A stretch of DNA of 64,000 bases, taken from positions 4,464,001-4,528,000 of the forward strand of contig NZ_CP042431.1 of the NCBI RefSeq assembly GCF_007970185.1, given 5' to 3'. Shown in pieces: positions 1-64,000 of this stretch (the stretch's first letter is position 1; every line of letters starts with the position of its first letter). Origin of the DNA: Pseudobacter ginsenosidimutans (GTDB lineage: Bacteria; Bacteroidota; Bacteroidia; Chitinophagales; Chitinophagaceae). The notes under the pieces are model-generated. The model ran no database searches, was not told the DNA's origin, and worked only from the letters and a program-made list of their open reading frames with translations. The position numbers were made by a program, and so were the translations under genes.

Positions 1-1
1 T

Positions 2-343
2 GGTTATGCGCTTTTTAATCTCGATGCCATGACAATGACCTGCGAGATCCTCAGCACAGAGAAGAATGATCTCTGGAACTATACAACATCCGATGGCCGC
101 AATATCAAAAAAGGGATTGAATACATGTATCCCTTCATTGCAGATAAAAGCAAATGGCCTTTCAAACAGGATGTGATGCACTGGAATGAATGGCCGGTTG
201 CGCAGCCTGCACTGCTGTTTGGTGCGCAGGCATTCCATCAGACTGCCTGGTTCAATACCTGGCGCGGCCTGGATCATGCACCCACAGTAGATGAAGTGAT
301 CCGTAACCTGCCAGTACGTAACCCGATAATCTGGTTGAACTGA
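2..343 (+). CDS. Alginate lyase family protein, C-terminal end only
   Basis: The frame is open from the window edge, so only the last 113 residues of a larger protein are visible. They contain the stretch YMYPFIADKSKWPF followed by MHWNEWPVAQPALLFGA, which I recognise as the C-terminal part of the alginate-lyase (alpha/alpha toroid) family. Members of this family cleave uronic-acid-containing chains by beta-elimination; the real substrate cannot be read here, and the pectin-type neighbours make a pectic uronate more likely than alginate. Its stop codon TGA overlaps the ATG of the fucosidase gene by one base, so the two are probably translationally coupled in one operon. The signal peptide and most of the catalytic domain lie outside the window. 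Confidence 0.75.
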   Translation, partial: GYALFNLDAMTMTCEILSTEKNDLWNYTTSDGRNIKKGIEYMYPFIADKSKWPFKQDVMHWNEWPVAQPALLFGAQAFHQTAWFNTWRGLDHAPTVDEVIRNLPVRNPIIWLN

Positions 344-2196
344 TGAAGAAATTATTGTCCATAGCTGCCATCATGGCCACTACCGCCATCTCTGCACAAA
401 CCGCCGGAGATGAAGATGCCGAAATGTTCAATCGTGCAAAGGTCCGTGATCAGAAAGCCATCGAAGAAGCCAAAGCAGGCTGGTGGACGAAAAGCATGAA
501 GACCCATGATCAACGCATTGCCTGGTGGCAGGAAGCGCGCTTCGGGATGTTCATCCACTGGGGCGTTTATTCATTGCCGGCAGGAGAGTGGGAAGGGCGC
601 AAAGTGAGCGGCTATGCCGAACACCTCATGCGTAAGGAAAAGATCAGTCGTGCTGATTATCTTCAACTGGCCCATCGTTTCAATCCTCTATTGTTCAATG
701 CGGCCGAATGGGTGAAACAGGCGCAGGATGCAGGAATGAAATACCTTATCATCACCGCCAAGCACCACGATGGGTTTGCTATGTATGATTCTGAAATTGG
801 TGATTTCACCATCACACAACAATCAGCATTCAAACGTGATCCCATGGCTGAACTGGCCGCAGCCTGCAAAAAAGCAGGACTGAAATTCGGGTTCTATTAT
901 TCGCATGCTTTCGATTGGGAGCATCCCGATGCGCCGGGAAACGATTGGGAGTACAATAATCCCGGTGGCGATAAACTCCTGCACGGCGGCAGCAACTGGT
1001 ATGATGTTCATCCCGAACTCTTGCCGAAAGCGCAGCAATACGTAGATCAGAAAGCGATCCCGCAGATCAATGAACTGCTGACGAAATATCATCCTGATAT
1101 TCTTTGGTTCGATACACCGCATAAATTGCCGCTCTCTGAAAATATCCGCATCCTCAAAGCCATCCGCGAAACAGATCCCAATGTGGTTGTGAATGGCAGA
1201 CTGGTGCGTGCAGCAGGCGCAGTGCTTGGAGATTATAGGAACACAGCCGATCGCCCGGCTGAATTCTTCCCTGTTACCGGCAACTGGGAAGCCATTCCCA
1301 CTACCAATGAATCCTACGGTTACCATCAATTCGACAGCTCGCATAAACCGGTGGCGCATTTCATCAGATTGCTGGCCAGCGCTACAAGCCGTGGAGGTAA
1401 CCTGCTCATGAATATCGGACCAAAAGGTGATGGCGCATTCGATACAAAAGATCAAAACATATTAGAGGGAATTGGAAAATGGATGAAGGTAAACAGCGAG
1501 TCCATTTACGGAACTGCTGCATCTGCTTTGCCATTGCAGAACTGGGGAGTGATCACACAAAAACAGCAAAAGCTTTATTTGCATGTGTTCAACTGGCCTG
1601 CTGATAAAATGTTGTACCTCGGCGGTTTCAAAGGCCAGGTGAGCAAAGCATACCTGCTGAGTGATGCATCAAAAAAAACTTTACCGTTCCAGCAGAAAAA
1701 TAAACAGCTTCGTATCAGTCTGCCTGTTAGTGCACCGGACAAAACAGATGCAGTGATCGTACTGGAAACAAATGGAAAAATAGAAGGCGATGAAGGATTT
1801 TATATTGCGCCAAACATAGCGTTATCAAGGCTCCTGGCCTTCGATGCCAAACAGGAAGGCAAGGGATTCAAATTCGGTGATGGAAAAACAGACAAATATT
1901 ATGTGGAAGGATGGAAGAAGAAAGATCAGGCCCTGAGTTGGGATATTACCACTTCAGAAAAATCATCGTACAAAATTCTCGTTAAGTATATTGCAGGGAA
2001 AGGCAGTTACCTGTTGACGCTGGGTAAATCCATTTTCGAAAAAGAGATAAGTGAAAAGAAAGGGGTGGTAACAGACGAAATTGGAACGGTCACCATTCAG
2101 CCCGGATGGCATCAGCTCAGGATCAGCCCGAAGCAGACAGAAGGAAATGAGTTGATGAAATTACTGGAAGCACAACTGATAAAAGTAACACAATAA
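343..2196 (+). CDS. Alpha-L-fucosidase, GH29
   Basis: 617 residues with a signal peptide (about 1-18, cleavage after AISA), so it acts in the periplasm or at the cell surface. Family GH29 removes alpha-L-fucose by a retaining mechanism. Visible landmarks are FIHWGVYS (near 70-77), TAKHHDGFAMYDS (138-150) and HPDILWFD, whose Asp257 is the expected nucleophile. The catalytic barrel ends near residue 390. The remaining 220 residues are a beta-rich domain and a further C-terminal module of unclear role, longer than a minimal GH29. It starts inside the stop codon of the lyase gene and is followed after 10 bases by the GH88 fusion gene, so it belongs to the same operon. Fucose side chains occur in rhamnogalacturonan II and xyloglucan; the context favours pectin. 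The exact linkage is not readable. Confidence 0.9.
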   Translation: MKKLLSIAAIMATTAISAQTAGDEDAEMFNRAKVRDQKAIEEAKAGWWTKSMKTHDQRIAWWQEARFGMFIHWGVYSLPAGEWEGRKVSGYAEHLMRKEKISRADYLQLAHRFNPLLFNAAEWVKQAQDAGMKYLIITAKHHDGFAMYDSEIGDFTITQQSAFKRDPMAELAAACKKAGLKFGFYYSHAFDWEHPDAPGNDWEYNNPGGDKLLHGGSNWYDVHPELLPKAQQYVDQKAIPQINELLTKYHPDILWFDTPHKLPLSENIRILKAIRETDPNVVVNGRLVRAAGAVLGDYRNTADRPAEFFPVTGNWEAIPTTNESYGYHQFDSSHKPVAHFIRLLASATSRGGNLLMNIGPKGDGAFDTKDQNILEGIGKWMKVNSESIYGTAASALPLQNWGVITQKQQKLYLHVFNWPADKMLYLGGFKGQVSKAYLLSDASKKTLPFQQKNKQLRISLPVSAPDKTDAVIVLETNGKIEGDEGFYIAPNIALSRLLAFDAKQEGKGFKFGDGKTDKYYVEGWKKKDQALSWDITTSEKSSYKILVKYIAGKGSYLLTLGKSIFEKEISEKKGVVTDEIGTVTIQPGWHQLRISPKQTEGNELMKLLEAQLIKVTQ

Positions 2197-2206
2197 ATCC
2201 CGAACC

Positions 2207-4756
2207 ATGAAGCAAGTTAGTAGCCTGGTTGTATTCTGTATCCTTAGCTTGACAATGCAGGCACAGCAGATCGATCTTCCTTATGTGATGTCTGATGCTG
2301 AAAAACAAACGGAAGTAATGCTCAAAGAAGCTGCCGCCGCCAGGAAAATAAAACCTGAGCTGGTTTCTCCCAGGACCCTGGAAAACGGACAGCTTAAAAT
2401 GGTAGCGAGCCGCGACTGGACCAGTGGTTTCTTCCCCGGTGTTCTCTGGTTCCTCTATGAGTACACAGGTAAACCTGAATGGAAAGAAAAAGCGCATGCT
2501 TATACAGCTTTCATCGAAAAGGAAAAACAGAACGCAGTTACCCACGATATGGGCTTCAAAGTGTATTGCTCATTTGGAACAGGCTACCGCCTTACCAACG
2601 ATCCGAAATACAAAGCAGTGATCATGGAATCGGCGCGCACACTGGCCAGCCGCTTCAACCCGACGGTAGGCTGTCTCCGCTCCTGGGACCATAGCAAAGA
2701 CAAATGGGATTTCCCCGTGATCATCGATAATATGATGAATCTGGAGCTGCTTTTCGCGGCCACTGAGCTGAGCGGTGATTCAGCCTATTACAGGATTGCC
2801 GTTTCGCATGCCAATACTACCATGAAAAATCATTTTCGCCCTGATTACAGTTCTTATCACGTAGTGGCTTACGATTCACTTACAGGAAAAGTGGAAAAGA
2901 AACAGACACACCAGGGCTATAGTCATGAATCCGCCTGGAGCCGCGGACAGGCATGGGCCTTATATGGCTACACCATGTGTTATCGATTTACAAGAGATAA
3001 AAAATACCTGGAGCAGGCTGAGCATGTTGCTAAATTCATCCTGGACCATCCGAGGCTGCCGAAAGATAAAGTACCGTATTATGATTTCGATGCGCCCGGC
3101 ATTCCCAATGAGCCACGCGACGCGTCGGCTGCAGCCTGCATTGCATCCGGTTTGTATGAGCTGGCGCAATACAGCAAAAAAGCTCCTGTGTATACCGCAG
3201 CTGCCAATACGATGGTGGAGAGCCTGACTAAATCCTATCGTTCACCAATAGGTGAGAATAAAGGATTCCTGTTGTTGCACAGCACAGGTTCCAAACCCGG
3301 CAACAGTGAAATAGATGTGCCATTGAGTTATGCTGATTATTATTATATGGAAGCATTGCTCCGCAGCAAACATATGCACAATAAAATGTTTGCACTGCCT
3401 AAACCTGTTTTGAAATTACCAGCCATCATAGCCAGCAATATGGTTTTGCAGCAGCAGACCAATACACCGCTCTGGGGCAGTGCTGCGCCCAATGCCACCA
3501 TTGCTGTTCAGACCAGCTGGAATATGAAAAAATATACAAGCCGGGCCGATGCAAAAGGAAACTGGAAACTGATGGTGTCCACTCCCAAAGCCGGAGGACC
3601 TTACAGCATTACTATCAGTGATGGTAAGCCGGTAATGCTTAAGAATGTAATGATCGGAGAAGTATGGCTTTGTTCCGGTCAGTCGAATATGGAGATGCCG
3701 GTGAAGGGATTCAGGAACCAACCGATCCTGGCTGCGGAAGAAACCATCCTGGAAGGAAAGAATAATAATATCCGTCTCTTCCGTGTGGAAAGAACTACTG
3801 CACTTGAGCCTGTGAAAGATGTTACTGCTGAATGGGAAGTATCGTCGCCAAAAGGTGTGAGGGATTTCAGCGCAGTGGGATACGGTTTTGCAAAGATCCT
3901 GCAGCAGCAGCTGGATGTTCCCGTTGGGATCATCCAGGCCACCTGGGGCGGAACGCCCATCCAGGGCTGGATGAGCGAAAGCAACCTGAAAGAATTTCCT
4001 GAGTCGCCGCTTCCTGCTCATCGTACGGTGATCAATAAGAACCATCCTGAGGTTTTGTACAATGGGATGATCCATCCTTTGATCGGTTTCGCCATCAAAG
4101 GCGTGCTCTGGTACCAGGGGGAGACTAACAGAGCCGAATATGCGCTCTATGAAAGAATGATGCCTTCGATGGTTCAGCGCTGGCGTGAAGGATGGGGGAA
4201 AGAATGGGCCTTCTATTATGTGCAACTGGCTCCCTACAAATATCCCAGCTATGCAGTGGAAGCTCCTTATATGCGTGAAGCACAGGAGAAAGCGGGAGCA
4301 CAGATCCCCAACTCAGGCATGGCTGTTTGTATGGATGCAGGCGATTCCCTCACTATCCATCCTGCCAACAAAACTGTGGTAAGCCGCAGGCTCGCGTACC
4401 TGGCGTTGGGTAAGACCTATGGCGTGGAAGGGATCAGTTATCAAAATCCATCTTTCAAATCCATGAAGCTGGTGAACGATACTGTACGCATTGCATTCGA
4501 CAATGCTTCCAATGGATTGACAAGTTTCGGAAAAGAGCTGAATGGTTTTGAAATAGCAGGCGATGATCAGGTGTTCCATCCTGCCAGGGCATGGATCACA
4601 AATGATGGCGTGTATACCCTCTGCGATCGGGTGAAGATGCCTGTAGCAGTTCGTTACGCATTCAGGGATTATATCATTACTAACCTCTACAATACAGATG
4701 GATTGCCCGTTGCGCCTTTCAGAACAGACAACTGGCAACCGGCAGGTAAGAAATAA
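2207..4756 (+). CDS. Fusion of GH88 unsaturated glucuronyl hydrolase and sialate O-acetylesterase-type SGNH esterase
   Basis: 849 residues with a signal peptide (1-19). Residues about 25-390 are a GH88 (alpha/alpha)6 hydrolase: Asp113 in THDMGF and Asp174 in IIDNMMN match the two catalytic aspartates of the family, which removes 4,5-unsaturated uronic acids left by lyases. Residues about 395-849 are a sialate O-acetylesterase-type SGNH hydrolase: GEVWLCSGQSNMEMP carries the probable catalytic Ser493, and LWYQGETN lies further on. Both active sites look intact, so one polypeptide could de-acetylate a lyase product and remove its unsaturated end. Sialic acid is not implied, since relatives act on acetylated pectin and xylan. 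The gene is last in the first operon, followed by a strong terminator. The fusion is read in one unbroken frame; the combined activity is inference. Confidence 0.88.
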   Translation: MKQVSSLVVFCILSLTMQAQQIDLPYVMSDAEKQTEVMLKEAAAARKIKPELVSPRTLENGQLKMVASRDWTSGFFPGVLWFLYEYTGKPEWKEKAHAYTAFIEKEKQNAVTHDMGFKVYCSFGTGYRLTNDPKYKAVIMESARTLASRFNPTVGCLRSWDHSKDKWDFPVIIDNMMNLELLFAATELSGDSAYYRIAVSHANTTMKNHFRPDYSSYHVVAYDSLTGKVEKKQTHQGYSHESAWSRGQAWALYGYTMCYRFTRDKKYLEQAEHVAKFILDHPRLPKDKVPYYDFDAPGIPNEPRDASAAACIASGLYELAQYSKKAPVYTAAANTMVESLTKSYRSPIGENKGFLLLHSTGSKPGNSEIDVPLSYADYYYMEALLRSKHMHNKMFALPKPVLKLPAIIASNMVLQQQTNTPLWGSAAPNATIAVQTSWNMKKYTSRADAKGNWKLMVSTPKAGGPYSITISDGKPVMLKNVMIGEVWLCSGQSNMEMPVKGFRNQPILAAEETILEGKNNNIRLFRVERTTALEPVKDVTAEWEVSSPKGVRDFSAVGYGFAKILQQQLDVPVGIIQATWGGTPIQGWMSESNLKEFPESPLPAHRTVINKNHPEVLYNGMIHPLIGFAIKGVLWYQGETNRAEYALYERMMPSMVQRWREGWGKEWAFYYVQLAPYKYPSYAVEAPYMREAQEKAGAQIPNSGMAVCMDAGDSLTIHPANKTVVSRRLAYLALGKTYGVEGISYQNPSFKSMKLVNDTVRIAFDNASNGLTSFGKELNGFEIAGDDQVFHPARAWITNDGVYTLCDRVKMPVAVRYAFRDYIITNLYNTDGLPVAPFRTDNWQPAGKK

Positions 4757-4758
4757 TA

Positions 4759-4772
4759 GCTAACGTGTTAGC
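4759..4772. promoter_or_regulatory. Inverted repeat GCTAAC-GT-GTTAGC, possible operator
   Basis: A perfect 6+6 bp dyad with a 2-bp centre starts 2 bp after the stop of the fusion gene and lies before the terminator. The TAACG core resembles LacI-family operators, and a LacI-type regulator is encoded about 8 kb away, but the position, 195 bp before the GH28 start, is unusual. It could equally be a small RNA hairpin. Confidence 0.3.
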
Positions 4773-4819
4773 ATACCTGTCAAGGTAAGTTTCTCGCAGT
4801 CAGCAATCATTCAACCAGT

Positions 4820-4855
4820 GGCTGTTCCCGTTCCCGGGAGCAGCCCTTTTTTTTT
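4820..4855 (+). terminator. Rho-independent terminator after the first PUL operon
   Basis: An 11-bp stem (GGCTGTTCCCG paired with CGGGAGCAGCC, one G-U pair) has a TTCC loop and is followed directly by a run of nine T. It separates the lyase/GH29/GH88 operon from the GH28 gene. Confidence 0.88.
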
Positions 4856-4966
4856 CTGCTAATAAAGCTTAATACGTGGTTAATTCCCTGCTACCGGGGC
4901 CGCGTATAATTGTGTTAGTTACATCCTGAACCAGCTCCATTTCATCTGGAAAAATTGATTGCGCTC

Positions 4967-6532
4967 ATGAAGCACGTTTTTTTATTGCTTGCTGTACTGT
5001 TCCAGGGTATGATCTTACATGCCCGTCAGCATGATCTTAACATCACCGATTATGGCGCCAAATCAGATGGCGTTACCCTCAATTCTCCTTTTATCCAGGC
5101 TGCTATCGATGCCTGCGCTGCCAAAGGCGGTGGCAGGGTGATAGTGCCGGCAGGCAGATTCCTTACAGGCACCATTGCCCTGAAAAGCAATGTGACACTG
5201 GTTTTACAAAAGAACGCATTCATTGTAGGCAGTACCAATGTAAACGATTACCTAAACCTGGATCCTTTCACTGATGGATTGGGCGTAGATGTCGGTTATG
5301 CATTGGTGGTAGCTGTTGACCAGCAGAATATCGGCATAGAAGGGGAAGGCGCTATCGATGGTCAGGGTAAGCAATTGAAAGAAATCCAGATCGCAACAGA
5401 TAAACGACCCGAGGGAGAGCGCTGGGGCAGGAGACCTTTCCTGCTTCGCGTGGTGCGTTGCAGCAACGTGAGAGTGCAGGGTGTAAAATTATTGTTCGCG
5501 GCAGCCTGGACTTCTCATTACTTTCAATGTAATCGATTGCACATTGAAGGAGTGAAAATCATTTCCCATGGCGTTGCACACAACGATGGAATGGATATCG
5601 ATGGTTGTCAGCATGTGACCATTGCCAATTGTGATATTGAGAGTGGCGATGATGCCCTTTGCTTCAAAACCACCAGCAGCACCATGGCCTGCAGGGATAT
5701 CGTTGTGTCAAACATGAGGCTTAAGAGCGGTCATGGCGCTATCAAAATGGGCACGGAATCCATGGCGCCTTTCGAGAATATCAAAATTTCCAATTGCTAT
5801 ATCTACAACACCAATAATGGAGGCATCAAATTGCTGACCGTGGATGGAGCGCATCTCCGCAATATCGAGATCAGCGATATCACTATGGTGGATGTGAAAA
5901 CGCCCATTCTCCTCCGCCTGGGATCGCGCCTCAGCGTATTCAGGAAAGGGAAGGATACACAACAACCTACAGGCATATTCGAAAACGTGGTCATTCGAAA
6001 TGTGAAGGCGGAAGCTTCCGCCAATGCACAGCTCAAACCACCATCGGGTATACTCATCACCGGTGTGCCGGGACATTATATCACCAATGTTACCCTGGAA
6101 AATATTTCCATCCGCCTCGCCGGTGGCGGCACTGCCGAACATGCAAGACAGGTGGTTCCGGAAGCGATCGACAAATACCCGGAAGTGAAAACATTCGGCC
6201 CCCTGGTGCCTGCCTATGGAATATGGGCCCGTCATGTGAAAGGGTTGAAGCTGAACAATGTTTCGTTTACACTTGACAGTAATGATGTACGTCCTGCCTT
6301 CATTTGTGAAGACGGCGAAGCTATCACCGTCACCAACTGGAATATCCCCGCCACTACCGGTGCTGAAGCCGTGATCCGGCTGGAGCAGGTAGGTAGTGCA
6401 CAGATCCGCAACAATAAAGTACAAGGTAAAGCTGCCGCCTTTGTGCGCGTAGAAAGATCCAATGGCTCCAATATCAAAGTAGGAAAGAACCGTCTCAATG
6501 GAATTGAACCTGCCCGATATATTCACCATTAA
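4967..6532 (+). CDS. Polygalacturonase-type glycosidase, GH28
   Basis: 521 residues; the ATG at 4967 gives a clean signal peptide (MKHVFLLLAVLFQGMILHA), while the frame upstream offers only a TTG at 4955. GH28 enzymes are right-handed beta-helix inverting hydrolases of galacturonic-acid-containing chains. Visible are NITDYGAKSDGV at the start of the helix, HNDGMDIDGC (205-214), ESGDDALCFKT (226-236) and SGHGAIKMG (254-262), covering the catalytic aspartates and the conserved His-Gly. It may cut homogalacturonan, a rhamnogalacturonan backbone or remove terminal GalA; the subtype cannot be fixed from sequence. It follows a terminator, so it probably has its own promoter, and may continue into SusC 127 bp downstream. 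Confidence 0.9.
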   Translation: MKHVFLLLAVLFQGMILHARQHDLNITDYGAKSDGVTLNSPFIQAAIDACAAKGGGRVIVPAGRFLTGTIALKSNVTLVLQKNAFIVGSTNVNDYLNLDPFTDGLGVDVGYALVVAVDQQNIGIEGEGAIDGQGKQLKEIQIATDKRPEGERWGRRPFLLRVVRCSNVRVQGVKLLFAAAWTSHYFQCNRLHIEGVKIISHGVAHNDGMDIDGCQHVTIANCDIESGDDALCFKTTSSTMACRDIVVSNMRLKSGHGAIKMGTESMAPFENIKISNCYIYNTNNGGIKLLTVDGAHLRNIEISDITMVDVKTPILLRLGSRLSVFRKGKDTQQPTGIFENVVIRNVKAEASANAQLKPPSGILITGVPGHYITNVTLENISIRLAGGGTAEHARQVVPEAIDKYPEVKTFGPLVPAYGIWARHVKGLKLNNVSFTLDSNDVRPAFICEDGEAITVTNWNIPATTGAEAVIRLEQVGSAQIRNNKVQGKAAAFVRVERSNGSNIKVGKNRLNGIEPARYIHH

Positions 6533-6659
6533 TGATTGCTGTATGCGCAAAAATCAAACTAATCAACAACATGATGCTCCGCCTTAGCGGAACCCATCTC
6601 TGCATGATGCAGAAAGAGATTGCCTAAAAACTATTGATCCAGTAAAAACTTGCCAAGCT

Positions 6660-9600
6660 ATGAGTTTTAAAAATCTTATTCCATTTTCCTGTATGATATT
6701 GGCGATGCTGTTGTGGCAGCCTTTGTCGGCACAGGATGCCGCAACGGTGGCAGTAAAAGGATTTGTCACCAACGAACGCGGGGAGCCGCTCCAGGGTGTT
6801 ACCGTCCAGGGGGCGGGAAAATCCGTACAATCCGGTACAGACGGAGCTTTCACCCTGGAAGTGCCCGCAGGTACCGTTATCAGTTTGTCTTATACAGGAT
6901 ATGCAGATCAGAAGGTTACTGTCCGTAATGGTCAAACGAACCTGAAGATACAATTGCAAAACAAAAAGGACCTCGATGAAGTAGTGGTAGTAGGATATGG
7001 AACCAGGAGGAAATCCGAAGTAACGGGCTCCATGGTATCTGTAACGGAACAATCCATCCGTGATATTCCCACACCCAACCTGGCTTCGGCTATGCAGGGC
7101 CGTGCGGCGGGTGTGGATATTCAGAAAGTGAATGGTAACAGCAAACCCGGCGCCGGCGTTTCCATTCTCATCCGTGGCTCGCGTTCAGTACGTGCGGGCA
7201 ACGATCCACTCATTGTAGTGGATGGAATTCCCTTCAGCGGCAATTTCAATGATCTCAATCCGGATGATGTTACTTCGGTGGAGATCCTGAAAGATGCCTC
7301 TGCCACTGCCATTTACGGTTCCCGTGGCGCCAACGGCGTGATCCTGGTCAGCACCAAACGTGGTAAGGCCGGCAAAGCAGTGATCACTTACAGCGGTTAT
7401 GGCGGCACTGTGAAGCCACTCGGCAAATACAAGATGATGGATGCAAAGGAATTCTTTGAATTCAAGAAATGGGCTTACTACAATGGAAGATTCATCAGCG
7501 GCAACAACAGGAAATATACCGGACCGGACGATCCCAATATCCTGACTTCAGAATTCAGTGCCGAGGAACTGGAAAATATCGAGAGCGGAAAATCCACTGA
7601 CTGGCAGGACCTGGTATACAAAAATGGTTTCATCACTGATCACCAGTTGGGTGTTTCCGGAGGATCTGAAAACACACAGTATGCCATGTCTGGCGGGTAC
7701 TACAAAGAAACAGGCGTGTATCCCACACAGGCTTTCGAGCGCTTCTCCCTCAAAATGAGCATCGATCATCAGTTCAACAAAATGTTCAAGATCGGATTGA
7801 GCTCACTCAATACATTTGCAACAACCAATGGTGAGAATTTCAACCCGATGGGTCAGGCGCTTCGCGCATCTCCATTGGTATCTCCCTATGACGCGGATGG
7901 CAAGCTCCGAAATGATTTCGTGCCGGGCAGCGCTTCACAGGTATGGAACCCGCTGGCGGATTTTCTTCCGGGAGCCAGGCAGGAAAGGAAAAAAAGGAAT
8001 AGTTCCTTCAACGTTCTCTACCTGGATGTGAACCTCGGTAAATGGGTGAATGGATTGAAGTACCGTTTGAATGGCGGGGTGGAGCTGAGGTCTGAGAACT
8101 ATGGCAACTTCTATGCAAGCAAAACCACCAACAATAGTGGCGCCCCTTCAACATCGCGCAACAGGAATGCACAGTTGAGCAACTGGACCATGGAGCATTT
8201 GCTGAACTACGACCGCACTTTCGCCGATAAACACAAACTAAGTCTTACAGGCCTCTTCAGTGTGCAGGAACAAAAGAATCAGACATCCACCTTCGACAAC
8301 AACGATATCCTGGACGATGCGCTGGAATACTTCAATCCCGTATATGGCTCCAACCTCACCGGCTCCGGTAACATGGAGAAATGGGCGCTGGTTTCTTACA
8401 TGGGACGATTGAACTACACTTATGATGACCGTTACATGCTCACAGGAACTGTGCGTACCGATGGTTCTTCCAGGCTGGCGCCGGGCAATAAATACAAGAC
8501 CTTCCTATCCGGAGCTGTTGGCTGGAATATCCATAACGAAGAGTGGTTCAATGTTAAACCCATCAGTAACCTGCGTTTGCGCGCATCTTACGGAGAAGTG
8601 GGCAACGCATCCATTGCGCCTTACCAGACGCTGGCGCGCCTGAGTGCCCTCCGTATGAACTTCGGTGAATATACCTCTACAGGTGTTTATCTCACCGATG
8701 TAGCCAATGCCAACCTGAGCTGGGAATATACAGCCACCACTGAACTGGGCCTCGACTTCGGTTTACTCAATAACCGCATCACCGGTACTTTCGGCGTTTA
8801 CAAACAACAGACAAGGGACCTCCTGCTGCCACAGACTCTGCCGCATACTTCCGGGATCCTGAATACGGCGCTCGCCAATGTTGGCGCTACAGAGAACAAG
8901 GGTATCGAGTTGCAGGTGAGTGCAGCTATCCTCGTTCCAAAATCAAGGAACGAATTCGGATGGACTATCGATGCCAACGCCACCATCAACCGCGGTAAGA
9001 TCACCAAACTCAGCGAAGGCGCCACGCAGGATATCAGTAACAACTGGTTCGTAGGCAAACCTATCGGCGTGATCTACGACAAGGTGAAAGATGGGATCTG
9101 GCAGAACACGAAAGAAGATACTGCCCTGGCCCAAAAATATAAACAAACCCTCTCCGGTTCAGGTTCCGTGATCGGCACTATCCGTTACCGTGATATCAAC
9201 GACGATGGAAAAATGGACGATAATGACCGGGTGATCCTCGGATCAAGCCAACCTAAATGGACAGGTGGTATGACCAACCGCTTCAGTTACGGCGGCTTCG
9301 ATCTCACCGTTGTAGCCTTTGCGAGAATGGGCAGCACCTTCCGCAGTACCCTTACAGGCGGCGGCTTTGCCAATACTTACCAGGGAACTTACAATAACGT
9401 AAAGACACGTTTCTGGACCCCTGATAATCATGAGAACGAATTCCCCAAACCTAATGCCGACAGAACAAATACCCAGAACAACAGTCTCATGGGTATCTTC
9501 GACGGGTCTTTCCTGAAAATCAGAACTATCAGTCTCGCTTACACGCTTCCGCCCAATATGCTGAAAAAACTGGGCGTAAGGAACCTTCGTTTTTACTCCA

Positions 9601-9767
9601 CCGTGGAGAATCCATTCATCTTCTTCTCTCCATTTGTTGACCATCCTTTCGGAGGACTTGATCCCGAAACAGGTGGTGATGCAGACAGTCCGTCTGTAAG
9701 TGGACAATTGAACGTGGATACACCTCCCAACTGGAAACTGATATTTGGTCTTAGCCTGTCATTCTAA
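6660..9767 (+). CDS. SusC/RagA-type TonB-linked outer membrane transporter
   Basis: 1035 residues with a signal peptide (1-24, ending LSAQ). A carboxypeptidase-regulatory-like beta-sandwich (about 30-100) precedes the TonB-box-like DEVVVVGYGT (about 102-111), a plug domain with SILIRGSRSV and PLIVVDGIPF, then a 22-strand barrel ending in aromatic LIFGLSLSF. There is no STN domain, so this transporter is not sigma/anti-sigma signalling-competent, in contrast to the other two SusC proteins in the window. It pairs with the SusD 23 bp downstream to bind and import oligosaccharides produced at the surface, and is the import pump of the pectin locus. The ligand size and identity are inferred from the flanking enzymes. 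Confidence 0.95.
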   Translation: MSFKNLIPFSCMILAMLLWQPLSAQDAATVAVKGFVTNERGEPLQGVTVQGAGKSVQSGTDGAFTLEVPAGTVISLSYTGYADQKVTVRNGQTNLKIQLQNKKDLDEVVVVGYGTRRKSEVTGSMVSVTEQSIRDIPTPNLASAMQGRAAGVDIQKVNGNSKPGAGVSILIRGSRSVRAGNDPLIVVDGIPFSGNFNDLNPDDVTSVEILKDASATAIYGSRGANGVILVSTKRGKAGKAVITYSGYGGTVKPLGKYKMMDAKEFFEFKKWAYYNGRFISGNNRKYTGPDDPNILTSEFSAEELENIESGKSTDWQDLVYKNGFITDHQLGVSGGSENTQYAMSGGYYKETGVYPTQAFERFSLKMSIDHQFNKMFKIGLSSLNTFATTNGENFNPMGQALRASPLVSPYDADGKLRNDFVPGSASQVWNPLADFLPGARQERKKRNSSFNVLYLDVNLGKWVNGLKYRLNGGVELRSENYGNFYASKTTNNSGAPSTSRNRNAQLSNWTMEHLLNYDRTFADKHKLSLTGLFSVQEQKNQTSTFDNNDILDDALEYFNPVYGSNLTGSGNMEKWALVSYMGRLNYTYDDRYMLTGTVRTDGSSRLAPGNKYKTFLSGAVGWNIHNEEWFNVKPISNLRLRASYGEVGNASIAPYQTLARLSALRMNFGEYTSTGVYLTDVANANLSWEYTATTELGLDFGLLNNRITGTFGVYKQQTRDLLLPQTLPHTSGILNTALANVGATENKGIELQVSAAILVPKSRNEFGWTIDANATINRGKITKLSEGATQDISNNWFVGKPIGVIYDKVKDGIWQNTKEDTALAQKYKQTLSGSGSVIGTIRYRDINDDGKMDDNDRVILGSSQPKWTGGMTNRFSYGGFDLTVVAFARMGSTFRSTLTGGGFANTYQGTYNNVKTRFWTPDNHENEFPKPNADRTNTQNNSLMGIFDGSFLKIRTISLAYTLPPNMLKKLGVRNLRFYSTVENPFIFFSPFVDHPFGGLDPETGGDADSPSVSGQLNVDTPPNWKLIFGLSLSF

Positions 9768-9790
9768 TTCAACCCAAAATGTTTGATTGT

Positions 9791-11512
9791 ATGAAAAAAT
9801 ATATCATCTGCGGCTGTCTGCTGGGTTCCCTGCTGGGTGGCGGCTGTAATAAAATGCTGGAGGAAGAGCCCAAAGCGATCCTCACTCCGGAATTCCTCAA
9901 AACTGAAAAAGGTGTAAAGAAAGGGCTCGATGCTGCATATGCTGGTACCCGTTATGTGTGGGGCAGCCAGGACCTTTTTGTATACGTAACCGGTGGCACA
10001 GACGAGTTCATCAAGGGCACTGACGGAAATACCGATCTCAATAGTTATACCAGCAACTTCACACCCGGACAGAGCAATGGCAACCAGGTATGGATGCAGT
10101 GCTACCGTTGGATCAATGCCTGCAACGGGATCATAGAAAATGCTCCGCAGGCCACTATGCCACAGGCCGACCAGGACAAGGCAGTGGCTGAAGCAAAGTT
10201 CCTTCGCGCCATGTTCTATTCTGCATTGGTGCAATTCTGGAGGGATGTGACTGTGAGCACTACCTATATCACCACATCTGTTACTACCGCCAAACGTAAT
10301 ACGCTGGCAGAAGCAATGACCCTGATCATCCAGGATCTGAAAGACGCTATTGCCGTTCTGCCCGCCGGCCCTAAATCTGCGGGTGTGCTTCCCGGTAAGG
10401 CCAATGCCGCAGCTGCCCGTCACCTGCTGGGAAGGATGTACCTGTTCCGGGCCTCCACGCCTGCTGCCCAGGCATCTGACAAGGAAGATGCATATCAGAC
10501 ATTGAAATCGCTGATCGATGAACGGAATACGGTGGGAATAAGCCTCCTGCCTGATTTCGGCGATATATTCAGGGAAGGCAATGAAGCCAATGCGGAAGTG
10601 CTGTTTGCCGTACAACATACCAGCAACTATGCTTTCAATGGCCCGAACAACAGTACGGTGGGCGACAATGTGATGAATCATATGTTCATTGGTCAGTACG
10701 ATAAGCGCAGCACCATGGTGAGAAGTATGGATTATGGCCGCCCTTATATCCGCGTAGTGCCCACTTTCTGGGTTACCGATACTGTTTTCAAGGAAAGAGT
10801 GAACGATACACGTTATGGCAAAACATTCCAGACCGTCTGGTATGCCAACTCCAACAATGCCGGTGATTACGATAAATTCGCATGGCCCAACCCGTTACCT
10901 CCCGGCGCTCCGGCCGATGCAGTGCCCGGTGGCAGAAGGATCAAAAAGAAAGGGGATACATCCATCTATATGCCAGGCGTGCCTGTAACGTCAGCACAAC
11001 GCAATGCTGCGCCTTATTTGTTGTATGGCAACAAGAACTGGGACAATACCCTGGCGCCAACTGTGAAGAAATATTTCGATAACAAGCGCGCCGATCTCAA
11101 CGATCAGTCGGTCAGGCCATTGATCGTATGGAGGCTGGCAGAAACCTATTTGCTCGCTGCGGAAGCTGCCATCGGCACCAGCCGTCCTCAGGAAGCTGCG
11201 GATTATATCAATGCGATCAGGAGAAGAGCTGCTTATCCCTCCGGTGATCCTGCACTAATGGAAATCACCGCTGCAGATGCTACCATTGATTTCCTGCTGG
11301 AAGAACGCACACGGGAACTCCTGGGTGAGAACACCCGCTGGTGGGACCTGGTCCGCACCGGCACGCTCATAGAACGCGTAAAAAAACACAACGCAGAAGC
11401 TACTCCCAATATCCAGGACAGACATACACTTCGTCCCATTCCGCAATTACAATTAGACAATACAAGAGGGGAGAAGTATAATAACAGCGTATACTTCCCC
11501 AACTGGAACTAA
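9791..11512 (+). CDS. SusD/RagB-family surface glycan-binding lipoprotein
   Basis: 573 residues from the ATG at 9791; the earlier ATG at 9779 would only add MFDC before the signal sequence. MKKYIICGCLLGSLLGGGC is a lipoprotein signal whose Cys19 becomes the lipidated N-terminus. SusD folds are helical TPR-like lids over SusC; typical late features are present (RPLIVWRLAETYLLAAEA and FLLEERTRELLGENTRWWDLVRTGTL). It follows SusC by 23 bp and its TAA stop overlaps the start of the GH105 gene, so the three are one operon. It captures the same glycan that SusC imports. Confidence 0.95.
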   Translation: MKKYIICGCLLGSLLGGGCNKMLEEEPKAILTPEFLKTEKGVKKGLDAAYAGTRYVWGSQDLFVYVTGGTDEFIKGTDGNTDLNSYTSNFTPGQSNGNQVWMQCYRWINACNGIIENAPQATMPQADQDKAVAEAKFLRAMFYSALVQFWRDVTVSTTYITTSVTTAKRNTLAEAMTLIIQDLKDAIAVLPAGPKSAGVLPGKANAAAARHLLGRMYLFRASTPAAQASDKEDAYQTLKSLIDERNTVGISLLPDFGDIFREGNEANAEVLFAVQHTSNYAFNGPNNSTVGDNVMNHMFIGQYDKRSTMVRSMDYGRPYIRVVPTFWVTDTVFKERVNDTRYGKTFQTVWYANSNNAGDYDKFAWPNPLPPGAPADAVPGGRRIKKKGDTSIYMPGVPVTSAQRNAAPYLLYGNKNWDNTLAPTVKKYFDNKRADLNDQSVRPLIVWRLAETYLLAAEAAIGTSRPQEAADYINAIRRRAAYPSGDPALMEITAADATIDFLLEERTRELLGENTRWWDLVRTGTLIERVKKHNAEATPNIQDRHTLRPIPQLQLDNTRGEKYNNSVYFPNWN

Positions 11513-12678
11513 TGAACAGAATAAACACCATGACTATGCGAAAAAGTATTTTTAAATACATGCTGATCATTTGCGTGGGCGCATGCGCTGCTTTCAATGC
11601 AAGCGCACAGGGCAAAGAAGAAACGGATCTGAAGAACTGGCCGAAAGGGAGCTCTCCGAAAGAGATCGGAAAGAAAGTGGCGGAACTATTTGTTGTTACG
11701 CCTCATCCGAATTTCGGTCGAACTACTCCTCCGGCCAGGATCACCTACCCTGAGATCTGCGCCTGGTATGGTTCGCTCACCTTCGCAAAAGCAAGCAAGG
11801 ATAAAGAGCTCACCAAAAAGCTCGCAGTCCGTTTCGAGCCATTGTTCGGAAAGGAAGATACACTGGTGCCTTTGCCGGACCATGTGGACCATACCGTGTT
11901 TGGTGCTGTGCCATTTGAACTGTACATGCAAACCAAAGAGCCGCGCTATCTCGCCATGGGTAAGCATTTTGCTGACAAGCAATGGGGACCGCCCGAAGGA
12001 TTCAGGGTAAAACCGGAGAGCCATGTTTATCATGCAAAAGGCCTCACCTGGCAAACGCGTATGTGGATAGACGATATGTTCATGATCACCGCTGTTCAAA
12101 GTCAGGCCTATCGGGCTACAGGCAATAAAGTATATATCGAAAGAGCTGCAAGGGAAATGGTAGTGTACCTGGATTCTTTGCAAAAGCCAAATGGCCTCTT
12201 CTATCATGCTCCCGATGTTCCTTTCTACTGGAGCCGTGGCAACGGCTGGATGGCTGTAGGCATGGCGGAGTTGTTGCGCTCATTGCCGAAAGACAATCCC
12301 AATCGTGAGCGCATCATGCAGGGGTACAAGACCATGATGGCTTCCCTGCTCAAATACCAGGCGCCCAATGGGACCTGGAGGCAATTGATAGACGGCGAGG
12401 ACTCCTGGAATGAAACTTCCGGAACAGGTATGTTCGCTTTTGCCATGATCACCGGTGTGAAAGAAGGCTGGCTCTCAGACCCCGCTTACAAGGCTGCGGC
12501 CCGCAAAGCCTGGCTGGGGCTCGTCAGTTATCTCAATGAAAAAGGAGAGATCACCGAAGTATGCGAAGGCACCAATAAGAAGAACGACCGTCAATACTAT
12601 CTGGACCGTAAAAGGATCACAGGCGATATGCACGGACAGGCGCCGGTTCTCTGGTGCGCTACGGCATTGCTCAGATAG
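11512..12678 (+). CDS. Unsaturated rhamnogalacturonyl hydrolase-like enzyme, GH105/GH88 clan
   Basis: 388 residues. The ATG at 11512 lies within the SusD stop (TAATG), implying coupling; an internal ATG at 11530 would also leave the signal peptide (ending NASA|Q) intact. The protein is an (alpha/alpha)6 barrel of the YteR/RhiN type: TWQTRMWIDDMFMITAVQ carries the conserved Asp pair, followed by FYWSRGNGWMAVGMAELL and a late DMHGQAPVLWCATALL. GH105 enzymes remove the 4,5-unsaturated galacturonate from lyase-generated rhamnogalacturonan oligosaccharides in the periplasm, giving 5-keto-4-deoxyuronate. It supports the reading of this locus as rhamnogalacturonan-directed. It is the last gene before a strong terminator. 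Confidence 0.85.
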   Translation: MNRINTMTMRKSIFKYMLIICVGACAAFNASAQGKEETDLKNWPKGSSPKEIGKKVAELFVVTPHPNFGRTTPPARITYPEICAWYGSLTFAKASKDKELTKKLAVRFEPLFGKEDTLVPLPDHVDHTVFGAVPFELYMQTKEPRYLAMGKHFADKQWGPPEGFRVKPESHVYHAKGLTWQTRMWIDDMFMITAVQSQAYRATGNKVYIERAAREMVVYLDSLQKPNGLFYHAPDVPFYWSRGNGWMAVGMAELLRSLPKDNPNRERIMQGYKTMMASLLKYQAPNGTWRQLIDGEDSWNETSGTGMFAFAMITGVKEGWLSDPAYKAAARKAWLGLVSYLNEKGEITEVCEGTNKKNDRQYYLDRKRITGDMHGQAPVLWCATALLR

Positions 12679-12700
12679 AATTTATTGAGAATCATAACAT

Positions 12701-12743
12701 GCAGCTTGTCAGAAACTTATAGTTTCCGACAGGCTGCTTTTTT
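12701..12743 (+). terminator. Rho-independent terminator of the SusCD-GH105 operon
   Basis: GCAGCTTGTCAGAAAC pairs with GTTTCCGACAGGCTGC across a 4-nt TTAT(A) loop region with one G-U pair and one mismatch, followed by six T. It ends the operon 22 bp after the GH105 stop. Confidence 0.85.
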
Positions 12744-12762
12744 GCTGACCCACCGGAAATTC

Positions 12763-12780
12763 TCCGGAAACGTTTCCGGA
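12763..12780. promoter_or_regulatory. Perfect 18-bp palindrome, probable LacI-type operator
   Basis: TCCGGAAACGTTTCCGGA is its own reverse complement. The central AACGTT and 18-bp size are typical of LacI/GalR-family operators. It lies 49 bp before the lacI-type gene and overlaps the predicted -33 region, so autorepression is the simplest reading. Confidence 0.75.
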
Positions 12781-12802
12781 ATCGGTACATTATTTATATT
12801 TG
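12773..12802 (+). promoter_or_regulatory. Predicted Bacteroidota promoter of the LacI-type gene
   Basis: TATATTTG at 12795-12802 matches the -7 consensus TAnnTTTG exactly. The -33 position holds TTTC (12773-12776, one mismatch to TTTG) with an 18-bp spacer, inside the palindromic operator. Confidence 0.65.
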
Positions 12803-12828
12803 GCTGGCCCATCTTATAAAACTGTACT

Positions 12829-13842
12829 ATGGCAACCGTAGATCTGAAAAGGCTGGCTAAGGAACTGAACCTGGCGGTATCCACCGTCAGCCGTGCATTG
12901 CGTGATAGTTATGAGATCAGTGCAGAAACCAAACAAAGGGTTTTTGAACTGGCGCGTAAGCTCAATTACGTGCCCAACCCCTATGCCAGCAGTCTGCGGA
13001 AACACAAGAGCAAGACCATCGCGGTGGTGATCCCCGAGATCGCCAATAATTTCTTCGCCCTTGCCATCAATGGCATCGAAAGCATCGCACAGGAAAAAGG
13101 CTATCATGTACTGATCTATCTTACCCACGAGCAATACGCAAGGGAACTGAGCATCTCACGTCACCTGCAAAGCGGCAGGGTGGATGGATTGCTGGTGAGC
13201 CTGTCCGGAGAGACTAACAACTATGATCACCTGCAGGAACTGAAACAGACCGGCGTTCCCATCGTGTTCTTCGACAGGATCTGCGAAAGCCTCAACAGTG
13301 CCAGGGTGATCACCAATGATTTCGAGAGTGGCATGAAAGCCGCTGACCACCTCATCGAGCGGGGATGCAGGCGCATCGCTTATCTTTCCATTTCCCATAA
13401 TCTCAGTATCGCCAATAAAAGAATGGACGGTTATATCAGGGCGCATGAAAAACACGGGCTTCCTTTCGATCCAAAACTGGTACTGCAATGCAGCGCCAAT
13501 GATAATGATGGAAATTACAAAGCCATTCTCAACCTGCTGAAAAAGAAGAACAGGCCCGATGGTATTTTCGCTTCAGTTGAAAAGCTCGCTATCCTGAGCT
13601 ATCAGGCCTGCGATGAACTGAAACTGAGGATACCGGAAGATGTGAAAGTATTGGGCTTCTCCAACCTGGAAACAGCGGCCTGGCTGAATCCTTCACTCAC
13701 TACCATTACACAGCCTGCTTTCGAGATAGGAAAAGAAGCGGCTGCTTTATTGTTCAAGACAATAGAAAAAAAGAGCATGAATTTCTCGGAAGAAAAACTC
13801 GTGCTCAATTCCACTTTAATTGTGCGTAATTCAACAAAATAG
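12829..13842 (+). CDS. LacI-family transcriptional regulator
   Basis: 337 residues. Residues 3-50 form the LacI headpiece (VDLKRLAKELNLAVSTVSRALRDS then a hinge helix YVPNPYASSLRKHKSKTI); residues 60-330 are a periplasmic-binding-protein-like sensor (AVVIPEIANNFFALAINGIE, RVDGLLVSLS, FDRICESLNSARVITNDFESGMKAADHLI). Such regulators bind palindromic operators and release or bind DNA on sensing a sugar or sugar phosphate. Sitting in the middle of the pectin locus, beside a perfect palindrome in its own promoter, it probably controls these genes; a related half-site occurs at 26844-26855. The inducer is unknown. Its stop codon directly abuts the stop of the opposing GH105 gene. Confidence 0.92.
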   Translation: MATVDLKRLAKELNLAVSTVSRALRDSYEISAETKQRVFELARKLNYVPNPYASSLRKHKSKTIAVVIPEIANNFFALAINGIESIAQEKGYHVLIYLTHEQYARELSISRHLQSGRVDGLLVSLSGETNNYDHLQELKQTGVPIVFFDRICESLNSARVITNDFESGMKAADHLIERGCRRIAYLSISHNLSIANKRMDGYIRAHEKHGLPFDPKLVLQCSANDNDGNYKAILNLLKKKNRPDGIFASVEKLAILSYQACDELKLRIPEDVKVLGFSNLETAAWLNPSLTTITQPAFEIGKEAAALLFKTIEKKSMNFSEEKLVLNSTLIVRNSTK

Positions 13843-15099
13843 TTAGCGGCGTTTGCCAATGTCTACCAGCTTATCTTTAGCGCGGACCATTTCAGCTCCT
13901 GCCATGAGAAAGGCGCCGAGGCCATGTGTATCGTTGGTCTCTTTTGGTCTTGTGTAGTAATACCTGATGTCTTCTTCCACTGAAGTGCCGATGCAGATAT
14001 CTTCCACCTCGCCGTCTGCCGTTACTTTTTTAGCGAGCGCTTCCCATCCGTTCTGTGCAATGGAGATGAATCTTTTGTTGATCCATCCTTCATTCACGGC
14101 TTTCGCTGCCGCATACACGAACATGGCGGTAACGGATGCTTCTGCGTAGGAATCTGGTTTGTCGATCAGTTGATGCCACATGCCATTGAGATCCTGGTAG
14201 CGGCTGTAGCCAAGGATCTGTCTTTGCAGGAGGCGGATCAGTTCTGCTCTTTCGGGGTGATTGGCGGGCAGGTTGTTCAGCAGTTCCACCTGCGCCAGCG
14301 CAACCCATCCGTTGCAGCGTCCCCAGTGTGCCACACCATTCATGTTCTCATCGTTGTAGAAAGTATGGAAGTAAAGGCCTGTGGTGGAATCATAGATATA
14401 CTTGTTGTAGAGTTTTACCTGCTGGATGGCGAAATCAAAATACTTCTTATCGCCTGTGAGCTTGCCCATGCGCGCGAGATAGGGAACGCTCATATAGAGA
14501 TCGTCTGCCCAGAGTGTCATCTTGCGGGGACCGTTGCGGGCCAGTGTGCCGTCTGGGAATTTCGATTGTACATCGATGATATGATGGCCAACACGGTTGA
14601 GGTAGGTGAGGAAATCAGGACGTTTATCGAAAGCATATACATCGATGAGGCCGGCAGCCATGGAGCCGCAATCATCCAGCGAGCCCATCCGGAACACGGG
14701 ACGGTACTCAACACTGGTGGTGCCGGCATCATATTGCTTTTTGAAATAGTCCAGGTTATCGAATATGAAGTTGAAATTCCTGCGGGGATAATCGCTGTAT
14801 GTTTTATCGTTAAGAACTTCTGACATGCGCACCATGCCCACGGCCAGCACGCCATTCACGTATTGCCACTTGTTGAATTTGCTCTCAGCCTTCACGTTGA
14901 TGCTGGTGTCTTTCCCTTTGGTGCTGGTGAAGGTTTCACCGGTTTTGCCATTGACAAACTTAAAGCTGGTGCTGCGGATGATATTGTCTGCCACCTTTCG
15001 CAAAATGCTTTCAGTTTCAGCATTGGATGGTTTGGGTTGGGCCATAACAGCGCCGCTAAGGCAGCAGAGTGCGAGGCAGAACAATGCAATTCGTTTCAT
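13843..15099 (-). CDS. Second GH105-type unsaturated uronyl hydrolase
   Basis: 418 residues with a signal peptide (1-20, AVMA|Q). It has the (alpha/alpha)6 unsaturated-uronyl-hydrolase pattern: FRMGSLDDCGSMAAGLIDVY, MTLWADDLYMSVPYLARMG with the conserved Asp pair, AHWGRCNGWVALAQVELL and MWHQLIDKPDSYAEASVTAMF. It is clearly divergent from the other GH105 at 11.5 kb, so the two may trim different lyase products (for example differing in the neighbouring sugar). It starts 18 bp after the stop of the beta-helix gene and is co-transcribed with it. Its stop abuts the stop of the lacI-type gene with no bases between and no visible terminator. Confidence 0.85.
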   Translation of the reverse strand: MKRIALFCLALCCLSGAVMAQPKPSNAETESILRKVADNIIRSTSFKFVNGKTGETFTSTKGKDTSINVKAESKFNKWQYVNGVLAVGMVRMSEVLNDKTYSDYPRRNFNFIFDNLDYFKKQYDAGTTSVEYRPVFRMGSLDDCGSMAAGLIDVYAFDKRPDFLTYLNRVGHHIIDVQSKFPDGTLARNGPRKMTLWADDLYMSVPYLARMGKLTGDKKYFDFAIQQVKLYNKYIYDSTTGLYFHTFYNDENMNGVAHWGRCNGWVALAQVELLNNLPANHPERAELIRLLQRQILGYSRYQDLNGMWHQLIDKPDSYAEASVTAMFVYAAAKAVNEGWINKRFISIAQNGWEALAKKVTADGEVEDICIGTSVEEDIRYYYTRPKETNDTHGLGAFLMAGAEMVRAKDKLVDIGKRR

Positions 15100-15117
15100 G
15101 TAAGATGCTTGATTGTA

Positions 15118-16662
15118 TTATTTCTTTTTTTGTCTGGCTTCCAGTTGCGCTTTGTAAAGAGAAGGCGGTTGCAGTCCATCCTTGTTCAAGCCTTCCCATT
15201 CGCCATCCATCCTGTCTTTGAAGCGGCCCGCTCTTTTTTCTCCATTGAGACCGATGCAATAGTTCTTGCCTGAGGCCCAGGGATTCTGCACGGCGGCACC
15301 GCGTACTTTACAGTTCCAGAGCACCTGTGTTACACCTGCCCAGCCATGACCACTCCCGTAATTGCCGCGGTCCTGCACATTGATCTCTCCGTCCGTGGTG
15401 ATATTATCGTACAGCGTTCCAACGGCCCAGCGATGGTGTGGTCCGATGTCTGCGTGCGTAATAGTGGAACTGCAATTGTAGAATACATTCGGGCCAAGTG
15501 TTTTGGCGCCGGTCACATAATCGTGACGGCCATCGGCAGTAACGCAGTTGAGGAACAGGTTCTGTTGTCCATCGTTGTTGAAGCTATATCGTCTTCCTCC
15601 TGTTACTTTCGATTTATGATCGAAACAGCGGCTGTTGGTAACCGTGATATTCTTTGCAGCTGGACTGAGGTTCACACAGGCGTAAGAGAAATAGCGGGCA
15701 GTTACTTTCGATACCCATCCGTTCTCTATCTTATCCATATGTATCGCATCCCAGGAATGATCTTCAGCAGTGTCGCTGCTGGCGGGGGATTCGCAGTAAA
15801 GATTCTCGATGCCGATATGTTGTATCCTGCCATTGAATGTGTATTTGAAGAGCGCGCCGCCGCCGTAATCCGCATCGATGGGCATCATTACCGGATTGTC
15901 CAGTTCTACGGTGTTTCCATTCACACTGAGGATGGTCCTTTCGAAACTCAGGTTGTATTCCTCGCTTCTCCATTGTTTGGTACCGTTGCGGGCCACGATC
16001 TGGTCCATTTTCAGGTCGCTGATCCAATGGTCATTGGCTGCGGAGAAAAGGATCACATGATCTCCTGCCTTGAAGGCTGATGCATCTGTTACATTGAAGC
16101 TGGTAGCGCCGGTGGGCACATATTTATCAGCAATGTTTACGCGTGTGCCCTGAACTTCGGTGATCTTTCCATTGCCCTGTACATCTATCAGTGGTTTTTG
16201 ATTGGCTGCAGTAGCGATAAGTCGCGTACCATTTTCTGTATTGCCTTCACCCCGCAATACAATGCCGCTGGCTTTGATTAAGATAGAGCCGGGGATCCTG
16301 TACTCTCCGCGTTTCAGGAGGATGGCGCCGCGGAATCCATTGACATCAGGTTTTTGGGCAGACAGTTTATCGATGGCTGCCTGAATTTGTTCCATCGCAT
16401 TTGCTGATGGCGATACAGTGGCTACTGCCGGTATTTCCGGAATAGGCTTATCGCCATGATAATAGCCTACGGCGCTGAAATCAGGAATGAAATTGCCCTG
16501 TTTATCCGCTTTGTATTGAAGGGATCCGTCTTTTTGTTGTTTAACGAATTTCGATTCCCAGGCAGGCATGCGGGATGCTGCAATGGAAAATGCGATAGCG
16601 GATACGGAAGCTGCTATGGCAACTGTAACAACAATGCGCTTTTTGTACGGTGATGAGGTCAT
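15118..16662 (-). CDS. Right-handed beta-helix protein, pectate-lyase-like, family not assigned
   Basis: 514 residues from the ATG at 16662; the frame is open for 138 more bases upstream, but that part is not protein-like and the chosen start leads straight into a hydrophobic signal or anchor (about 9-29). The body looks like a parallel beta-helix: GFRGAILLKRGEYRIPGSILI (pectate-lyase superfamily entry strand), then repeated short strands with Asn/Gly turns (IGIENLYCESPASSDTAEDHSWDAIHMDKI; NITVTNSRCFDHKSKVTGGRRYSF; HADIGPHHRWAVGTLYDNI). The His- and Asp-rich middle part could be a catalytic or calcium site. It may be a lyase that produces the unsaturated ends used by the adjacent GH105. I cannot name a polysaccharide lyase family. 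Confidence 0.7.
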   Translation of the reverse strand: MTSSPYKKRIVVTVAIAASVSAIAFSIAASRMPAWESKFVKQQKDGSLQYKADKQGNFIPDFSAVGYYHGDKPIPEIPAVATVSPSANAMEQIQAAIDKLSAQKPDVNGFRGAILLKRGEYRIPGSILIKASGIVLRGEGNTENGTRLIATAANQKPLIDVQGNGKITEVQGTRVNIADKYVPTGATSFNVTDASAFKAGDHVILFSAANDHWISDLKMDQIVARNGTKQWRSEEYNLSFERTILSVNGNTVELDNPVMMPIDADYGGGALFKYTFNGRIQHIGIENLYCESPASSDTAEDHSWDAIHMDKIENGWVSKVTARYFSYACVNLSPAAKNITVTNSRCFDHKSKVTGGRRYSFNNDGQQNLFLNCVTADGRHDYVTGAKTLGPNVFYNCSSTITHADIGPHHRWAVGTLYDNITTDGEINVQDRGNYGSGHGWAGVTQVLWNCKVRGAAVQNPWASGKNYCIGLNGEKRAGRFKDRMDGEWEGLNKDGLQPPSLYKAQLEARQKKK

Positions 16663-16737
16663 GCAATCGGGTTTACTTTCTTGTATAATATTCCAACAAA
16701 AAATGAACAAATGAACACCGATGCCAGAATTGTTGAA

Positions 16738-16751
16738 TAATTGGCCAATTA
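16738..16751. promoter_or_regulatory. Perfect 14-bp palindrome in a divergent promoter region
   Basis: TAATTGGCCAATTA is exactly self-complementary and lies between the divergent beta-helix (minus) and six-hairpin (plus) genes, 76 and 89 bp from their starts. The position suits an operator that controls both. Confidence 0.4.
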
Positions 16752-16839
16752 CGGACCGAAGGAAGGGCTGAGAAACGAATGCAATCCGATAATTTAGCAA
16801 AACCTATTCAATCAGATTTAGCACTGCAACGAAAAATAT

Positions 16840-18894
16840 ATGACAAAAAAACAAACGATACAATTGCTTGTAGTTAGCCTGTTATCTCCTTTTGCCCTGC
16901 TGGCGCAACCGGCTCCTGTGACTGAACAGCAGGACAGGTGGGAGATCCGCTCCGATGGCAGCATTACCTGGCAGGTGAACGGACGTTTGCCGCACAACGA
17001 TCATGTGGAAATGAGCGGAGAAAAAGTATCGCTCTGGTTAAGATATGGCGTGGATGCAGAAGGCCGTCCTTCACTGGATCGCACCATGGTATTCCCAACT
17101 TTCCGGATGTTGCCGGTAAGGACCATTGCCAGCATGACCTACAATGTAACCGACAATGATCTTCCCCGTGTATTGATCAATGATAAACTGCTGCGCCCCG
17201 GTGTGTACAATGCTTCCGTGATGGAAGCGCTTCCGGAACAAGTGACTTCCGTACGGATGCTGAAAGGTATTTTATCAATCGAAAGCAGGGTGGGGAAAGA
17301 TAAGAACCTGCTGCTTCGCCGTACCATTTTCCCTTCCGCGAAAAAAGCGATGGTAGTAGAAAACTGGAGTTTCATCAATCTCGGCAACCAGCCTGTGAAA
17401 ATTGAGATGGAATATTTGCGCAGGGAAGTGAAGCCTGCCAAAGAGCGCAGCACGCCGGCACAACATAGCTTTTTGGTGACCACGCAGAATGCCGGACAGA
17501 TCACGCTGCAGCCAAACCAGGAAGATATTTTCAGCCTGATGTACCAGGCCATAACGCCAGGGAAATCGGAAGAGAAATATGTTCTGGAAGAATACAGTCA
17601 GCGTGCGAAAAGAGTGGATGAGATCCAATCCAAACTGCAACTGGAAACACCCGATAATCTTCTGAACACCGCTTTCAATTTTGCCAAGCTCCGCGCAACG
17701 GAAAGTATCTATCTCACCAAAGGCGGCTATATGCACGGTCCTGGCGGACTTCGCTACTATGCTGCTATCTGGGCCAATGATCAGGCAGAGTATGTGAATC
17801 CATTTTTCGCTTTTCTGGGAGATGATATCGGTAACAAATCCGCCATGAATTCCTATCACTGGTTTGCGAAATACATGAACCCGGAATACAAACCCATTCC
17901 CAGTTCCATCATTGCGGAAGGGGATGCTTTCTGGCATGGGGCAAAAGACAGGGGGGATATGGCGATGATAGCATATGGGGCTGGCCGTTATGCACTTGCC
18001 AATGGCAATGTTGATTCTGCCAAAGCACTCTGGCCGCTGATCGGGTGGTGCCTTGAATATCTCAACAGGAAGATCAATGCCAATGGAGTAGTGGCCAGTA
18101 ATTCCGATGAACTGGAAAACCGGTTTCCTGCCGGCGATGCCAACCTGCATACCAGCATTCTCTATTATGACGCATTACGTTCTGCCGGGATGCTCTGTAA
18201 AGAACTCAAACTTCCCGCTTCGCAGATAAAAATGTATGCCGCGCGTGAAAAAGCGATCCGTGCCAATATCGAAAAACATTTCGGCGCCACCGTGGAAGGG
18301 TTCAAAACCTATCGCTACTATGCCGGCAACGATACACTCCGTGCCTGGATCTGCGGACCACTCACCGTGGATATATTCGACAGGAAGGAAGGCACTATCG
18401 CTGCACTGTTCTCTCCACGTCTCTGGACGGAAGATGGACTGGCTTCACTGGCAGGCAATAAAACATTCTGGGACCGATCCACGCTCTATGCGCTCCGTGG
18501 TGTATTTGCCGCCGGCGAAACACAGAAGGCGCTGGATTTTCTTCAATATTATTCCCGCAGGAGATTGCTCGGCGAGCATGTGCCTTATCCCGTGGAAGCC
18601 TTTCCGGAGGGGAATCAGCGGCATTTGTCTGCTGAAAGCGGATTGTATTGCCGCATATTCACCGAAGGGATCTTTGGTATGCGCCCTGTTGGATTCAATA
18701 GTTTCGATTGCAGCCCCAAGCTGCCTGCCGCCTGGCAGGAGATGGCATTGAAGAATATCCATTCTTTCGGTCATGAATTTGATCTGAAAGTAAAGAGGGG
18801 GGAAGCTGGTAAACTGGATGTGATCGTTACTGAAAATGGAAAAGAGAAAAAGTATACAGTTAAAGAAGGAGGCACTGTTAAGGTGAGTCTCTGA
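16840..18894 (+). CDS. Secreted six-hairpin glycosidase-like protein, family not assigned
   Basis: 684 residues with a signal peptide (1-22, LLAQ). Residues 25-270 are beta-rich and end in a long linker helix; residues 275-620 look like an (alpha/alpha)6 toroid with LRYYAAIWANDQAEYVNPFFAFLGD, IIAEGDAFWHGAKDRGDMAMIAYGAGRYAL, VVASNSDELENRFPAGDANLHTS and PVEAFPEGNQRHLSAESGLYCRIFTEG. This layout (beta-sandwich, toroid, small C-terminal sandwich) is shared by GH78, GH95 and related families. Acidic residues in NDQAE, SDELE and EAFPEGNQ are candidate catalytic groups. It is transcribed away from the beta-helix/GH105 pair and ends in a terminator. A role in removing a pectic sugar is inference from context. 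Confidence 0.7.
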   Translation: MTKKQTIQLLVVSLLSPFALLAQPAPVTEQQDRWEIRSDGSITWQVNGRLPHNDHVEMSGEKVSLWLRYGVDAEGRPSLDRTMVFPTFRMLPVRTIASMTYNVTDNDLPRVLINDKLLRPGVYNASVMEALPEQVTSVRMLKGILSIESRVGKDKNLLLRRTIFPSAKKAMVVENWSFINLGNQPVKIEMEYLRREVKPAKERSTPAQHSFLVTTQNAGQITLQPNQEDIFSLMYQAITPGKSEEKYVLEEYSQRAKRVDEIQSKLQLETPDNLLNTAFNFAKLRATESIYLTKGGYMHGPGGLRYYAAIWANDQAEYVNPFFAFLGDDIGNKSAMNSYHWFAKYMNPEYKPIPSSIIAEGDAFWHGAKDRGDMAMIAYGAGRYALANGNVDSAKALWPLIGWCLEYLNRKINANGVVASNSDELENRFPAGDANLHTSILYYDALRSAGMLCKELKLPASQIKMYAAREKAIRANIEKHFGATVEGFKTYRYYAGNDTLRAWICGPLTVDIFDRKEGTIAALFSPRLWTEDGLASLAGNKTFWDRSTLYALRGVFAAGETQKALDFLQYYSRRRLLGEHVPYPVEAFPEGNQRHLSAESGLYCRIFTEGIFGMRPVGFNSFDCSPKLPAAWQEMALKNIHSFGHEFDLKVKRGEAGKLDVIVTENGKEKKYTVKEGGTVKVSL

Positions 18895-18920
18895 TCATTC
18901 TGATAAAACAACACTACAGC

Positions 18921-18948
18921 GGGGCGTCTCATTTGAGGCGCCTCTTTT
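18921..18948 (+). terminator. Rho-independent terminator after the six-hairpin gene
   Basis: GGGGCGTCTCA pairs with TGAGGCGCCTC (11 bp, two G-U pairs) around a tiny loop, followed by TTTT. It lies 27 bp past the stop codon. Confidence 0.75.
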
Positions 18949-19121
18949 GCTTTGGAAGACCTGTACAACGCCCAGGGTTTTAATCTGTGGCCCCTTCCGG
19001 CAGCATTTATGCGCATAAAGAGGATAAAACATATTTCCACGAAGGATGACCGTATCCCGAAAGTTGAATAATTATGGGCGCATTTCAGGGAAATGCGAGC
19101 CCCTGAAAAAAATAATAGAAG

Positions 19122-20162
19122 CTAGTTTTCCAATTCTCCAATAAAAGGATAATCAGTATACCCCTCTGCACCGCCGCCATACATCGTTTTGAAATTCGGT
19201 GCGTTCAATGAAGTGTTTTGATTGAATCGTTCCACCAGGTCAGGATTGGCCAGGAATGATTTTCCGAATGCCACCAGGTCCGCAGCTTTCGATTGCAGCA
19301 ATGTTTCTGCTGACTCAGCGGTTTGTCCATTCGCGAGGATGAGGATACCACTGAATGCTTCGCGGATAGCAGTCAGTGTTGCAGGAGGAATAATTGCGTT
19401 AAGGGAAATATGAAGATAGATCAGCCCGAGTTTGTCCAGTTCTTTGGCGAGATGCACATAGGTGTTGTGCACTTCCTCCTTGTCATAAACAGGCATGTCG
19501 TTGATGGTGGCGAAAGGTGAGAGGCGGATACCGGTCCTTTCTTTCCCGATGGCATCGATAGTAGCTGCTGCTGTTTCCAAAACAAACCTGGAACGGTTGA
19601 CAAAATTACCGCCATAGGCATCTTTGCGGGTATTGATCAGTGGGTTCAGGAATTGTTCTAACAGGTATCCATGAGCGCCATGCAATTCCACTCCATTGAA
19701 ACCAGCTTCCATAGCGTTCTCTGAAGCCTTTGCAAATTCATCTATCAATTGTTTTATTCCTGTTGTTGAAAGTGGGGTGATGGTATTTCCCTGGTGAATA
19801 CCGGTTACATGTATCCGCTTTGCACCTGCCGGCAGATTGCGGATCGTATTGATCTGGCCGGTATGCATAAGCTGAACGAAAATGGAGCCGCCTTTTTCAT
19901 GAACAGCCCTGGTAACCTGCTTCCAGCCTTCCACCTGTTCCGGGCTGTAGATGCCGGGTGTTTTGTAATATCCCAGTCCTTCAGCAGATGGAGCAGTCCC
20001 TTCCGTGATGATCAGCCCTGCTGTTGCCCGCTGCGCGTAATATTCGGCCATCAATGCATTGGGCAGATAGTCTTTGGCCCTGGAACGCGTCATGGGGGAC
20101 ATTACCATATGATTGCGGAGATGCAGGCCATTTTTCTGAAAGGGCGACAACAGCATTTTCAT
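19122..20162 (-). CDS. Old Yellow Enzyme-type alkene reductase (FMN, NADPH)
   Basis: 346 residues from the ATG at 20162, which gives MKMLLSPFQKNGLHLRNHMVMSPMTRSRA, the normal start of the family; a longer reading would run through the terminator upstream. It is a TIM barrel that reduces activated C=C bonds with FMN. Visible are NALMAEYYAQRATAGLIITEGT, IFVQLMHTGQ, the substrate-binding and barrel motif GVELHGAHGYLLEQFLNP and the end PDLVERFNQN with MYGGGAEGYTDYP, as in NemA/XenB. No signal peptide, so cytosolic. It lies just downstream of the GH3 operon but is separated from it by a terminator, so it may be an independent detoxification gene and not part of sugar use. Confidence 0.9.
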   Translation of the reverse strand: MKMLLSPFQKNGLHLRNHMVMSPMTRSRAKDYLPNALMAEYYAQRATAGLIITEGTAPSAEGLGYYKTPGIYSPEQVEGWKQVTRAVHEKGGSIFVQLMHTGQINTIRNLPAGAKRIHVTGIHQGNTITPLSTTGIKQLIDEFAKASENAMEAGFNGVELHGAHGYLLEQFLNPLINTRKDAYGGNFVNRSRFVLETAAATIDAIGKERTGIRLSPFATINDMPVYDKEEVHNTYVHLAKELDKLGLIYLHISLNAIIPPATLTAIREAFSGILILANGQTAESAETLLQSKAADLVAFGKSFLANPDLVERFNQNTSLNAPNFKTMYGGGAEGYTDYPFIGELEN

Positions 20163-20180
20163 CTTTCGGATTTTAATGGA

Positions 20181-20230
20181 AAAGTAGAAAAATAAACAGC
20201 CGGACAAGCGATTTGTTTGCTCATCCGGCT
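20181..20230 (-). terminator. Terminator of the AraC-GH36-GH3 operon
   Basis: AGCCGGA and TCCGGCT pair (20198-20204 with 20224-20230) and, read on the minus strand, are followed by a T-rich tract (GTTTATTTTTCT). It lies between the GH3 stop and the start of the alkene reductase gene. Confidence 0.6.
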
Positions 20231-20252
20231 GAATACTTTTCGGAGGGTCCTG

Positions 20253-22658
20253 CTATCTCACCGTGAAGGTTTTCCTGAGCCTTATATCCGTAGAGGAACT
20301 GCCGATCTGAATTTCGAATTCTCCCGGCTCTACAGTCCAGTTCATGTCTTTATCCAACAGGGCCAGGTCATCCGGACGGAGATAGAAGCTGACCGTTTTC
20401 GATTCTCCTGGTTGCAGGCTGATACGTTCAAATCCACGGAGCAGGGTCTCATATTGTGTTACGCTGCTGATCTTGTCTTTCAGGTAGAGTTGCACCACTT
20501 CATCGCCTTTTCGTTTTCCACTATTGGTGATGGTGACTTGAACGGTGATATTTGATTGCGCGCGCAGACTATCCGGGCTTATGCTGAGATCACTGTAGGC
20601 GAATTGTGTATAGCTCAGTCCATGCCCGAACGGATAGAGCGGACCATTCACGGCCGTTTTTCCATAACCGTTAGGTCCGTCGCCGGGTTGACCTGCATGC
20701 GAGCCGGGCTTATAGGGAAAGTTCAGCTCCAGTTGTCCGGTCGTTTTGGGGAAGGTCACAGCCAGTTTACCGCCTGGATTGTAATCACCGAAAATGCTCT
20801 CTGCGATTGCTTTGCCTCCCGTGGCGCCGGGGAACCAGGCTTCGATAATGGCCGGCGTATATTTCTGTGCCCAGTTGATACTGAGTGGACGCCCATTGAT
20901 CAATACGAGGATCACCGGTTTTCCCGTGGCTTGCATGGCTTGCAGCAATTGCAACTGCCGGGCCGGAAGATCAAGCCCCGTGCGGGTTTTGCTTTCGCCC
21001 ACCATTTTCTCATCTTCTCCCAATGCAATCACGATGGCATCAGATCTTTTTGCGAGCGAAACAGCTTCATCGATAGAAGCCTGTTCTGATCTAGTAATGG
21101 GGGTTGGCAGTATCTCACTCTCCGGCCAGTTGGGATCGGTGATGTTGCAGCCTTTTGCGTATTGTACCTTGAAACGGTTGTCTGCATATTGCTGCAGGCC
21201 TTCCAGTACAGAGATCACATGCACATTGGATGGGCCATAGCGGCTGATACTGTGATTGGTTTCAGCGGCAAGCGGCCCGGTAACGAGAATATTCTTTATT
21301 CTGGATGCATCCAGGGGCAATGTATTGTTGTCGTTTTTCAGCAAGACCAGAACTTCCCTTGAAAGCTGTTCCTGCATGGCGCGGGCTTCGGTATCGAAGA
21401 CGATGGTGTCTGCAGCGGCGGGATTGCTTACAAAAGGATGATCGAATAATCCCAGTTTGAATTTCACACGCAATACGCTGGCTACGCGCTGATCGATGGT
21501 TTGCATGGAGAGCCTGCCTTCGCGGATCAGTTCGCGGAGCGGAAGTACATAATCTTCAGGTTTGGTGAAATCGGTACGCACATCCAATCCGGCTTCCACT
21601 ACCTGGCGGATAGCTTCCTTGTAATCACCGGCCACCATATGTTTTTTGTAGAGGAATTCAACGGCGCGGCTATCTGAAACAACATAACCATTGAAGCCAT
21701 ATTGTTGTCTGAGGAGATCCGTGAGAAAATAGCGGCTGCCGGAAACCGGCACACCATCATAATCGTTGTAGCTGCTCATCACGCCCAGTACATGGGCTTC
21801 CTGCACCACGCGGCGGAAAGGGTAGAGGTGTAGCTGGTGCAGCTCACGGGGAGCAATATGCGGATCTGTTCTGGCATCGCCATCGCGGCCGCCCTTGGGC
21901 ATGCTGTAAGCGGCAAAATGCTTGATGGTGCTGGCTACTCCCTGATGTTGGATACCAAGCGCCATCTGTTTACCGAGCTCGGCAATATGGAAGGGATCTT
22001 CCCCATAGCATTCCACCACGCGTCCCCAACGCGGATCCCTGGCCAGGTCCAGGATAGGGGCATACACGTTGGTATAGCCTGTGGCGGCAGCTTCGCGGCC
22101 CACCACTTTACCGGCGCGATAGACCAGCTCTTTGTTCCAGGTGCTGCCAATGGCAATGGGCGCAGGCAGCAATGTGGCATGATCGTGATTGAGGCCATGA
22201 ATACCTTCATTGGTAAAATCAACGGGAATGCCTAAGCGCGTTTCTTCCACAAACCAGCGTTGCACGGTATTGATGGCATTGGCATGTTTGCTTTGCGGAA
22301 AGGAATATTGTGTAACGGCTTTCTTGTTATAAGGGAGGCTGTTCAGGTGCTCATCGATATTGGCGATGCCATCTTTCCAGAGGCTCTGCTTCCATTGCGG
22401 CGTGGGCAGTTCATCTTTCAATACCCTGCCAAAGCCATAGAGGGTTACCATCTGGCAGGTCTTTTCATCGGTATTCATCTGTCCGATGAGGTCGGTAATC
22501 CTGCTTTCGATGGGTTGTTTGGGATCTTCATAAATATCTTTCTTTCCATTCTTATTGAAATCGATCCAGTCCTCATTATAAATGGATGCTTGCTGTGCCT
22601 GCAAAAAAAATGGTACTGCAACAAAAGGCAGTACCATCAATAGAATATTTTTCTTCAC
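20253..22658 (-). CDS. Periplasmic GH3 beta-glycosidase
   Basis: 801 residues starting with GTG at 22658; the next ATG (residue 8) would remove the positive end of the signal peptide (1-22, FLQAQ), so GTG is preferred. Family GH3 retaining beta-glycosidase: GIPVDFTNEGIHG, the substrate-binding IKHFAAYS, and GYVVSDS with Asp329 as nucleophile in the TIM-barrel domain; a second alpha/beta domain (470-640, with GEDEKMVGESKTRTGLDLP) and a fibronectin-III-like C-terminal domain (700-801). Residues 33-45 (DFNKNGKKDIYED) form a calcium-loop-like element before the barrel. It follows the SMP-30-like gene by 20 bp. Beta-glucosidase, beta-xylosidase or beta-galactosidase specificity cannot be told apart here. 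Confidence 0.9.
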   Translation of the reverse strand: MKKNILLMVLPFVAVPFFLQAQQASIYNEDWIDFNKNGKKDIYEDPKQPIESRITDLIGQMNTDEKTCQMVTLYGFGRVLKDELPTPQWKQSLWKDGIANIDEHLNSLPYNKKAVTQYSFPQSKHANAINTVQRWFVEETRLGIPVDFTNEGIHGLNHDHATLLPAPIAIGSTWNKELVYRAGKVVGREAAATGYTNVYAPILDLARDPRWGRVVECYGEDPFHIAELGKQMALGIQHQGVASTIKHFAAYSMPKGGRDGDARTDPHIAPRELHQLHLYPFRRVVQEAHVLGVMSSYNDYDGVPVSGSRYFLTDLLRQQYGFNGYVVSDSRAVEFLYKKHMVAGDYKEAIRQVVEAGLDVRTDFTKPEDYVLPLRELIREGRLSMQTIDQRVASVLRVKFKLGLFDHPFVSNPAAADTIVFDTEARAMQEQLSREVLVLLKNDNNTLPLDASRIKNILVTGPLAAETNHSISRYGPSNVHVISVLEGLQQYADNRFKVQYAKGCNITDPNWPESEILPTPITRSEQASIDEAVSLAKRSDAIVIALGEDEKMVGESKTRTGLDLPARQLQLLQAMQATGKPVILVLINGRPLSINWAQKYTPAIIEAWFPGATGGKAIAESIFGDYNPGGKLAVTFPKTTGQLELNFPYKPGSHAGQPGDGPNGYGKTAVNGPLYPFGHGLSYTQFAYSDLSISPDSLRAQSNITVQVTITNSGKRKGDEVVQLYLKDKISSVTQYETLLRGFERISLQPGESKTVSFYLRPDDLALLDKDMNWTVEPGEFEIQIGSSSTDIRLRKTFTVR

Positions 22659-22678
22659 TATTATTTATTGTTGATGAT

Positions 22679-23494
22679 TTATTTCAGTTGATAAGCGGCA
22701 ACGGTCTTTCCGTTGAATGTTGGTACGTAAACGATCTTCTTCACGGGGTCATAACCGATATCTGCAGTATTTTTCTTTTGCTGGTGCGTTTCCAGCATGG
22801 TGTCTACTTTCCCATCTTTGTGTACATAGAAAATATAACCTGCCCATGCGGTAACAATAAAGTCGCCGTTGCCAACGAGCTCCACGCCATCTCCGCCCTG
22901 GGGCAATATGGCAATCTCAGTGATGTTCTTATTGGCATCTGCTTTCCTGAAATTCTTTCCTGCTGCGATGTAGAGGTCGGTTCCCACGGCTCTCAGTCCG
23001 TTCACGCCTTTCTGATCGGCAAGGTATTCGGTGGCGATATCGTTTTCCAGTTTCCATATCAGTCCTGTGCGGGAATCGGAAACGTATACGATGCCTTTGT
23101 CATCGATGGTAACATCATTGAGTGCTTTGGCGCTGTCCAGACTGATCTTCTTTTCTATTTTTCCATTTTTTACATCGATGATAACGATCTCGGTAACGTC
23201 TGCAACATAGAGGCGGTTGCCGTGCAGGCCCAGTCCTTTCGGTGCATTCAGACCTGTGATCCAGTTGCCGTCCCATTGTTTTCCGTCGGGGCTCATCTTT
23301 CCTACTCCGCCCTTTCCATCCACTGCCCAGCCTGGTCCGTCTATCAGGGATACATACATGATCCTTTCTTTGGGTACATGCAATACGGATTCAGGAATAG
23401 CGATAACAGTATCGGTTTCCCAGAGCTTTTCCAGTTGTTGCGCCGAAGCGGCAAAAGAAACAAGGATGAAGGCGATGAGGAAGAACTTTCTCAT
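22679..23494 (-). CDS. Secreted SMP-30/gluconolactonase-like beta-propeller
   Basis: 271 residues from the ATG at 23494, which starts MRKFFLIAFILVSFAASAQQ, a clear signal peptide. The rest is a six-bladed propeller with repeated strands such as GLGLHGNRLYVADVTEIVIID, LNDVTIDDKGIVYVSDSRTGLIWKL and VNGLRAVGTDLYIAAGKN. SMP-30-like proteins are often lactonases that bind a divalent metal; the NDV and VSDS segments match the usual metal-ligand region, but the family also contains non-enzymatic members. It lies 29 bp after the GH36 stop and 20 bp before GH3. A sugar-lactone or glycan-binding role is possible; no reaction is claimed. Confidence 0.7.
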   Translation of the reverse strand: MRKFFLIAFILVSFAASAQQLEKLWETDTVIAIPESVLHVPKERIMYVSLIDGPGWAVDGKGGVGKMSPDGKQWDGNWITGLNAPKGLGLHGNRLYVADVTEIVIIDVKNGKIEKKISLDSAKALNDVTIDDKGIVYVSDSRTGLIWKLENDIATEYLADQKGVNGLRAVGTDLYIAAGKNFRKADANKNITEIAILPQGGDGVELVGNGDFIVTAWAGYIFYVHKDGKVDTMLETHQQKKNTADIGYDPVKKIVYVPTFNGKTVAAYQLK

Positions 23495-23523
23495 ATTGAA
23501 GGTTTTTAAATTGTTACAGGCAA

Positions 23524-25674
23524 TCATTCCGCAATGATCTCGAAAACATTGCTGGTTAAGGCCAATCCCCTGGGTGCAATATTCAGGCCAATGCTCATCA
23601 GGTATTCGCCGCTGTATTGTTTTTCATTTTCAGGGTTGTTGGATTTTGTACCTGGATACAGGTTGATCTCCCTGATACGGTAATTCCTTTGAGGGTCCAG
23701 TCCCTGCAAACGCACACGGGTAAAGATATTTTTTCTGCGCGGTGTTGTGAAATACTGGAAGAGGATGGCTTTGTTTTGTTGTTCGTTCACATACATCAGC
23801 ACTGCGCGGTCCTCTTCGTAAGGCGATATCAGCCTGTATTGATCACCCTGTTGTATAACCGAACTGATCTGCTTGTAGGTTTTGATGGCGTTGTTGGTGA
23901 ATTCGATATCCTGCTGTGTGAAATTATTGGTGCGGATATCATAACCGAGCCTGCCCATCATGGCCACATCTGTTCTGAATTTCAGACTTTGATTCTTGCC
24001 CATGCTGGTCACATGCGCTGAAATGGTATTGGCGGGGAAGAAGTAGGAATAGCCCCATTGAATGAAGATCCTTTCCAGGGCATCGGTATTATCGCTGGGC
24101 CAGAATTCTGTGAAGTATTTCATGGCGCCATAATCCGTACGGCCACCTCCACCTGCGCAGAGCATGATGGGCAGTGTGGGATATTTGGCGCGGATGCGTT
24201 CCAGTACCTTGTATAACGATCTTGTATACTCGATATACAGGTGAGATTGTTTTTCTTTAAGGTAAGGGGACCATGCATTGGTGATGCTACGGTTACAATC
24301 CCACTTGATGTAGGCGAGCCTTGGATTTTGTGTAAGCAGGTCATCCACTATTTTGAAAACGAAATCCTGTACTTTGGGATTAGTAAGGTCCAGCACCAGT
24401 TGATTTCTGCCGTAATGTTCCTCCCGGTTCGGCAGCTTCAGGATCCAGTCGGGATGTGCTTTGTAGAGATCGCTCTTTGGGTTCACCATTTCCGGCTCCA
24501 GCCAGATACCGAAATGAAGGCCGCGTTTTTCTGCTTCATCCACCAGGTAACCGATACCGTGAGGGAGTTTTGTTTTGGTGGGCTGCCAGTCGCCCAGGCC
24601 GGTCTTGTCGTCATTTCTCTCGAAATTATTTCCAAACCAGCCATCATCCAACAAGAAAAGGTCCACACCGATCTTCTTTCCTTCATCAAACAGTTCCACC
24701 AGCCTCTTCTCATCAAAAGTAGTATGGGTGGCTTCCCAGTTATTGAGCAGCACCATCCTTTCCCCTTTTCCATTTAACACTGCATAATTACGTGCCCAGC
24801 GATGAAGATTGCGGCTGGCCCGGCCTTTGCCCTGGTTGCTCCAGGTGACAATCATTTCTGGTGTGGTGAAGGTTTCGTTGGGAGCGAGATAATATTCCGA
24901 TGCGTAGGAGTTGATACCGGAGCGGACTCGCAGTGCATTCCGCTGGTCCACTTCAAAACTAAACTGGAAATTGCCGGTCCAGTTCAATGTTCCGGCAATC
25001 AGTTCTCCAGTGTTTTCGTCAGAAGGTTTATCGAGCGACAGGAAAAAGAATTGGGTCTGGTAGAAATTGGTCCTGGTGCCGAGCTTACTCTCCAGTGACT
25101 TGATGCCATGTGTCAGTTTCTCTTCCACCATATTCACTTCGCGGGCCCAGTCGCCATGAAACTGTGTAAGCCAGTATTGATCAGCATCGAAGTGCAGCAT
25201 GCCCGATGCATACTGCGTGAGCATCACCGGTTTTTTCTCCTGGTGTCTGATGATGGCCTGACAGCTGAACACATCCTCATCTTTCCAGGCAGTGTAATGC
25301 AGCGTTACTTCCACGGGGTATACCGGATCCTTCATCAGGATATCGGTAGTGCTGATATTTCCCTTTGTATTACTGGTATGGCTAACATACCGGAGCTCCA
25401 ATGATGGATTGCCATCGTTATGCACCATGCGGATAGCAGGTTCGAACTGGTTCTCCATACCGGCAGTGAGATAGGCCTCTCTGCCTCCTGTGAGCTTGCC
25501 GATACTGGCCTGATCTGTTTTTTTACCGAAGTACGACTGCAGCACACGCTGATTGCCGGCTACAGAAAGGACCAGGCTGGCGTTCTTTGTTTCGATAACG
25601 ATGGGGGATATGCGCTGTGCCTGGAGCTGGATGCAGGTAAGGGCAGCCAGCAAAAAAGCCGGGAATCTGATCAT
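23524..25674 (-). CDS. Alpha-galactosidase, GH36
   Basis: 716 residues with a signal peptide (1-19). A beta-supersandwich N-terminal domain (25-290) precedes the TIM barrel (305-620). Landmarks are DLFLLDDGWFGNN (338-350), GLHFGIWLEPEMVNP, LAYIKWDCNR with nucleophile Asp459, MLCAGGGGRTDYG and FWPSDNTD with acid/base Asp528; all catalytic groups are present. GH36 enzymes remove terminal alpha-galactose. The leader places it in the periplasm. It begins 14 bp after the AraC regulator stop, so the regulator leads its own operon. Alpha-galactosyl residues are found in rhamnogalacturonan II and in plant galacto-oligosaccharides, so the target may be broader than pectin. Confidence 0.93.
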   Translation of the reverse strand: MIRFPAFLLAALTCIQLQAQRISPIVIETKNASLVLSVAGNQRVLQSYFGKKTDQASIGKLTGGREAYLTAGMENQFEPAIRMVHNDGNPSLELRYVSHTSNTKGNISTTDILMKDPVYPVEVTLHYTAWKDEDVFSCQAIIRHQEKKPVMLTQYASGMLHFDADQYWLTQFHGDWAREVNMVEEKLTHGIKSLESKLGTRTNFYQTQFFFLSLDKPSDENTGELIAGTLNWTGNFQFSFEVDQRNALRVRSGINSYASEYYLAPNETFTTPEMIVTWSNQGKGRASRNLHRWARNYAVLNGKGERMVLLNNWEATHTTFDEKRLVELFDEGKKIGVDLFLLDDGWFGNNFERNDDKTGLGDWQPTKTKLPHGIGYLVDEAEKRGLHFGIWLEPEMVNPKSDLYKAHPDWILKLPNREEHYGRNQLVLDLTNPKVQDFVFKIVDDLLTQNPRLAYIKWDCNRSITNAWSPYLKEKQSHLYIEYTRSLYKVLERIRAKYPTLPIMLCAGGGGRTDYGAMKYFTEFWPSDNTDALERIFIQWGYSYFFPANTISAHVTSMGKNQSLKFRTDVAMMGRLGYDIRTNNFTQQDIEFTNNAIKTYKQISSVIQQGDQYRLISPYEEDRAVLMYVNEQQNKAILFQYFTTPRRKNIFTRVRLQGLDPQRNYRIREINLYPGTKSNNPENEKQYSGEYLMSIGLNIAPRGLALTSNVFEIIAE

Positions 25675-25688
25675 AAGGGTTTTGCATG

Positions 25689-26555
25689 TTAGGCCATAAA
25701 TTCTTTCTGATAGTTCAGGGGGCTTTTGCCCGTGATCATCTTGAAGTATTTATGGAAGCTGGTGAAATTGTTGAATCCGCTTTCATAGCAAAGCTGCTTG
25801 ATGCTGAGATTGTTTTCGATCAGCAGTTTGCATGCCTGTCCAACCCTGATCTCGATCAGGAACTGGGAATAGGTTTTGCGTGTTCTGGATTTGAAATACC
25901 TGCAGAAGGAATTCGGGCTGATATTGGCAACAGCGGCAATTTCTTCCAGTTGTATCTTTCTTTTGAAATTCTTGAGTGAGTAATCGTAAATGGCGTTCAC
26001 GCGGTCGCTTTCAGCTTCCACCAGTTCCTGTTTGAAGCCGATGGAGGAGAGTACATTCAGTTGTTTGCACTCGGCGATGGTATTGAGTGCTTCTATCAGC
26101 AGCATGATGCGCAGGGAGCCATCGGAGCTGAGCAGGAGCTCCAGCAATTCTGCAACTTTTTGTCTTGTTTTGCCGGTGATCTGCAAACCTCTTCTCGCTT
26201 TTTCCAGGGCTCCTTTGATATTCACGTTCTCGGGTAGTTGCAGGAACTGGTCTCCCCAGAAATTTTCAGCAAAATGCACTACACGAACGTCTGCCTGCAG
26301 TTTGTTGCCTTCTTCGAAGTATTTATCATCGAACCTCCAGTAGTGCGGCAGTTGCGGGCCTACCAATACGATATCACCGGCTTTGAAGCGCTTGATATTG
26401 TCGCCGATGAATTGGGTGCCTTCGCCTTTCTTAAAATGGATCAGTTCAATTTCAGGATGATAATGCCAACGGTTATTGATGTAAGGAACGATGTCCTGTC
26501 TAACACTGAAGGAATGCCGTGGCGCTTTTGATACTTTCAATAATTGCGGTCTCAT
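25689..26555 (-). CDS. AraC-family transcriptional regulator
   Basis: 288 residues. The N-terminal cupin sensor (15-110: HYHPEIELIHFKKGEGTQFIGDNI, AGDIVLVGPQLPHYWR) is the sugar-binding jelly roll seen in glycan-responsive AraC proteins; the C-terminal pair of helix-turn-helix motifs (190-288) has IAAVANISPNSFCRYFKSRTRKT and IKQLCYESGFNNFTSFHKYFKMITGKSP. As the first gene of the GH36-SMP30-GH3 operon it probably activates its own operon in response to a soluble sugar. The 688-bp gap upstream holds several dyads that may be its sites or those of LacI-type regulators. Confidence 0.92.
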   Translation of the reverse strand: MRPQLLKVSKAPRHSFSVRQDIVPYINNRWHYHPEIELIHFKKGEGTQFIGDNIKRFKAGDIVLVGPQLPHYWRFDDKYFEEGNKLQADVRVVHFAENFWGDQFLQLPENVNIKGALEKARRGLQITGKTRQKVAELLELLLSSDGSLRIMLLIEALNTIAECKQLNVLSSIGFKQELVEAESDRVNAIYDYSLKNFKRKIQLEEIAAVANISPNSFCRYFKSRTRKTYSQFLIEIRVGQACKLLIENNLSIKQLCYESGFNNFTSFHKYFKMITGKSPLNYQKEFMA

Positions 26556-26836
26556 TTCAAAAGGGTTTAAAGGTTAAACCATTCCGGTGTCACAAAATTC
26601 GTTCTGCCGGTTGACAAAAGGCAAATTTCCTTCTGTTCATGAACAAGATGCAATGCTGGAAAGTTAGTTCCGGCCATCGTTTGAGCCGGTTGCTGACCGC
26701 CAGTGGTAAGGCGGCAATGGAAGTGGAAGTTTTCTCGTGTCATGGCAAGACGGTTTTGGTGCTGGTCCGATGTAATAATCTCTGTGTACAAATTGAAAAA
26801 TTTTTAATCATAATCGAGCCTTTACCCCCGATTTTA

Positions 26837-26871
26837 TTTATGCAAACGTTTCCGGGGGAAAAGTGCATAAA
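26837..26871. promoter_or_regulatory. Long imperfect dyad with a mixed LacI-type operator
   Basis: Outer arms TTTATGC and GCATAAA are perfect complements; the inner part holds ACGTTTCC against GGAAAAGT with one mismatch. The stretch AAACGTTTCCGG (26844-26855) is the reverse complement of 12 bases of the operator upstream of the lacI-type gene, while the left side TGCAAACG matches the dyad upstream of the nagB fusion gene. Confidence 0.5.
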
Positions 26872-26962
26872 CCGTTAATAACCTTGATTGTAGCTGTGTT
26901 TCACGGTTTTCGGGATTGCATGGATCATGATAATCAGGCGCAATGCAACAAGTAAAACTGTT

Positions 26963-26979
26963 TATGCAACTTTTGCATA
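26963..26979. promoter_or_regulatory. 17-bp dyad TATGCAA-CTT-TTGCATA
   Basis: Perfect 7-bp arms around a 3-bp centre, of the size expected for a GntR or LacI dimer. It lies about 265 bp before uxaA, in the gap shared with the araC operon, and could control either side. Confidence 0.5.
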
Positions 26980-27243
26980 GAAAATGGATAAATAGAAAAG
27001 TAGAATAATATTTAAGGCGCTGAGAAATGCCAAAAAAATCGCATAATGGATAGCGTTAGGAAGGAATTCGCGGGGAGCCGGGATTTCATGCAGGTTTGCT
27101 TGCTTTTCATTGAGCTATTTTAGCATTCCGGGAACGATTGCGGAACAGGGTGCCAATTTAGCTTAGTATTAGGATAATGCTATGTGTTTTTGAAAGTGTT
27201 GATAGTTATTTATTTGTGCTAAGAATACTTTTAAGTACCAATT

Positions 27244-28902
27244 ATGCAGGCTACTCACACATATCTACAGATACACCCCGATGATAATATCCTTGTTGCC
27301 CTTCAGGACTTACCCAAAGGAACCGAGATCAGGCACAATGGCCACCAGTTTCGGTTGATCGAACCTGTGGCGGGAAAACATAAGTTTACAATGAGCGATC
27401 TGGCTCCCGGAGACCAGATATTCATGTATGGCGTACTGGTAGGAAAGGCAGATAAGCCGATCCCGCAGGGATCCGCACTCACCACCGGCAATATCCATCA
27501 TGCTTCCAGCGATTTTACACTGGGAGAAAGGAAACTGCAATGGAGCAAACCGGATGTAAATAAATGGAAAGACAGGCAGTTCATGGGCTACCATCGTGCA
27601 GACGGAAGCGTGGGCACTGCCAATTACTGGGTGGTGATCCCGATGGTATTTTGCGAAAACAGGAATGTGGAAGTGTTGAAAGAAGCGCTGGTAGACAAAC
27701 TCGGTTATAGTAAGGTGAAAGCCTTCGATCATGATGTAGAGATGCTCGTGAATATGTACCAGCAGGGCGTTTCAGAAGATGAGATCCTGGCAATGGAACT
27801 GTCCGGGAAGCCCGCCAGCCAAAACAATAAGAAAGTCTTTAGGAATATCGATGGCATAAAATTCCTCAACCATGAAATGGGTTGCGGCGGCACGCGTATG
27901 GATGCGGATGCGTTATGCGGACTATTGGCAGGTTACGTTACACATCCCAATGTGGCTGGTGCAACCATCCTTAGCCTCGGTTGTCAGCACGCACAGGCAA
28001 GCATTCTGAAAAAAGAGATCATGAAACGTGATCCCAATTTCAGTAAACCCCTGATCGTACTGGAGCAACAGAAAGAAGGGACCGAAAATCAGATGCTGAC
28101 AAAGGCCATCAAAAGAACATTCGCCGGATTAATGGAAGCGAACAAGAATGAACGTAAGCCGGCTCCACTCAGCAAACTCTGCATCGGACTGGAATGCGGT
28201 GGTTCGGACGGGTTCTCCGGCATCTCGGCAAACCCTGCCGTGGGCTATGTTTCAGACATCCTGGTAACGCTGGGGTCTTCTGTGATCCTCTCCGAGTTTC
28301 CTGAGCTCTGCGGTGTGGAACAGGAACTGAGTGATCGTTGCGTGGATGAGTCCACAGCCCTGAAGTTCATGGACCTGATGCGCGTTTACAATGCCAAAGC
28401 GGAAGCGGATGGATCAGGGTTCTATGCCAATCCATCGCCCGGAAATATCCGTGATGGCCTGATCACCGATGCCATCAAGTCTGCCGGCGCCGCCAAAAAA
28501 GGAGGCACATCACCGGTCACCGATGTGCTGGATTATCCCGAACGCGTGAGCAAACCCGGACTCAACCTGCTTTGTACGCCGGGCAATGATGTTGAAAGCA
28601 CCACTGCGGAAGTAGGCTCCGGCGCCAACGTAGTGCTCTTCACTACCGGACTGGGAACACCAACCGGAAATCCTGTTGCACCCGTTGTAAAGCTGGCTAC
28701 CAATACAACGCTGTTCAATCGCATGCCTGATATACTTGATATCAATTGCGGCACCATCATCGAAGGAAAAGAAACCATTCCTGCCGCTGCTGACAGGATC
28801 ATGGAATATATCATCGATGTGGCCAGTGGCAATGTACAACCGAAAGCAGTCCTGCTGGGTCAGGATGATTTCATTCCCTGGAGAAGAGGTGTTTCACTCT
28901 AG
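27244..28902 (+). CDS. uxaA: Altronate dehydratase
   Basis: 552 residues, no signal peptide, cytosolic. An N-terminal SAF domain (10-95, beginning with [16 protein letters not shown]) is joined to the galactarate dehydratase/altronate hydrolase body: [41 protein letters not shown] and [21 protein letters not shown]. UxaA converts D-altronate to 2-keto-3-deoxygluconate in galacturonate catabolism. It is 38 bp upstream of uxuA, so both branches of hexuronate breakdown are made together. UxaB and UxaC are not in the window. The related galactarate dehydratase is less likely because of the UxuA neighbour and pectin context. Confidence 0.9.
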
Positions 28903-28940
28903 TCACTATCTTTGAACTTAATATCAATCAGCATTCTTCT

Positions 28941-30122
28941 ATGAACGTTGCTTTACCAAGAATGGAACAATCCTTCCGCTGGTTTGGTCCATCAGACCCT
29001 GTGAGCCTTGCGGATATCAGACAGGCCGGAGCTACCGGCATCGTTACTGCACTGCACCATCTGCCTAACGGCGTGGTATGGACGAAAGAAGAGATCCTGG
29101 CCAGAAAACAGATCATCGAAAAGGCAGGTCTGGTCTGGAATGTAGTGGAAAGCATTCCCGTGCATGAGCATATCAAAACTCAGAAAGGCGAATACCTCAC
29201 TTATATCAAAAACTATCAGGAAAGCATCCGCAATCTTGCAGAATGCGGTATTCATATCGTTACCTATAATTTCATGCCGGTGCTGGACTGGACGCGTACA
29301 GACCTGGCTTATGAAGTGGAAGACGGCTCCAAAGCCCTTCGTTTTGAAAAGGCTGCGTACATTGCTTTCGATGCACTGATCCTGAAACGCGCCGGAGCGA
29401 AAGTGGAATTCAGTACAACAGAACTGGCGGCTGCAGAAACAAGATTAGGCAGCATGAATGCCGATGAAAAAGCATTATTGCAGCGCAATATCATTGCAGG
29501 TCTTCCCGGCTCCGAAGAGAGTTTCACACTGCAACAATTCCAGCAGGCGCTGGATCAGTATGAAGGCATTGACGCGGCAAAACTTCGTTCCAACCTCATT
29601 TTCTTCCTCTCTCAAATTGCTCCTGTAGCGGAAGAAGCGGGCGTGCAACTGGCCATCCATCCGGATGATCCTCCATATCCGATCTTCGGCCTGCCACGTG
29701 TGGTGAGCACTGAAGCAGATGTGAAAGCATTGTTCGATGCAGTGCCCTCCAAAGCCAATGGCCTTTGTTTCTGTACCGGTTCATTCGGCGTGCGGGCAGA
29801 CAATGACCTGCCGGGCATGGTGGAGCGCCTCGGTAGCCGCATCCATTTCATTCACCTGCGCAGCACGCAGCGTGATGCTGACGGAAATTTCTATGAAGCC
29901 AATCACCTGGAAGGGGATGTGGACATGTACAATGTGGTGAAGAATATAGTAACAGTAATGCAAAACCGAAATGCGCCGATCCCTATGCGACCGGATCATG
30001 GTCACCAGATGCTGGACGATCTGAATAAGAAAACCAATCCCGGTTATTCTGCTATCGGAAGATTGCGAGGCCTGGCTGAACTGAGAGGATTGGAGTTGGG
30101 AATTGTACGAGGATTGAAATAA
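28941..30122 (+). CDS. uxuA: Mannonate dehydratase
   Basis: 393 residues. [37 protein letters not shown] is the diagnostic start of the UxuA TIM-barrel family; later motifs include [58 protein letters not shown] and a metal-binding end [11 protein letters not shown]. It dehydrates D-mannonate to 2-keto-3-deoxygluconate, the step in glucuronate breakdown that parallels UxaA. Second gene of the uxaA-uxuA operon. It is the metabolic outlet for uronic acids released by the pectin enzymes upstream. Confidence 0.95.
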
Positions 30123-30148
30123 AATTGTTTACCAATTGATTTCGCTAT

Positions 30149-30182
30149 TGCCAGTCGCTCGCCTCCCGGCGAGCGACTGGCA
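30149..30182. repeat. Very strong hairpin with 15-bp perfect stem, REP-like candidate
   Basis: Arms GCCAGTCGCTCGCC and GGCGAGCGACTGGC (plus one T-A pair) flank a TCCC loop. There is no T-run on either side, so it is not a standard terminator, although it sits between the tail-to-tail uxuA and hxlR-type genes. The 13-mer CTCGCCGGGAGGC from its minus strand recurs at 48371-48383. Confidence 0.6.
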
Positions 30183-30196
30183 CACGCTGATTAATT

Positions 30197-30589
30197 CTAA
30201 CTTGCTTTCTTCAGCTGTTTCTTTTTTTGTGGCGTGGTTTGCTGGATAGCCCGATGCCTGTTACCCCAGGCGCTCATCTGCCTGAGCATCGGTGCTGTAT
30301 CCTTTCCCGTTGCAGTGAGCTCGTATTCCACTCGTGGCGGTACTTCCGGGTAAATGATACGGCTTACCAGTCCATCTGCTTCCAGCTCCCGCAATTGTGC
30401 TACCAGCATCCTTTCTGAAACGCCATCGATACTTTTCCGTAATTCATTGTAGCGCATCCTGCCTTTCAGCAAAGTGAAAAGAATGGCAGGTTTCCATCTT
30501 CCCCCGATCACGGAAAGGGTATAACTCATACCGCAACGCGCCAGCATTACTTCTTCATTGATGGAATTGGTGGAGTTGGTTTTGCGCAT
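30197..30589 (-). CDS. HxlR-family winged-helix regulator
   Basis: 130 residues from the ATG at 30589; a longer reading would use the promoter region. The HxlR core is clear: ARCGMSYTLSVIGGRWKPAILFTLLKGRMRYNELRKSI, then VSERMLVAQLRELEADGLVSRIIYPEVPPRVEYELTATGK. The Cys in ARCGMSY is at the usual redox- or ligand-sensing position of the family. The gene is divergent from an SDR oxidoreductase 74 bp away, the common layout in which HxlR regulates the reductase next door. The C-terminus is very Lys-rich (PQKKKQLKKAS). Confidence 0.92.
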   Translation of the reverse strand: MRKTNSTNSINEEVMLARCGMSYTLSVIGGRWKPAILFTLLKGRMRYNELRKSIDGVSERMLVAQLRELEADGLVSRIIYPEVPPRVEYELTATGKDTAPMLRQMSAWGNRHRAIQQTTPQKKKQLKKAS

Positions 30590-30599
30590 ACTTACTATT

Positions 30600-30639
30600 T
30601 TGTTAGTACTTAACAATTTTAGCTGTACCTGCAAATATA
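30600..30639 (-). promoter_or_regulatory. Predicted operator and -7 element for the HxlR-type gene
   Basis: TTGTTA-GTACT-TAACAA (30600-30616) is a perfect dyad of HxlR-operator size in the 74-bp divergent gap. On the minus strand TATATTTG (30632-30639) matches the -7 consensus TAnnTTTG, so the dyad falls just past the expected start of transcription, suited to autorepression. Confidence 0.55.
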
Positions 30640-30663
30640 GCAAGACTGATCTAGTTTTGGGTC

Positions 30664-31404
30664 ATGAAAAATCTATTAAACCAAACAGCCCTGGTAACAG
30701 GAGGGAGCCGCGGTATCGGAGCGGCCATAGCGAAACGTTTAGCAAAGGAAGGAGCCAATGTAGCAATCACCTATAACTCTTCTCCCGAAAGAGCGGAATC
30801 GGTAGTGAATGAGATCAAAGCGGCAGGCGGCAATGCTGTAGCCATCAGGGCCAACAGCCAGGACCCGCAGGCGGTGATGGACGCGGTAGACAAAACAGCC
30901 GCTGCATTTGGCGGCCTGCACATACTGGTGAACAATGCCGGAGTGGCGATACTGAAACCGACGGAAGAATTCACGGTGGAAGAATTCGATCTGCATACAT
31001 CTGTGAATGTGCGAGCTGTGTTTGCCGGATCGAAAGCAGCTGTTAAGCATTTGCCACGTGGCGGTCGTATCATCACCATCGGAAGTTGTATGGCTGAACG
31101 TGTTGCGGGGCCTGGAGGAGCGGTATATGCTATGAGCAAGAGTGCGCTGATCGGTCTCACCAAAGGAATGGCAAGAGAATTGGGCCCTAAAGGGATAACG
31201 GTGAATCTCGTTCATCCGGGACCGATAGATACGGATATGAACCCTGCCAACGGCGAAGGCGCCGACTGGCAGCGTTCTCTCAATGCATTGAACGAATTCG
31301 GCACTGTGGAGGATATTGCAGGACTGGTGGCTTACCTCGCCAGCCCGGAGAGCCGGAATATCACCGGAACGGGTATCACCATCGATGGCGGAACGAATAT
31401 TTAG
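30664..31404 (+). CDS. SDR-family oxidoreductase (3-oxoacyl-ACP-reductase-like)
   Basis: 246 residues. Rossmann start ALVTGGSRGIGAAIAKRLA with the TGxxxGIG nucleotide motif, NNAG at the fourth strand (VNNAGVAIL), the catalytic Ser in IGSCMAERV, YAMSK with the catalytic Tyr/Lys pair, and PGPIDTDMNP. These features indicate a classical NADP(H)-dependent short-chain dehydrogenase, cytosolic. Substrate cannot be assigned; FabG-like names are common but misleading here. It is transcribed away from the HxlR regulator and ends at a bidirectional terminator. Confidence 0.9.
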   Translation: MKNLLNQTALVTGGSRGIGAAIAKRLAKEGANVAITYNSSPERAESVVNEIKAAGGNAVAIRANSQDPQAVMDAVDKTAAAFGGLHILVNNAGVAILKPTEEFTVEEFDLHTSVNVRAVFAGSKAAVKHLPRGGRIITIGSCMAERVAGPGGAVYAMSKSALIGLTKGMARELGPKGITVNLVHPGPIDTDMNPANGEGADWQRSLNALNEFGTVEDIAGLVAYLASPESRNITGTGITIDGGTNI

Positions 31405-31413
31405 TACAAACAG

Positions 31414-31440
31414 CAACGCCAATCATTCCGATTGGCGTTG
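31414..31440. terminator. Bidirectional hairpin between the SDR and TonB receptor genes
   Basis: CAACGCCAATC pairs perfectly with GATTGGCGTTG (11 bp) around ATTCC. It lies between converging genes, 10 bp past the SDR stop. T-runs are weak on both sides. Confidence 0.6.
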
Positions 31441-31476
31441 TGTACTTTCTATAAATCTGAATTTCTATCGGCCGGA

Positions 31477-33807
31477 CTAGAACTGGTAGCCCAGGCTGAG
31501 GTTGAATCGGGCGCCGTTGCCCTGAACATATTCAAGATCTGCTGCCCTGTATTGACTTCTGGGCGGATAATAGGATTGATTGAACAGGTTTTCGATGCCC
31601 AATCCAATATTGAATGATTTGTTGATCCTGTAACCTGCATTGAAATTGAACCAGATCACTTCTTCCACAGGTGCTTCACTTAATCCGAATTTTCCGGTAT
31701 CAGGCCTCACAACAAACCTGTTACGGCTGCCTGTGTAAACTGTGGACAGTTGCATATTCAATGCAGAAAATGGTTGATAAGCGATAAAGCCTGTTGCTTT
31801 GGGAGGCATGATCCTTTCTCCATTCATGTACACTTTTGTGCCGTCTTCTTTTTCAGTTTTTCCTTCTACATAAGAATAACTGCCACCCACGCGAACACCT
31901 TTGGTGATGCGGGCTTCAGCCTGTACTTCATATCCATGTATTCTTTCCGGTTCACGCTGTGTCACAAACATACCGTTCTGTTCCACCAGGTTGGCGCCGA
32001 GTTTGGATGTACTCACAAAATATGCTGCCTGAATGTTCACAGGACCGATCTGGCTGCTGAAACCTGCTTCGTAATTGTTGGTGATAACGGCATCGGTGGT
32101 GATCTGATCCAGCGTATTCTCCGTGGCAGAACGCAGGATGCGGCCGAGCTCGTTCAATCCGAATGCCTGTGAGAAGCTCACGAAAGGGTTAAAGAAGTTG
32201 AACTTCGAATACCTGATACCGGCATTCCACATGGTAGAATTGTAGTTGAGTTTTCCTCCTTTTACAAATACGCTGCCTTCGCCATTCTTGCCTTTCGCGA
32301 TGGTGTTGAAGTCCTTCACTTTGATGCCGGCATTCTCATAGCGCACACCACCCTTGATCACGAAATTCATGATATCGACCTTCATTTGAGCGAAGGGCGC
32401 CATGTTCAGCATATTCATATCGGGAACAAAAACGCGGCCATCTGTGAGCACCTGGTTGGTCATGTCTTTCAGCAGATCGAAACCATAAGTGATATCACCT
32501 GAAATCTTTTTCCATTTCCAGGGTGTGTTGAGGTTGGCGCGAATTCCTCTTTTTTCAGATTGGATATATGTCTGGCCTGGTCCGTACCAGCTATTGGATT
32601 TTTCCACGTAGCGGTTCAGGCTCTGGAAGCGATGATCGTATAACATTACTTCGAGACTGCTGTTGAATGGCAGTTTGGTTGCGCGATAATTTACATAGAG
32701 GTTGTGGCTATGTGGTGTTCCGGCAGGATCTCCGGGGTCGATGCCGCGTACGCCGATGGCAGGTGTTTCGTTCCATTTGCCGGCCTGGTTGATGTAGTCG
32801 GCATGCTGACGGCTGCGGAAGAAATTGATGGAGGCTGTTATTTCCTGGTTATCTGTGATCCTGTAGCCAAGTTTTCCGAAAAGGTTCAGCAGCCTGGTTT
32901 CGCTGAGACCATCGGCCTGAGCAATTACGTTGCCGTCTGCGTCTTTAAGAGCACCGGTTTCATTGTACACGCCACTTACCACATAGCTGAATTTTTTGAT
33001 GGCGCCATGCAGGGTCTGCGATACGCGATAACCAACGGTATTGCTGCTATGTGCAATATTACCGTCCATGCTTATGCGCGTTTCTCCGCTGATGGGCTTT
33101 GAACCTTCGGGTTTTTTAGTAATGAAGTTGATGATACCGCCGCCGGACCCGTTTCCGTAAATGGAGGTAGCACCCTTGATCACTTCAACGCGCTCGATCA
33201 CTGCAGGATCGATGGTGCGGAGATCGCGGCTGCCATTCATCAATGGGGTAGACTGCGGGATACCATCTATCAGCACCAATACCTGGCGTCCGCGAAGTGT
33301 TTGCCCTGAGTTGGTAGCTTTATTGGTAAAGGTGCCGAGACCAGGCACTGTATTGCCGAGGATGGATGTGATATTGGGATTGATAGCGGCCTGTTCCCTG
33401 ATCTGCTTTGCCTGCAGGATGGTAACAGAGCTGGGTACTTCCCTGATACTTTCCACTTTTCTGCCTGCTGTTACTACCACTTCATTGAGGAAGCCTTCTG
33501 CATCGAGCGATACATCAACACTGGACTCTTCGCCTTCGCGGATGTTCACTTTTATATTTTTTGTAGCGTATCCGGCAGCGCTGACCTGTATCTCATGATG
33601 ACCAGCCGGGATGGAAGACAGCAGGAAATTCCCTTTTTCATCGGCAGTGGTTGCTGCGCCTTTTTTCAGGGAAATGGTAGCGCCGGGGAGCGCTTCTCCT
33701 TTCTCCGAATGCACAAAGCCTTTCAGGGAGCCAAAGCCTTTGTCCTGGGCCTGTAACTGAACCAGGAACGATAAAAAGAATAGAGCCAATGCTAAAGATC
33801 TGTTCAT
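31477..33807 (-). CDS. TonB-dependent receptor, siderophore/cobalamin-type
   Basis: 776 residues with a signal peptide (1-20). A carboxypeptidase-regulatory-like domain (25-105) precedes a TonB box-like EVVVTAGRKVESI, a plug domain (QVLVLIDGIPQSTPL, RVEVIKGATSIYGNGSGGGIINFITKKP) and a 22-strand barrel ending LSLGYQF with terminal Phe. It is shorter than SusC proteins and has no SusD partner, so it more likely imports a siderophore, metal complex or vitamin. No iron-box regulator or siderophore genes flank it, so the ligand is open. It converges on the SDR gene. Confidence 0.88.
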   Translation of the reverse strand: MNRSLALALFFLSFLVQLQAQDKGFGSLKGFVHSEKGEALPGATISLKKGAATTADEKGNFLLSSIPAGHHEIQVSAAGYATKNIKVNIREGEESSVDVSLDAEGFLNEVVVTAGRKVESIREVPSSVTILQAKQIREQAAINPNITSILGNTVPGLGTFTNKATNSGQTLRGRQVLVLIDGIPQSTPLMNGSRDLRTIDPAVIERVEVIKGATSIYGNGSGGGIINFITKKPEGSKPISGETRISMDGNIAHSSNTVGYRVSQTLHGAIKKFSYVVSGVYNETGALKDADGNVIAQADGLSETRLLNLFGKLGYRITDNQEITASINFFRSRQHADYINQAGKWNETPAIGVRGIDPGDPAGTPHSHNLYVNYRATKLPFNSSLEVMLYDHRFQSLNRYVEKSNSWYGPGQTYIQSEKRGIRANLNTPWKWKKISGDITYGFDLLKDMTNQVLTDGRVFVPDMNMLNMAPFAQMKVDIMNFVIKGGVRYENAGIKVKDFNTIAKGKNGEGSVFVKGGKLNYNSTMWNAGIRYSKFNFFNPFVSFSQAFGLNELGRILRSATENTLDQITTDAVITNNYEAGFSSQIGPVNIQAAYFVSTSKLGANLVEQNGMFVTQREPERIHGYEVQAEARITKGVRVGGSYSYVEGKTEKEDGTKVYMNGERIMPPKATGFIAYQPFSALNMQLSTVYTGSRNRFVVRPDTGKFGLSEAPVEEVIWFNFNAGYRINKSFNIGLGIENLFNQSYYPPRSQYRAADLEYVQGNGARFNLSLGYQF

Positions 33808-33924
33808 ACAATTTGCCTGTTTTGGGCAGACAAAGGGAAGAAATGTTCAGGTAGATGAGTGTTGAAATCCGATGTATCGGTTTTCGATATCAGAAATTTT
33901 TCTGAAGCAACAGTTTTTCCAAAT

Positions 33925-33953
33925 GAAAAGAGGCGGCCACCAGGGCCGCCTCT
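33925..33953 (-). terminator. Terminator downstream of the nagB fusion gene
   Basis: AGAGGCGGCC pairs with GGCCGCCTCT (10 bp) around ACCAG. Read on the minus strand it is followed by TTTT, 27 bp past the stop of the nagB fusion gene. Confidence 0.8.
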
Positions 33954-33979
33954 GTATCGAATTCCATTATTTCATTATT

Positions 33980-35881
33980 CTAGTAATGCCATCTTACGAA
34001 AGCCTCCATGGCTGCGTATTTGGTAAGACCCAGCTGTGCATACAGGTTTGCCGTATTGGAGTTGCGGTCCTCAGCACGCTGCCAGAATTCGCGGCTGTCT
34101 GATCCCTGGAAGGGGACCATATCTTTCTGCGACTGGTGGATGAATATGCCGAAACGTTTTTTCATTACCTGCTCCGGGCTCATGGGCACTGCCATTTCGA
34201 TCTCGGCAATATCCCATTCCTGCCATGCGCCCTTGTAGAGCCACATCCAGCAATCTTTTACCCAGGGCTCATTCGCTTCTTTCAGTCTGCGCATTGCTTC
34301 GAATACGATCTCGAGACAAACCTTGTGCGTTCCGTGCGGATCGGCGAGGTCGCCTGCGCAATAGATCTGTTGCGGCTTCAGTTTGCGCAGCAGTTCAATG
34401 GTGAGCAGCACATCTTCTTCGCCCATCGGTTTTTTCTCGATAGTGCCTGTTTCGTAGAAGGGGAGGTTCTGGAAATGATAGTTGTCGTCGCTGAGACCAA
34501 CGTAACGGCAGGTTGCCTTTGCTTCGCAACGGCGGATCAGGCCTTTGATGGCGCGGATATCAGCTGTATCGATCTCATTTGATTTCTTATTCTTCAGGTA
34601 GGCTCTTGCCTGGCTGAGGATCTCATTTGATTTGGTGGCGTCGATGCCGAACATCTCTTCAAATCCAACGGCGAAGTCCATGAAGCGGGTCACAAACTCG
34701 TCGGTAACCGCGATGTTGCCGGAAGTCTGGTAAGCTACATGTACATCATGTCCCTGATCGTGCAGGCGTTGGAATGTGCCTCCCATGGAGATGATATCAT
34801 CATCCGGGTGGGGGGAGAAGATCACACAGCGTTTTGGATAGGGCTCGCTGCGCTCGGGATGGTTAGGCAGGCTGGCATTGGGTTTGCCGCCGGGCCATCC
34901 GGTGATGGTATCGCGCATCATGTAATAAACCTTGAGGTTGATCTCGTAGGCATCGCCTTCTTCCACCAGCAGTTCGCTGAGTCCATGATCGCGGTAATCG
35001 TTATTGGTAAGACTGAGAATGGGTTTGCCTGCTTTGAGGGCCATGTTCACAACGGCTTTGCGCACGAGGGCCGGCGTCCAGTCCATTTCACCGGTGAGCC
35101 AGGGGCTCTTGTAACGGGTAAGCTCAGCCGCTGCAGCTTCATCCAGCACAAAGCTCACTTCGTTGTGTTGTTGCAGAAGTGAAGCGGGGATCTGTTCGTC
35201 CACATGTCCTTCCGCTGCTTTCTGCACAACGGGCGCTTTTGCAGGGCCCCAGGCCATCAGGATCACGCGGCGCGCCTTCATGATGGTGCTGATGCCCATG
35301 GTGATGGCGAGACGCGGCACTTGTGAGAAAGTAGGGAACTCATAAGAGTTGGCAATACGGGTGGAGTTATCCAGGGTAACAAGACGGGTCTTGCTGAAGA
35401 TGCTGGAGCCGGGCTCGTTGAATCCGATATGTCCGTTATTACCGATACCCAGGATCTGCAGATCGATACCGCCGGACTGCTCTATCAGTTCTTCGTACTG
35501 AATGCAATGGGATTTGATCTTGTCCTTGGGAATCTCTCCGTTGGGAATATGAATGTTCTTCGGGTCGATATCGATATGGTCAAACAGGTTTACATGCATA
35601 AAGCGATTGTAACTCTGCAAAGCATCGTGCTCGATCGGGTAGTATTCGTCGAGATTGAAAGTGATCACATTTTTGAAGCTCAGTCCTTCTTCCCTGTGAA
35701 GGCGTACCAGTTCTGCGTACAGGGATTTGGGAGTGGATCCTGTGGCCAGGCCCAGTACACAATTCTCGTTTTTTGCTTGTTTACTACGGATCAGTGAGGC
35801 GATTTCCTGTGCAACGGCCGCGGAACCCTGTTTCAGGTTGCCGTGGATGCTCACCGGAATTTTTTCGAATGAATCAACCAT
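33980..35881 (-). CDS. nagB: Glucosamine-6-phosphate deaminase fused to a PIG-L/LmbE de-N-acetylase-like domain
   Basis: 633 residues, more than twice the size of a plain NagB. Residues 1-270 are NagB: GLATGSTPKSLY, FNLDEYYP with Asp78, LGIGNNGHIGFNEPGS with His151; these convert glucosamine-6-phosphate to fructose-6-phosphate plus ammonia. After a linker (NagB-like tail to about 330), residues 350-620 are a PIG-L/LmbE zinc hydrolase: FSPHPDDDIISMGG (HPDDD at 358-362) and DLADPHGTHK (His516, His519), the complete metal-ligand set. The second domain might act on an N-acetylated or amino sugar, but its substrate is not known. Two-domain forms of this kind occur in Bacteroidota. No signal peptide; monocistronic, with an operator-like dyad 68 bp upstream. 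Confidence 0.92.
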   Translation of the reverse strand: MVDSFEKIPVSIHGNLKQGSAAVAQEIASLIRSKQAKNENCVLGLATGSTPKSLYAELVRLHREEGLSFKNVITFNLDEYYPIEHDALQSYNRFMHVNLFDHIDIDPKNIHIPNGEIPKDKIKSHCIQYEELIEQSGGIDLQILGIGNNGHIGFNEPGSSIFSKTRLVTLDNSTRIANSYEFPTFSQVPRLAITMGISTIMKARRVILMAWGPAKAPVVQKAAEGHVDEQIPASLLQQHNEVSFVLDEAAAAELTRYKSPWLTGEMDWTPALVRKAVVNMALKAGKPILSLTNNDYRDHGLSELLVEEGDAYEINLKVYYMMRDTITGWPGGKPNASLPNHPERSEPYPKRCVIFSPHPDDDIISMGGTFQRLHDQGHDVHVAYQTSGNIAVTDEFVTRFMDFAVGFEEMFGIDATKSNEILSQARAYLKNKKSNEIDTADIRAIKGLIRRCEAKATCRYVGLSDDNYHFQNLPFYETGTIEKKPMGEEDVLLTIELLRKLKPQQIYCAGDLADPHGTHKVCLEIVFEAMRRLKEANEPWVKDCWMWLYKGAWQEWDIAEIEMAVPMSPEQVMKKRFGIFIHQSQKDMVPFQGSDSREFWQRAEDRNSNTANLYAQLGLTKYAAMEAFVRWHY

Positions 35882-35948
35882 AACTCTTGTGTTTTTTGAA
35901 GTTGCACGAAATTAACAGCTAATTTCAATATTTATGCAACAAAATTTA

Positions 35949-35964
35949 ATGCAAACGCTTGCAT
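35949..35964. promoter_or_regulatory. Operator-like dyad upstream of the nagB fusion gene
   Basis: ATGCAAACGCTTGCAT has perfect 6-bp outer arms (ATGCAA/TTGCAT) with an ACGC centre, a typical LacI-family half-site arrangement. It lies 68 bp before the nagB fusion start, with a further half-site (TTTATGCAAC) at 35931-35940. Confidence 0.55.
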
Positions 35965-36009
35965 GAAATGTATGAACGTGCTGAATTCCAGTGTTAACGA
36001 ACGGTAGTA

Positions 36010-36594
36010 TCAGAGCAGGAAACTGAGCAGGCTGTAATGTCTGAGCAGGATATTCTTCATGGCTTTTACGGCCTGATAGAGCAGGTTGCGGGCTACCTGG
36101 TAATTGATGTTCATGATCTCGCTGATCTCTTCATAGCCGAGATTCTGATAGAATTTGAGGTAAACGATCTCTTTCTGACGGATGGTCAGTTGATTGAGGG
36201 CCTGCACCACCCTGGCAGTTTTTTCTTCGGACTCCTGTTTGCCGATGATGAAATCCTCATAGCTGATCTCGAAAACGGAATTCTCTGTAAGTTCAGCCTG
36301 GAATTGTGAAGTTGATCTTTTCCGAAGTGCTTTGAGCAGTTTGTATTTCATGGCCTTCAGGAGATAGGCCTTTACGGAGATGGAAGGAGGTGGATTCTTG
36401 CTTTGCCAGAGCTCGATGAACAGTTCCTGGATGCAATCTTCCAGAACGGCTCTGTCTGCGCAAATCTTATGGCCGTACCTGAACAGATCAGGGTAATACT
36501 GACGGAATAACCAACCCAGCGCCTCACGGTCACCCTGGATAAAGGTCTGCCAGTAATGAATATCCGGCCGGTGTTTCATTTTCTCATTCTCCAT
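36010..36594 (-). CDS. ECF-type RNA polymerase sigma factor
   Basis: 194 residues. Sigma region 2 (WQTFIQGDREALGWLFRQYYPDLFRYGHKIC, then DCIQELFIELWQ) and region 4 (LTIRQKEIVYLKFYQNLGYEEISEIMNINYQVARNLLYQAVKAMK) are both present. This is the FecI-like ECF type of Bacteroidota that is held by a FecR anti-sigma protein and directs transcription of a SusC/SusD pair. It is divergent from the FecR gene 134 bp away, where more usual layouts place sigma before FecR on one strand. Confidence 0.95.
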   Translation of the reverse strand: MENEKMKHRPDIHYWQTFIQGDREALGWLFRQYYPDLFRYGHKICADRAVLEDCIQELFIELWQSKNPPPSISVKAYLLKAMKYKLLKALRKRSTSQFQAELTENSVFEISYEDFIIGKQESEEKTARVVQALNQLTIRQKEIVYLKFYQNLGYEEISEIMNINYQVARNLLYQAVKAMKNILLRHYSLLSFLL

Positions 36595-36614
36595 TAGTTA
36601 TGGTGCAAGCAAGC

Positions 36615-36658
36615 CCGGTAAACCTACCGGTAAAAATGCTTAAAACCAATTTTTGGTT
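36615..36658. promoter_or_regulatory. Two dyads in the sigma/fecR divergent gap
   Basis: CCGGTA-AACC-TACCGG (36615-36630) and AACCAA-TTT-TTGGTT (36644-36658) are both perfect inverted repeats within the 134-bp gap between the sigma and FecR starts. They may be regulator sites for the two divergent genes or RNA hairpins. Confidence 0.35.
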
Positions 36659-36728
36659 AAAAAAAATTAAAAAAACTTCATTACAGATTTGTAATAATGG
36701 ACACTTATTTCCGGTATAACGCTGTGTT

Positions 36729-37730
36729 ATGGATAGAAACTTTTCAAATATTGAAGATATAATCGCAGACGAGCGATTCCAGGCCTGGTATTTCAGAAAC
36801 GATGGTAAAAACCGTAACGACTGGGAGTCCTGGATGGCCGGCAATCCGCAACAGGCAGCCCTGGTTGCAGAAGCGAAGGAATACCTGGATCAACTGGTGA
36901 TTGCTGAGCAGTCGCTTCCCGAAGCACAACTGGTCCAGGCCGAACAACGGTTGATGGCAGGCCTTGCCGCAATGGAAACACCTGTGATCAGCACTCAACC
37001 TGTAACCGGAACCGTGAGAAAAATGAAACGCTGGATTGGCGTAGCGGCCGCGGTGGTTGTGCTGGCAGTTGCAGGTCTTCTCTATTTGTACAATACAGCG
37101 CAGGATATGGTGCAGACCTCATTCGGTGAGTTGAAGGAACAACAATTGCCGGATGGTTCCAAAGTAACACTGAATGCCAACAGTACCATTACCTATTCCA
37201 AAGGCTGGGACAAAGGCACTGAGCGCGAAGTGTGGTTGAAAGGCGAAGCTTATTTCCATGTAAGTAAAACGCCTGCCAAAAGTAAATTCGTGGTACATAC
37301 AGATCGCTTCGATGTAGTGGTTACCGGCACGCAGTTCAATGTGGTGAACAGGTCTGATAAGACCAATATCATGCTCACTGAAGGAAGCGTTACACTGATA
37401 ACGCCTGATGGCAAAACCCATAAGATGGTGCCGGGTGATTTTGTGGAAGTGAACAACCGGGAATTGCAAAAGAAAACGGGCCGGGAAGAAAATGTACTGG
37501 CCTGGAAAGACAAGAAACTCATCTTTGAAAATACACCGTTGCATAGCGCACTCGAAAAGATAGAAGAGCATTACGGGATCAGGATCACGATTGGCAATGC
37601 TAATATCGGTAACAAACCTATCAGCGCTATCTTACCCAATGATAACCTGGATGTATTACTGCAGGCGTTGGAAGCTACCAACGAATTCCATGTGATACGG
37701 AAGGATGGTGAGATCATTATTACGGAGTAA
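36729..37730 (+). CDS. FecR-family anti-sigma factor
   Basis: 333 residues. The cytosolic N-terminal part (1-100; FQAWYFRNDGKNRNDWESWMAGNPQQAALV) would hold the sigma factor; a single membrane helix spans about 102-121 (WIGVAAAVVVLAVAGLLYLY); the periplasmic FecR domain has QLPDGSKVTLNANSTITYS, REVWLKGEAYFHV, VVTGTQFNVVNRSDKTNIMLTEGSV; the last 80 residues (ENTPLHSALEKIEEHYGIRITI) form the DUF4974/STN-like tail that senses the SusC signalling domain. It precedes the STN-containing SusC by 280 bp of leader. A surface ligand bound by SusC/SusD would thus release the sigma factor. Confidence 0.95.
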   Translation: MDRNFSNIEDIIADERFQAWYFRNDGKNRNDWESWMAGNPQQAALVAEAKEYLDQLVIAEQSLPEAQLVQAEQRLMAGLAAMETPVISTQPVTGTVRKMKRWIGVAAAVVVLAVAGLLYLYNTAQDMVQTSFGELKEQQLPDGSKVTLNANSTITYSKGWDKGTEREVWLKGEAYFHVSKTPAKSKFVVHTDRFDVVVTGTQFNVVNRSDKTNIMLTEGSVTLITPDGKTHKMVPGDFVEVNNRELQKKTGREENVLAWKDKKLIFENTPLHSALEKIEEHYGIRITIGNANIGNKPISAILPNDNLDVLLQALEATNEFHVIRKDGEIIITE

Positions 37731-37802
37731 ACAGCTTTTTTCGGATCAGGCCTTCTTTTATTGTCATTCAGTTCAATAAAGCTTCATTGAGATGTTGTGA
37801 AA

Positions 37803-37947
37803 GCATCCGATGCCGGTTGACTATTGTCTGAAAGTTAGTAAGAACGGGGTTCTTCACAGATCAAAAGGATGCAGGCCTGCTGTTGGGGACACAGCAGGAA
37901 TTGCATCCGGGGTTGGGTGGTTCGTCCTCACCACCTGCCCGGGTCAG
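37803..37947 (+). promoter_or_regulatory. Structured 5' leader upstream of susC with competing hairpins
   Basis: Three hairpins lie in a row: 37838-37857 (GTAAGAAC/GTTCTT, loop GGG), 37867-37908 (GGATGCA/TGCATCC with inner CTGCTGT/ACAGCAG), and 37907-37942 with inner GGTGGT/ACCACC and outer CCGGG/CCCGG. GCATCC at 37803-37808 could also pair with GGATGC at 37867, excluding the second hairpin. No known riboswitch family fits clearly. Type of control is unknown. Confidence 0.5.
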
Positions 37948-38010
37948 TGCAAAGTCGGCCTGAATATAAAACCCAAAACCAGTACATCACTATTTAAAAA
38001 ACGCCGCATT

Positions 38011-41000
38011 ATGAGAAGTTTTCAGCGTAGAACTGGATCTCTGGCCATTGTGCTGGGCATACAACTGGCGTGTTTACCTGCTAGTTTTTCGCAGGAGTCG
38101 TATGCCTGGATGGACAAGCACAAGAATAACAGACAATCGTCTTCGGCCAATACTCAACAAGATGATTCCAGCCGCAAGCAGCAAACCTTGTTCAAAGTCT
38201 TAAAGGATCTCAACAAAACCAAAGGAGTCTATTTTCTTTTTGCCGACCAGAGTTTCGGAGAAAAAATGGTAAATCCGGTAAAGAATGAAAGCGCAGACAT
38301 CGAGAAGATACTGACGCAGGTACTGGAAGGTACCGGACTGAAATATAAAAAAGTAAATGAAAAAACTTTTGTGATCCTTTCCGTAAAGGAAAACACAAAA
38401 AACGAATACAACCTGGCGCCGGTTACATTCTCCGGCAATGACCGTTCACAGGATGCCCAGTCTGCAGAAACAGTGAAAGGGCGGGTAACGGATTCCACCG
38501 GAGCGCCCGTTGCGGGCGTAAGTGTAACGGTAAAGGGCACACGCAGAGGTACCACTACCAGCTCCAGCGGCGATTTTTCGCTGGAAGCCAATAAAGGGGA
38601 AACCATCGTTTTCTCTGCCGTGGGCTACAATCCCCAGGAAGTGCTGATAGGGGACCAGACATCTGTCAATATCTCCCTGGTGGCGTCAGGTGCGCAATTG
38701 AATGAAGTAGTGGTGACGGCTCTGGGCATCAACCGTCGCTCTAAAAGCATTACTTATTCCACACAGAAAATAAACGGGGAACAACTCACCACAGTGAAAG
38801 ATCCCAACCTCATCAACAGCCTCAATGGTAAAGTAGCTGGTCTAACCATCAACAGAAGCGCATCAGGCGCCGGTGGTTCTGTGAAAGTGGTGATGCGTGG
38901 TAATAAGTCTACCCAGAACAACTCGCCGTTGTATGTGATAGATGGTATTCCGATGTACAATACATCCCTGGGGCAGCCAGACAATGCATTTGGCGAATCA
39001 AATGGATCGGGTAGCCCCGGCCGTGATGGTGGCGATGCCATTTCAAATATCAACCCGGAAGATATTGAGTCCATGCAGGTGTTGAAAGGTGCTTCCGCAG
39101 CGGCTTTGTACGGAAGCCAGGCTGCCAACGGAGCGATACTCATCACTACCAAGAAAGGTCGTTCAGGTGCTGCCCGCATCACGCTCACCAGCAGCCTTAC
39201 GCTGGACCGGGTAATGCTGAAGCCCGAAGCGCAGTTCGATTACGGTCAAACCTATGCGCCGGACGGCTCAGGCAATGAAGACGGATGGGGAGAAAAAAAT
39301 GGAAAAGGCGACTTTACCAATGATTTCTTCCGCACAGGAATTACCTGGATCAATGGCATCAACCTTACTGCAGGTTCTGACCGGGCGCAAACCTATTTCT
39401 CTTATTCCAACACAGAAAACAAGGGAGTGATTCCAACCAATCGCTTCAACCGGCATACTTTTACTTTCCGTGAAACCGCCAAATTCTTCAATGATAAATT
39501 CACGGTGGACGGGTTTGTAACGCTCACCAGGCAGTCAAGCGATAACCGCCCTGTTTCCGGATTCTATAATAACCCGGTGATTGGCGTTTACTACTTCCCG
39601 CGTAACCTGGATTTCAACGATTACAAAAATAATTTCGAAGTACTCAGCGGCCTCAGGGCATTGAATGTACACCGCTGGTGGAATGTGGATTACGATAAAG
39701 GCAAACTCGGAGGTAACTTTTCTCAAAATCCTTATTGGATCCTTGAACGCAACAGGCGTGAAGATAGTCGTGATCGGGCTTTCAGCTCTCTCGCACTCAA
39801 ATATGCGCTTACTCCCTGGCTGAGCATTCAGGCAAGAGGTAACTATGATATGGCTGTAGACGATTATGAGTCACGCATGCATGCCAGTACCAATACTACA
39901 CTGGCTGATTACAATGGACGCTTCATTTATTCAAGAAGTAAAGATAATGTAGCGTATGGCGATGTGCTTGCGCTCCTGAATACAGACCTTACGCCTGATC
40001 TTACGCTGAATGCAACAGTGGGTGCATCTATCAACGATGCAAAGGTTACTGATCAGCTGGTGTTGGATTCATACCGGGCGGCTGACCCTTCGGGAAATCA
40101 ATTCGGGTTATCCATTGCCAATGTATTTACAGCACAGAATATCCTGCCTGTCAATCCGAACCGTCAGCAATCGGTTGTAAAGTATCAGACACAATCTGTT
40201 TTGGGAAGCGCTTCACTGGGTTATAAGGATTTCCTGTTCCTTGACCTCACAGCACGTAACGACTGGTCTTCAACACTGGCATTCACACCCAATATCAGTT
40301 TCTTCTATTATTCTGCCGGAGCCACAGCTGTAGTGAATGAAATATTGCAACTGCCTGCTGCAATCGATCTGGCAAAATTCCGTGTGAGCTATGCTAAGGT
40401 GGGTAACAGTGTACGCGCTTTTGCCACCAGACCGCCTGATTATACTCAGAGCCCCAACAGTAGTCAGCTTGTAAAAAACACGCAGGCTTCATTTCCTGGC
40501 AAAAACCTGAAACCAGAAGACAACCGTTCGCTGGAGTTTGGTACCGAATGGCGTTTCCTGAAAAATCGTCTCGGCATCGATATCACTTATTACAAGAATG
40601 ATAACTACGACCAGTATTTTGAAACGCCCGCACCTGCAGCTTCAGGTTATACCACTTATTTCCTCAACCTTGGTCATATCCAGAATAAAGGCTGGGAGAT
40701 CATGTTGAATGCTGTACCGGTAAAAACAAAAGACCTGGAATGGAGTACCGCGGTGAATTTTGCTTCCAACAAGAACAAGGTGGTGAAACTAAGTGAAGAA
40801 GGTATTACCAGTGGTGTTGGTCAATTCAACCTGGGACTTTTCGATAATACTTTTGGTCCGGTTGTGCGTGAAGGCGGCAGTTTTGGCGATATCACTTCCA
40901 ATGTTGCCACCAGGGACGAGAAAGGAAATCTCATACTGGATGATGTAACCGGCGCACCGATCCGCATGCAGCAACAAACCATCAGACCGGTGATCGGAAA

Positions 41001-41523
41001 TCCAAACCCCGATTTCACAGCAGGTTGGAACAATACGATCAGGTATAAGAGACTCTCTCTTAATTTTCTCTTCGATGGCCGTTTTGGTGGAGAAGTGATG
41101 AGCCTTACACAGGCTGAGCTGGATGCATTAGGCTTCAGTAAAGCCTCTGCCGATGCAAGGGAAGCAGGTGGTGTATATGTAAAGGGGATCAAGCAGAATG
41201 GAACAGCATTCGAAGGAAAAGTAAATGCCAGGGATTACTATGGAGCCATCGGTAAGAGGGATGGTATTGGCGAATTCTATCTGTACGACGCTACTGCCGT
41301 CAGGCTGCGTGAATTATCTATCGGCTATGCGGTACCGTTAAAGTGGAAAGGTATCAGGGAACTCAATGTTTCTCTTGTAGGTCATAATCTCTTCTTCGTA
41401 AAACGCGACGCTCCGTTTGATCCGGAAGTGAGTATGAGCACCGGAAACAGATTGCAGGGCGTGGATGTTTTTGGACTGCCTACTACCAGGAGCATGGGTC
41501 TGAATGTAAAAGTCGGTTTCTGA
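38011..41523 (+). CDS. SusC/RagA-type transporter with STN signalling domain
   Basis: 1170 residues from the ATG at 38011 (MRSFQRRTGSLAIVLGIQLACLPASFSQ signal peptide). The open frame extends to 37810, but that part is Cys-rich, lacks a signal sequence and lies in the structured leader. An STN domain (about 50-130: TLFKVLKDLNKTKGVYFLFADQSF to FVILSVKEN) that contacts FecR is followed by a carboxypeptidase-regulatory-like domain (VKGRVTDSTGAPVAGVSVTVKG), TonB box LNEVVVTALGI, plug and barrel ending NVKVGF. It is the receptor of the sigma/FecR signalling unit and works with the SusD 25 bp downstream. No enzyme genes accompany it, so the ligand is not predictable; protein or peptide-derived ligands are possible. 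Confidence 0.95.
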   Translation: MRSFQRRTGSLAIVLGIQLACLPASFSQESYAWMDKHKNNRQSSSANTQQDDSSRKQQTLFKVLKDLNKTKGVYFLFADQSFGEKMVNPVKNESADIEKILTQVLEGTGLKYKKVNEKTFVILSVKENTKNEYNLAPVTFSGNDRSQDAQSAETVKGRVTDSTGAPVAGVSVTVKGTRRGTTTSSSGDFSLEANKGETIVFSAVGYNPQEVLIGDQTSVNISLVASGAQLNEVVVTALGINRRSKSITYSTQKINGEQLTTVKDPNLINSLNGKVAGLTINRSASGAGGSVKVVMRGNKSTQNNSPLYVIDGIPMYNTSLGQPDNAFGESNGSGSPGRDGGDAISNINPEDIESMQVLKGASAAALYGSQAANGAILITTKKGRSGAARITLTSSLTLDRVMLKPEAQFDYGQTYAPDGSGNEDGWGEKNGKGDFTNDFFRTGITWINGINLTAGSDRAQTYFSYSNTENKGVIPTNRFNRHTFTFRETAKFFNDKFTVDGFVTLTRQSSDNRPVSGFYNNPVIGVYYFPRNLDFNDYKNNFEVLSGLRALNVHRWWNVDYDKGKLGGNFSQNPYWILERNRREDSRDRAFSSLALKYALTPWLSIQARGNYDMAVDDYESRMHASTNTTLADYNGRFIYSRSKDNVAYGDVLALLNTDLTPDLTLNATVGASINDAKVTDQLVLDSYRAADPSGNQFGLSIANVFTAQNILPVNPNRQQSVVKYQTQSVLGSASLGYKDFLFLDLTARNDWSSTLAFTPNISFFYYSAGATAVVNEILQLPAAIDLAKFRVSYAKVGNSVRAFATRPPDYTQSPNSSQLVKNTQASFPGKNLKPEDNRSLEFGTEWRFLKNRLGIDITYYKNDNYDQYFETPAPAASGYTTYFLNLGHIQNKGWEIMLNAVPVKTKDLEWSTAVNFASNKNKVVKLSEEGITSGVGQFNLGLFDNTFGPVVREGGSFGDITSNVATRDEKGNLILDDVTGAPIRMQQQTIRPVIGNPNPDFTAGWNNTIRYKRLSLNFLFDGRFGGEVMSLTQAELDALGFSKASADAREAGGVYVKGIKQNGTAFEGKVNARDYYGAIGKRDGIGEFYLYDATAVRLRELSIGYAVPLKWKGIRELNVSLVGHNLFFVKRDAPFDPEVSMSTGNRLQGVDVFGLPTTRSMGLNVKVGF

Positions 41524-41548
41524 TCATTCTTTTAAATGCTTGAAAACA

Positions 41549-43159
41549 ATGAAACGTAATCATATCTTCTTTAACCGGTTCTTTGGAGTGATGGCTGCCA
41601 TCAGCCTCACAGCAGCCTCCTGTACAAAGAATTTCGAGAAAATAAATACTGATCCCAATGGCTTGTGGGAAAAAGACCTGAAGGGGGATTTTGCCCTCTA
41701 TGGAAGCCCCTTCAACCAGATCCAACTGAGTATCCATCAATACACGCCCGACTGGCAGTACCAGCTTCAGCAGAATCTCAATGCTGATATCTGGAGCGGT
41801 TATATGATGACGCCGGTGAACTTCGCCAACAACGTCAACAATACCAACTATGCCATGGTGGATGGATGGAACGACAGGATCTGGCTCACTGCCTACGGAA
41901 ATGTAATGAGTCCTGCGCTGGCAGTTATTGAAAGGGCGAAGGCCGATAACTTTCCCAACTTCGAAGCCTGGGGACTCATCCTGAAAGTAATGGCCATGCA
42001 TCGTGTCAGCGATTTTTTTGGTCCCATCGTTTACACAAAATTCGGCACCATCAATTCCGATGGAAGTGTAACCTACGATTCACAGCAGGAAGCCTATACT
42101 GCATTCTTCAAAGACCTTGATGATGCACAGGCCAAACTGAAACCTTTTGCTGAGGATGCAAATGCACCACTGGCATTCGGAAGATTTGACCTGGTATATG
42201 GAGGCAGCTATGTGAAATGGATGAAATTCCTCAACTCGCTTCGCCTGCGGCTTGCCATCCGGATCGCAAAGGCTGATCCTGGCAAAGCAAAAACAGAAGC
42301 AGAAAAATCGCTTTCCAATTCCTTTGGCGTGATCGAGACCAATGCTGAAGATTTCATCATCGATAGTAAGACCATCACCAATCCGCTAAATATCATTTCC
42401 AACAACTGGCTCGATATCAATATGGGTGCACCGATGGAATCTTTTCTTACCGGTTATAGCGATCCCAGACTACCCATCTATTTCCAGCCAGCTACGGACC
42501 CGGCATTTGCCGGACAATACAGAGGCATACGCAGCGGTATCCAGATGCTGGATGAGAATACTTATCTGAATTTCTCAAGGTTGGGTAATCTCGGTACCAA
42601 AACACCGATGCTCACCGCCGCTGAGACCTGGTTCCTGCGTGCAGAGGCGAAGCTGAATGGCTGGACCGATGCTGGTGTGGCTTCTGTGAAGGAAGCCTAT
42701 GAAAAGGGAATTCAGTTGTCGTTTTCTCAATGGGGCCTGAGCAATGCCGCTTTCGATGCCTATAAGGTGAGCACAGCGAAACCAAAACCATATGTAGATC
42801 CGAAGAACGCAGTGAATAATGTACCTGCAGGTTCTCCCGTACTCAGCACCGTTAGTCCATTGTGGAATGAGGCCGGAACAACCGCTGAAAAGCGCGAGCA
42901 GATCCTCACTCAGAAATGGCTGGCCATCTATCCTGAATCCTGCGAGGCATGGGCCGAGTTCAGGCGTACAGGTTATCCCAAACTCTTCCCGGTTGTAGTG
43001 AATAATAGCAATAACGTAGTGCCGAATGGCGAGTTCATCAAACGTGTGAACTTCGTGATCAGTGAAAGGGAAAACAACCAGGGCGGCTACCAGGGAGCTG
43101 TTCAGAAACTCGGCGGAGCTGATAATATCAATACACGCCTCTGGTGGAATGTACCATAA
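41549..43159 (+). CDS. SusD/RagB-family lipoprotein (SusD-like 2 type)
   Basis: 536 residues from the ATG at 41549 (an upstream in-frame TTG at 41540 adds only three residues). Lipoprotein signal ends at LTAASC (Cys20). The start of the mature protein (TKNFEKINTDPNGLWEKDL) is typical of the SusD-like 2 subgroup, with late motifs TAAETWFLRAEAKLNGW and ILTQKWLAIYPESCEAWAEFRRTGYPKL. It is the surface lid of the SusC upstream, and the cassette ends here with a terminator, without glycosidases. Confidence 0.93.
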   Translation: MKRNHIFFNRFFGVMAAISLTAASCTKNFEKINTDPNGLWEKDLKGDFALYGSPFNQIQLSIHQYTPDWQYQLQQNLNADIWSGYMMTPVNFANNVNNTNYAMVDGWNDRIWLTAYGNVMSPALAVIERAKADNFPNFEAWGLILKVMAMHRVSDFFGPIVYTKFGTINSDGSVTYDSQQEAYTAFFKDLDDAQAKLKPFAEDANAPLAFGRFDLVYGGSYVKWMKFLNSLRLRLAIRIAKADPGKAKTEAEKSLSNSFGVIETNAEDFIIDSKTITNPLNIISNNWLDINMGAPMESFLTGYSDPRLPIYFQPATDPAFAGQYRGIRSGIQMLDENTYLNFSRLGNLGTKTPMLTAAETWFLRAEAKLNGWTDAGVASVKEAYEKGIQLSFSQWGLSNAAFDAYKVSTAKPKPYVDPKNAVNNVPAGSPVLSTVSPLWNEAGTTAEKREQILTQKWLAIYPESCEAWAEFRRTGYPKLFPVVVNNSNNVVPNGEFIKRVNFVISERENNQGGYQGAVQKLGGADNINTRLWWNVP

Positions 43160-43220
43160 TAGTTGTCCGTTAATGTATAGAATAGTATAACCTTAGACCA
43201 AACGATCAATAGGGTAAGTC

Positions 43221-43255
43221 AGGCTGTCCTCTTCGCGGGACGGCCTCTTTTTTTT
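43221..43255 (+). terminator. Rho-independent terminator after the second SusCD pair
   Basis: AGGCTGTCC pairs with GGACGGCCT (9 bp, one G-U pair) around TCTTCGCG, followed by CTTTTTTTT. Confidence 0.85.
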
Positions 43256-43329
43256 ACATGTGGAAGTGGTCACAATTTGTGACCACTTGACAAACTGGCG
43301 CATCTGAAAAAGCAGGAGGTAAGAAGAAA

Positions 43330-43940
43330 TCACGGTTTGAATCCGATCCTTGGCCGGTTCTCCCATTTGTGTTTAGCCGCATTTTCATCCAGCAGATTTT
43401 CCATTGCTTCAAACAAAGTATTAAGTTGAATATCATGAGTACCCAACCTTTCTTTGAGGGATTTCATTTCCTGAAGGGCATCTAACTGTTGAATACTTAA
43501 TCTCTTAACAGCAATGAAGGTTCTCATGATTGTAATTTTCATCTTAATAGCCCTTTCGGAATGAATAACACCGCTGAGCATTGCAATACCATGCTCGGTG
43601 AAAGCAAACGGGAGATTTTTAGCGGGGCGATGGGCTGTGGCCTGCGCAATTTCAACCTGAATCCCAATACTTGCATTTCGTGGGGAACTGGTCACAATTT
43701 GTGATCTCATGTCAACATGGCCGGATTTTTTAGTTGGAACCTGTGACCTCAATTGATTCCACTCTTCCGCAGTCAATCTGAACATGAAGTCGTCCGGGAA
43801 ACGCATAAGATTCCGTTTCACTGCCTGGTTCAACACTCTCGTTTCTACTTCATACAACGCCGCTAAATCAAAGTCGAGCATCACACGTTCCCCCTGATCG
43901 TGTAGATCCTGTGTTGAATACTTTCAATTTCTACCATCAT
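43330..43940 (-). pseudogene. ORF6N-domain protein with a single-base frameshift
   Basis: The main frame (43330-43884, GTG start) gives MLDFDLAALYEVETRVLNQAVKRN...PDDFMFRLTAEEW, the ORF6N DNA-binding domain common in phage and Bacteroidota, then IVTSSPRNASIG, FAFTEHGIAMLSGVI and a coiled tail. The normal N-terminal part is missing from this frame, but an ATG at 43940 in another frame reads MMVEIESIQHRIYTIRG before reaching a stop. Adding one G to the run of five (C5 at 43890-43894 on the plus strand) joins the two as IRGERVMLDFDL, the expected family sequence. So the gene carries a one-base deletion, is a pseudogene, or the base was lost in sequencing. It stands alone, with no phage genes nearby. 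Confidence 0.8.
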
Positions 43941-43975
43941 TTCAATTTTAGGTTTACGATCATTCTCACAAAACA

Positions 43976-44007
43976 AAACCTGCACGACCATATCATCGTG
44001 CAGGTTT
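43976..44007 (-). terminator. Hairpin downstream of the S15 hydrolase gene
   Basis: AAACCTGCACGA pairs perfectly with TCGTGCAGGTTT (12 bp) around CCATATCA. On the minus strand it is followed by TGTTTTGTG, a modest T-rich tail. A 12-bp palindrome TTCTCATGAGAA lies 24 bp away at 44031-44042. Confidence 0.6.
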
Positions 44008-44144
44008 CACAACCTCTTCACAGGTAGATTTTCTCATGAGAATAGTTTACGAAAGCAAACTAATTCATCTCAGCGAATTAAAAATACCTGTATCGGGTCA
44101 AAATTCGGTTCTGTATCTACGTTAGAAGAAGTGTAATAATGTAA

Positions 44145-46049
44145 TTATGGAATTACTGGTAATATGATAGAACTGCTGTTGACAGCATCGTGATGTATTT
44201 TGATAGTTGCCTTTTTGAAATCTGCATCATCGCAGGTGTAGATGTTCACGAACTGTTGCGGATTCCTGTCGAACAGCGGGAACCAGCTGCTTTGGATCTG
44301 GATCATCAGTTTATGTCCTTTTTTGAATGTGTGTGCAATATCGGGCAGCTCAAATTTAACGCGCTCCGGCTTGCTGGGTTTGAACGCTTGGGGAATGGCA
44401 AAGCTGTTGCGGAACCTGCCACGCATGATCTCACCACGAACCAGCATCTGGTAGCCACCCATGGGATAATCACCTGAACCTGCATTTCGACTGTTATTCA
44501 CCTGTGAGCCGGGATATTTGAAATCATCGGGGAATACATCGATCACCTTTACCACATAGTCTGCATCGGTAGTGGAAATGGACGTGATCAGGTCTGCGAT
44601 CACGGTGCCGCCAAGTGTTAGGTCCTGTTCCAGAACCGGCGTTTCAAAACTGAGTACATCCGGTCTGCGACTGGCAAAGCGCTGATCATCGATCATATAA
44701 TCGCGGGTGCGTACATAATGAACATCTTCTGTATAAGGAACAGGTGATTGCGGATCGCTGACGTATTCGCTGAAACTGTTTTTACCGGTGGGCTTGTCCC
44801 ACCCGAGTTTGCCATTCGGCTGAAGATAGAGAGCCTTATCAGTCTTTGCAACAGGTGGCCATTGGTTGAACTGTTTCCATTCATTTTGGCCGGTGAAGTA
44901 AACAGTGGCTTCTGCCAGTTTGGATATATCGCCTTTACCTTTGAGATGATAATTGAAATAAGGTATTTCGATCTCATTCTGAAAAAAGTGGGAAGTGTTA
45001 TCGCCAAAACGGATATTACCGAAGCGGGCGCCATCCTGTGAAGCCCATTGACCATGCCACCAGGGGCCCATCACGAGCTTGTTATTGTTCTTCGCTTTCT
45101 TTTCGATGGCAGCATAACTGCGCCATGCGCCGAAGCAATCTTCCGCATCGAAACTGCCACCTACAATCAGTGTTGCCGTGGAGGAAGGGATATGTTGTAC
45201 ATGATTGCGGACATCGCGTGCTTCCCAGAAGGCATCGCGGTTGGGATGCGCAAAAAGATCTTTCCAGAACGCAACTGTATCGCCAGTGAGCGCCATGAAA
45301 TTTTTGAGTGCGCCGATACGCAGGTAAGTATCATAATTATCATTCGATGGGAGCTTGATCTCCACATTCGGTCTTTTAATGGTGGGCAGGGGACGAGGGT
45401 ATCCGAAGCCGGCTGTAACATAGAATGCAAATGCATCTATCAGGGCGAAAGCGCCATTGTGATGAAAATCATCTCCCAGGAACCAATCGGTTACAGGCGC
45501 CTGAGGACTGGTGGCTTTCAGGGCGGGGTGACCGCTTAAAGATGCCATGGTGGAGTAGAAACCAGGGTAAGAGATACCGAAAATGCCAACATTGCCATTG
45601 TTGTTGGAGAGGTTTTTGATCAGCCAGTCGATGGTATCGTAGGTATCGCTGGCCTCATCAATGTCCTGGCTGGTCTTCTTATCCGGATTGAATGGCCGTA
45701 CATCAACAAATTGCCCTTCGCTCATCCACCTTCCACGTACATCCTGGAATACGATGATGTAATTTTCACGGGCGAAATATCTAAAATCCCTGAACCATAG
45801 ATTGGGACTGAACTGATCTCCGTAGGGGGCACAGGAATAAGGCGTACGGGACATCAGGATAGGGTGCTTTTCCGTTGCGTCTTTGGGAAGGTACACGCTG
45901 GTGAAAAGTTTTATCCCGTCCCGCATGGGGATTTGAAACTCTTTTTTGGTATAATTGTTCAGTATCCAGGCTGAATCCTGCGAGAACTGTTGCGCGAAGG
46001 CAGCCAGCAAACAAAACTGGCAAAATACCAGTAGCAATAATTTTCTCAT
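44145..46049 (-). CDS. CocE/NonD-family (S15-type) secreted hydrolase
   Basis: 634 residues with a signal peptide (1-19). The alpha/beta-hydrolase core has IPMRDGIKLFTSVYLP, SRTPYSCAPYG, VFQDVRGRWMSEG and GIFGISYPGFYSTMA with nucleophile Ser160; the Asp is probably in VGGSFDAEDCFGAW and the His in VMGPWWHGQW. The C-terminal part (400-630) is the jelly-roll domain of the X-Pro dipeptidyl-peptidase-like class. This is the layout of alpha-amino-acid ester hydrolases and CocE, which cleave ester or amide bonds of small acyl substrates. Periplasmic; substrate unknown. It is divergent from the NTF2-like gene across a 63-bp gap. Confidence 0.88.
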   Translation of the reverse strand: MRKLLLLVFCQFCLLAAFAQQFSQDSAWILNNYTKKEFQIPMRDGIKLFTSVYLPKDATEKHPILMSRTPYSCAPYGDQFSPNLWFRDFRYFARENYIIVFQDVRGRWMSEGQFVDVRPFNPDKKTSQDIDEASDTYDTIDWLIKNLSNNNGNVGIFGISYPGFYSTMASLSGHPALKATSPQAPVTDWFLGDDFHHNGAFALIDAFAFYVTAGFGYPRPLPTIKRPNVEIKLPSNDNYDTYLRIGALKNFMALTGDTVAFWKDLFAHPNRDAFWEARDVRNHVQHIPSSTATLIVGGSFDAEDCFGAWRSYAAIEKKAKNNNKLVMGPWWHGQWASQDGARFGNIRFGDNTSHFFQNEIEIPYFNYHLKGKGDISKLAEATVYFTGQNEWKQFNQWPPVAKTDKALYLQPNGKLGWDKPTGKNSFSEYVSDPQSPVPYTEDVHYVRTRDYMIDDQRFASRRPDVLSFETPVLEQDLTLGGTVIADLITSISTTDADYVVKVIDVFPDDFKYPGSQVNNSRNAGSGDYPMGGYQMLVRGEIMRGRFRNSFAIPQAFKPSKPERVKFELPDIAHTFKKGHKLMIQIQSSWFPLFDRNPQQFVNIYTCDDADFKKATIKIHHDAVNSSSIILPVIP

Positions 46050-46084
46050 GGTAAACCGTATTTTAGTGGCTTAAAAGTAAACAA

Positions 46085-46096
46085 TGTTGATCAACA
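46085..46096. promoter_or_regulatory. 12-bp palindrome TGTTGATCAACA in a divergent gap
   Basis: Perfect palindrome in the 63-bp space between the S15-type hydrolase (minus) and the NTF2-like gene (plus). Its central position would allow one regulator to act on both; no regulator gene is adjacent. Confidence 0.3.
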
Positions 46097-46112
46097 CAAT
46101 CCGGAGAAAAGT

Positions 46113-46589
46113 ATGCAACGGTATGAACAACTCATAAAAAAATTCTATACGTGTTTTCAGCAGCGCGATTTCGCCTGCATGAACAGCGCTTATCATCCGG
46201 ATGCCACTTTCTACGATCCGGTTTTCGGGAACCTCAATGCAGACCAGGTAAAAGCCATGTGGGAAATGCTAACCGGCAGGGCAGAGGATCTGCGTGTGAC
46301 CGTGAGCGATATACAGGTGGATGCTGCTGAGAAATATGGCTCCTGCCGCTGGGAAGCTGAATATACTTTTTCAGCCACCGGCAGAAAAGTGATCAATCAT
46401 GTAAAAGCGCATTTCAAATTCCAGGACGGACTGATCATCGAGCATATGGATGATTTCGATCTCTGGAAATGGAGCAAACAGGCGTTGGGCTTCAGCGGGC
46501 TCCTGCTCGGTTGGAGCGGGTTCGTTCAAACGCCGATCCGCAAAAAAGCAAAACAGGGTCTCCGGAAATTCATGGAGTCCAAACGATAG
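46113..46589 (+). CDS. NTF2-like/SnoaL-type protein
   Basis: 158 residues, no signal peptide. The cone-like NTF2 fold is indicated by EQLIKKFYTCFQQRDFACMNSAYHPDATFYDPVFGNLNADQVKAMW and a later strand pattern CRWEAEYTFSATGRKVINHVKAHFKFQDGLIIEHMDDFDLWKW. Such proteins bind small hydrophobic ligands or act as isomerases; many have no known function. The C-terminal segment (LGFSGLLLGWSGFVQTPIRKKAKQGLRKFMESKR) is hydrophobic then basic. It lies 27 bp before the glycosylasparaginase gene and may be co-transcribed with it and cutC. Confidence 0.8.
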   Translation: MQRYEQLIKKFYTCFQQRDFACMNSAYHPDATFYDPVFGNLNADQVKAMWEMLTGRAEDLRVTVSDIQVDAAEKYGSCRWEAEYTFSATGRKVINHVKAHFKFQDGLIIEHMDDFDLWKWSKQALGFSGLLLGWSGFVQTPIRKKAKQGLRKFMESKR

Positions 46590-46616
46590 AGAAAATACAG
46601 ACCTAAACAACATCAC

Positions 46617-47618
46617 ATGAGTACACGCAGGAAATTCCTGTTCAGTTCCGCCGCGGCCTCTCTTGCCACACTGGCCGGAAAAAAAATGTTTGCTGCCATT
46701 CCTGAAAACACAATAAAGAATGATCCCATCGCGATCTCTACCTGGGACTTTGGAAGGGAAGCCAATGCCGAAGCCTGGAAAACCCTTTCCAGTGGCGGCT
46801 CTGCGCTGGATGCAGTAGAGGCTGGCGTAAAGATCCCTGAAGCAGATCCCAATAATAATACAGTTGGATATGGCGGTTTTCCCGATCGGGAAGGACATGT
46901 TACCCTCGATGCCTGCATCATGGATGAACAATACCGTTGCGGCTCCGTGATGTGCCTTGAGCATATCAAACATCCAATTTCTGTAGCCCGGTTGGTGATG
47001 GAAAAAACACCGCATGTAATGCTGGTAGGGGAAGGTGCTCTGCAGTTTGCCCTGGCCAATGGTTTTCATAAAGAGAACCTGCTGACACCGGAAAGTGAAA
47101 AAGCCTGGAAAGAATGGTTGAAAGAATCGAAATATGAACCGGTGATCAATATCGAGAACCAGCAGCATTTGCCCGGCGGCCCTTATAATCATGATACCAT
47201 TGGAATGCTGGCTATGGATGCGAAAGGCCAGCTTAGCGGCGCCTGCACTACCAGTGGAATGGCATTCAAAATGCGGGGCAGGGTGGGCGATTCTCCTATC
47301 ATCGGCGCTGGTTTGTATGTAGACAATGCGATCGGAGCAGCCACAGCAACAGGTGTGGGGGAAGAAGTGATCCGCATTGTGGGATCATTCCTGGTAGTAG
47401 AGCTGATGCGCCAGGGATACACTCCCAAAGCGGCCTGCAAGGCAGCGGTGGAGCGGATCGTAAGCAGGAACCCTGCAAAAGCGAAAACCATACAGGTGGG
47501 TTTTCTGGCAATGAATAAAAAAGGAGTTTACGGCGCTTATGCATTACAGAAAGGATTCACTTATTCTGTAAAAAATGGAAAAGAAGAAAAGATAATGAAG
47601 GCGGAAAGTAAATGGTAA
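46617..47618 (+). CDS. N4-(beta-N-acetylglucosaminyl)-L-asparaginase (glycosylasparaginase)
   Basis: 333 residues. MSTRRKFLFSSAAASLATLA is a twin-arginine export signal, so the folded enzyme goes to the periplasm. It is an Ntn-hydrolase: the precursor cuts itself before Thr194 in GPYNHDTIGMLAMD, freeing the nucleophile; SGACTTSGMAFKMRGRVGDSPIIGAGLYVDN is the conserved beta-subunit region. It splits the GlcNAc-Asn bond left after N-glycoprotein breakdown, yielding aspartate and an amino sugar. A well-studied secreted homologue comes from Elizabethkingia/Flavobacterium. Its product could feed amino sugar use (nagB fusion gene 11 kb away). The next gene cutC begins around its stop codon. Confidence 0.93.
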   Translation: MSTRRKFLFSSAAASLATLAGKKMFAAIPENTIKNDPIAISTWDFGREANAEAWKTLSSGGSALDAVEAGVKIPEADPNNNTVGYGGFPDREGHVTLDACIMDEQYRCGSVMCLEHIKHPISVARLVMEKTPHVMLVGEGALQFALANGFHKENLLTPESEKAWKEWLKESKYEPVINIENQQHLPGGPYNHDTIGMLAMDAKGQLSGACTTSGMAFKMRGRVGDSPIIGAGLYVDNAIGAATATGVGEEVIRIVGSFLVVELMRQGYTPKAACKAAVERIVSRNPAKAKTIQVGFLAMNKKGVYGAYALQKGFTYSVKNGKEEKIMKAESKW

Positions 47619-47632
47619 AAGCAGAACAGAAT

Positions 47633-48352
47633 ATGGCAATACTTGAAATATGTGCTTATAATATCCAGTCTGCCTTCATAGCGGAGAAAGCAGGGGCCGC
47701 ACGTGTAGAGCTTTGCGCCAGCGCGCCTGAAGGTGGTGTTACGCCTTCACGGGGAACCCTGAGACTGACGAGGGAAAAATTATCCATCGATTTATATCCG
47801 ATCATCCGTCCGCGCGGCGGTGATTTTTTGTATGATGAAGATGAGCTGGCCATTATGAGGCAGGATATTCTCTTCTGCCGTTCCATCGGTTGTGAAGGGA
47901 TATCTACCGGTGTGCAGCTGGCAAACGGAAACATCGATACAGAAAGGATGAAGCGTATCATCGAATGGGCTTATCCGATGCTTGTGACCTGCCATCGTGT
48001 GTTCGACAGTACGCCGGATGCCTTCCGCTCCCTGGAAGAGCTGATCGGTTGCGGCTGCGAGCGTATCCTTACCAGTGGGCATGCGCCTTCTGCGCCGGAG
48101 GGTACAGCTTTACTGGCAAAGCTGGTGGAGCAGGCTGCAGGGCGGATCATCATCATGCCCGGGGCAGGTGTGCGTGCAGGTAATATCAAAGCCCTGCAGG
48201 ATGGAACGAAGGCGACTGAGTTCCATACATCGGCAAAGAAGCTGGCTACTTCTGGTGTGTCATATCACAACCCTGCCATCAGGGATACAGGAGATGTGTT
48301 TGTGGCGGATGAAGAGGAGATAAAGAGAATAATAATGGAATTGGAAAAATAA
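47633..48352 (+). CDS. cutC: CutC family protein
   Basis: 239 residues from the ATG at 47633 (MAILEICAYNIQSAFIAEKAGAARVELCA), the usual family start; an earlier ATG at 47612 would overlap the preceding gene by seven bases and add seven residues. TIM-barrel features GGVTPSRGTL, YPIIRPRGGDFLYDEDE, VTCHRVFDSTPD, RILTSGHAPSAPEG and IMPGAGVRAGNI are all present. CutC was first linked to copper homeostasis in E. coli, but its biochemical activity is unsettled. Cytosolic. Co-transcribed with the glycosylasparaginase gene, then a bidirectional terminator. Confidence 0.93.
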   Translation: MAILEICAYNIQSAFIAEKAGAARVELCASAPEGGVTPSRGTLRLTREKLSIDLYPIIRPRGGDFLYDEDELAIMRQDILFCRSIGCEGISTGVQLANGNIDTERMKRIIEWAYPMLVTCHRVFDSTPDAFRSLEELIGCGCERILTSGHAPSAPEGTALLAKLVEQAAGRIIIMPGAGVRAGNIKALQDGTKATEFHTSAKKLATSGVSYHNPAIRDTGDVFVADEEEIKRIIMELEK

Positions 48353-48393
48353 TCAGGTTGTGTCCTGTCACTCGCCGGGAGGCACTCTGATAC

Positions 48394-48428
48394 AAAAAAA
48401 GCCGTTCAGTTCTGCTGAACGGCTTTTT
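48394..48428. terminator. Bidirectional terminator between cutC and pyk
   Basis: AAAAAAAGCCGTTCAG and CTGAACGGCTTTTT surround TTCTG: a 9-bp GC stem with an A-run and T-run on either side, active in both directions for converging genes. Confidence 0.9.
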
Positions 48429-48446
48429 GTATAATAACGCAAATGC

Positions 48447-49940
48447 TTAATCGATCTTTGTGATCTTGATCACGTTTGTGGGCAAATGCTGATCAACAGG
48501 TACTGAGCCTGTGTTCACCACTACGTCTCCCGCTTTGGCAAAGCCACGTTCTTTGAGGATCTTGATCTGGTCGAAGATGATATCATCCAGGCTTTCTTCC
48601 TCATCGTAGAAGAAGGCGCGCACGCCCCAGCTAAGGCTGAGCTGGTTCACCAGAGAACGTTCTTTGGTGAAGATGTAAATCAATGATTTTGGACGATAAC
48701 TGCTCAGCATGAAAGCGGTGTAGCCGCTCTGCGTCATACCGATCAGGCCATCAGCCTGTGTATCGTGCGCCAGTTTACAGGCATTGTAACAGATGGCGTC
48801 GCTGAGGAAGCTGGGTGAATGCGGTTGCGGCTTCAGGTCTTCTTCGCGGTTATAGCGGTATTCTGTTCTTTCCACTTCGAGGATGATGCGGCGCATGGTT
48901 TCCACCACCAGCGGGGGGTGTTTACCGGTAGCCGTTTCTCCGCTGAGCATAACTGCGTCAGCGCCTTCGAGTACGGCATTGGCCACGTCTGTGATCTCGC
49001 TGCGGTTGGGTTTCACGCGATCGATCATACTTTCCATCATCTGTGTGGCAACAATCACGGGCTTGGCGCGGTGGATACATTTGCGGATGATATCGCGCTG
49101 GGCCATTGGCACTTTCTCTACCGGCAGTTCAACGCCAAGGTCGCCGCGGGCCACCATCACGCCATCAGATTCGATGATGATATTACGAAGATCCACCAGG
49201 GCCGAAGGCATTTCGATCTTGGCGATCACTTTCGATTTTGATTTCTTTACGGCCAGTCTTTTCTTCAGGTCTACAATGTCTTCCGCTTTGCGAACAAAGG
49301 AAAGTGCTACCCAGTCAAGTTCATGCTCCATGATGAATTCCAGATCTGCAATGTCCTTTTCGGTCATGGATGGCAGTGAGATCTTCGTGTCCGGGAGGTT
49401 CACTCCTTTTTTGGGAAGGAGAGTTCCGCCGTAGGTCACTTTTACTTTCACGTCGCCGCCGGCCGTGATCTCAACCACCTGTACTTCCAGTTTACCGTCA
49501 TCGATAAGGATCTTGTTGCCTACTTCCACATCTTCGTGAAGGTTGGGGTAGGAAACATAGATGGAGTCTTTCGTTCCAACTACTTTTTGCTTCGACTGGA
49601 AAGTGAGGATATCGCCGGGGGCGATGGGGAGCGCGCCATTCTCGATCTCACCTACGCGGAGCTTGGGGCCCTGGAGATCACCCAGGATGGCGATATTGTA
49701 AGGTTCCTTTTTATTGATCTCGCGGATAAAGCCGATGATCTTTGCTTTATCAGCATGGTCTCCATGAGAAAAGTTCAGACGGAAGATGTTCACACCTGCT
49801 TTTACCAGTTCCAAAAGCTTCTCATAGGTATCACAGGCGGGACCAACAGTGGCCACAATCTTTGTACGGTGTGTGCTATGTTCCTTACCTGCAGCTTTGT
49901 TCATATCCTGGTGCAGGTATTTTTTTATGTCTCTGGCCAT
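48447..49940 (-). CDS. pyk: Pyruvate kinase
   Basis: 497 residues. Converts phosphoenolpyruvate and ADP to pyruvate and ATP, last step of glycolysis. HRTKIVATVGPACDTYEKLLELVKAGVNIFRLNFSHGDH is the classic start, followed by ILGDLQGPKLRVG, the B domain (110-210), KVIAKIEMPSALVDLRNIIIESDGVMVARGDLGVELPVEKVPMAQR with the active-site Lys, VATQMMESMI and ADAVMLSGETATGKHP. A slightly extended N-terminus (MARDIKKYLHQDMNKAAGKE) is present; a start at the internal Met13 is possible. It follows pfkA by 51 bp, making a glycolytic operon of the two irreversible steps. Confidence 0.97.
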   Translation of the reverse strand: MARDIKKYLHQDMNKAAGKEHSTHRTKIVATVGPACDTYEKLLELVKAGVNIFRLNFSHGDHADKAKIIGFIREINKKEPYNIAILGDLQGPKLRVGEIENGALPIAPGDILTFQSKQKVVGTKDSIYVSYPNLHEDVEVGNKILIDDGKLEVQVVEITAGGDVKVKVTYGGTLLPKKGVNLPDTKISLPSMTEKDIADLEFIMEHELDWVALSFVRKAEDIVDLKKRLAVKKSKSKVIAKIEMPSALVDLRNIIIESDGVMVARGDLGVELPVEKVPMAQRDIIRKCIHRAKPVIVATQMMESMIDRVKPNRSEITDVANAVLEGADAVMLSGETATGKHPPLVVETMRRIILEVERTEYRYNREEDLKPQPHSPSFLSDAICYNACKLAHDTQADGLIGMTQSGYTAFMLSSYRPKSLIYIFTKERSLVNQLSLSWGVRAFFYDEEESLDDIIFDQIKILKERGFAKAGDVVVNTGSVPVDQHLPTNVIKITKID

Positions 49941-49991
49941 TTGTTTGTTTTAGATTTTTCTCGGATGCAATAATTATGTTCAGGGGTTCGC

Positions 49992-50975
49992 TTAGCTGGC
50001 AAGGATCTTCACCATCTTGATCCAGTCTTCACCGATGCGTTGTTTGCTTTTTACAGCTTTTTCCAGCAGGGTGTACTGCATCTTATTGTTGACGATGCCT
50101 ACCATTACGTTGTGTTTACCTTCCATAAGGCATTCCACGGCGGAGTATCCCATACGGCTGGCGATAAGCCTGTCCATACAGGTTGGCGCGCCGCCGCGCT
50201 GGATATGCCCAAGGATGCAAACGCGTGTATCGGACTGGGGTAAGCGCTCTTTGATCACTTTGGCTACTTCATTGGCGCCGCCGAATTCTTCGCCTTCGGC
50301 TACCACCACCATGTTCACGAGTTTTTTACGTCTTTCTTTTTCCTGGAGGGAAACGATGAGTTCTTCTATATCGGTTTTGCGCTCGGGGATGAGGATATGT
50401 TCAGCGCCGGTTGCGATGCCGCTGTGAAGAGCGATATAGCCAGCGTCACGGCCCATCACCTCAATGATGAAGAGGCGGTCGTGTGCATCGGCAGTGTCGC
50501 GGATCTTATCGATCGCTTCCACGGCTGTGTTCACTGCAGTGTCGAACCCGATAGTGAAATCGGTTCCTGCAATGTCTTTATCGATCGTACCGGGAATTCC
50601 GATACAGGGGATGTCGAATTCGCGGCTGAAGATATCGGCGCCACGGAAAGAGCCATCTCCTCCAATCACCACCAGACCGTCGATGCCCAGGGCCTTGAGG
50701 TTGTCGTATGCTTTCTTGCGGCCTTCGGGCTGCATGAATTCCTTGCAGCGGGCCGTTTTCAAAACTGTTCCTCCGCGTTGGATGATATTGGCCACGCTGC
50801 GGGAGTGCATGGGAACAATATCATTTTCGATGATGCCGGCATAACCGCGCATGATACCAAATACTTCCAGCCCATAATAAAGACCAGTTCTCACAACAGC
50901 ACGGATGGCGGCATTCATCCCAGGTGAATCGCCACCGGAAGTTAGAACTCCGATTTTCGTTACCTTCTTTGCCAT
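49992..50975 (-). CDS. pfkA: ATP-type 6-phosphofructokinase
   Basis: 327 residues. Phosphorylates fructose-6-phosphate at C1. Motifs: GVLTSGGDSPGMNAAIRAVVRTG, GGTVLKTARC, VVIGGDGSFRGA (GGDG typical of ATP-dependent forms), PGTIDKDIAGTDFTIGFDTAVNT with the catalytic Asp, and EVMGRDAGYIALHSGIATGA. The Asn of the common TIDND motif is replaced by Lys (TIDKD), beside the catalytic Asp. First gene of the pfkA-pyk operon; a well-matched promoter lies 90 bp upstream. Confidence 0.97.
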   Translation of the reverse strand: MAKKVTKIGVLTSGGDSPGMNAAIRAVVRTGLYYGLEVFGIMRGYAGIIENDIVPMHSRSVANIIQRGGTVLKTARCKEFMQPEGRKKAYDNLKALGIDGLVVIGGDGSFRGADIFSREFDIPCIGIPGTIDKDIAGTDFTIGFDTAVNTAVEAIDKIRDTADAHDRLFIIEVMGRDAGYIALHSGIATGAEHILIPERKTDIEELIVSLQEKERRKKLVNMVVVAEGEEFGGANEVAKVIKERLPQSDTRVCILGHIQRGGAPTCMDRLIASRMGYSAVECLMEGKHNVMVGIVNNKMQYTLLEKAVKSKQRIGEDWIKMVKILAS

Positions 50976-51064
50976 GAATTTAATTCTGTTAGCAGTTTGT
51001 TATTAATCTTCGAAAAAGAGACAAGAATTCTTAAAAACTATCTACGTTTTTGCGAAATGAGGTT

Positions 51065-51095
51065 CAAAAATAAGGTTTTGTTTCCGATACGCAAA
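51065..51095 (-). promoter_or_regulatory. Predicted pfkA-pyk promoter
   Basis: On the minus strand TTTG (51092-51095) and TATTTTTG (51065-51072) are separated by 19 bp, an exact match to the Bacteroidota primary-sigma consensus TTTG-N19-TAnnTTTG. It gives a leader of roughly 80 bases before pfkA. Confidence 0.75.
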
Positions 51096-51302
51096 CGCAA
51101 GAACCTGAATCCAAAGGAAGTATTGACTTTCATTTGAGTTGCAAGCCTGAAACTAATGGTTGTAAGTTTCGGCTGCGAAAGGTTTTGAATTTGTCCGAAA
51201 AAAGTACGCAAAAACTCGCAACTGCGGAAAGCCGCGATAGACGGACTTTTGCCGGTTTCCGTTTATTGCCGGAAACAGTTGATGTTTACTTTTCCATAAA
51301 AG

Positions 51303-51354
51303 AAAACGGGATGAACATCGGTCATATTGTTTTGACGGATGTTCATCCCGTTTT
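51303..51354 (-). terminator. Long terminator hairpin of the DUF2911 gene
   Basis: AAAACGGGATGAACATC pairs perfectly over 17 bp with GATGTTCATCCCGTTTT; after one G-G mismatch GTCA/TGAC adds four more pairs. On the minus strand it is followed by CTTTTATGG, and on the plus strand a T-run also follows, so it could stop transcription both ways. Confidence 0.85.
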
Positions 51355-51380
51355 GAAACCTTTTTTTATTTCACTGAAAA

Positions 51381-52490
51381 TTAATTGACGTCTTTTCCTT
51401 CGTTGAGCATTTTTATCAATCGTTCTACATTGATCTTATTGCCATTGTCGGGCGACTGAGGTAATGCTTTGTTGGCGTATTCCAGGGCTTTTTTGTAATT
51501 GCCGAGAGCAGAGTAGCCTCTCGTAAGTCCCATATTAGTGGTAAAGGTATTGGGATGTTTATCATAGTTGAGCTTAAAAACGTCGAAGGCTTCCTGGTTT
51601 TTCTTTTGCGCTAACAGTTGTCTTGCATAGTTGTGAACCTCTGCGGGAGTACCCAGCGTCAACGCGTCTTTCATGATGGCCTTTGCTTCATCCTGCTTGT
51701 TGAGTTTGGAGAGAAGCTGCGCTTTGGTGCTTAGGTTCCTGAAATTCTTTTCGCCAATGAATGCGCCATTGATGGAATGATCCGCCCATGTAAGCGCCTC
51801 TTCCAGATTGGTATTGTGCATCAGACAGAAATTAGCTGCCTGGTTGAAACTCTGCCATCCCGGATTGAAACTTTTCTCTCCTCTCAGTTCTTTTCTGAAA
51901 GAAGCTATTTGAAGGTTCACATAATCCGTTTCAATATGAATAGGGATGATGAGTTTTTCCCAGCTCAGTTCCAGGGTGGCACCGGTTTCAGTTTCGTTGG
52001 TGAACTGATACTGCAGCCATTCCACTTTTTTATCTGAAGGAACTGGTTTTACGGTTACGCGTAATGCATCTTCTTTCGGATCATAGAAGAAGCTGCCCCA
52101 GCTGGTATAATTCTTTGAAAAGATAACAGTGCTTTCATTGGGATCATAGGCGATGAAAAGTGCATATTTTCCGGCAGGAAGATTTTGTCCTTCCACTTTT
52201 ACATCTGTAGAGAATTCTATTACTGTGTTTTCATTGGCGCCTGCCCGCCAGGGTGCGGATTTGCTGGTGCCGAAACCGAGATCTGCAAAACCTTTGTGCA
52301 CCAGTCCACCCCAGATCTGCCCGTCTCTTCCTTTTACTGCGGGACGATCATAGTGAATGGTTACATCAGTGATTCCGATCTGTTCTCCCACCATGGCTTT
52401 TTTGTTTCCGCCATCGGGTGACGTTGTGAGCTGGGCAATAGAAGTGGAGGCACACAGCAAGGCTGTGCAAGCAAGTATTGGTATTCTCAT
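51381..52490 (-). CDS. DUF2911 protein with TPR-like C-terminal half
   Basis: 369 residues with a signal peptide (1-19, TSIA|Q). Residues 25-190 are the DUF2911 domain: VTIHYDRPAVKGRDGQIWGGLV, PWRAGANENTVIEFSTDVKVEGQNLPAGKYALF, SKNYTSWGSFFYDPKEDALRV. Residues 215-365 are helical repeats with TPR character (LEEALTWADHSINGAFIGEKNFRNLSTKAQLLSKLNKQDEAKAIM; FDVFKLNYDKHPNTFTTNMGLTRGYSALGNYKKALEYANKAL). Secreted or periplasmic; the family is common in Bacteroidota but no function is established. Monocistronic with a strong terminator. Confidence 0.88.
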   Translation of the reverse strand: MRIPILACTALLCASTSIAQLTTSPDGGNKKAMVGEQIGITDVTIHYDRPAVKGRDGQIWGGLVHKGFADLGFGTSKSAPWRAGANENTVIEFSTDVKVEGQNLPAGKYALFIAYDPNESTVIFSKNYTSWGSFFYDPKEDALRVTVKPVPSDKKVEWLQYQFTNETETGATLELSWEKLIIPIHIETDYVNLQIASFRKELRGEKSFNPGWQSFNQAANFCLMHNTNLEEALTWADHSINGAFIGEKNFRNLSTKAQLLSKLNKQDEAKAIMKDALTLGTPAEVHNYARQLLAQKKNQEAFDVFKLNYDKHPNTFTTNMGLTRGYSALGNYKKALEYANKALPQSPDNGNKINVERLIKMLNEGKDVN

Positions 52491-52722
52491 TGTATACAGT
52501 TTTAGTACCTACAAGCTAATAAATAGACATGGTAATAAAACTGAATATTCTACCGGACAGGAAAAAAGAATGGATGAAAGGCAGTAATAAAGGGATGATT
52601 TGATGGCGGCTGAATCCCTTTCTGGGAGCGGGTTTGAGGAGCTTTGGAGATCAGTGGTGATTTGTAACCTTTCAACTGTTGGCGTATGTATACAAACAAC
52701 GGGTTTCGGTGTAAAAGTGAAA

Positions 52723-52744
52723 GGACGCTCTTTTGAAGAGCGCC
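52723..52744 (-). terminator. Terminator downstream of the tandem lipoprotein genes
   Basis: GGACGCTCTT pairs with AAGAGCGCC (one mismatch) around TTG, followed on the minus strand by CTTTCACTTTT. It lies 35 bp past the stop at 52779. Confidence 0.75.
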
Positions 52745-52778
52745 CTTTTCGGTAGATCACTGTATAACCGTCCTTGAA

Positions 52779-53354
52779 TTATTTTGCTATCCAGATCTCG
52801 AACTGGATATTGGTATTAACGTTGTTGATTGTCAGTATCTGGATCAGTCCGGTCAGTTTTCCATCCTGGCTCCGGAATGCATAGGTTGCATCTTTCTGAA
52901 TTGGGGTGATGCTTTTTTGCTCATTGGTGCCTTTCTTCCAGTTGTCCAGGATCAGTTGTACCGGGAAGCCATCTTTGTATTGGTCACGGTATTGCTGCAT
53001 TTGATTGCTGGTGATGGTTGTTTTCCGGAAGCTAATGGGAAGGCGTGTTGTCCAGTTTCCCTGTTCAGTTGGTTTAGGGAAATTATCAGGACTGAACAGT
53101 CCGTATGTGTCGGCATGATTATAGTATCCGAATACAATGCTTTCCTGGTATTCTGAATCACCGATGAGGCTTTTGGAACTGAGTCCATCCATTGCTTTGA
53201 TGGAATACCAGTTGGTGTTTTTATCGCCATCAACCTGATTGTATTCCAGATATCCTTCTGCATTACTGACGGTTGTTGGAACAAATTCACCCTTGTCCTT
53301 TTTGCAGGCGCTGAGCGCCAGCAGCACAATTGCAAATGATATTATCTTTTTCAT
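52779..53354 (-). CDS. Putative lipoprotein, paralogue A (unknown family)
   Basis: 191 residues. MKKIISFAIVLLALSACKKDKGE is a lipoprotein signal with Cys17. The mature part is a compact mainly beta domain with no family I recognise; recognisable segments are NTNWYSIKAM, ESIVFGYYNHAD, GLFSPDNFPKP, NWTTRLPISFRKT, ATYAFRSQDGKLTGLIQI and the end FEIWIAK. It shares its length and these segments with the gene 70 bp upstream (paralogue B), so the pair arose by tandem duplication and is probably one transcript. The proteins sit back to back with a sigma/FecR/SusCD/ABC unit, which suggests, but does not show, a link. Confidence 0.75.
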   Translation of the reverse strand: MKKIISFAIVLLALSACKKDKGEFVPTTVSNAEGYLEYNQVDGDKNTNWYSIKAMDGLSSKSLIGDSEYQESIVFGYYNHADTYGLFSPDNFPKPTEQGNWTTRLPISFRKTTITSNQMQQYRDQYKDGFPVQLILDNWKKGTNEQKSITPIQKDATYAFRSQDGKLTGLIQILTINNVNTNIQFEIWIAK

Positions 53355-53424
53355 TTTTCTTTTTTATGATAGAGTAGGTATTATTGAGGTTTCTGTATTG
53401 AGCATACAAGTGCTATCCTTATTA

Positions 53425-54000
53425 TTATTTTGCAATCCAGATCACAAACCCGATGCTGGTGAAAAAACTATTCACACTTGTGATCATCATCAGAGCAGTC
53501 AGTTTACCGTCGTTGCTGCGAAAAGCATAGGTTTCTCCTTCCTGGGGGTGAGTGATATAATTGCGTTCGTTATAACCTTTCTTCCATTCCTCTACAATCA
53601 GTTGCGGAGGAAGTTTTTCCTGGTATTGGTCAGCCCATTCCTGCATCTGAACTATCGTGAGATTGGTCTTCCTGAATTTAATGGAAAGCCTGGTTTGCCA
53701 GTTTTCCTGACCGTACATTTTGGGAAAGTTATCAGGACTATAAATTCCGTATTCATCGCCCTTGTTGTAAAACCCGAAAACAATATTTTTCTGTATGTCT
53801 GCACTCTTGCTGATGTTTGGCAAGCTCAATCCAATCATTTCGCTTGCAGAGTACCAGTTGGTGTTGTTGGGCGTATTGGCTTCCTGGTAATACAGGGTTC
53901 CCGATCCATTTTCAACTGTAGTTGGATTGTATTCAGCTTTTTCTTTCTTACAGGAATGGAGTGTAATCAGCACTATGGCGAATGATAATATCTTTTTCAT
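53425..54000 (-). CDS. Putative lipoprotein, paralogue B (unknown family)
   Basis: 191 residues from the ATG at 54000 (MKKILSFAIVLITLHSCKKEKAE, lipobox Cys17); a longer frame to 54048 would hide the signal. Parallel to paralogue A in length and landmarks: NTNWYSASEM, KNIVFGFYNKGD, GIYSPDNFPKM, NWQTRLSIKFRKT, ETYAFRSNDGKLTALMMI and FVIWIAK. Roughly half the positions look identical by eye. Function unknown. It is the first gene of the pair. Confidence 0.75.
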   Translation of the reverse strand: MKKILSFAIVLITLHSCKKEKAEYNPTTVENGSGTLYYQEANTPNNTNWYSASEMIGLSLPNISKSADIQKNIVFGFYNKGDEYGIYSPDNFPKMYGQENWQTRLSIKFRKTNLTIVQMQEWADQYQEKLPPQLIVEEWKKGYNERNYITHPQEGETYAFRSNDGKLTALMMITSVNSFFTSIGFVIWIAK

Positions 54001-54052
54001 TTTTCTTTTTTTAGAATCGAATGAGATTGGTTGTGGTTTCAGGAACAAAGAT

Positions 54053-54097
54053 GGGGAGAGGAAGCGGGAGGGGGAAGGGCCACTTAACGGATGGGGG
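54053..54097 (+). other. Purine-rich G-run tract, possible G-quadruplex
   Basis: On the plus strand runs GGGG, GGG, GGGGG, GGG and GGGGG occur within 45 bases (loops of 9, 1, 2 and 13 bases). The tract is in the 252-bp gap between the lipoprotein genes (minus) and the sigma gene (plus). Formation of a quadruplex is only a possibility. Confidence 0.35.
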
Positions 54098-54252
54098 AGT
54101 TTGGTTAATGGATGTGCAAAGCAAATCAGTCATTATTTCCAGGTAGTCTCTTTAGTCAGTGCAATCCCCAGAAAGAATTCCAGTCATGCTTTTAATCCCT
54201 ATTTAGATATTTTTTGATAGTTTGCAGCATTGAAATATCAATGGCTTACTGA

Positions 54253-54852
54253 TTGGTTACCGTTAACCCATATGAAGAAAAGGAACTGCTGAACCGTATT
54301 GCCGGTGGGGATGAGCAGGCATTCGAAATAATACTAAAGCAGTATTACCCCAAACTGCGCCCCTTCATTTATAAATATACTTCTTCATCCGGCGATATGG
54401 AAGAAGTGCTGCAGAACTGTTTTCTGCGCGTTTGGATCAACAGGGATAAATTACCATCCATAATTCATTTCAGTGCCTGGATCTATAAGGTTGCTTCCAG
54501 GGAGTATTTACTTTACCTGCGACAAAAGATGAAAGAAAAGCAGCAGATTTCATTGGAGCTGGCGGAAAGCCTGGCCGATAAAGTTGTGGGCAATCCTGAG
54601 GAGATGGTGCAGTTCCGGCAAGTGAAAGCCGCTCTCAGGGAAGCTGTAGAACTGTTGCCCGAACAAAGGAAGAAGATTTTCAAAATGAGCCGTGATGAAG
54701 GGATGAAGATCGCCGAGATCGCAGCTGCTCTTTCCGTTTCCACCAGCACAGTGAAAAACGCGCTCACTACAGCCTTGAAGCAGATCAGGGAATACCTACT
54801 TGCCAGAGGCTATCATATTCCCCTTATTCTTCTGAGCATTATGCTCGCCTGA
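54253..54852 (+). CDS. ECF-type RNA polymerase sigma factor
   Basis: 199 residues starting with TTG at 54253. An in-frame ATG at 54241 is followed within three codons by TGA, and no other ATG comes before region 2, so the TTG is the best start. Region 2 (LLNRIAGGDEQAFEIILKQYYPKLRPFIYKYTSS to LQNCFLRVWINRDKL) and region 4 (LPEQRKKIFKMSRDEGMKIAEIAAALSVSTSTVKNALTTALKQIREYL) are intact. FecI-like ECF type; it is in line with FecR, SusC and SusD, the normal order of such cassettes. The C-terminus has a short hydrophobic tail (IPLILLSIMLA). Confidence 0.93.
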   Translation: MVTVNPYEEKELLNRIAGGDEQAFEIILKQYYPKLRPFIYKYTSSSGDMEEVLQNCFLRVWINRDKLPSIIHFSAWIYKVASREYLLYLRQKMKEKQQISLELAESLADKVVGNPEEMVQFRQVKAALREAVELLPEQRKKIFKMSRDEGMKIAEIAAALSVSTSTVKNALTTALKQIREYLLARGYHIPLILLSIMLA

Positions 54853-54907
54853 AAATTTTTTTTTGTTCAGGATAGTACTGTTTCCCAATTTTTGTTTCTT
54901 ATCAGTT

Positions 54908-56089
54908 ATGGCTGAGCAACGAATACAATACTTATTGAAAAGATTCCTGCAACAAGAGCTGGATGAAGCCGGCTTGAAGGAATTGAAAGCAATGACCGAT
55001 CCTGCGAAGGAAGAAGCGATGCTTGAACAGATGGCCTCAATGATGGAAATGGAGCCAGGTGATACCGGAAATGATGAAGAGATGGCCAGGGTACTGAAAA
55101 ATGTGTTGAATGCTGACCGTGACGTTACAATTCCGGTGGTACGCAGGATTGGCTGGAAGCGCCGACTCGCCTGGGTAGCAGCTGCATCACTGGTGTTGTT
55201 TGCCAGTGCATATTGGTGGTTATCCGATGAAAAACAGATGCCTCCCCGGGAGCTTTCCGATTCACGTTCCGGCATTCAGCCGGGGCGCGATGGAGCTATC
55301 CTCACCCTGGCAGACGGTTCTCAGGTAATCCTCGATACGGTACGAAATGGTACTGTTACAACGCAGGGAGGCGCCAGGGCCATGATAGAAAACGGCATAT
55401 TGAAATATGATGGTTCAGGGAATGAGCTTGTTTACAATACAATTACTACACCGAAAGGAAGACAATACCAGGTTGTATTACCGGATGCCACTATTGTGTG
55501 GCTGAATGCGGGTAGCTCCCTGCGGTTCCCTGCTGCATTCACCGGAGCAGATCGGTCAGTACAGTTGACTGGCGAAGCATTTTTTGAAGTTGCAAAGAAC
55601 GAACAGAAGCCATTCAGGGTATCCATCCCCGGTAGAATGGAGATTGAAGTGTTGGGTACAACTTTCAATGTGCAGGCATACACTAATGAAGAAAGCATCG
55701 ATGCCACCCTGATAAGTGGAGCAGTAAGTGTGAAAGTCACCAAACAAAGTCTTGTGTTGAAGCCAGGACAGCAGGCGCAGAACCGACAGGATAAAACCGT
55801 TACTGGTTCGCTCCGGCTGGTTCAACAGGTGGATACTCAAAAAGTACTGGCATGGAGAACGGGGAAATTCAATTTTGAAAATACCCGGCTCGTAGAGGTG
55901 ATGCGTCAACTGGAACGCTGGTATGATATTGAAGTTGTTTACGAAAATGGAACACCTGATATAACACTCATGGGTAAACTTTCCAGGGATATTCCGCTGA
56001 AAGAATTATTGCCGGGACTAGAAGAATTAGGCGTACATGCCCGGCTTGAAGGAAGAAAGCTGATCATAATGGCTTCCACTAACCATTAA
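54908..56089 (+). CDS. FecR-family anti-sigma factor
   Basis: 393 residues from the ATG at 54908; an upstream TTG would add an unlikely hydrophobic leader. N-terminal sigma-binding part 1-80 (RIQYLLKRFLQQELDEAGLKELKAM), membrane helix about 86-104 (LAWVAAASLVLFASAYWWL), then the FecR domain (ILTLADGSQVILDTVRNGTV, GRQYQVVLPDATIVWLNAGSSLRFPAAFTGADRSVQLTGEAFFEV, IEVLGTTFNVQAYT, LISGAVSVKV, LKPGQQAQ) and a C-terminal DUF4974-type tail (NTRLVEVMRQLERWYDIEVVY). It retains the sigma factor until SusC signals. 55 bp after the sigma gene. Confidence 0.95.
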   Translation: MAEQRIQYLLKRFLQQELDEAGLKELKAMTDPAKEEAMLEQMASMMEMEPGDTGNDEEMARVLKNVLNADRDVTIPVVRRIGWKRRLAWVAAASLVLFASAYWWLSDEKQMPPRELSDSRSGIQPGRDGAILTLADGSQVILDTVRNGTVTTQGGARAMIENGILKYDGSGNELVYNTITTPKGRQYQVVLPDATIVWLNAGSSLRFPAAFTGADRSVQLTGEAFFEVAKNEQKPFRVSIPGRMEIEVLGTTFNVQAYTNEESIDATLISGAVSVKVTKQSLVLKPGQQAQNRQDKTVTGSLRLVQQVDTQKVLAWRTGKFNFENTRLVEVMRQLERWYDIEVVYENGTPDITLMGKLSRDIPLKELLPGLEELGVHARLEGRKLIIMASTNH

Positions 56090-56095
56090 ACCACG

Positions 56096-56205
56096 CTTTG
56101 ATAGTTCATCAAAGTGTTACTCCCAGGGCAAATACTGCCCGTTTTAAACCGATCCTTTTCAAATACCGCTATAAACAAAACCGCCACGATTGGAGCCGTG
56201 GCGGT
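56096..56205 (+). promoter_or_regulatory. Three hairpins between fecR and susC
   Basis: CTTTGAT/ATCAAAG (56096-56114), GGGCA/TGCCC followed by GTTTT (56126-56145, a weak terminator form) and ACCGCCACG/CGTGGCGGT (56180-56205, 9-bp perfect stem). Together they form a structured 5' leader of the SusC gene, like the leader at 37803-37947, and could set the ratio of FecR to SusC. Confidence 0.45.
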
Positions 56206-56270
56206 CAACGATGTAGTTGGTAAAATGGCTTGACAACCGATTTTATTCATCAACCAATCTTTGCAAAATT

Positions 56271-59200
56271 ATGCAAAAAAACTGCTATTGGCCATATCCG
56301 TATGCGGAAAGGCTTGCGCCTGACCCTCCGCATTGGAAAAGGGCCATCCACCAAACTTTCAGGGTTATGAGACTGACCACTTTATTTTTGATCCTGGGCT
56401 TCCTGCAGATTCAGGCTTCCGGTATCGCTCAAAAAGTTTCCATCGAGGGAAAAGACCTCAGCCTGAAACAGGTTTTCAATGCAATCGAATCACAGACAGG
56501 ATATGTAGTTCTTTACAATAAGGAGCTGGTGTTGAATGCGAAAAAAGTATCACTGTCGGTGAAGGATGTTTCCGTATCTGCCGTTCTCGAACTTGTACTG
56601 AAAGGCCAGGAAATAAAATTTGTGATCAGAGGTATGACTGTTTTCCTTTCTTCAAAACCAGATCCCGGAAAAAGGGTACCTGAATTGGATTTCACCGGAC
56701 TGTTGAATGCGCCGCCAGTCCGGATCCTGGTAATAGATACTGCCGGGAATCCATTGGCGGGCGCTTCGGTAACGATCAAAAAAAGCGGGAAGTCCGGGAT
56801 AACGGATGCCACTGGTACCATCCGGTTGAATGTTGTTGCCGGTGATCTGTTGCTGGTTTCGTTTGTAGGATATGAAGACACACATTTTTCCATCAGTCAG
56901 TCTGCCATCGATCAGGATGGGCAGGACCCGTCACACGCGCTGAAGGTCGTTTTGAAACCTTCTGTTTCCAGGCTGGAAGAAGTGGAAGTGACTGTGAACA
57001 CCGGTTTCCAGAAATTGCCGAAAGACCGGGCTACAGGCTCTTTTGTATTGATCAATAATGAAACCCTGAACAGGAGTGTGGGATCAAATATACTCGACCG
57101 GCTGGATGGTGTAACCAGTGGACTTAACTTCAACAAGAATGTAGTTGGCAGTTCTGGCACGGGTGGACTCAGTATCAGGGGAAGAAGCACCATTTTCGCC
57201 AATGCTGTTCCGCTTATCATCCTCGATAATTTTCCCTATGAAGGAGATATCGCAAACATCAATCCCAATGATATCCTTTCGGTTACCGTACTGAAAGATG
57301 CGGCTGCAGCATCCATTTGGGGAGTGAAAGCGGGTAATGGCGTTATCGTAATCACCACTAAAAAAGGACAGGCGTCACAAATGCCAAGAATAAGTGTGAA
57401 CGCCAATCTTACCGTATCCGAAAAACCCGGTCTGTTTTACGGGCCCCAATTGACTTCAAGTCAATGGATCGATCATGAGATATTCCTTTACCACAAAGGC
57501 CGTTACTCGCAGCAAATTGCCAATGGCTATAGCGCACTCAGCCCGGTGTTGGATATTCTGGAAGACAGGAAGTATAACAGGATCTCTGCAGGTGATTCTG
57601 CATTGGCCATCGATGCGCTCAGGCAATATGACGTAAGGAATGATCTCAAAAAGTATGTTTATCGTCGTGCATTGAATCAGCAATATGCCGTGAATGTGAG
57701 CGGAGGAGGAACGAATAACCGTTATTATGCTTCTGTAGGATATGATAAGAATATGGGAAACAGGAAATCGCTCAGCTATGACCGGCTGACCCTGAACGCA
57801 AACAATACATATCTCTTCCTGAATAACAAAGTGGAATGGAATACCGGAATTATTTTCTCCAACAGCAAAAGTTATGATCACAACAACGTGTATGTGAATC
57901 CCAATTCCCCTTATATCAGACTGGCCGACGAGCAGGGGAATGCGCTGCCGGTAGCAGATAATTTGAGGAGATCATTCACAGACACCGCCGGCGCGGGATT
58001 ATTGCTCGACTGGCGTTTTTTCCCTTTGAATGAATTAACACCCACCCAGGAAACAATACTCACGGATTACCGGGTAAATACCAGCATTTCTGCTCAATTA
58101 TGGAAGCCGCTAAAAGTGAGCGCTTATTTCCTTCACCAGAAAGGAATCAGCAATTACACGAAGAACAATTCAATTGAATCTTATTATACCCGTAACATGA
58201 TCAACCAGTATTCGATCATCGATTATGTTGCGCATACGATCCAGCGGCCAATCCCGATAGGCGCTATCATAGATAAGAGTATCAGCACGAAGACCATGAC
58301 CACTGGCCGTTTACAAATGGATTTTCACCAAATGCTCAACAACATACATGAGCTGAATTTTCTCGCCGGTATGGAGATCAGGGAGAGCAAGGCTGATGAA
58401 GAAACAAAGAAATTGTATGGATATGATCCGGAAATTACAGGCGCTTCCAACGGGACTATGGACTTTAGTAAGATCTATAAGTATTCTTATGGAACAGGAC
58501 AGGGGAGAATTCAGGAAGGAACGAATACATCCTGGATGCTCGACAGGAACCGTTCTTATTATACCAATTTTTCTTACTCCCTTCTCTCGAAATATATCCT
58601 TTCCGGCAGCGCCCGCTGGGATGAATCGAATCTATTCGGAGTGAAAGCCAACCAGAAAGGCGTTCCGCTCTGGTCTGCAGGTTTATTATGGAATATCCAC
58701 CAGGAATTGTTCTACAAATTTGATCTGATACCAATGTTGAAGGCCCGTATTACTTATGGTTACAATGGCAATGTAGACAAAAGTGTTACAGCTTTGCTGA
58801 CTGCACAGGCCATCACAGGCGCATTCAATACTTTCAATCAGCCCTATATGAATATTTCCAATCCGCCTAACCCATCACTCCGCTGGGAAAAAGTTGGTGT
58901 GACTAACCTGGGGATCGATTTCGGTTTCAAAAATCAGGTTGTTACCGGATCCATCGAATATTATCTGAAGAATAGTACCGATCTCATTGCAAATAATGTT
59001 GTGGCGCCACAACTTGGCTTCGATAAACTAAAAACCAATTCTGCCAACCTGCGTACGCAGGGGGTGGATCTGGTTTTGAATGTTCAAATGATGAAAAGAG
59101 TGGTGAACTGGGATACCAAATTGCTTCTTAGTTTTTCGAAAGACAAAGTGACTTCCTACAAGATCAAGCAGGGTAATAATTACGACATCATCACAGGCAA

Positions 59201-59852
59201 CTACCTGAACCCGCTGGAAGGTTATTCATTTTATGGGATGTTCAGTTTTCCCTACGCAGGCCTTAATAGCAGCGGTGATCCTGTGGGATACCTGGATGGA
59301 AAGGAAACCACGGACTATATCGGGATCTGGCGTTCTTCCAATACAGCCAATATCGTGTATAACGGAACGATGATGCCAGTATATTATGGCAGTTTGCTGA
59401 ACAGCTTCCGATACAGGAATTTCTCCCTTTCTTTCAATATAACTTATAAGCTGGGGCATTATTTCAGAAGGAGATCATTCAGCTCTTCCTCACTCAACTC
59501 AAGCTACAGGCAAGCCGACTATGATCTGCGCTGGCAGAAGCCCGGAGATGAACTTTGGACAAATGTGCCGGCTTATGTTTATCCCGATGTTTCGGGCCGC
59601 GAAGTTTTGTACACAAATTCAACTGCACTGGCTGAGCGGGCAGACCATATACGCCTGCAGGATATTCGCTTCAGCTATGCAATGGACCGGAAACAGGTCT
59701 CGGGCTTCCCTTTTGCCAGGATCGATGTATTTGCATATGCCAGCAATCTTGGCTTATTGTGGCGGAAGAACAAGCATGGCCTGGACCCAGAAGGCTCCCT
59801 GAATTACGTGACGCCGATAAGCATCAGTTTAGGAATCAAAGCAGACCTCTAA
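56271..59852 (+). CDS. SusC/RagA-type transporter with STN signalling domain
   Basis: 1193 residues from the ATG at 56271; the start of the membrane-targeting part, MRLTTLFLILGFLQIQASGIAQ, is preceded by 32 residues (MQKNCYWPYPYAERLAPD...) as often seen in STN-type SusC proteins of Chitinophagaceae. A start at 56367 is possible. STN domain (VSIEGKDLSLKQVFNAIESQTGYVVLYNKE), carboxypeptidase-like domain with VRILVIDTAGNPLAGASVTIKKSG, TonB box EEVEVTVNTGF, plug with LSIRGRSTIFANAVPLIILDNFPYEG and a barrel ending SLGIKADL. It is the receptor of the second sigma/FecR unit and overlaps SusD by one base. Confidence 0.95.
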   Translation: MQKNCYWPYPYAERLAPDPPHWKRAIHQTFRVMRLTTLFLILGFLQIQASGIAQKVSIEGKDLSLKQVFNAIESQTGYVVLYNKELVLNAKKVSLSVKDVSVSAVLELVLKGQEIKFVIRGMTVFLSSKPDPGKRVPELDFTGLLNAPPVRILVIDTAGNPLAGASVTIKKSGKSGITDATGTIRLNVVAGDLLLVSFVGYEDTHFSISQSAIDQDGQDPSHALKVVLKPSVSRLEEVEVTVNTGFQKLPKDRATGSFVLINNETLNRSVGSNILDRLDGVTSGLNFNKNVVGSSGTGGLSIRGRSTIFANAVPLIILDNFPYEGDIANINPNDILSVTVLKDAAAASIWGVKAGNGVIVITTKKGQASQMPRISVNANLTVSEKPGLFYGPQLTSSQWIDHEIFLYHKGRYSQQIANGYSALSPVLDILEDRKYNRISAGDSALAIDALRQYDVRNDLKKYVYRRALNQQYAVNVSGGGTNNRYYASVGYDKNMGNRKSLSYDRLTLNANNTYLFLNNKVEWNTGIIFSNSKSYDHNNVYVNPNSPYIRLADEQGNALPVADNLRRSFTDTAGAGLLLDWRFFPLNELTPTQETILTDYRVNTSISAQLWKPLKVSAYFLHQKGISNYTKNNSIESYYTRNMINQYSIIDYVAHTIQRPIPIGAIIDKSISTKTMTTGRLQMDFHQMLNNIHELNFLAGMEIRESKADEETKKLYGYDPEITGASNGTMDFSKIYKYSYGTGQGRIQEGTNTSWMLDRNRSYYTNFSYSLLSKYILSGSARWDESNLFGVKANQKGVPLWSAGLLWNIHQELFYKFDLIPMLKARITYGYNGNVDKSVTALLTAQAITGAFNTFNQPYMNISNPPNPSLRWEKVGVTNLGIDFGFKNQVVTGSIEYYLKNSTDLIANNVVAPQLGFDKLKTNSANLRTQGVDLVLNVQMMKRVVNWDTKLLLSFSKDKVTSYKIKQGNNYDIITGNYLNPLEGYSFYGMFSFPYAGLNSSGDPVGYLDGKETTDYIGIWRSSNTANIVYNGTMMPVYYGSLLNSFRYRNFSLSFNITYKLGHYFRRRSFSSSSLNSSYRQADYDLRWQKPGDELWTNVPAYVYPDVSGREVLYTNSTALAERADHIRLQDIRFSYAMDRKQVSGFPFARIDVFAYASNLGLLWRKNKHGLDPEGSLNYVTPISISLGIKADL

Positions 59853-61252
59853 TGAAAATGAATTCAATCATGAAATCCAGCATAAACATCTTTGCAATAC
59901 TTCTGCTGATATTGACTACCTCATGCGGAAAGGGTTTCCTGGAGAAGAAACCCAACTCAAGTATCGTTATTCCATCTACCCTCAGCGATTTTCAGCAATT
60001 ATTAAATTCCTCGTCAGTAAACAGGTCGTCCATTCTTCCGGCAGTGTCGGCCGATGAATATTACATGGTTTCGCAGGAAGCCCTGGATGCAAGCACACCG
60101 ATTGAGCGGAATGCTTATGTGTGGAATAAGGATATCTATGGTGAAGAAACCCGGATTGCCTTCTGGAACAATTCCTATCAATCGGTATTCATCGCAAACA
60201 GTGTACTGGCGCAACTTCCGGGAGTTCCGCCTCAGCAACAGCATACAGAAGCGTACAACAATGTTGAAGGACAGGCTTATTTTGTCAGGGCATTTGCTTA
60301 CTTCGATTTGCTGAAAAGTTTCTCGGCGCCTTATGATGCAGCAACAGCATCAGCCGATCGCGGCGTTCCGCTGAAACTTTCACCCAATATCGATGAAACT
60401 CAGCCCAGATCTTCCGTTCAGGCTTCTTACGATCTGGTGATCGGAGATTTGTTGAAAGCCGCCTCATTACTGCCTCCCAAGGTGCAGCCTACTGTCAGGA
60501 ATCAGGCCAGTAAAGCAGCGGCATATGCGCTGTTTGCGAGATTGTACATCAGCATGCGTAAATATGAACAGGCTGAATTGTATGCAGACAGTTGCCTGAA
60601 CCTTTACGATACTTTGGTTGATTACAATACAGTAAGTCAAACATCCAACAATCCATTCACCAATACCGTTGCCGAATCGATCTTTTTCAGTTTCGTAAAT
60701 ACACAGCCTGCCGTTATCGGGCTGCACAATAATTCTGTGCTGATGAGTATCGATACTGTATTGCTCGATTTTTACGCTCCTTATGACCTGAGAAGGAAAA
60801 TAATGTACAATACGGATCCTGCCACGAAGTTGACAAAAACAAAAACTTTCTATTCGAATTCAGGCCATCCTTACGGCGGTCTCGCCACAGATGAAATATA
60901 TTTGATCAAGGCAGAATGCGCTGCCAGAGCCGGCAATAAAACTATTGCACTTCAATATCTCAATGACCTCCTGGTCACCCGGTTTGCCACCGGGTTCTTC
61001 ACTCCTCTGGGTGCTGCGGATGCATCCGAAGCATTGCAATTGGTGCTGAAAGAAAGAAGGAAAGAGCTGGTATGGCGTGCGGGGCTGCGATGGGATGACC
61101 TTCGCCGTCTCAACAAAGAGGGGGCAGGCATTACACTCAAAAGAATTATCGGTGGACAAACTTATACCCTTCCTCCCAATGATCCCCGCTATGTTTTTCC
61201 AATCCCTGACGATGAAATAACGCTTGGCGGAATTGAACAAAATATAAGATAA
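59852..61252 (+). CDS. SusD/RagB-family lipoprotein
   Basis: 466 residues from the ATG inside the SusC stop (TAATG at 59850-59854). Lipoprotein signal ends at LILTTSC, followed by GKGFLEKKPNSSIVIPSTLSDFQQLLNSS, then helical repeats AYNNVEGQAYFVRAFAYFDLLKSFSAPY, IYLIKAECAARAGN and VLKERRKELVWRAGLRWDDLRRLNKEG. It is shorter than the other SusD proteins here. With SusC it forms the cassette that heads the ABC genes downstream. Confidence 0.93.
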   Translation: MKMNSIMKSSINIFAILLLILTTSCGKGFLEKKPNSSIVIPSTLSDFQQLLNSSSVNRSSILPAVSADEYYMVSQEALDASTPIERNAYVWNKDIYGEETRIAFWNNSYQSVFIANSVLAQLPGVPPQQQHTEAYNNVEGQAYFVRAFAYFDLLKSFSAPYDAATASADRGVPLKLSPNIDETQPRSSVQASYDLVIGDLLKAASLLPPKVQPTVRNQASKAAAYALFARLYISMRKYEQAELYADSCLNLYDTLVDYNTVSQTSNNPFTNTVAESIFFSFVNTQPAVIGLHNNSVLMSIDTVLLDFYAPYDLRRKIMYNTDPATKLTKTKTFYSNSGHPYGGLATDEIYLIKAECAARAGNKTIALQYLNDLLVTRFATGFFTPLGAADASEALQLVLKERRKELVWRAGLRWDDLRRLNKEGAGITLKRIIGGQTYTLPPNDPRYVFPIPDDEITLGGIEQNIR

Positions 61253-61340
61253 ACGATCCGGACAGGTTGCTTTTATGAACCACATTGCCAGTGGTAATGC
61301 CGGAGGCTTGCCTGTTTGTTGAATACAAATTGAATAAATC

Positions 61341-62291
61341 ATGAATTCATCTATCGTAAAGGTGCAGCACCTTTCACACCGTTATGCCATTCAATGGGCC
61401 ATCAAAGACATCAATTTCGAATTGAGCAGGGGCGGCGTATATGGTCTGCTGGGCGCCAATGGCGCAGGCAAATCTACCATCATGAATATTCTTTGTGGCG
61501 TGCTTCGCGCATCACATGGAGATGTGTTCATTCGTGGCGTCAACATCAGGAAACAGCCGCTGGAAGCGAAGAGATTTATTGGTTTCCTTCCGCAGCATCC
61601 GCCGGTGCTGGGTGATCTGACCGTGGAAGAGTACCTCCGCCACAGCGCACATATCAGGCTAATGCCTGCCGATTCTGTGAAGGATGCCACCAATGAAGTG
61701 ATGGAGAAGGTAGCGGTTACGCATTTCCGAAAGAGACTGATCAAAAATCTTTCCGGCGGTTTTCAACAACGCGTTGGTATTGCACAGGCCATCATCCATA
61801 AACCGGACCTTGTGGTGTTTGATGAACCTACCAATGGCCTCGATCCAAACCAGATACTGGAAGTACGAAAACTGATCAAAGAAATAGCAGAAGAAAGAAC
61901 AGTGCTTTTGTCTACACATATCCTGCAGGAAGTACAGGCCCTCTGTGATCATGTCTGGATGGTGAATGAAGGCCGCTTCGTTTTTGCAGGTTCAATGCAG
62001 GAATTCGACAATCAAATTCAGCCGAGTTCCATCATCATCAGTTTAATGAACCCGCCATCCCTGCAACGTATTGCCAGCCTGGAAGGCGTAGTAAAAGTGG
62101 AACAACTTGCTCCGCAGCGATTTCGACTGTTGTTCAACGATCCCACCCGTGTAATGGACGCAGTGGTAAGTCAGAGCAATACACAGGGCTGGCGGCTGAC
62201 GGAGCTGCAAATGGAAAAGAACTCGCTTGAAAATATTTTTGCTTCCCTCTCAGGAAAGACTATTGAACAGGAAGGAGCAACAAATTCATAA
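61341..62291 (+). CDS. ABC transporter ATP-binding protein (GldA-like)
   Basis: 316 residues. Walker A GANGAGKST (38-46), Q-loop in FIGFLPQHPPVLGDLTVEEYL, signature LSGGFQQRVGIAQAI, Walker B LVVFDEPTNGLDPNQ and H-loop TVLLSTHIL are complete. The C-terminal part resembles the ATPases of ABC-2 exporters and of GldA in gliding. It is 18 bp before the permease gene, its partner. An ABC exporter beside a SusCD import pair is unusual; the two may move related peptides, or the operon may just be adjacent. No gliding-motility genes other than GldF/G-like ones occur here. Confidence 0.93.
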   Translation: MNSSIVKVQHLSHRYAIQWAIKDINFELSRGGVYGLLGANGAGKSTIMNILCGVLRASHGDVFIRGVNIRKQPLEAKRFIGFLPQHPPVLGDLTVEEYLRHSAHIRLMPADSVKDATNEVMEKVAVTHFRKRLIKNLSGGFQQRVGIAQAIIHKPDLVVFDEPTNGLDPNQILEVRKLIKEIAEERTVLLSTHILQEVQALCDHVWMVNEGRFVFAGSMQEFDNQIQPSSIIISLMNPPSLQRIASLEGVVKVEQLAPQRFRLLFNDPTRVMDAVVSQSNTQGWRLTELQMEKNSLENIFASLSGKTIEQEGATNS

Positions 62292-62309
62292 TCCCCATAG
62301 AAAAAGATC

Positions 62310-64000
62310 ATGAAAACAACATGCTATTTAGCCAGAACAGAGATACAGAAATTATTTTATTCACCAGTGCCCTGGTTGGTACTGGTTATCTATTGCTTCC
62401 AGTCTTCACTCATTTTTACTGGTATATGGTCCCAGCTCCTCAAGAACCTTTCGCTTGGGTATGATACCAGCGCCATTACACTCAGGAATTTCTCGGATGA
62501 AATGCGAGGCGGTGCTTTTCAGAAAATATCGAATTACCTCTATCTCTATATTCCGCTCATTACAATGGGGATCATGAGCCGTGATATCAGTTCTGGTTCC
62601 ATCAAACAATTGTACTCTTCCCCCATAACCAACTGGCAGATCATCATGGGAAAATACCTGGCGCTGCTGGTATTCTGCCTGGCCATTACCGCAGTAACAG
62701 GGATCTTTTGCCTGTATGCATTCTATAGTATCGAAAATGTGGAGGTGGGGCTGGTATTAACGGGATTGCTGGGCATGTTCCTGCTGATGTGTGCTTATTG
62801 CGCAATCGGCTTGTTCATGTCTTCACTGACCTCATATTCAGTGGTGGCTGCCATGCTTACCCTGGGCATATTGTTCATACTGAACAATGTTGGCACTGTA
62901 GGATTGGACTATGCCATTGTCAGGGATATCACTTATTGGTTATCGTTAGGAGCGAAATCAACCTATTTTATCTTTGGCCTGATCTCTTCGAAGAACCTGC
63001 TTTACTTTTTACTTGTTTCCGGCATGTTCCTCGGCTTCACTTATATCAAACTGAGTTCCGCCAGGCAGTCTGCCACAAAGATGGGTAACTTTTTGAAGTA
63101 CCTGGCCGTATTCCTGGGAGCCAGCCTTACAGGCGTTATTTCGTCCCTGCCATCCATGCAGTTCTATTTGGATACCACCAGGTCGAAGATCAATACCCTC
63201 AGTAAGGCAAGCCAGGAAGTGCTCTCGTCATTAGATGAACAGCTTACAGTGTATACCTATTCAAATATGCTCGATAAAGGGAGTAATGCACACCTTGCTT
63301 TACCCAAATACGTGAATTACGATTTCGACCGCTTCGCAAATTATGTACGGTTCAAACCCGATACCAAAATAGAATATGAATATTATTATCACAAGACAGA
63401 CAATGAGCACCTGGAAAAACAATATCCATTTCTGACAGATGAAGAAAGACTGGAGAAGCTGAAGGAGATCAATGACTGGAATTTCAAAATAATACCCTTT
63501 GCATCTCTTCAGCATAAGGCAGACCTGTCTTCTGAAAATTACCGATTTGTGCGTATGCTGGAAACCAGGTCAGGGAAACGCAGCTTTCTGAGAGTTTTCG
63601 ACGATAATTGGGTGCTGCCATTTGAATCTGAGATCACAGCCGCTATCAAAGGTTTGGTAACCACGCTGCCGACTATTGGCTTTGTTTCAGGACATGGAGA
63701 ACGCGACAGCAGGAATGAGTTCGACAGGGGTTACAACAGGATAGCAGAAGAGAAAGCTTTTCGTTATTCATTCATCAACCAGGGATTTTATTTTGCAGAT
63801 GTTTCACTGGGGAACGCTGTTCCCGACAGTATTTCGATTTTGATCATTGCCGAACCAAGGTCTCCCCTGAGCGATACCGATAGAAAGCACCTGGACGAAT
63901 ACATCGCACGTGGAGGCAATCTGCTGATTTGCGGCGAACCGGACCAGGTGGAATGGTTGAATCCCCTCACCGGTTCACTGGGTGTTGAATTTTTGAAAGG
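62310..64000 (+). CDS. ABC-2 permease fused to a GldG-like auxiliary domain, C-terminus outside window
   Basis: Open to the window edge with 563 residues visible. Residues 1-245 are an ABC-2 permease of GldF type, with six hydrophobic segments (VPWLVLVIYCFQSSLIFTGI, YLYLYIPLITMGI, ALLVFCLAITAVTGIFCLYAFY, GLVLTGLLGMFLLMCAYCAI, VVAAMLTLGILFILN and LLYFLLVSGMFLGFTYI) and the motif SRDISSGSIKQLYSSPITNWQIIMGKYLAL. A seventh hydrophobic segment near 262-280 begins the GldG-like extracellular part, with ITAAIKGLVTTLPTIGFVSGHGERD and ISILIIAEPRSPLSDTDRKHLDEYIARGGNLLICGEPD, typical of the GldG/auxiliary ABC family. In most gliding bacteria GldF and GldG are separate genes, so this is a fusion. It pairs with the ATPase upstream; the end is beyond the window. 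Confidence 0.85.
   Translation, partial: MKTTCYLARTEIQKLFYSPVPWLVLVIYCFQSSLIFTGIWSQLLKNLSLGYDTSAITLRNFSDEMRGGAFQKISNYLYLYIPLITMGIMSRDISSGSIKQLYSSPITNWQIIMGKYLALLVFCLAITAVTGIFCLYAFYSIENVEVGLVLTGLLGMFLLMCAYCAIGLFMSSLTSYSVVAAMLTLGILFILNNVGTVGLDYAIVRDITYWLSLGAKSTYFIFGLISSKNLLYFLLVSGMFLGFTYIKLSSARQSATKMGNFLKYLAVFLGASLTGVISSLPSMQFYLDTTRSKINTLSKASQEVLSSLDEQLTVYTYSNMLDKGSNAHLALPKYVNYDFDRFANYVRFKPDTKIEYEYYYHKTDNEHLEKQYPFLTDEERLEKLKEINDWNFKIIPFASLQHKADLSSENYRFVRMLETRSGKRSFLRVFDDNWVLPFESEITAAIKGLVTTLPTIGFVSGHGERDSRNEFDRGYNRIAEEKAFRYSFINQGFYFADVSLGNAVPDSISILIIAEPRSPLSDTDRKHLDEYIARGGNLLICGEPDQVEWLNPLTGSLGVEFLK

Follow-up and report, generated by a model that had tools for sequence, protein, structure and literature searches.

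In the 64,000-nt stretch of the Pseudobacter ginsenosidimutans genome analysed here (the window), the spacer between fecR and susC contains a folded RNA element which, judged by comparison with related sequences, is real and conserved. The element ends ~60 nt upstream of the susC start codon and very probably takes the shape of a three-way junction, in which a closing helix (P1) and an A-rich linker lead into a long hairpin (P2) and a second hairpin (P3). It belongs to what is apparently an undescribed, narrowly distributed structured RNA, as far as Rfam and a literature search by title and abstract show. In this soil bacterium, a sigma factor gene on the minus strand is followed by fecR, the leader, susC, and a susD-like gene, all four on the plus strand (Table 1). 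The structure is conserved, covaries, and always occupies the same position 5' of a single gene, as is characteristic of a structured cis-acting mRNA leader.

Table 1. Genes of the locus and parts of the leader element, in window coordinates
Feature	Position	Strand	Details
ECF-type sigma factor, divergent	36010..36594	-	Pfam Sigma70_r2, r4_2
fecR (anti-sigma, FecR with FecR_C)	36729..37730	+	immediately 5' of the element's spacer; Pfam FecR 2.1e-17, FecR_C 5e-13
Conserved RNA element	37850..37953	+	covariance model R1/R2 match, 118-125 bits
P1, 5' strand	37854..37862	+	UCACAGAUC; partner 37942-37950
Linker J1/2	37863..37866	+	AAAA, A-rich
P2	37867..37908	+	lower stem 37867-37872/37903-37908; upper stem 37876-37883/37891-37898
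L2 core	37885..37890	+	GGGGAC; proposed L3 kissing partner; identical 6/6
P3	37910..37940	+	37910-37912/37938-37940 and 37914-37921/37930-37937
L3 core	37924..37929	+	GUCCUC; proposed L2 kissing partner; identical 6/6
P1, 3' strand	37942..37950	+	GGUCAGUGC
Conserved G-poor tract, element to susC start codon	37966..38010	+	leader alignment; tract G fractions
susC (TonB-dependent receptor)	38011..41523	+	Pfam STN (below the curated cut-off), CarbopepD_reg_2, plug
susD-like gene	41540..43159	+	Pfam SusD-like 7.3e-164

Fold and covariation

The three-way junction was drawn from four aligned sequences and then compared across the six available genomes of the genus, which include the window's own (G000). 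One end pair of P1 is U-C in the window's genome. The last three A of the linker are invariant across the six genomes, in which the invariant unpaired bases are the two loop cores and this A-rich linker. The original prediction, made from the window alone, had described three consecutive hairpins at 37803-37947, including a 7+7-bp double stem. All three hairpins are present, the first at 37840-37854 and the others as P2 and P3, and P2 does have a double stem, with 6 or 7 bp in one part and 8 bp in the other. The conserved RNA spans 37850-37953, and on our reading of the alignment the stem of hairpin 1 is kept in only three of the six genomes. Neither P1 nor the complementarity between the two loops had featured in that description.

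On the model-fitted alignment of the six genomes, both partners have changed in 18 of 40 pairs, compared with a shuffled mean of 5.8 (0/500 shuffles as high), and sliding the partners leaves just 3-6 such pairs. Across the same alignment 92.8% of cells pair, although cell counts are not independent events here because four of the six sequences share 85-95% identity across the element. Both-side changes were found in six of the nine pairs of P1 and in six of the eight in the upper stem of P2, which is 100% paired in the six genomes, while P3 has 90.6% of its cells paired and two pairs with both-side changes. Compensatory examples include U34-A42, which becomes A-U in G004, and G63-C89, which becomes A-U in G003. 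The pairing of P1-P3 is maintained although sequence identity drops to ~50%.

Because the alignment used for these counts was fitted to the covariance model and so leans towards the structure, the test was repeated on an unfitted MAFFT alignment. In this case, 9 of 33 predicted pairs stay paired through both-side changes, and RNAalifold returned -27.2, whereas 500 column shuffles averaged -11.7 (sd 3.0) and none was as low. The covariation term of the unfitted alignment was slightly unfavourable (+1.59), because two diverged rows are partly misaligned. With three sequences (one close, two diverged), the value was -20.8 against -10.3 (sd 2.8; 0/500), and P1 was missing from the prediction in that run. 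Alignments of the six genomes thus fold much better than their column-shuffled counterparts. Covariation across relatives, which the original prediction had proposed as a check on itself, is found with both kinds of alignment.

The stability of the single sequence was rejected as evidence, given that several FecR-SusC spacers in the genome are equally or more stable. The segment 37795-37965 has a folding z of -2.96 and the core 37850-37953 one of -3.35. When ranked by z, the leader comes just 7th among 29 scored FecR-SusC spacers of its own genome, so folding z alone is weak evidence. These 29 comprise this leader and 28 of 30 loci sampled from ~150 FecR_C matches, two sampled loci having no downstream ORF. 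For the full leader, with kissing energy excluded, the predicted probability of P1 is ~0.7-0.99 in G002, G004, and G003, and 0.35 in G005. It is 0.11 in the window's genome in the equivalent pseudoknot-free fold, because another closing helix competes there. For G001, the full leader folds best, pseudoknots aside, without P1 (P = 0) and with L2 paired elsewhere; the three-way junction falls 2.3 kcal/mol short of the segment's pseudoknot-free optimum, with the kissing energy left out.

We also evaluated whether the leader could be coding. The true start of SusC is the ATG at 38011 (MRSF), not the ATG at 37810. The frame that runs from 37810 into susC spans 70 open codons in the window but just 20, 20, and 14 in G002, G004, and G003, respectively. 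A longer SusC starting there was rejected on these grounds, and for the same reason the leader 5' of susC is probably noncoding.

Loop cores, distribution, and family assignment

The L2 and L3 cores are identical at 12 of 12 positions in all six genomes, against 46 of the 90 remaining aligned columns identical to the window in G005 and 32 of 90 in G001 (hypergeometric P of 7e-4 and 2e-5, respectively). The two loops can form a 6-bp kissing helix. Six-pair complementarity arises by chance in 9% of cases with shuffled loop letters and in 1.4% with uniform letters, and since the former is not rare, it is the conservation and not the complementarity that bears the weight. Because the loop cores never vary, their pairing is not proven by the comparison, and the invariant loops could just as well serve to bind a protein or an RNA. 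A search for the loop pattern GGGGAC..GGTNNGTCCTCNCC matched 4 of 396 genomes of the order, all from this genus, and its reversed control matched 3 of 396; G001 and G004 are not among the listed rows, and G001 ends in CCCT and therefore cannot match.

Covariance model R1, built from four sequences, recovered a fifth copy in G005 (28 bits), between fecR and susC as elsewhere. After a FecR search, it also recovered a sixth in G001, with 17.4 bits on 40 kb. Model R2, consisting of the R1 set and G005, scores the G001 copy at 30.5 bits. With R2, the element was observed in 6/6 genomes of the genus, in one copy each and always in the spacer that separates this fecR from this susC. Among the rest of the 294 family genomes searched, 0/288 gave a match at E<=0.1. 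With filters off, R2 found it at 0/24 FecR-orthologue loci of other genera, which makes the element dispensable for the gene arrangement, and it was found at 0/30 sampled paralogous FecR loci of the window's own genome.

A DNA search matched four of the six genus genomes, and in their leader alignment the conserved block at ~37850-37953 is accompanied by a second block just 5' of the start codon. Conservation in these four closest genomes likewise extends over the tract leading to the susC ATG. No further copies were found in the window's own genome by DNA search, where 12 other places are short chance matches, and the many short matches of a family-wide DNA search at E up to 1 were also taken as chance. 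Two weak R1 hits in G181 (E 0.003) were rejected, as they do not lie between fecR and susC and R2 missed both; one overlaps an Asparaginase_2-like frame, and the other falls within a long coding frame. Weak R2 hits in G023, G025, and G158 (E 0.2-0.74), which are without the GGGGAC/GUCCUC loops, were rejected as chance.

In four genomes of a sister genus (g85; loci L054, L056, L057, and L058), the fecR-susC spacers share a hairpin, CUGCU-GCUCCGGAA-AGCAG, whose outer C-G pair is G-C in one genome. This hairpin occupies the same place before the orthologous susC, and its CUGCU/AGCAG stem resembles the upper stem of P2. Its loop, however, is GCUCCGGAA and not GGGGAC, P1 and P3 were not seen, and R2 gave no match. 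It is perhaps a simpler relative of P2.

The original prediction that no known family matches agrees with what we found. Rfam 15 returned no matches for the window at the gathering threshold, and the best match of a sensitive search with the window leader had an E of 0.45, far below gathering, with no riboswitch among the matches. For the G005 and G001 leaders, there were none at E up to 1. No report of a structured susC leader in Chitinophagaceae was found by title and abstract, with subscription journals thinly covered.

Transcription context and candidate functions

Several observations suggest that fecR and susC are probably co-transcribed. By our calculation, the G005 element begins ~25 nt after the fecR stop. 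Of 24 orthologous loci in other genera, 16 have fecR-susC spacers of 21-92 nt, and the remaining 8 have spacers of 160-258 nt. A scan for TAnnTTTG-type promoter motifs from -700 to +300 of the fecR stop found none near the element in 6/6 genomes, bearing in mind that the ECF-sigma consensus may differ. ECF-sigma sites may escape such a scan, and a promoter inside the fecR-susC spacer is conceivable on that account; in G000, ~119 nt of spacer precede the element.

As the genes are probably co-transcribed, our preferred reading is an intercistronic element that would uncouple the output of SusC/SusD from that of FecR, whether by stability, processing, or a bound factor. We put forward only tentatively, at somewhat under even chances, that this structured RNA acts in cis within a fecR-susC-susD mRNA, its target being the susC part. 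The L2 and L3 loops would kiss and lock P2 beside P3, and, less certainly, the three genes would share one mRNA. After processing, the compact fold would sit close to the 5' end of the susC portion, or right at it, where it could shield this stretch of mRNA or attract an sRNA or RNA-binding protein. The outcome would be abundant SusC/SusD and scarce anti-sigma protein from the same operon. REP hairpins are known as intercistronic mRNA stabilisers between E. coli operon genes. As with those, a stable structure here separates genes of one orientation whose products are required in unequal amounts, whereas the element is single-copy and locus-specific, with a three-way junction and putative kissing loops, and is not a dispersed repeat. 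For environmental Bacteroidota, the element would offer a defined, mutable handle on how one operon could yield little FecR and much SusC, although its reach is narrow so far, at one locus in one genus.

Alternatively, a trans-acting RNA or an RNA-binding protein may bind the element, a possibility we consider rather improbable and draw from analogy with Bacteroides. In B. thetaiotaomicron, the sRNAs FopS and GibS together with RbpB are reported to control susC mRNAs post-transcriptionally, the pairing site of FopS being the translation initiation region of susC mRNA (PMC11697453). Both systems would place a post-transcriptional control point 5' of a SusC-like gene, and loop cores that are invariant in six of six genomes would suit such a site. 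However, FopS targets the initiation region and not a structured upstream domain, while the feature reported here is a cis structure ~60 nt upstream of the start codon.

We consider it unlikely that the kissing-loop junction is the aptamer of a new-class ligand-sensing riboswitch controlling susC, with a ligand that perhaps derives from the breakdown of amino sugars or glycoproteins. This explanation draws on topology and on gene context. Purine aptamers (RF00167 and relatives) consist of a three-way junction in which P2 and P3 lie side by side with kissing loops, and the purine riboswitch has a conserved pyrimidine-rich junction core. P1-P2-P3 and L2/L3 contacts are described in PMC5480868. 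The element has three helices, and its putative loop contact is seen as invariant complementarity. It differs in a J2/3 of ~1 nt, a long P2 with an internal loop, the lack of a conserved junction pocket or an Rfam match, and its uptake-operon context. In place of the pyrimidine-rich core, its junction has an A-rich linker and ~1-nt joints.

Genes for a NagB/PIG-L protein, an S15 peptidase, Asparaginase_2, and CutC surround the SusCD pair (window 33980-48352), and Asparaginase_2-like and CutC-like genes were read from N-termini downstream in 5/5 relatives. These neighbours offer hints of glycopeptide or amino-sugar uptake or use. An ORF6N-domain gene (43330-43884, minus strand) also lies between susD and the S15 peptidase gene, with a similar protein start in the G004 stretch.

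Against a riboswitch, the invariant unpaired bases are confined to the loop cores and linker, with no recognisable pocket, and the element has a single gene context in a single genus. No terminator was found at the element, and there was no conserved burial of the start codon, the start region having a mean unpaired probability of 0.54-0.61 in the six leaders; hence no expression platform is visible. Less likely again, in our estimation, is that a new riboswitch or protein-sensing RNA class in Bacteroidota is read out by the making and breaking of the L2-L3 kiss. SusC/SusD control is known mainly through sigma/FecR and hybrid two-component systems, and in gut Bacteroides sRNAs form a further known layer. 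If a new sensing class were involved, it would add an RNA checkpoint to the sigma/FecR control of glycopeptide or amino-sugar uptake by SusCD.

The compact conserved fold could also belong to a separate small RNA gene between fecR and susC, which we regard as very unlikely. No promoter-like site was seen nearby, there is no terminator, and the element is always directly 5' of the same susC, with the tract up to the ATG conserved as well in the four closest genomes. More doubtful still is a DNA-level inverted repeat (a cruciform, operator, or invertible segment). Perfect arms look alike in DNA, and the reverse strand folds too (z -3.40), but the plus-strand structure retains G-U pairs, and that strand gives the better consensus fold (-44.7 vs -37.7, and by a small margin of -27.2 vs -25.2 when unfitted). 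Complementarity between the loops of two hairpins would be unexpected of an operator.

The central claim of the original prediction, namely an RNA switch in which GGATGC at 37867 pairs in turn with one of two GCATCC copies, at 37803 and 37903, is hardly credible in light of these comparisons. Both exact complements exist in the window, and just 3 of 9086 sampled 6-mers have exact partners <=70 nt away on both sides. The upstream arm, however, is not conserved, being exact in one of six genomes (the window's own), reduced to the 5-base CATCC in G002 and G004, and absent from G003, G005, and G001. Its pairing probability is 0.000 whether the full leader is folded or a nascent chain that stops at 37900, and forcing it costs ~11 kcal/mol, so mutually exclusive pairing as a switch is not supported. 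A second possible competitor, 37913-37918/37971-37976, was rejected with a probability of 0.000 and a C that interrupts it in G002.

Other fecR-susC spacers

The window's genome has ~150 FecR_C matches in 7.8 Mb, a very large sigma/FecR set, and stable FecR-SusC spacers are common in it. The other such spacer in the window (56090-56270; z -3.68) contains a 9-bp hairpin and a terminator-like hairpin 3' of fecR. At 5 loci (L132, L134, L143, L149, and L154), a GGAAGTG...CACTTCC-like inverted repeat follows the fecR stop and is possibly a repeated terminator-like element. In 10 of the 30 sampled FecR-SusC loci (L128, L129, L132, L137, L140, L151, L153, L154, L155, and L157), a GTATGCA-like motif gives an ATG that precedes the usual M[KR]L start of SusC by 57-123 nt. 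This ATG is in frame in all 10 and is probably a conserved longer SusC start at those loci.

Follow-up and report, generated by a model that had tools for sequence, protein, structure and literature searches.

A repeated SusCD operon of Pseudobacter ginsenosidimutans carries a GIFT-domain ABC system and a pair of short MutS-like proteins

The genes at the end of the analysed window (a stretch of 64,000 nucleotides, bases 4464001-4528000 of the single-contig, 7.8 Mb genome of Pseudobacter ginsenosidimutans) are one of approximately 55 paralogous operon copies in the chromosome. Taken as a whole, and with about an even chance of being right, we read the operon as a self-inducing SusCD importer, likely of a peptide, that has its own dedicated ABC machine, partnered by a MutS-derived ATPase. 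The component families are each known; what is new is their combination, the copy number and the MutS pair, and a search of the open-access literature returned no description of the gene set.

A preliminary description of the window had placed a sigma factor, FecR, SusC, SusD, an ABC ATPase and a GldF-GldG fusion in a single direction, and open reading frames together with family models bear out each of these elements. Reading past position 64000, as had been suggested there, showed that the operon continues with the remainder of the fusion protein, a thioredoxin-like lipoprotein and two short MutS-like ATPases (coordinates beyond the edge extend those of the window):

54253-54852, + strand: ECF sigma factor, 199 aa (Pfam Sigma70_r2 and r4_2; TTG start as listed)
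54908-56089, + strand: FecR-type anti-sigma factor/transducer, 393 aa from ATG (PF04773 FecR, PF16344 FecR_C)
56271-59852, + strand: SusC-type TonB-dependent transporter with an N-terminal STN signalling domain, 1193 aa (TIGR04056, TIGR04057, PF07660)
59852-61252, + strand: SusD-type surface lipoprotein, 466 aa (PF14322 SusD-like_3, PF07980 SusD_RagB)
61341-62291, + strand: GldA-like ABC ATPase, 316 aa (PF00005, 2.1e-31; Walker A, LSGG signature, Walker B and H-loop)
62310-64000, + strand: first part of PermG, a GldF/NosY-like ABC-2 permease fused to a predicted periplasmic GldG/GIFT domain, open at the window end
62310-64613, + strand: PermG when completed, 767 aa (ABC2_membrane_2 at residues 7-194; ABC_transp_aux, GldG/GIFT, at 454-689)
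64634-65956, + strand: thioredoxin-like lipoprotein (Trx), 440 aa (lipobox and CPGC motif in the translation)
65989-67344, + strand: MutS-a, MutS-like, 451 aa (MutS domains III and V only)
67341-68618, + strand: MutS-b, MutS-like, 425 aa (MutS domains III and V only)

The genes are tightly packed. The gaps of 88 bp between SusD and the ATPase and of 18 bp between the ATPase and the permease are exactly as first described, the start of SusD overlaps the end of SusC (59852), MutS-b begins 4 bp before MutS-a ends, and the FecR open frame already starts at 54863, ahead of its ATG at 54908. The completed fusion, with ABC2_membrane_2 and ABC_transp_aux in one chain, confirms that permease and GldG-like domain are a single protein. 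SusC scored 448.9 bits against TIGR04056, above the cut-off, carries the TIGR04057 signature, likewise over its cut-off, and lies next to a SusD whose translation has a lipobox-like N terminus, which together constitute a SusCD importer locus with a signature-bearing SusC/RagA receptor. The sigma factor scored 125.2 bits against TIGR02985, slightly below the cut-off of 126.4. On the 3' side of MutS-b lies a separate sigma/FecR/SusC/SusD/redoxin unit. MutS-b itself is frameshifted at its C-terminus, where the conserved tail (DRHGM...) runs on in another frame, reflecting either genuine damage to the gene or an error in sequencing. No terminator-like site was found on the + strand in the SusD-ATPase, ATPase-permease, permease-Trx or Trx-MutS gaps, and no classical Bacteroidetes promoter (TTG-N17-23-TAnnTTTG) on the + strand of 52001-64000; the counts of sigma-70-type and terminator-like sites are the same as in shuffled sequence.

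Profiles of the fusion and of the short MutS protein found approximately 85 and 110 copies, respectively, in the Pseudobacter genome. These form 62 clusters, 55 of which hold both PermG and MutS, in the orders P-M-M, P-P-M-M and P-M-M-P. The genes of all clusters were then grouped by sequence, and since SusC and SusD had played no part in selecting the clusters, their linkage is not built into the result. Nearly every cassette has the order sigma-FecR-SusC-SusD-(lipoprotein)-ATPase-PermG-(PermG)-MutS-MutS, with SusD assigned upstream in 54 of the 55 cassettes, SusC in 52 and FecR in 47, and with median gaps of 9 to 40 bp between common neighbours in the core. As this gene order is repeated about 55 times in one genome, the linkage is far beyond chance. 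Together the cassettes total approximately 800 kb (10.3% of the chromosome), in a genome with at least 150 SusC signatures (150 candidates scored).

Beyond this genome, the fusion is present in all six genomes of the genus (5 to 86 matches per genome), in at least 12 of the 101 genera sampled across the family and in at least 4 of 197 across the class, with 2 to 4 candidates scored per genome in the family-wide and class-wide surveys. A scan of named genomes yielded 79 loci, in Pseudobacter, Pseudoflavitalea, Chitinophaga, Sphingobacterium, Pedobacter, Butyricimonas, Odoribacter, Alistipes, Sanguibacteroides and others. Among the 70 named loci with enough upstream sequence, a same-strand SusD stands upstream in 55, so that the SusC-SusD-ABC order is kept in relatives across Bacteroidota, and MutS directly follows PermG in 35. 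The initial proposal of a single unit comprising the import pair and the ABC genes therefore withstood scrutiny: SusD and the ABC genes are not divided by a terminator-like site, and their linkage is conserved both among the genome's own cassettes and in the named loci. In a tree of PermG, several copies have near-identical counterparts in Pseudoflavitalea rhizosphaerae, and own-genome copies form a clade of 66 rows; because a model built on 12 cassettes served to pick the tree's named loci by best match, this clade is not readable as a lineage-specific burst, and we claim none.

The ABC proteins are related to those of gliding motility. The ATPase scored 288.2 bits against TIGR03522 (GldA; cut-off 402.6) and PermG scored 77.9 of 288.5 bits against GldF and 22.6 of 389.85 bits against GldG; all three scores lie under the curated NCBIfam cut-offs, and membership of the gliding-motility GldA/GldF/GldG families was rejected. 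The cassette shares with the GldA-GldFG gliding system an ATPase, an ABC-2 permease and a GIFT-domain protein of the same families, but differs in its sub-cut-off Gld scores and in carrying permease and GldG in one chain. A separate gldF/gldG-like pair is found elsewhere in the genome, at 994.7-996.2 kb.

A structure model of a PermG relative (locus L104; 51% identity to the window protein; mean pLDDT 90, pTM 0.85) has six helices, one further transmembrane helix, a large domain at approximately residues 280-720 and a final transmembrane helix, a topology from which the GldG part should be periplasmic. Among solved structures, NosY of NosDFY comes nearest in fold to the membrane part of this model (VIA Z 20.6, 231 residues, 3.0 A), with ABCG and PmtCD exporters also similar at lower Z, and the closest folds to the periplasmic part are IFT52 (Z 23.5) and OST48 (Z ~21). 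GIFT domains take their name from GldG and IFT52, and sugar binding has been proposed for them (PMC7226087). The likeness to NosDFY is confined to NosY being the nearest solved fold, whereas a fused GIFT domain takes the place of NosD as periplasmic partner; among the genes that were assigned to families, the gene orders of the genome's own 55 loci and of the 79 named ones showed neither a NosD partner nor a copper or N2O reductase gene. The predicted NosY-like fold does not fix the direction in which the ABC machine would move a substrate.

For the ligand, the gene content points to peptides. The window operon is free of glycosidases, as originally stated, and none was found among the accessory proteins run against Pfam. 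Peptidases (M16, met-zincin DUF4953/DUF5117, S46 or Mx1) occur in 34 of 78 named operons, a share that is a description and not an enrichment over SusCD loci without the ABC genes, and thioredoxin-like or redoxin genes are also among the accessory genes. These peptidases lend indirect support to the early suggestion of a peptide ligand, and on the sequence evidence an oligopeptide is the most likely candidate. The window operon itself has no peptidase gene. One accessory protein, in locus L113, carries a carbohydrate-binding Cthe_2159 domain. The cassettes resemble the oligopeptide binders RagAB of P. gingivalis and Bt2261-64 of B. thetaiotaomicron (PMC7782687) in having SusC-SusD without glycosidases, peptide-type accessory genes and, in other cassette copies, extra surface lipoproteins, but add a dedicated ABC machine and the MutS pair. 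Sequence and profile comparisons revealed no homology between the DUF4843 (Lp10) and PKD (PKD9) lipoproteins and the solved Bt2262/Bt2261.

The same operon carries the parts of a cell-surface signalling system. Signalling of the FecA/FecR type has been described, and regulation by ECF sigma factor, FecR and STN is classical for metallophore receptors (PMC11658791). As in FecIRA-type systems, the window combines an ECF sigma factor and FecR with a TonB-dependent transporter that bears an STN domain; unlike them, the transporter is a SusC/SusD pair, and the operon bears ABC and MutS genes. The STN domain is present in 39 of 41 cassette SusCs, which on family grounds supports the part of the preliminary description that had the ligand sensed.

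That description also had the ligand moved out, which corresponds to an arrangement in which a sensed ligand would induce an ABC exporter that expels a peptide, a signal or a toxic compound, in the manner of lantibiotic-protection or drug pumps. Most ABC-2 type permeases are exporters, drrA and lantibiotic-protection models also match the ATPase, although below cut-off, and the membrane part shows the lower-Z resemblance to ABCG and PmtCD noted above. However, the best fold match, NosY, belongs to a non-classical ABC system and leaves direction unspecified, the permease is fused to a large periplasmic domain, the accessory genes are peptidases and thioredoxins, and the gene orders (ORFs of at least 100 aa) contained no recognisable gene for a precursor peptide, a periplasmic adaptor or a TolC-type protein. 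Movement of the ligand outwards is unsupported, and we consider export unlikely.

Comparison of the cassettes indicates how their genes have been inherited. Median pairwise identity is 65% for the ATPase, 60-62% for MutS and 40% for PermG, and 24-25% for SusC/SusD. Correlations between distance matrices are strong within pairs (SusC-SusD 0.93; MutS-a-MutS-b 0.94; PermG-ATPase 0.88, 0 of 500 permutations) and clear between modules (PermG-MutS 0.70 and PermG-SusD 0.51, each 0 of 500 permutations). By contrast, FecR distances do not track those of PermG (0.08; 71 of 500 permutations) and sigma distances barely do (0.18; 20 of 500), and for this reason the regulators are possibly not cassette-specific. 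Because duplication of the whole block would alone yield such correlations, they show joint inheritance and not contact. The pattern would fit a conserved machine, diversified receptors feeding into it, and swappable regulators.

The MutS pair, which lay beyond the view of the preliminary description, is the most unusual part of the operon. MutS-a and MutS-b match PF00488 (the MutS_V ATPase domain) at 4.7e-28 and 2.3e-28, placing them among the MutS superfamily ATPases, and the ATPase motifs are kept (Walker A GANMAGKST; Walker B FDELFRGT or FDELFKGT). Across 43 short or fused MutS proteins that were scanned, domain V was found in all 43 and domain III in 42, with domains I, II and IV in none. 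The window pair reached 137.8 and 139.1 of 480 bits against the curated MutS model, was also under the MutS2 cut-off, and scored 123.9 and 106.2 of 300 bits against the KamC reactivase model (NF052383), below its cut-off. Membership of mismatch repair was rejected, since the domains for mismatch recognition and the DNA clamp (I, II and IV) are missing and the curated score was not reached. A fused MutS-MutS relative (locus L121) was modelled with a pLDDT of 88, and its fold matches MSH2, MutS and MutS2. The cassette proteins have domains III and V and the ATPase motifs in common with MutS, MSH2, MutS2 and KamC ATPases, but differ in their sub-cut-off scores, in lacking domains I, II and IV and in occurring as two short paralogues that are adjacent or fused. 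Two of the genome's own cassettes (with open frames of 900 and 874 aa) and seven named loci have the pair fused, which argues for a heterodimer. PermG without MutS is common and a MutS pair without PermG is nearly absent; it is chiefly this nested occurrence that argues for MutS serving the ABC system, and since half of the named loci are without MutS, MutS must be dispensable for the ABC system as such. Judged by these sequence patterns, the pair probably works with the ABC machine and not in mismatch repair.

One could instead take the ABC-MutS block for an independent module, with a housekeeping, defence or DNA-related role, that stands beside SusCD merely through block duplication. The SusCD-PermG correlation (~0.5) is indeed below the within-module values, 15 of 70 named loci have no SusD upstream, and MutS families act on DNA. 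We nevertheless regard this as improbable, because the block follows SusD, with differing lipoproteins in between, in Chitinophagaceae, Sphingobacteriaceae and Odoribacteraceae, because PADLOC gave no match for PermG, Trx or MutS, and because the mismatch-binding and clamp domains are gone from the MutS pair. A role in phage defence was rejected, the ABC ATPase matching only generic ATPase parts of defence proteins. There is, finally, a slim chance that SusCD takes in a metallophore, cofactor or modified peptide (a metal-binding or RiPP-like compound) and that the NosY-like machine releases or inserts the metal, as NosDFY serves copper insertion: the NosY fold, the classical metallophore-type ECF/FecR/STN regulation and the thioredoxin-like partners agree with this, but a common fold proves no function, peptidases are frequent, and no metal-binding, reductase or siderophore gene was found among the accessory genes run against Pfam.

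In the reading that we prefer, import with a dedicated ABC machine, SusD (together with other surface lipoproteins in other copies) would capture the ligand, and SusC, as expected of its family, would import it with TonB energy. By analogy with FecA/FecR systems, loaded SusC would act through its STN domain and FecR to activate the operon's own ECF sigma factor. At the inner membrane, the GldA-like ATPase and the NosY-like part fused to the periplasmic GIFT/GldG domain would form the ABC machine, which may spend ATP to act in the periplasm on the imported cargo or on the proteins that handle it, through mechanotransmission or by carrying cargo across the membrane. Operon peptidases and thioredoxins may process the cargo, and the cytoplasmic short MutS pair could be an ATP-driven partner of the ABC machine in about half of the named loci. 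More tentatively, a MutS-derived heterodimeric ATPase may have left DNA repair to become a motor or regulator, on the cytoplasmic side, of a GIFT-domain ABC system in the inner membrane that serves TonB-dependent SusCD import, in approximately 55 separately regulated and differently specific copies. Counting against the preferred reading are the FecR and sigma distances, the half of named loci without MutS, the window operon's want of a peptidase, the MutS-b frameshift, the proposal of sugar binding for GIFT domains, and block duplication.

How non-glycan SusCD ligands are handled past the outer membrane is poorly known, and the cassette offers a concrete, testable gene set. Its ABC machine, with a recurring MutS-like partner, occurs in Chitinophagaceae, Sphingobacteriaceae and gut Odoribacteraceae. 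It is relevant to the unsolved function of GldFG-type ABC systems and would exemplify MutS ATPases acting outside DNA repair.

Upstream of the sigma factor gene of the window cassette, and divergent from it, lie genes for two small, paralogous lipoproteins of about 191 aa; a Pfam search of both proteins returned zero matches.

52779-53354, minus strand: small lipoprotein
53425-54048, minus strand: small lipoprotein, paralogous to the first

Within the cassette, the gap between FecR and SusC holds a strong 11-bp hairpin (56179-56206), the T-run of which is found on the minus strand only. SusC-type receptors number at least 150 across the single-contig 7.8 Mb genome.

Cassettes with the Lp8 lipoprotein often possess a second sigma-70-like protein, placed between the lipoprotein and the ATPase (for example at 9120-9827 of fetched locus L049, with about nine similar cassettes besides). 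A more distant short MutS, single-copy and sited away from SusCD genes, was also seen in several genera of Chitinophagaceae (further loci L071, L073, L075 and L077); the gene adjoining it is, by the look of its sequence, presumably a dihydroorotase.

L028:2995-4308 (around 2722662 in the P. ginsenosidimutans genome), minus strand: distant single-copy short MutS

In the stretch at about 68590-68680 of the extended window (16590-16680 of fetched locus L006), MutS-b of the window cassette ends early, and its conserved C-terminal tail, ADRHGMMILKNER..., goes on in another frame. Elsewhere in the genome, the PermG and MutS match lists revealed several cassette copies in which one of these genes is divided between two frames, including the following clusters among others.

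4348406-4355781: cassette with two-frame PermG or MutS
4759235-4766544: likewise
6898457-6903576: likewise

Such two-frame copies are as expected where members of a gene family often arise and degenerate.
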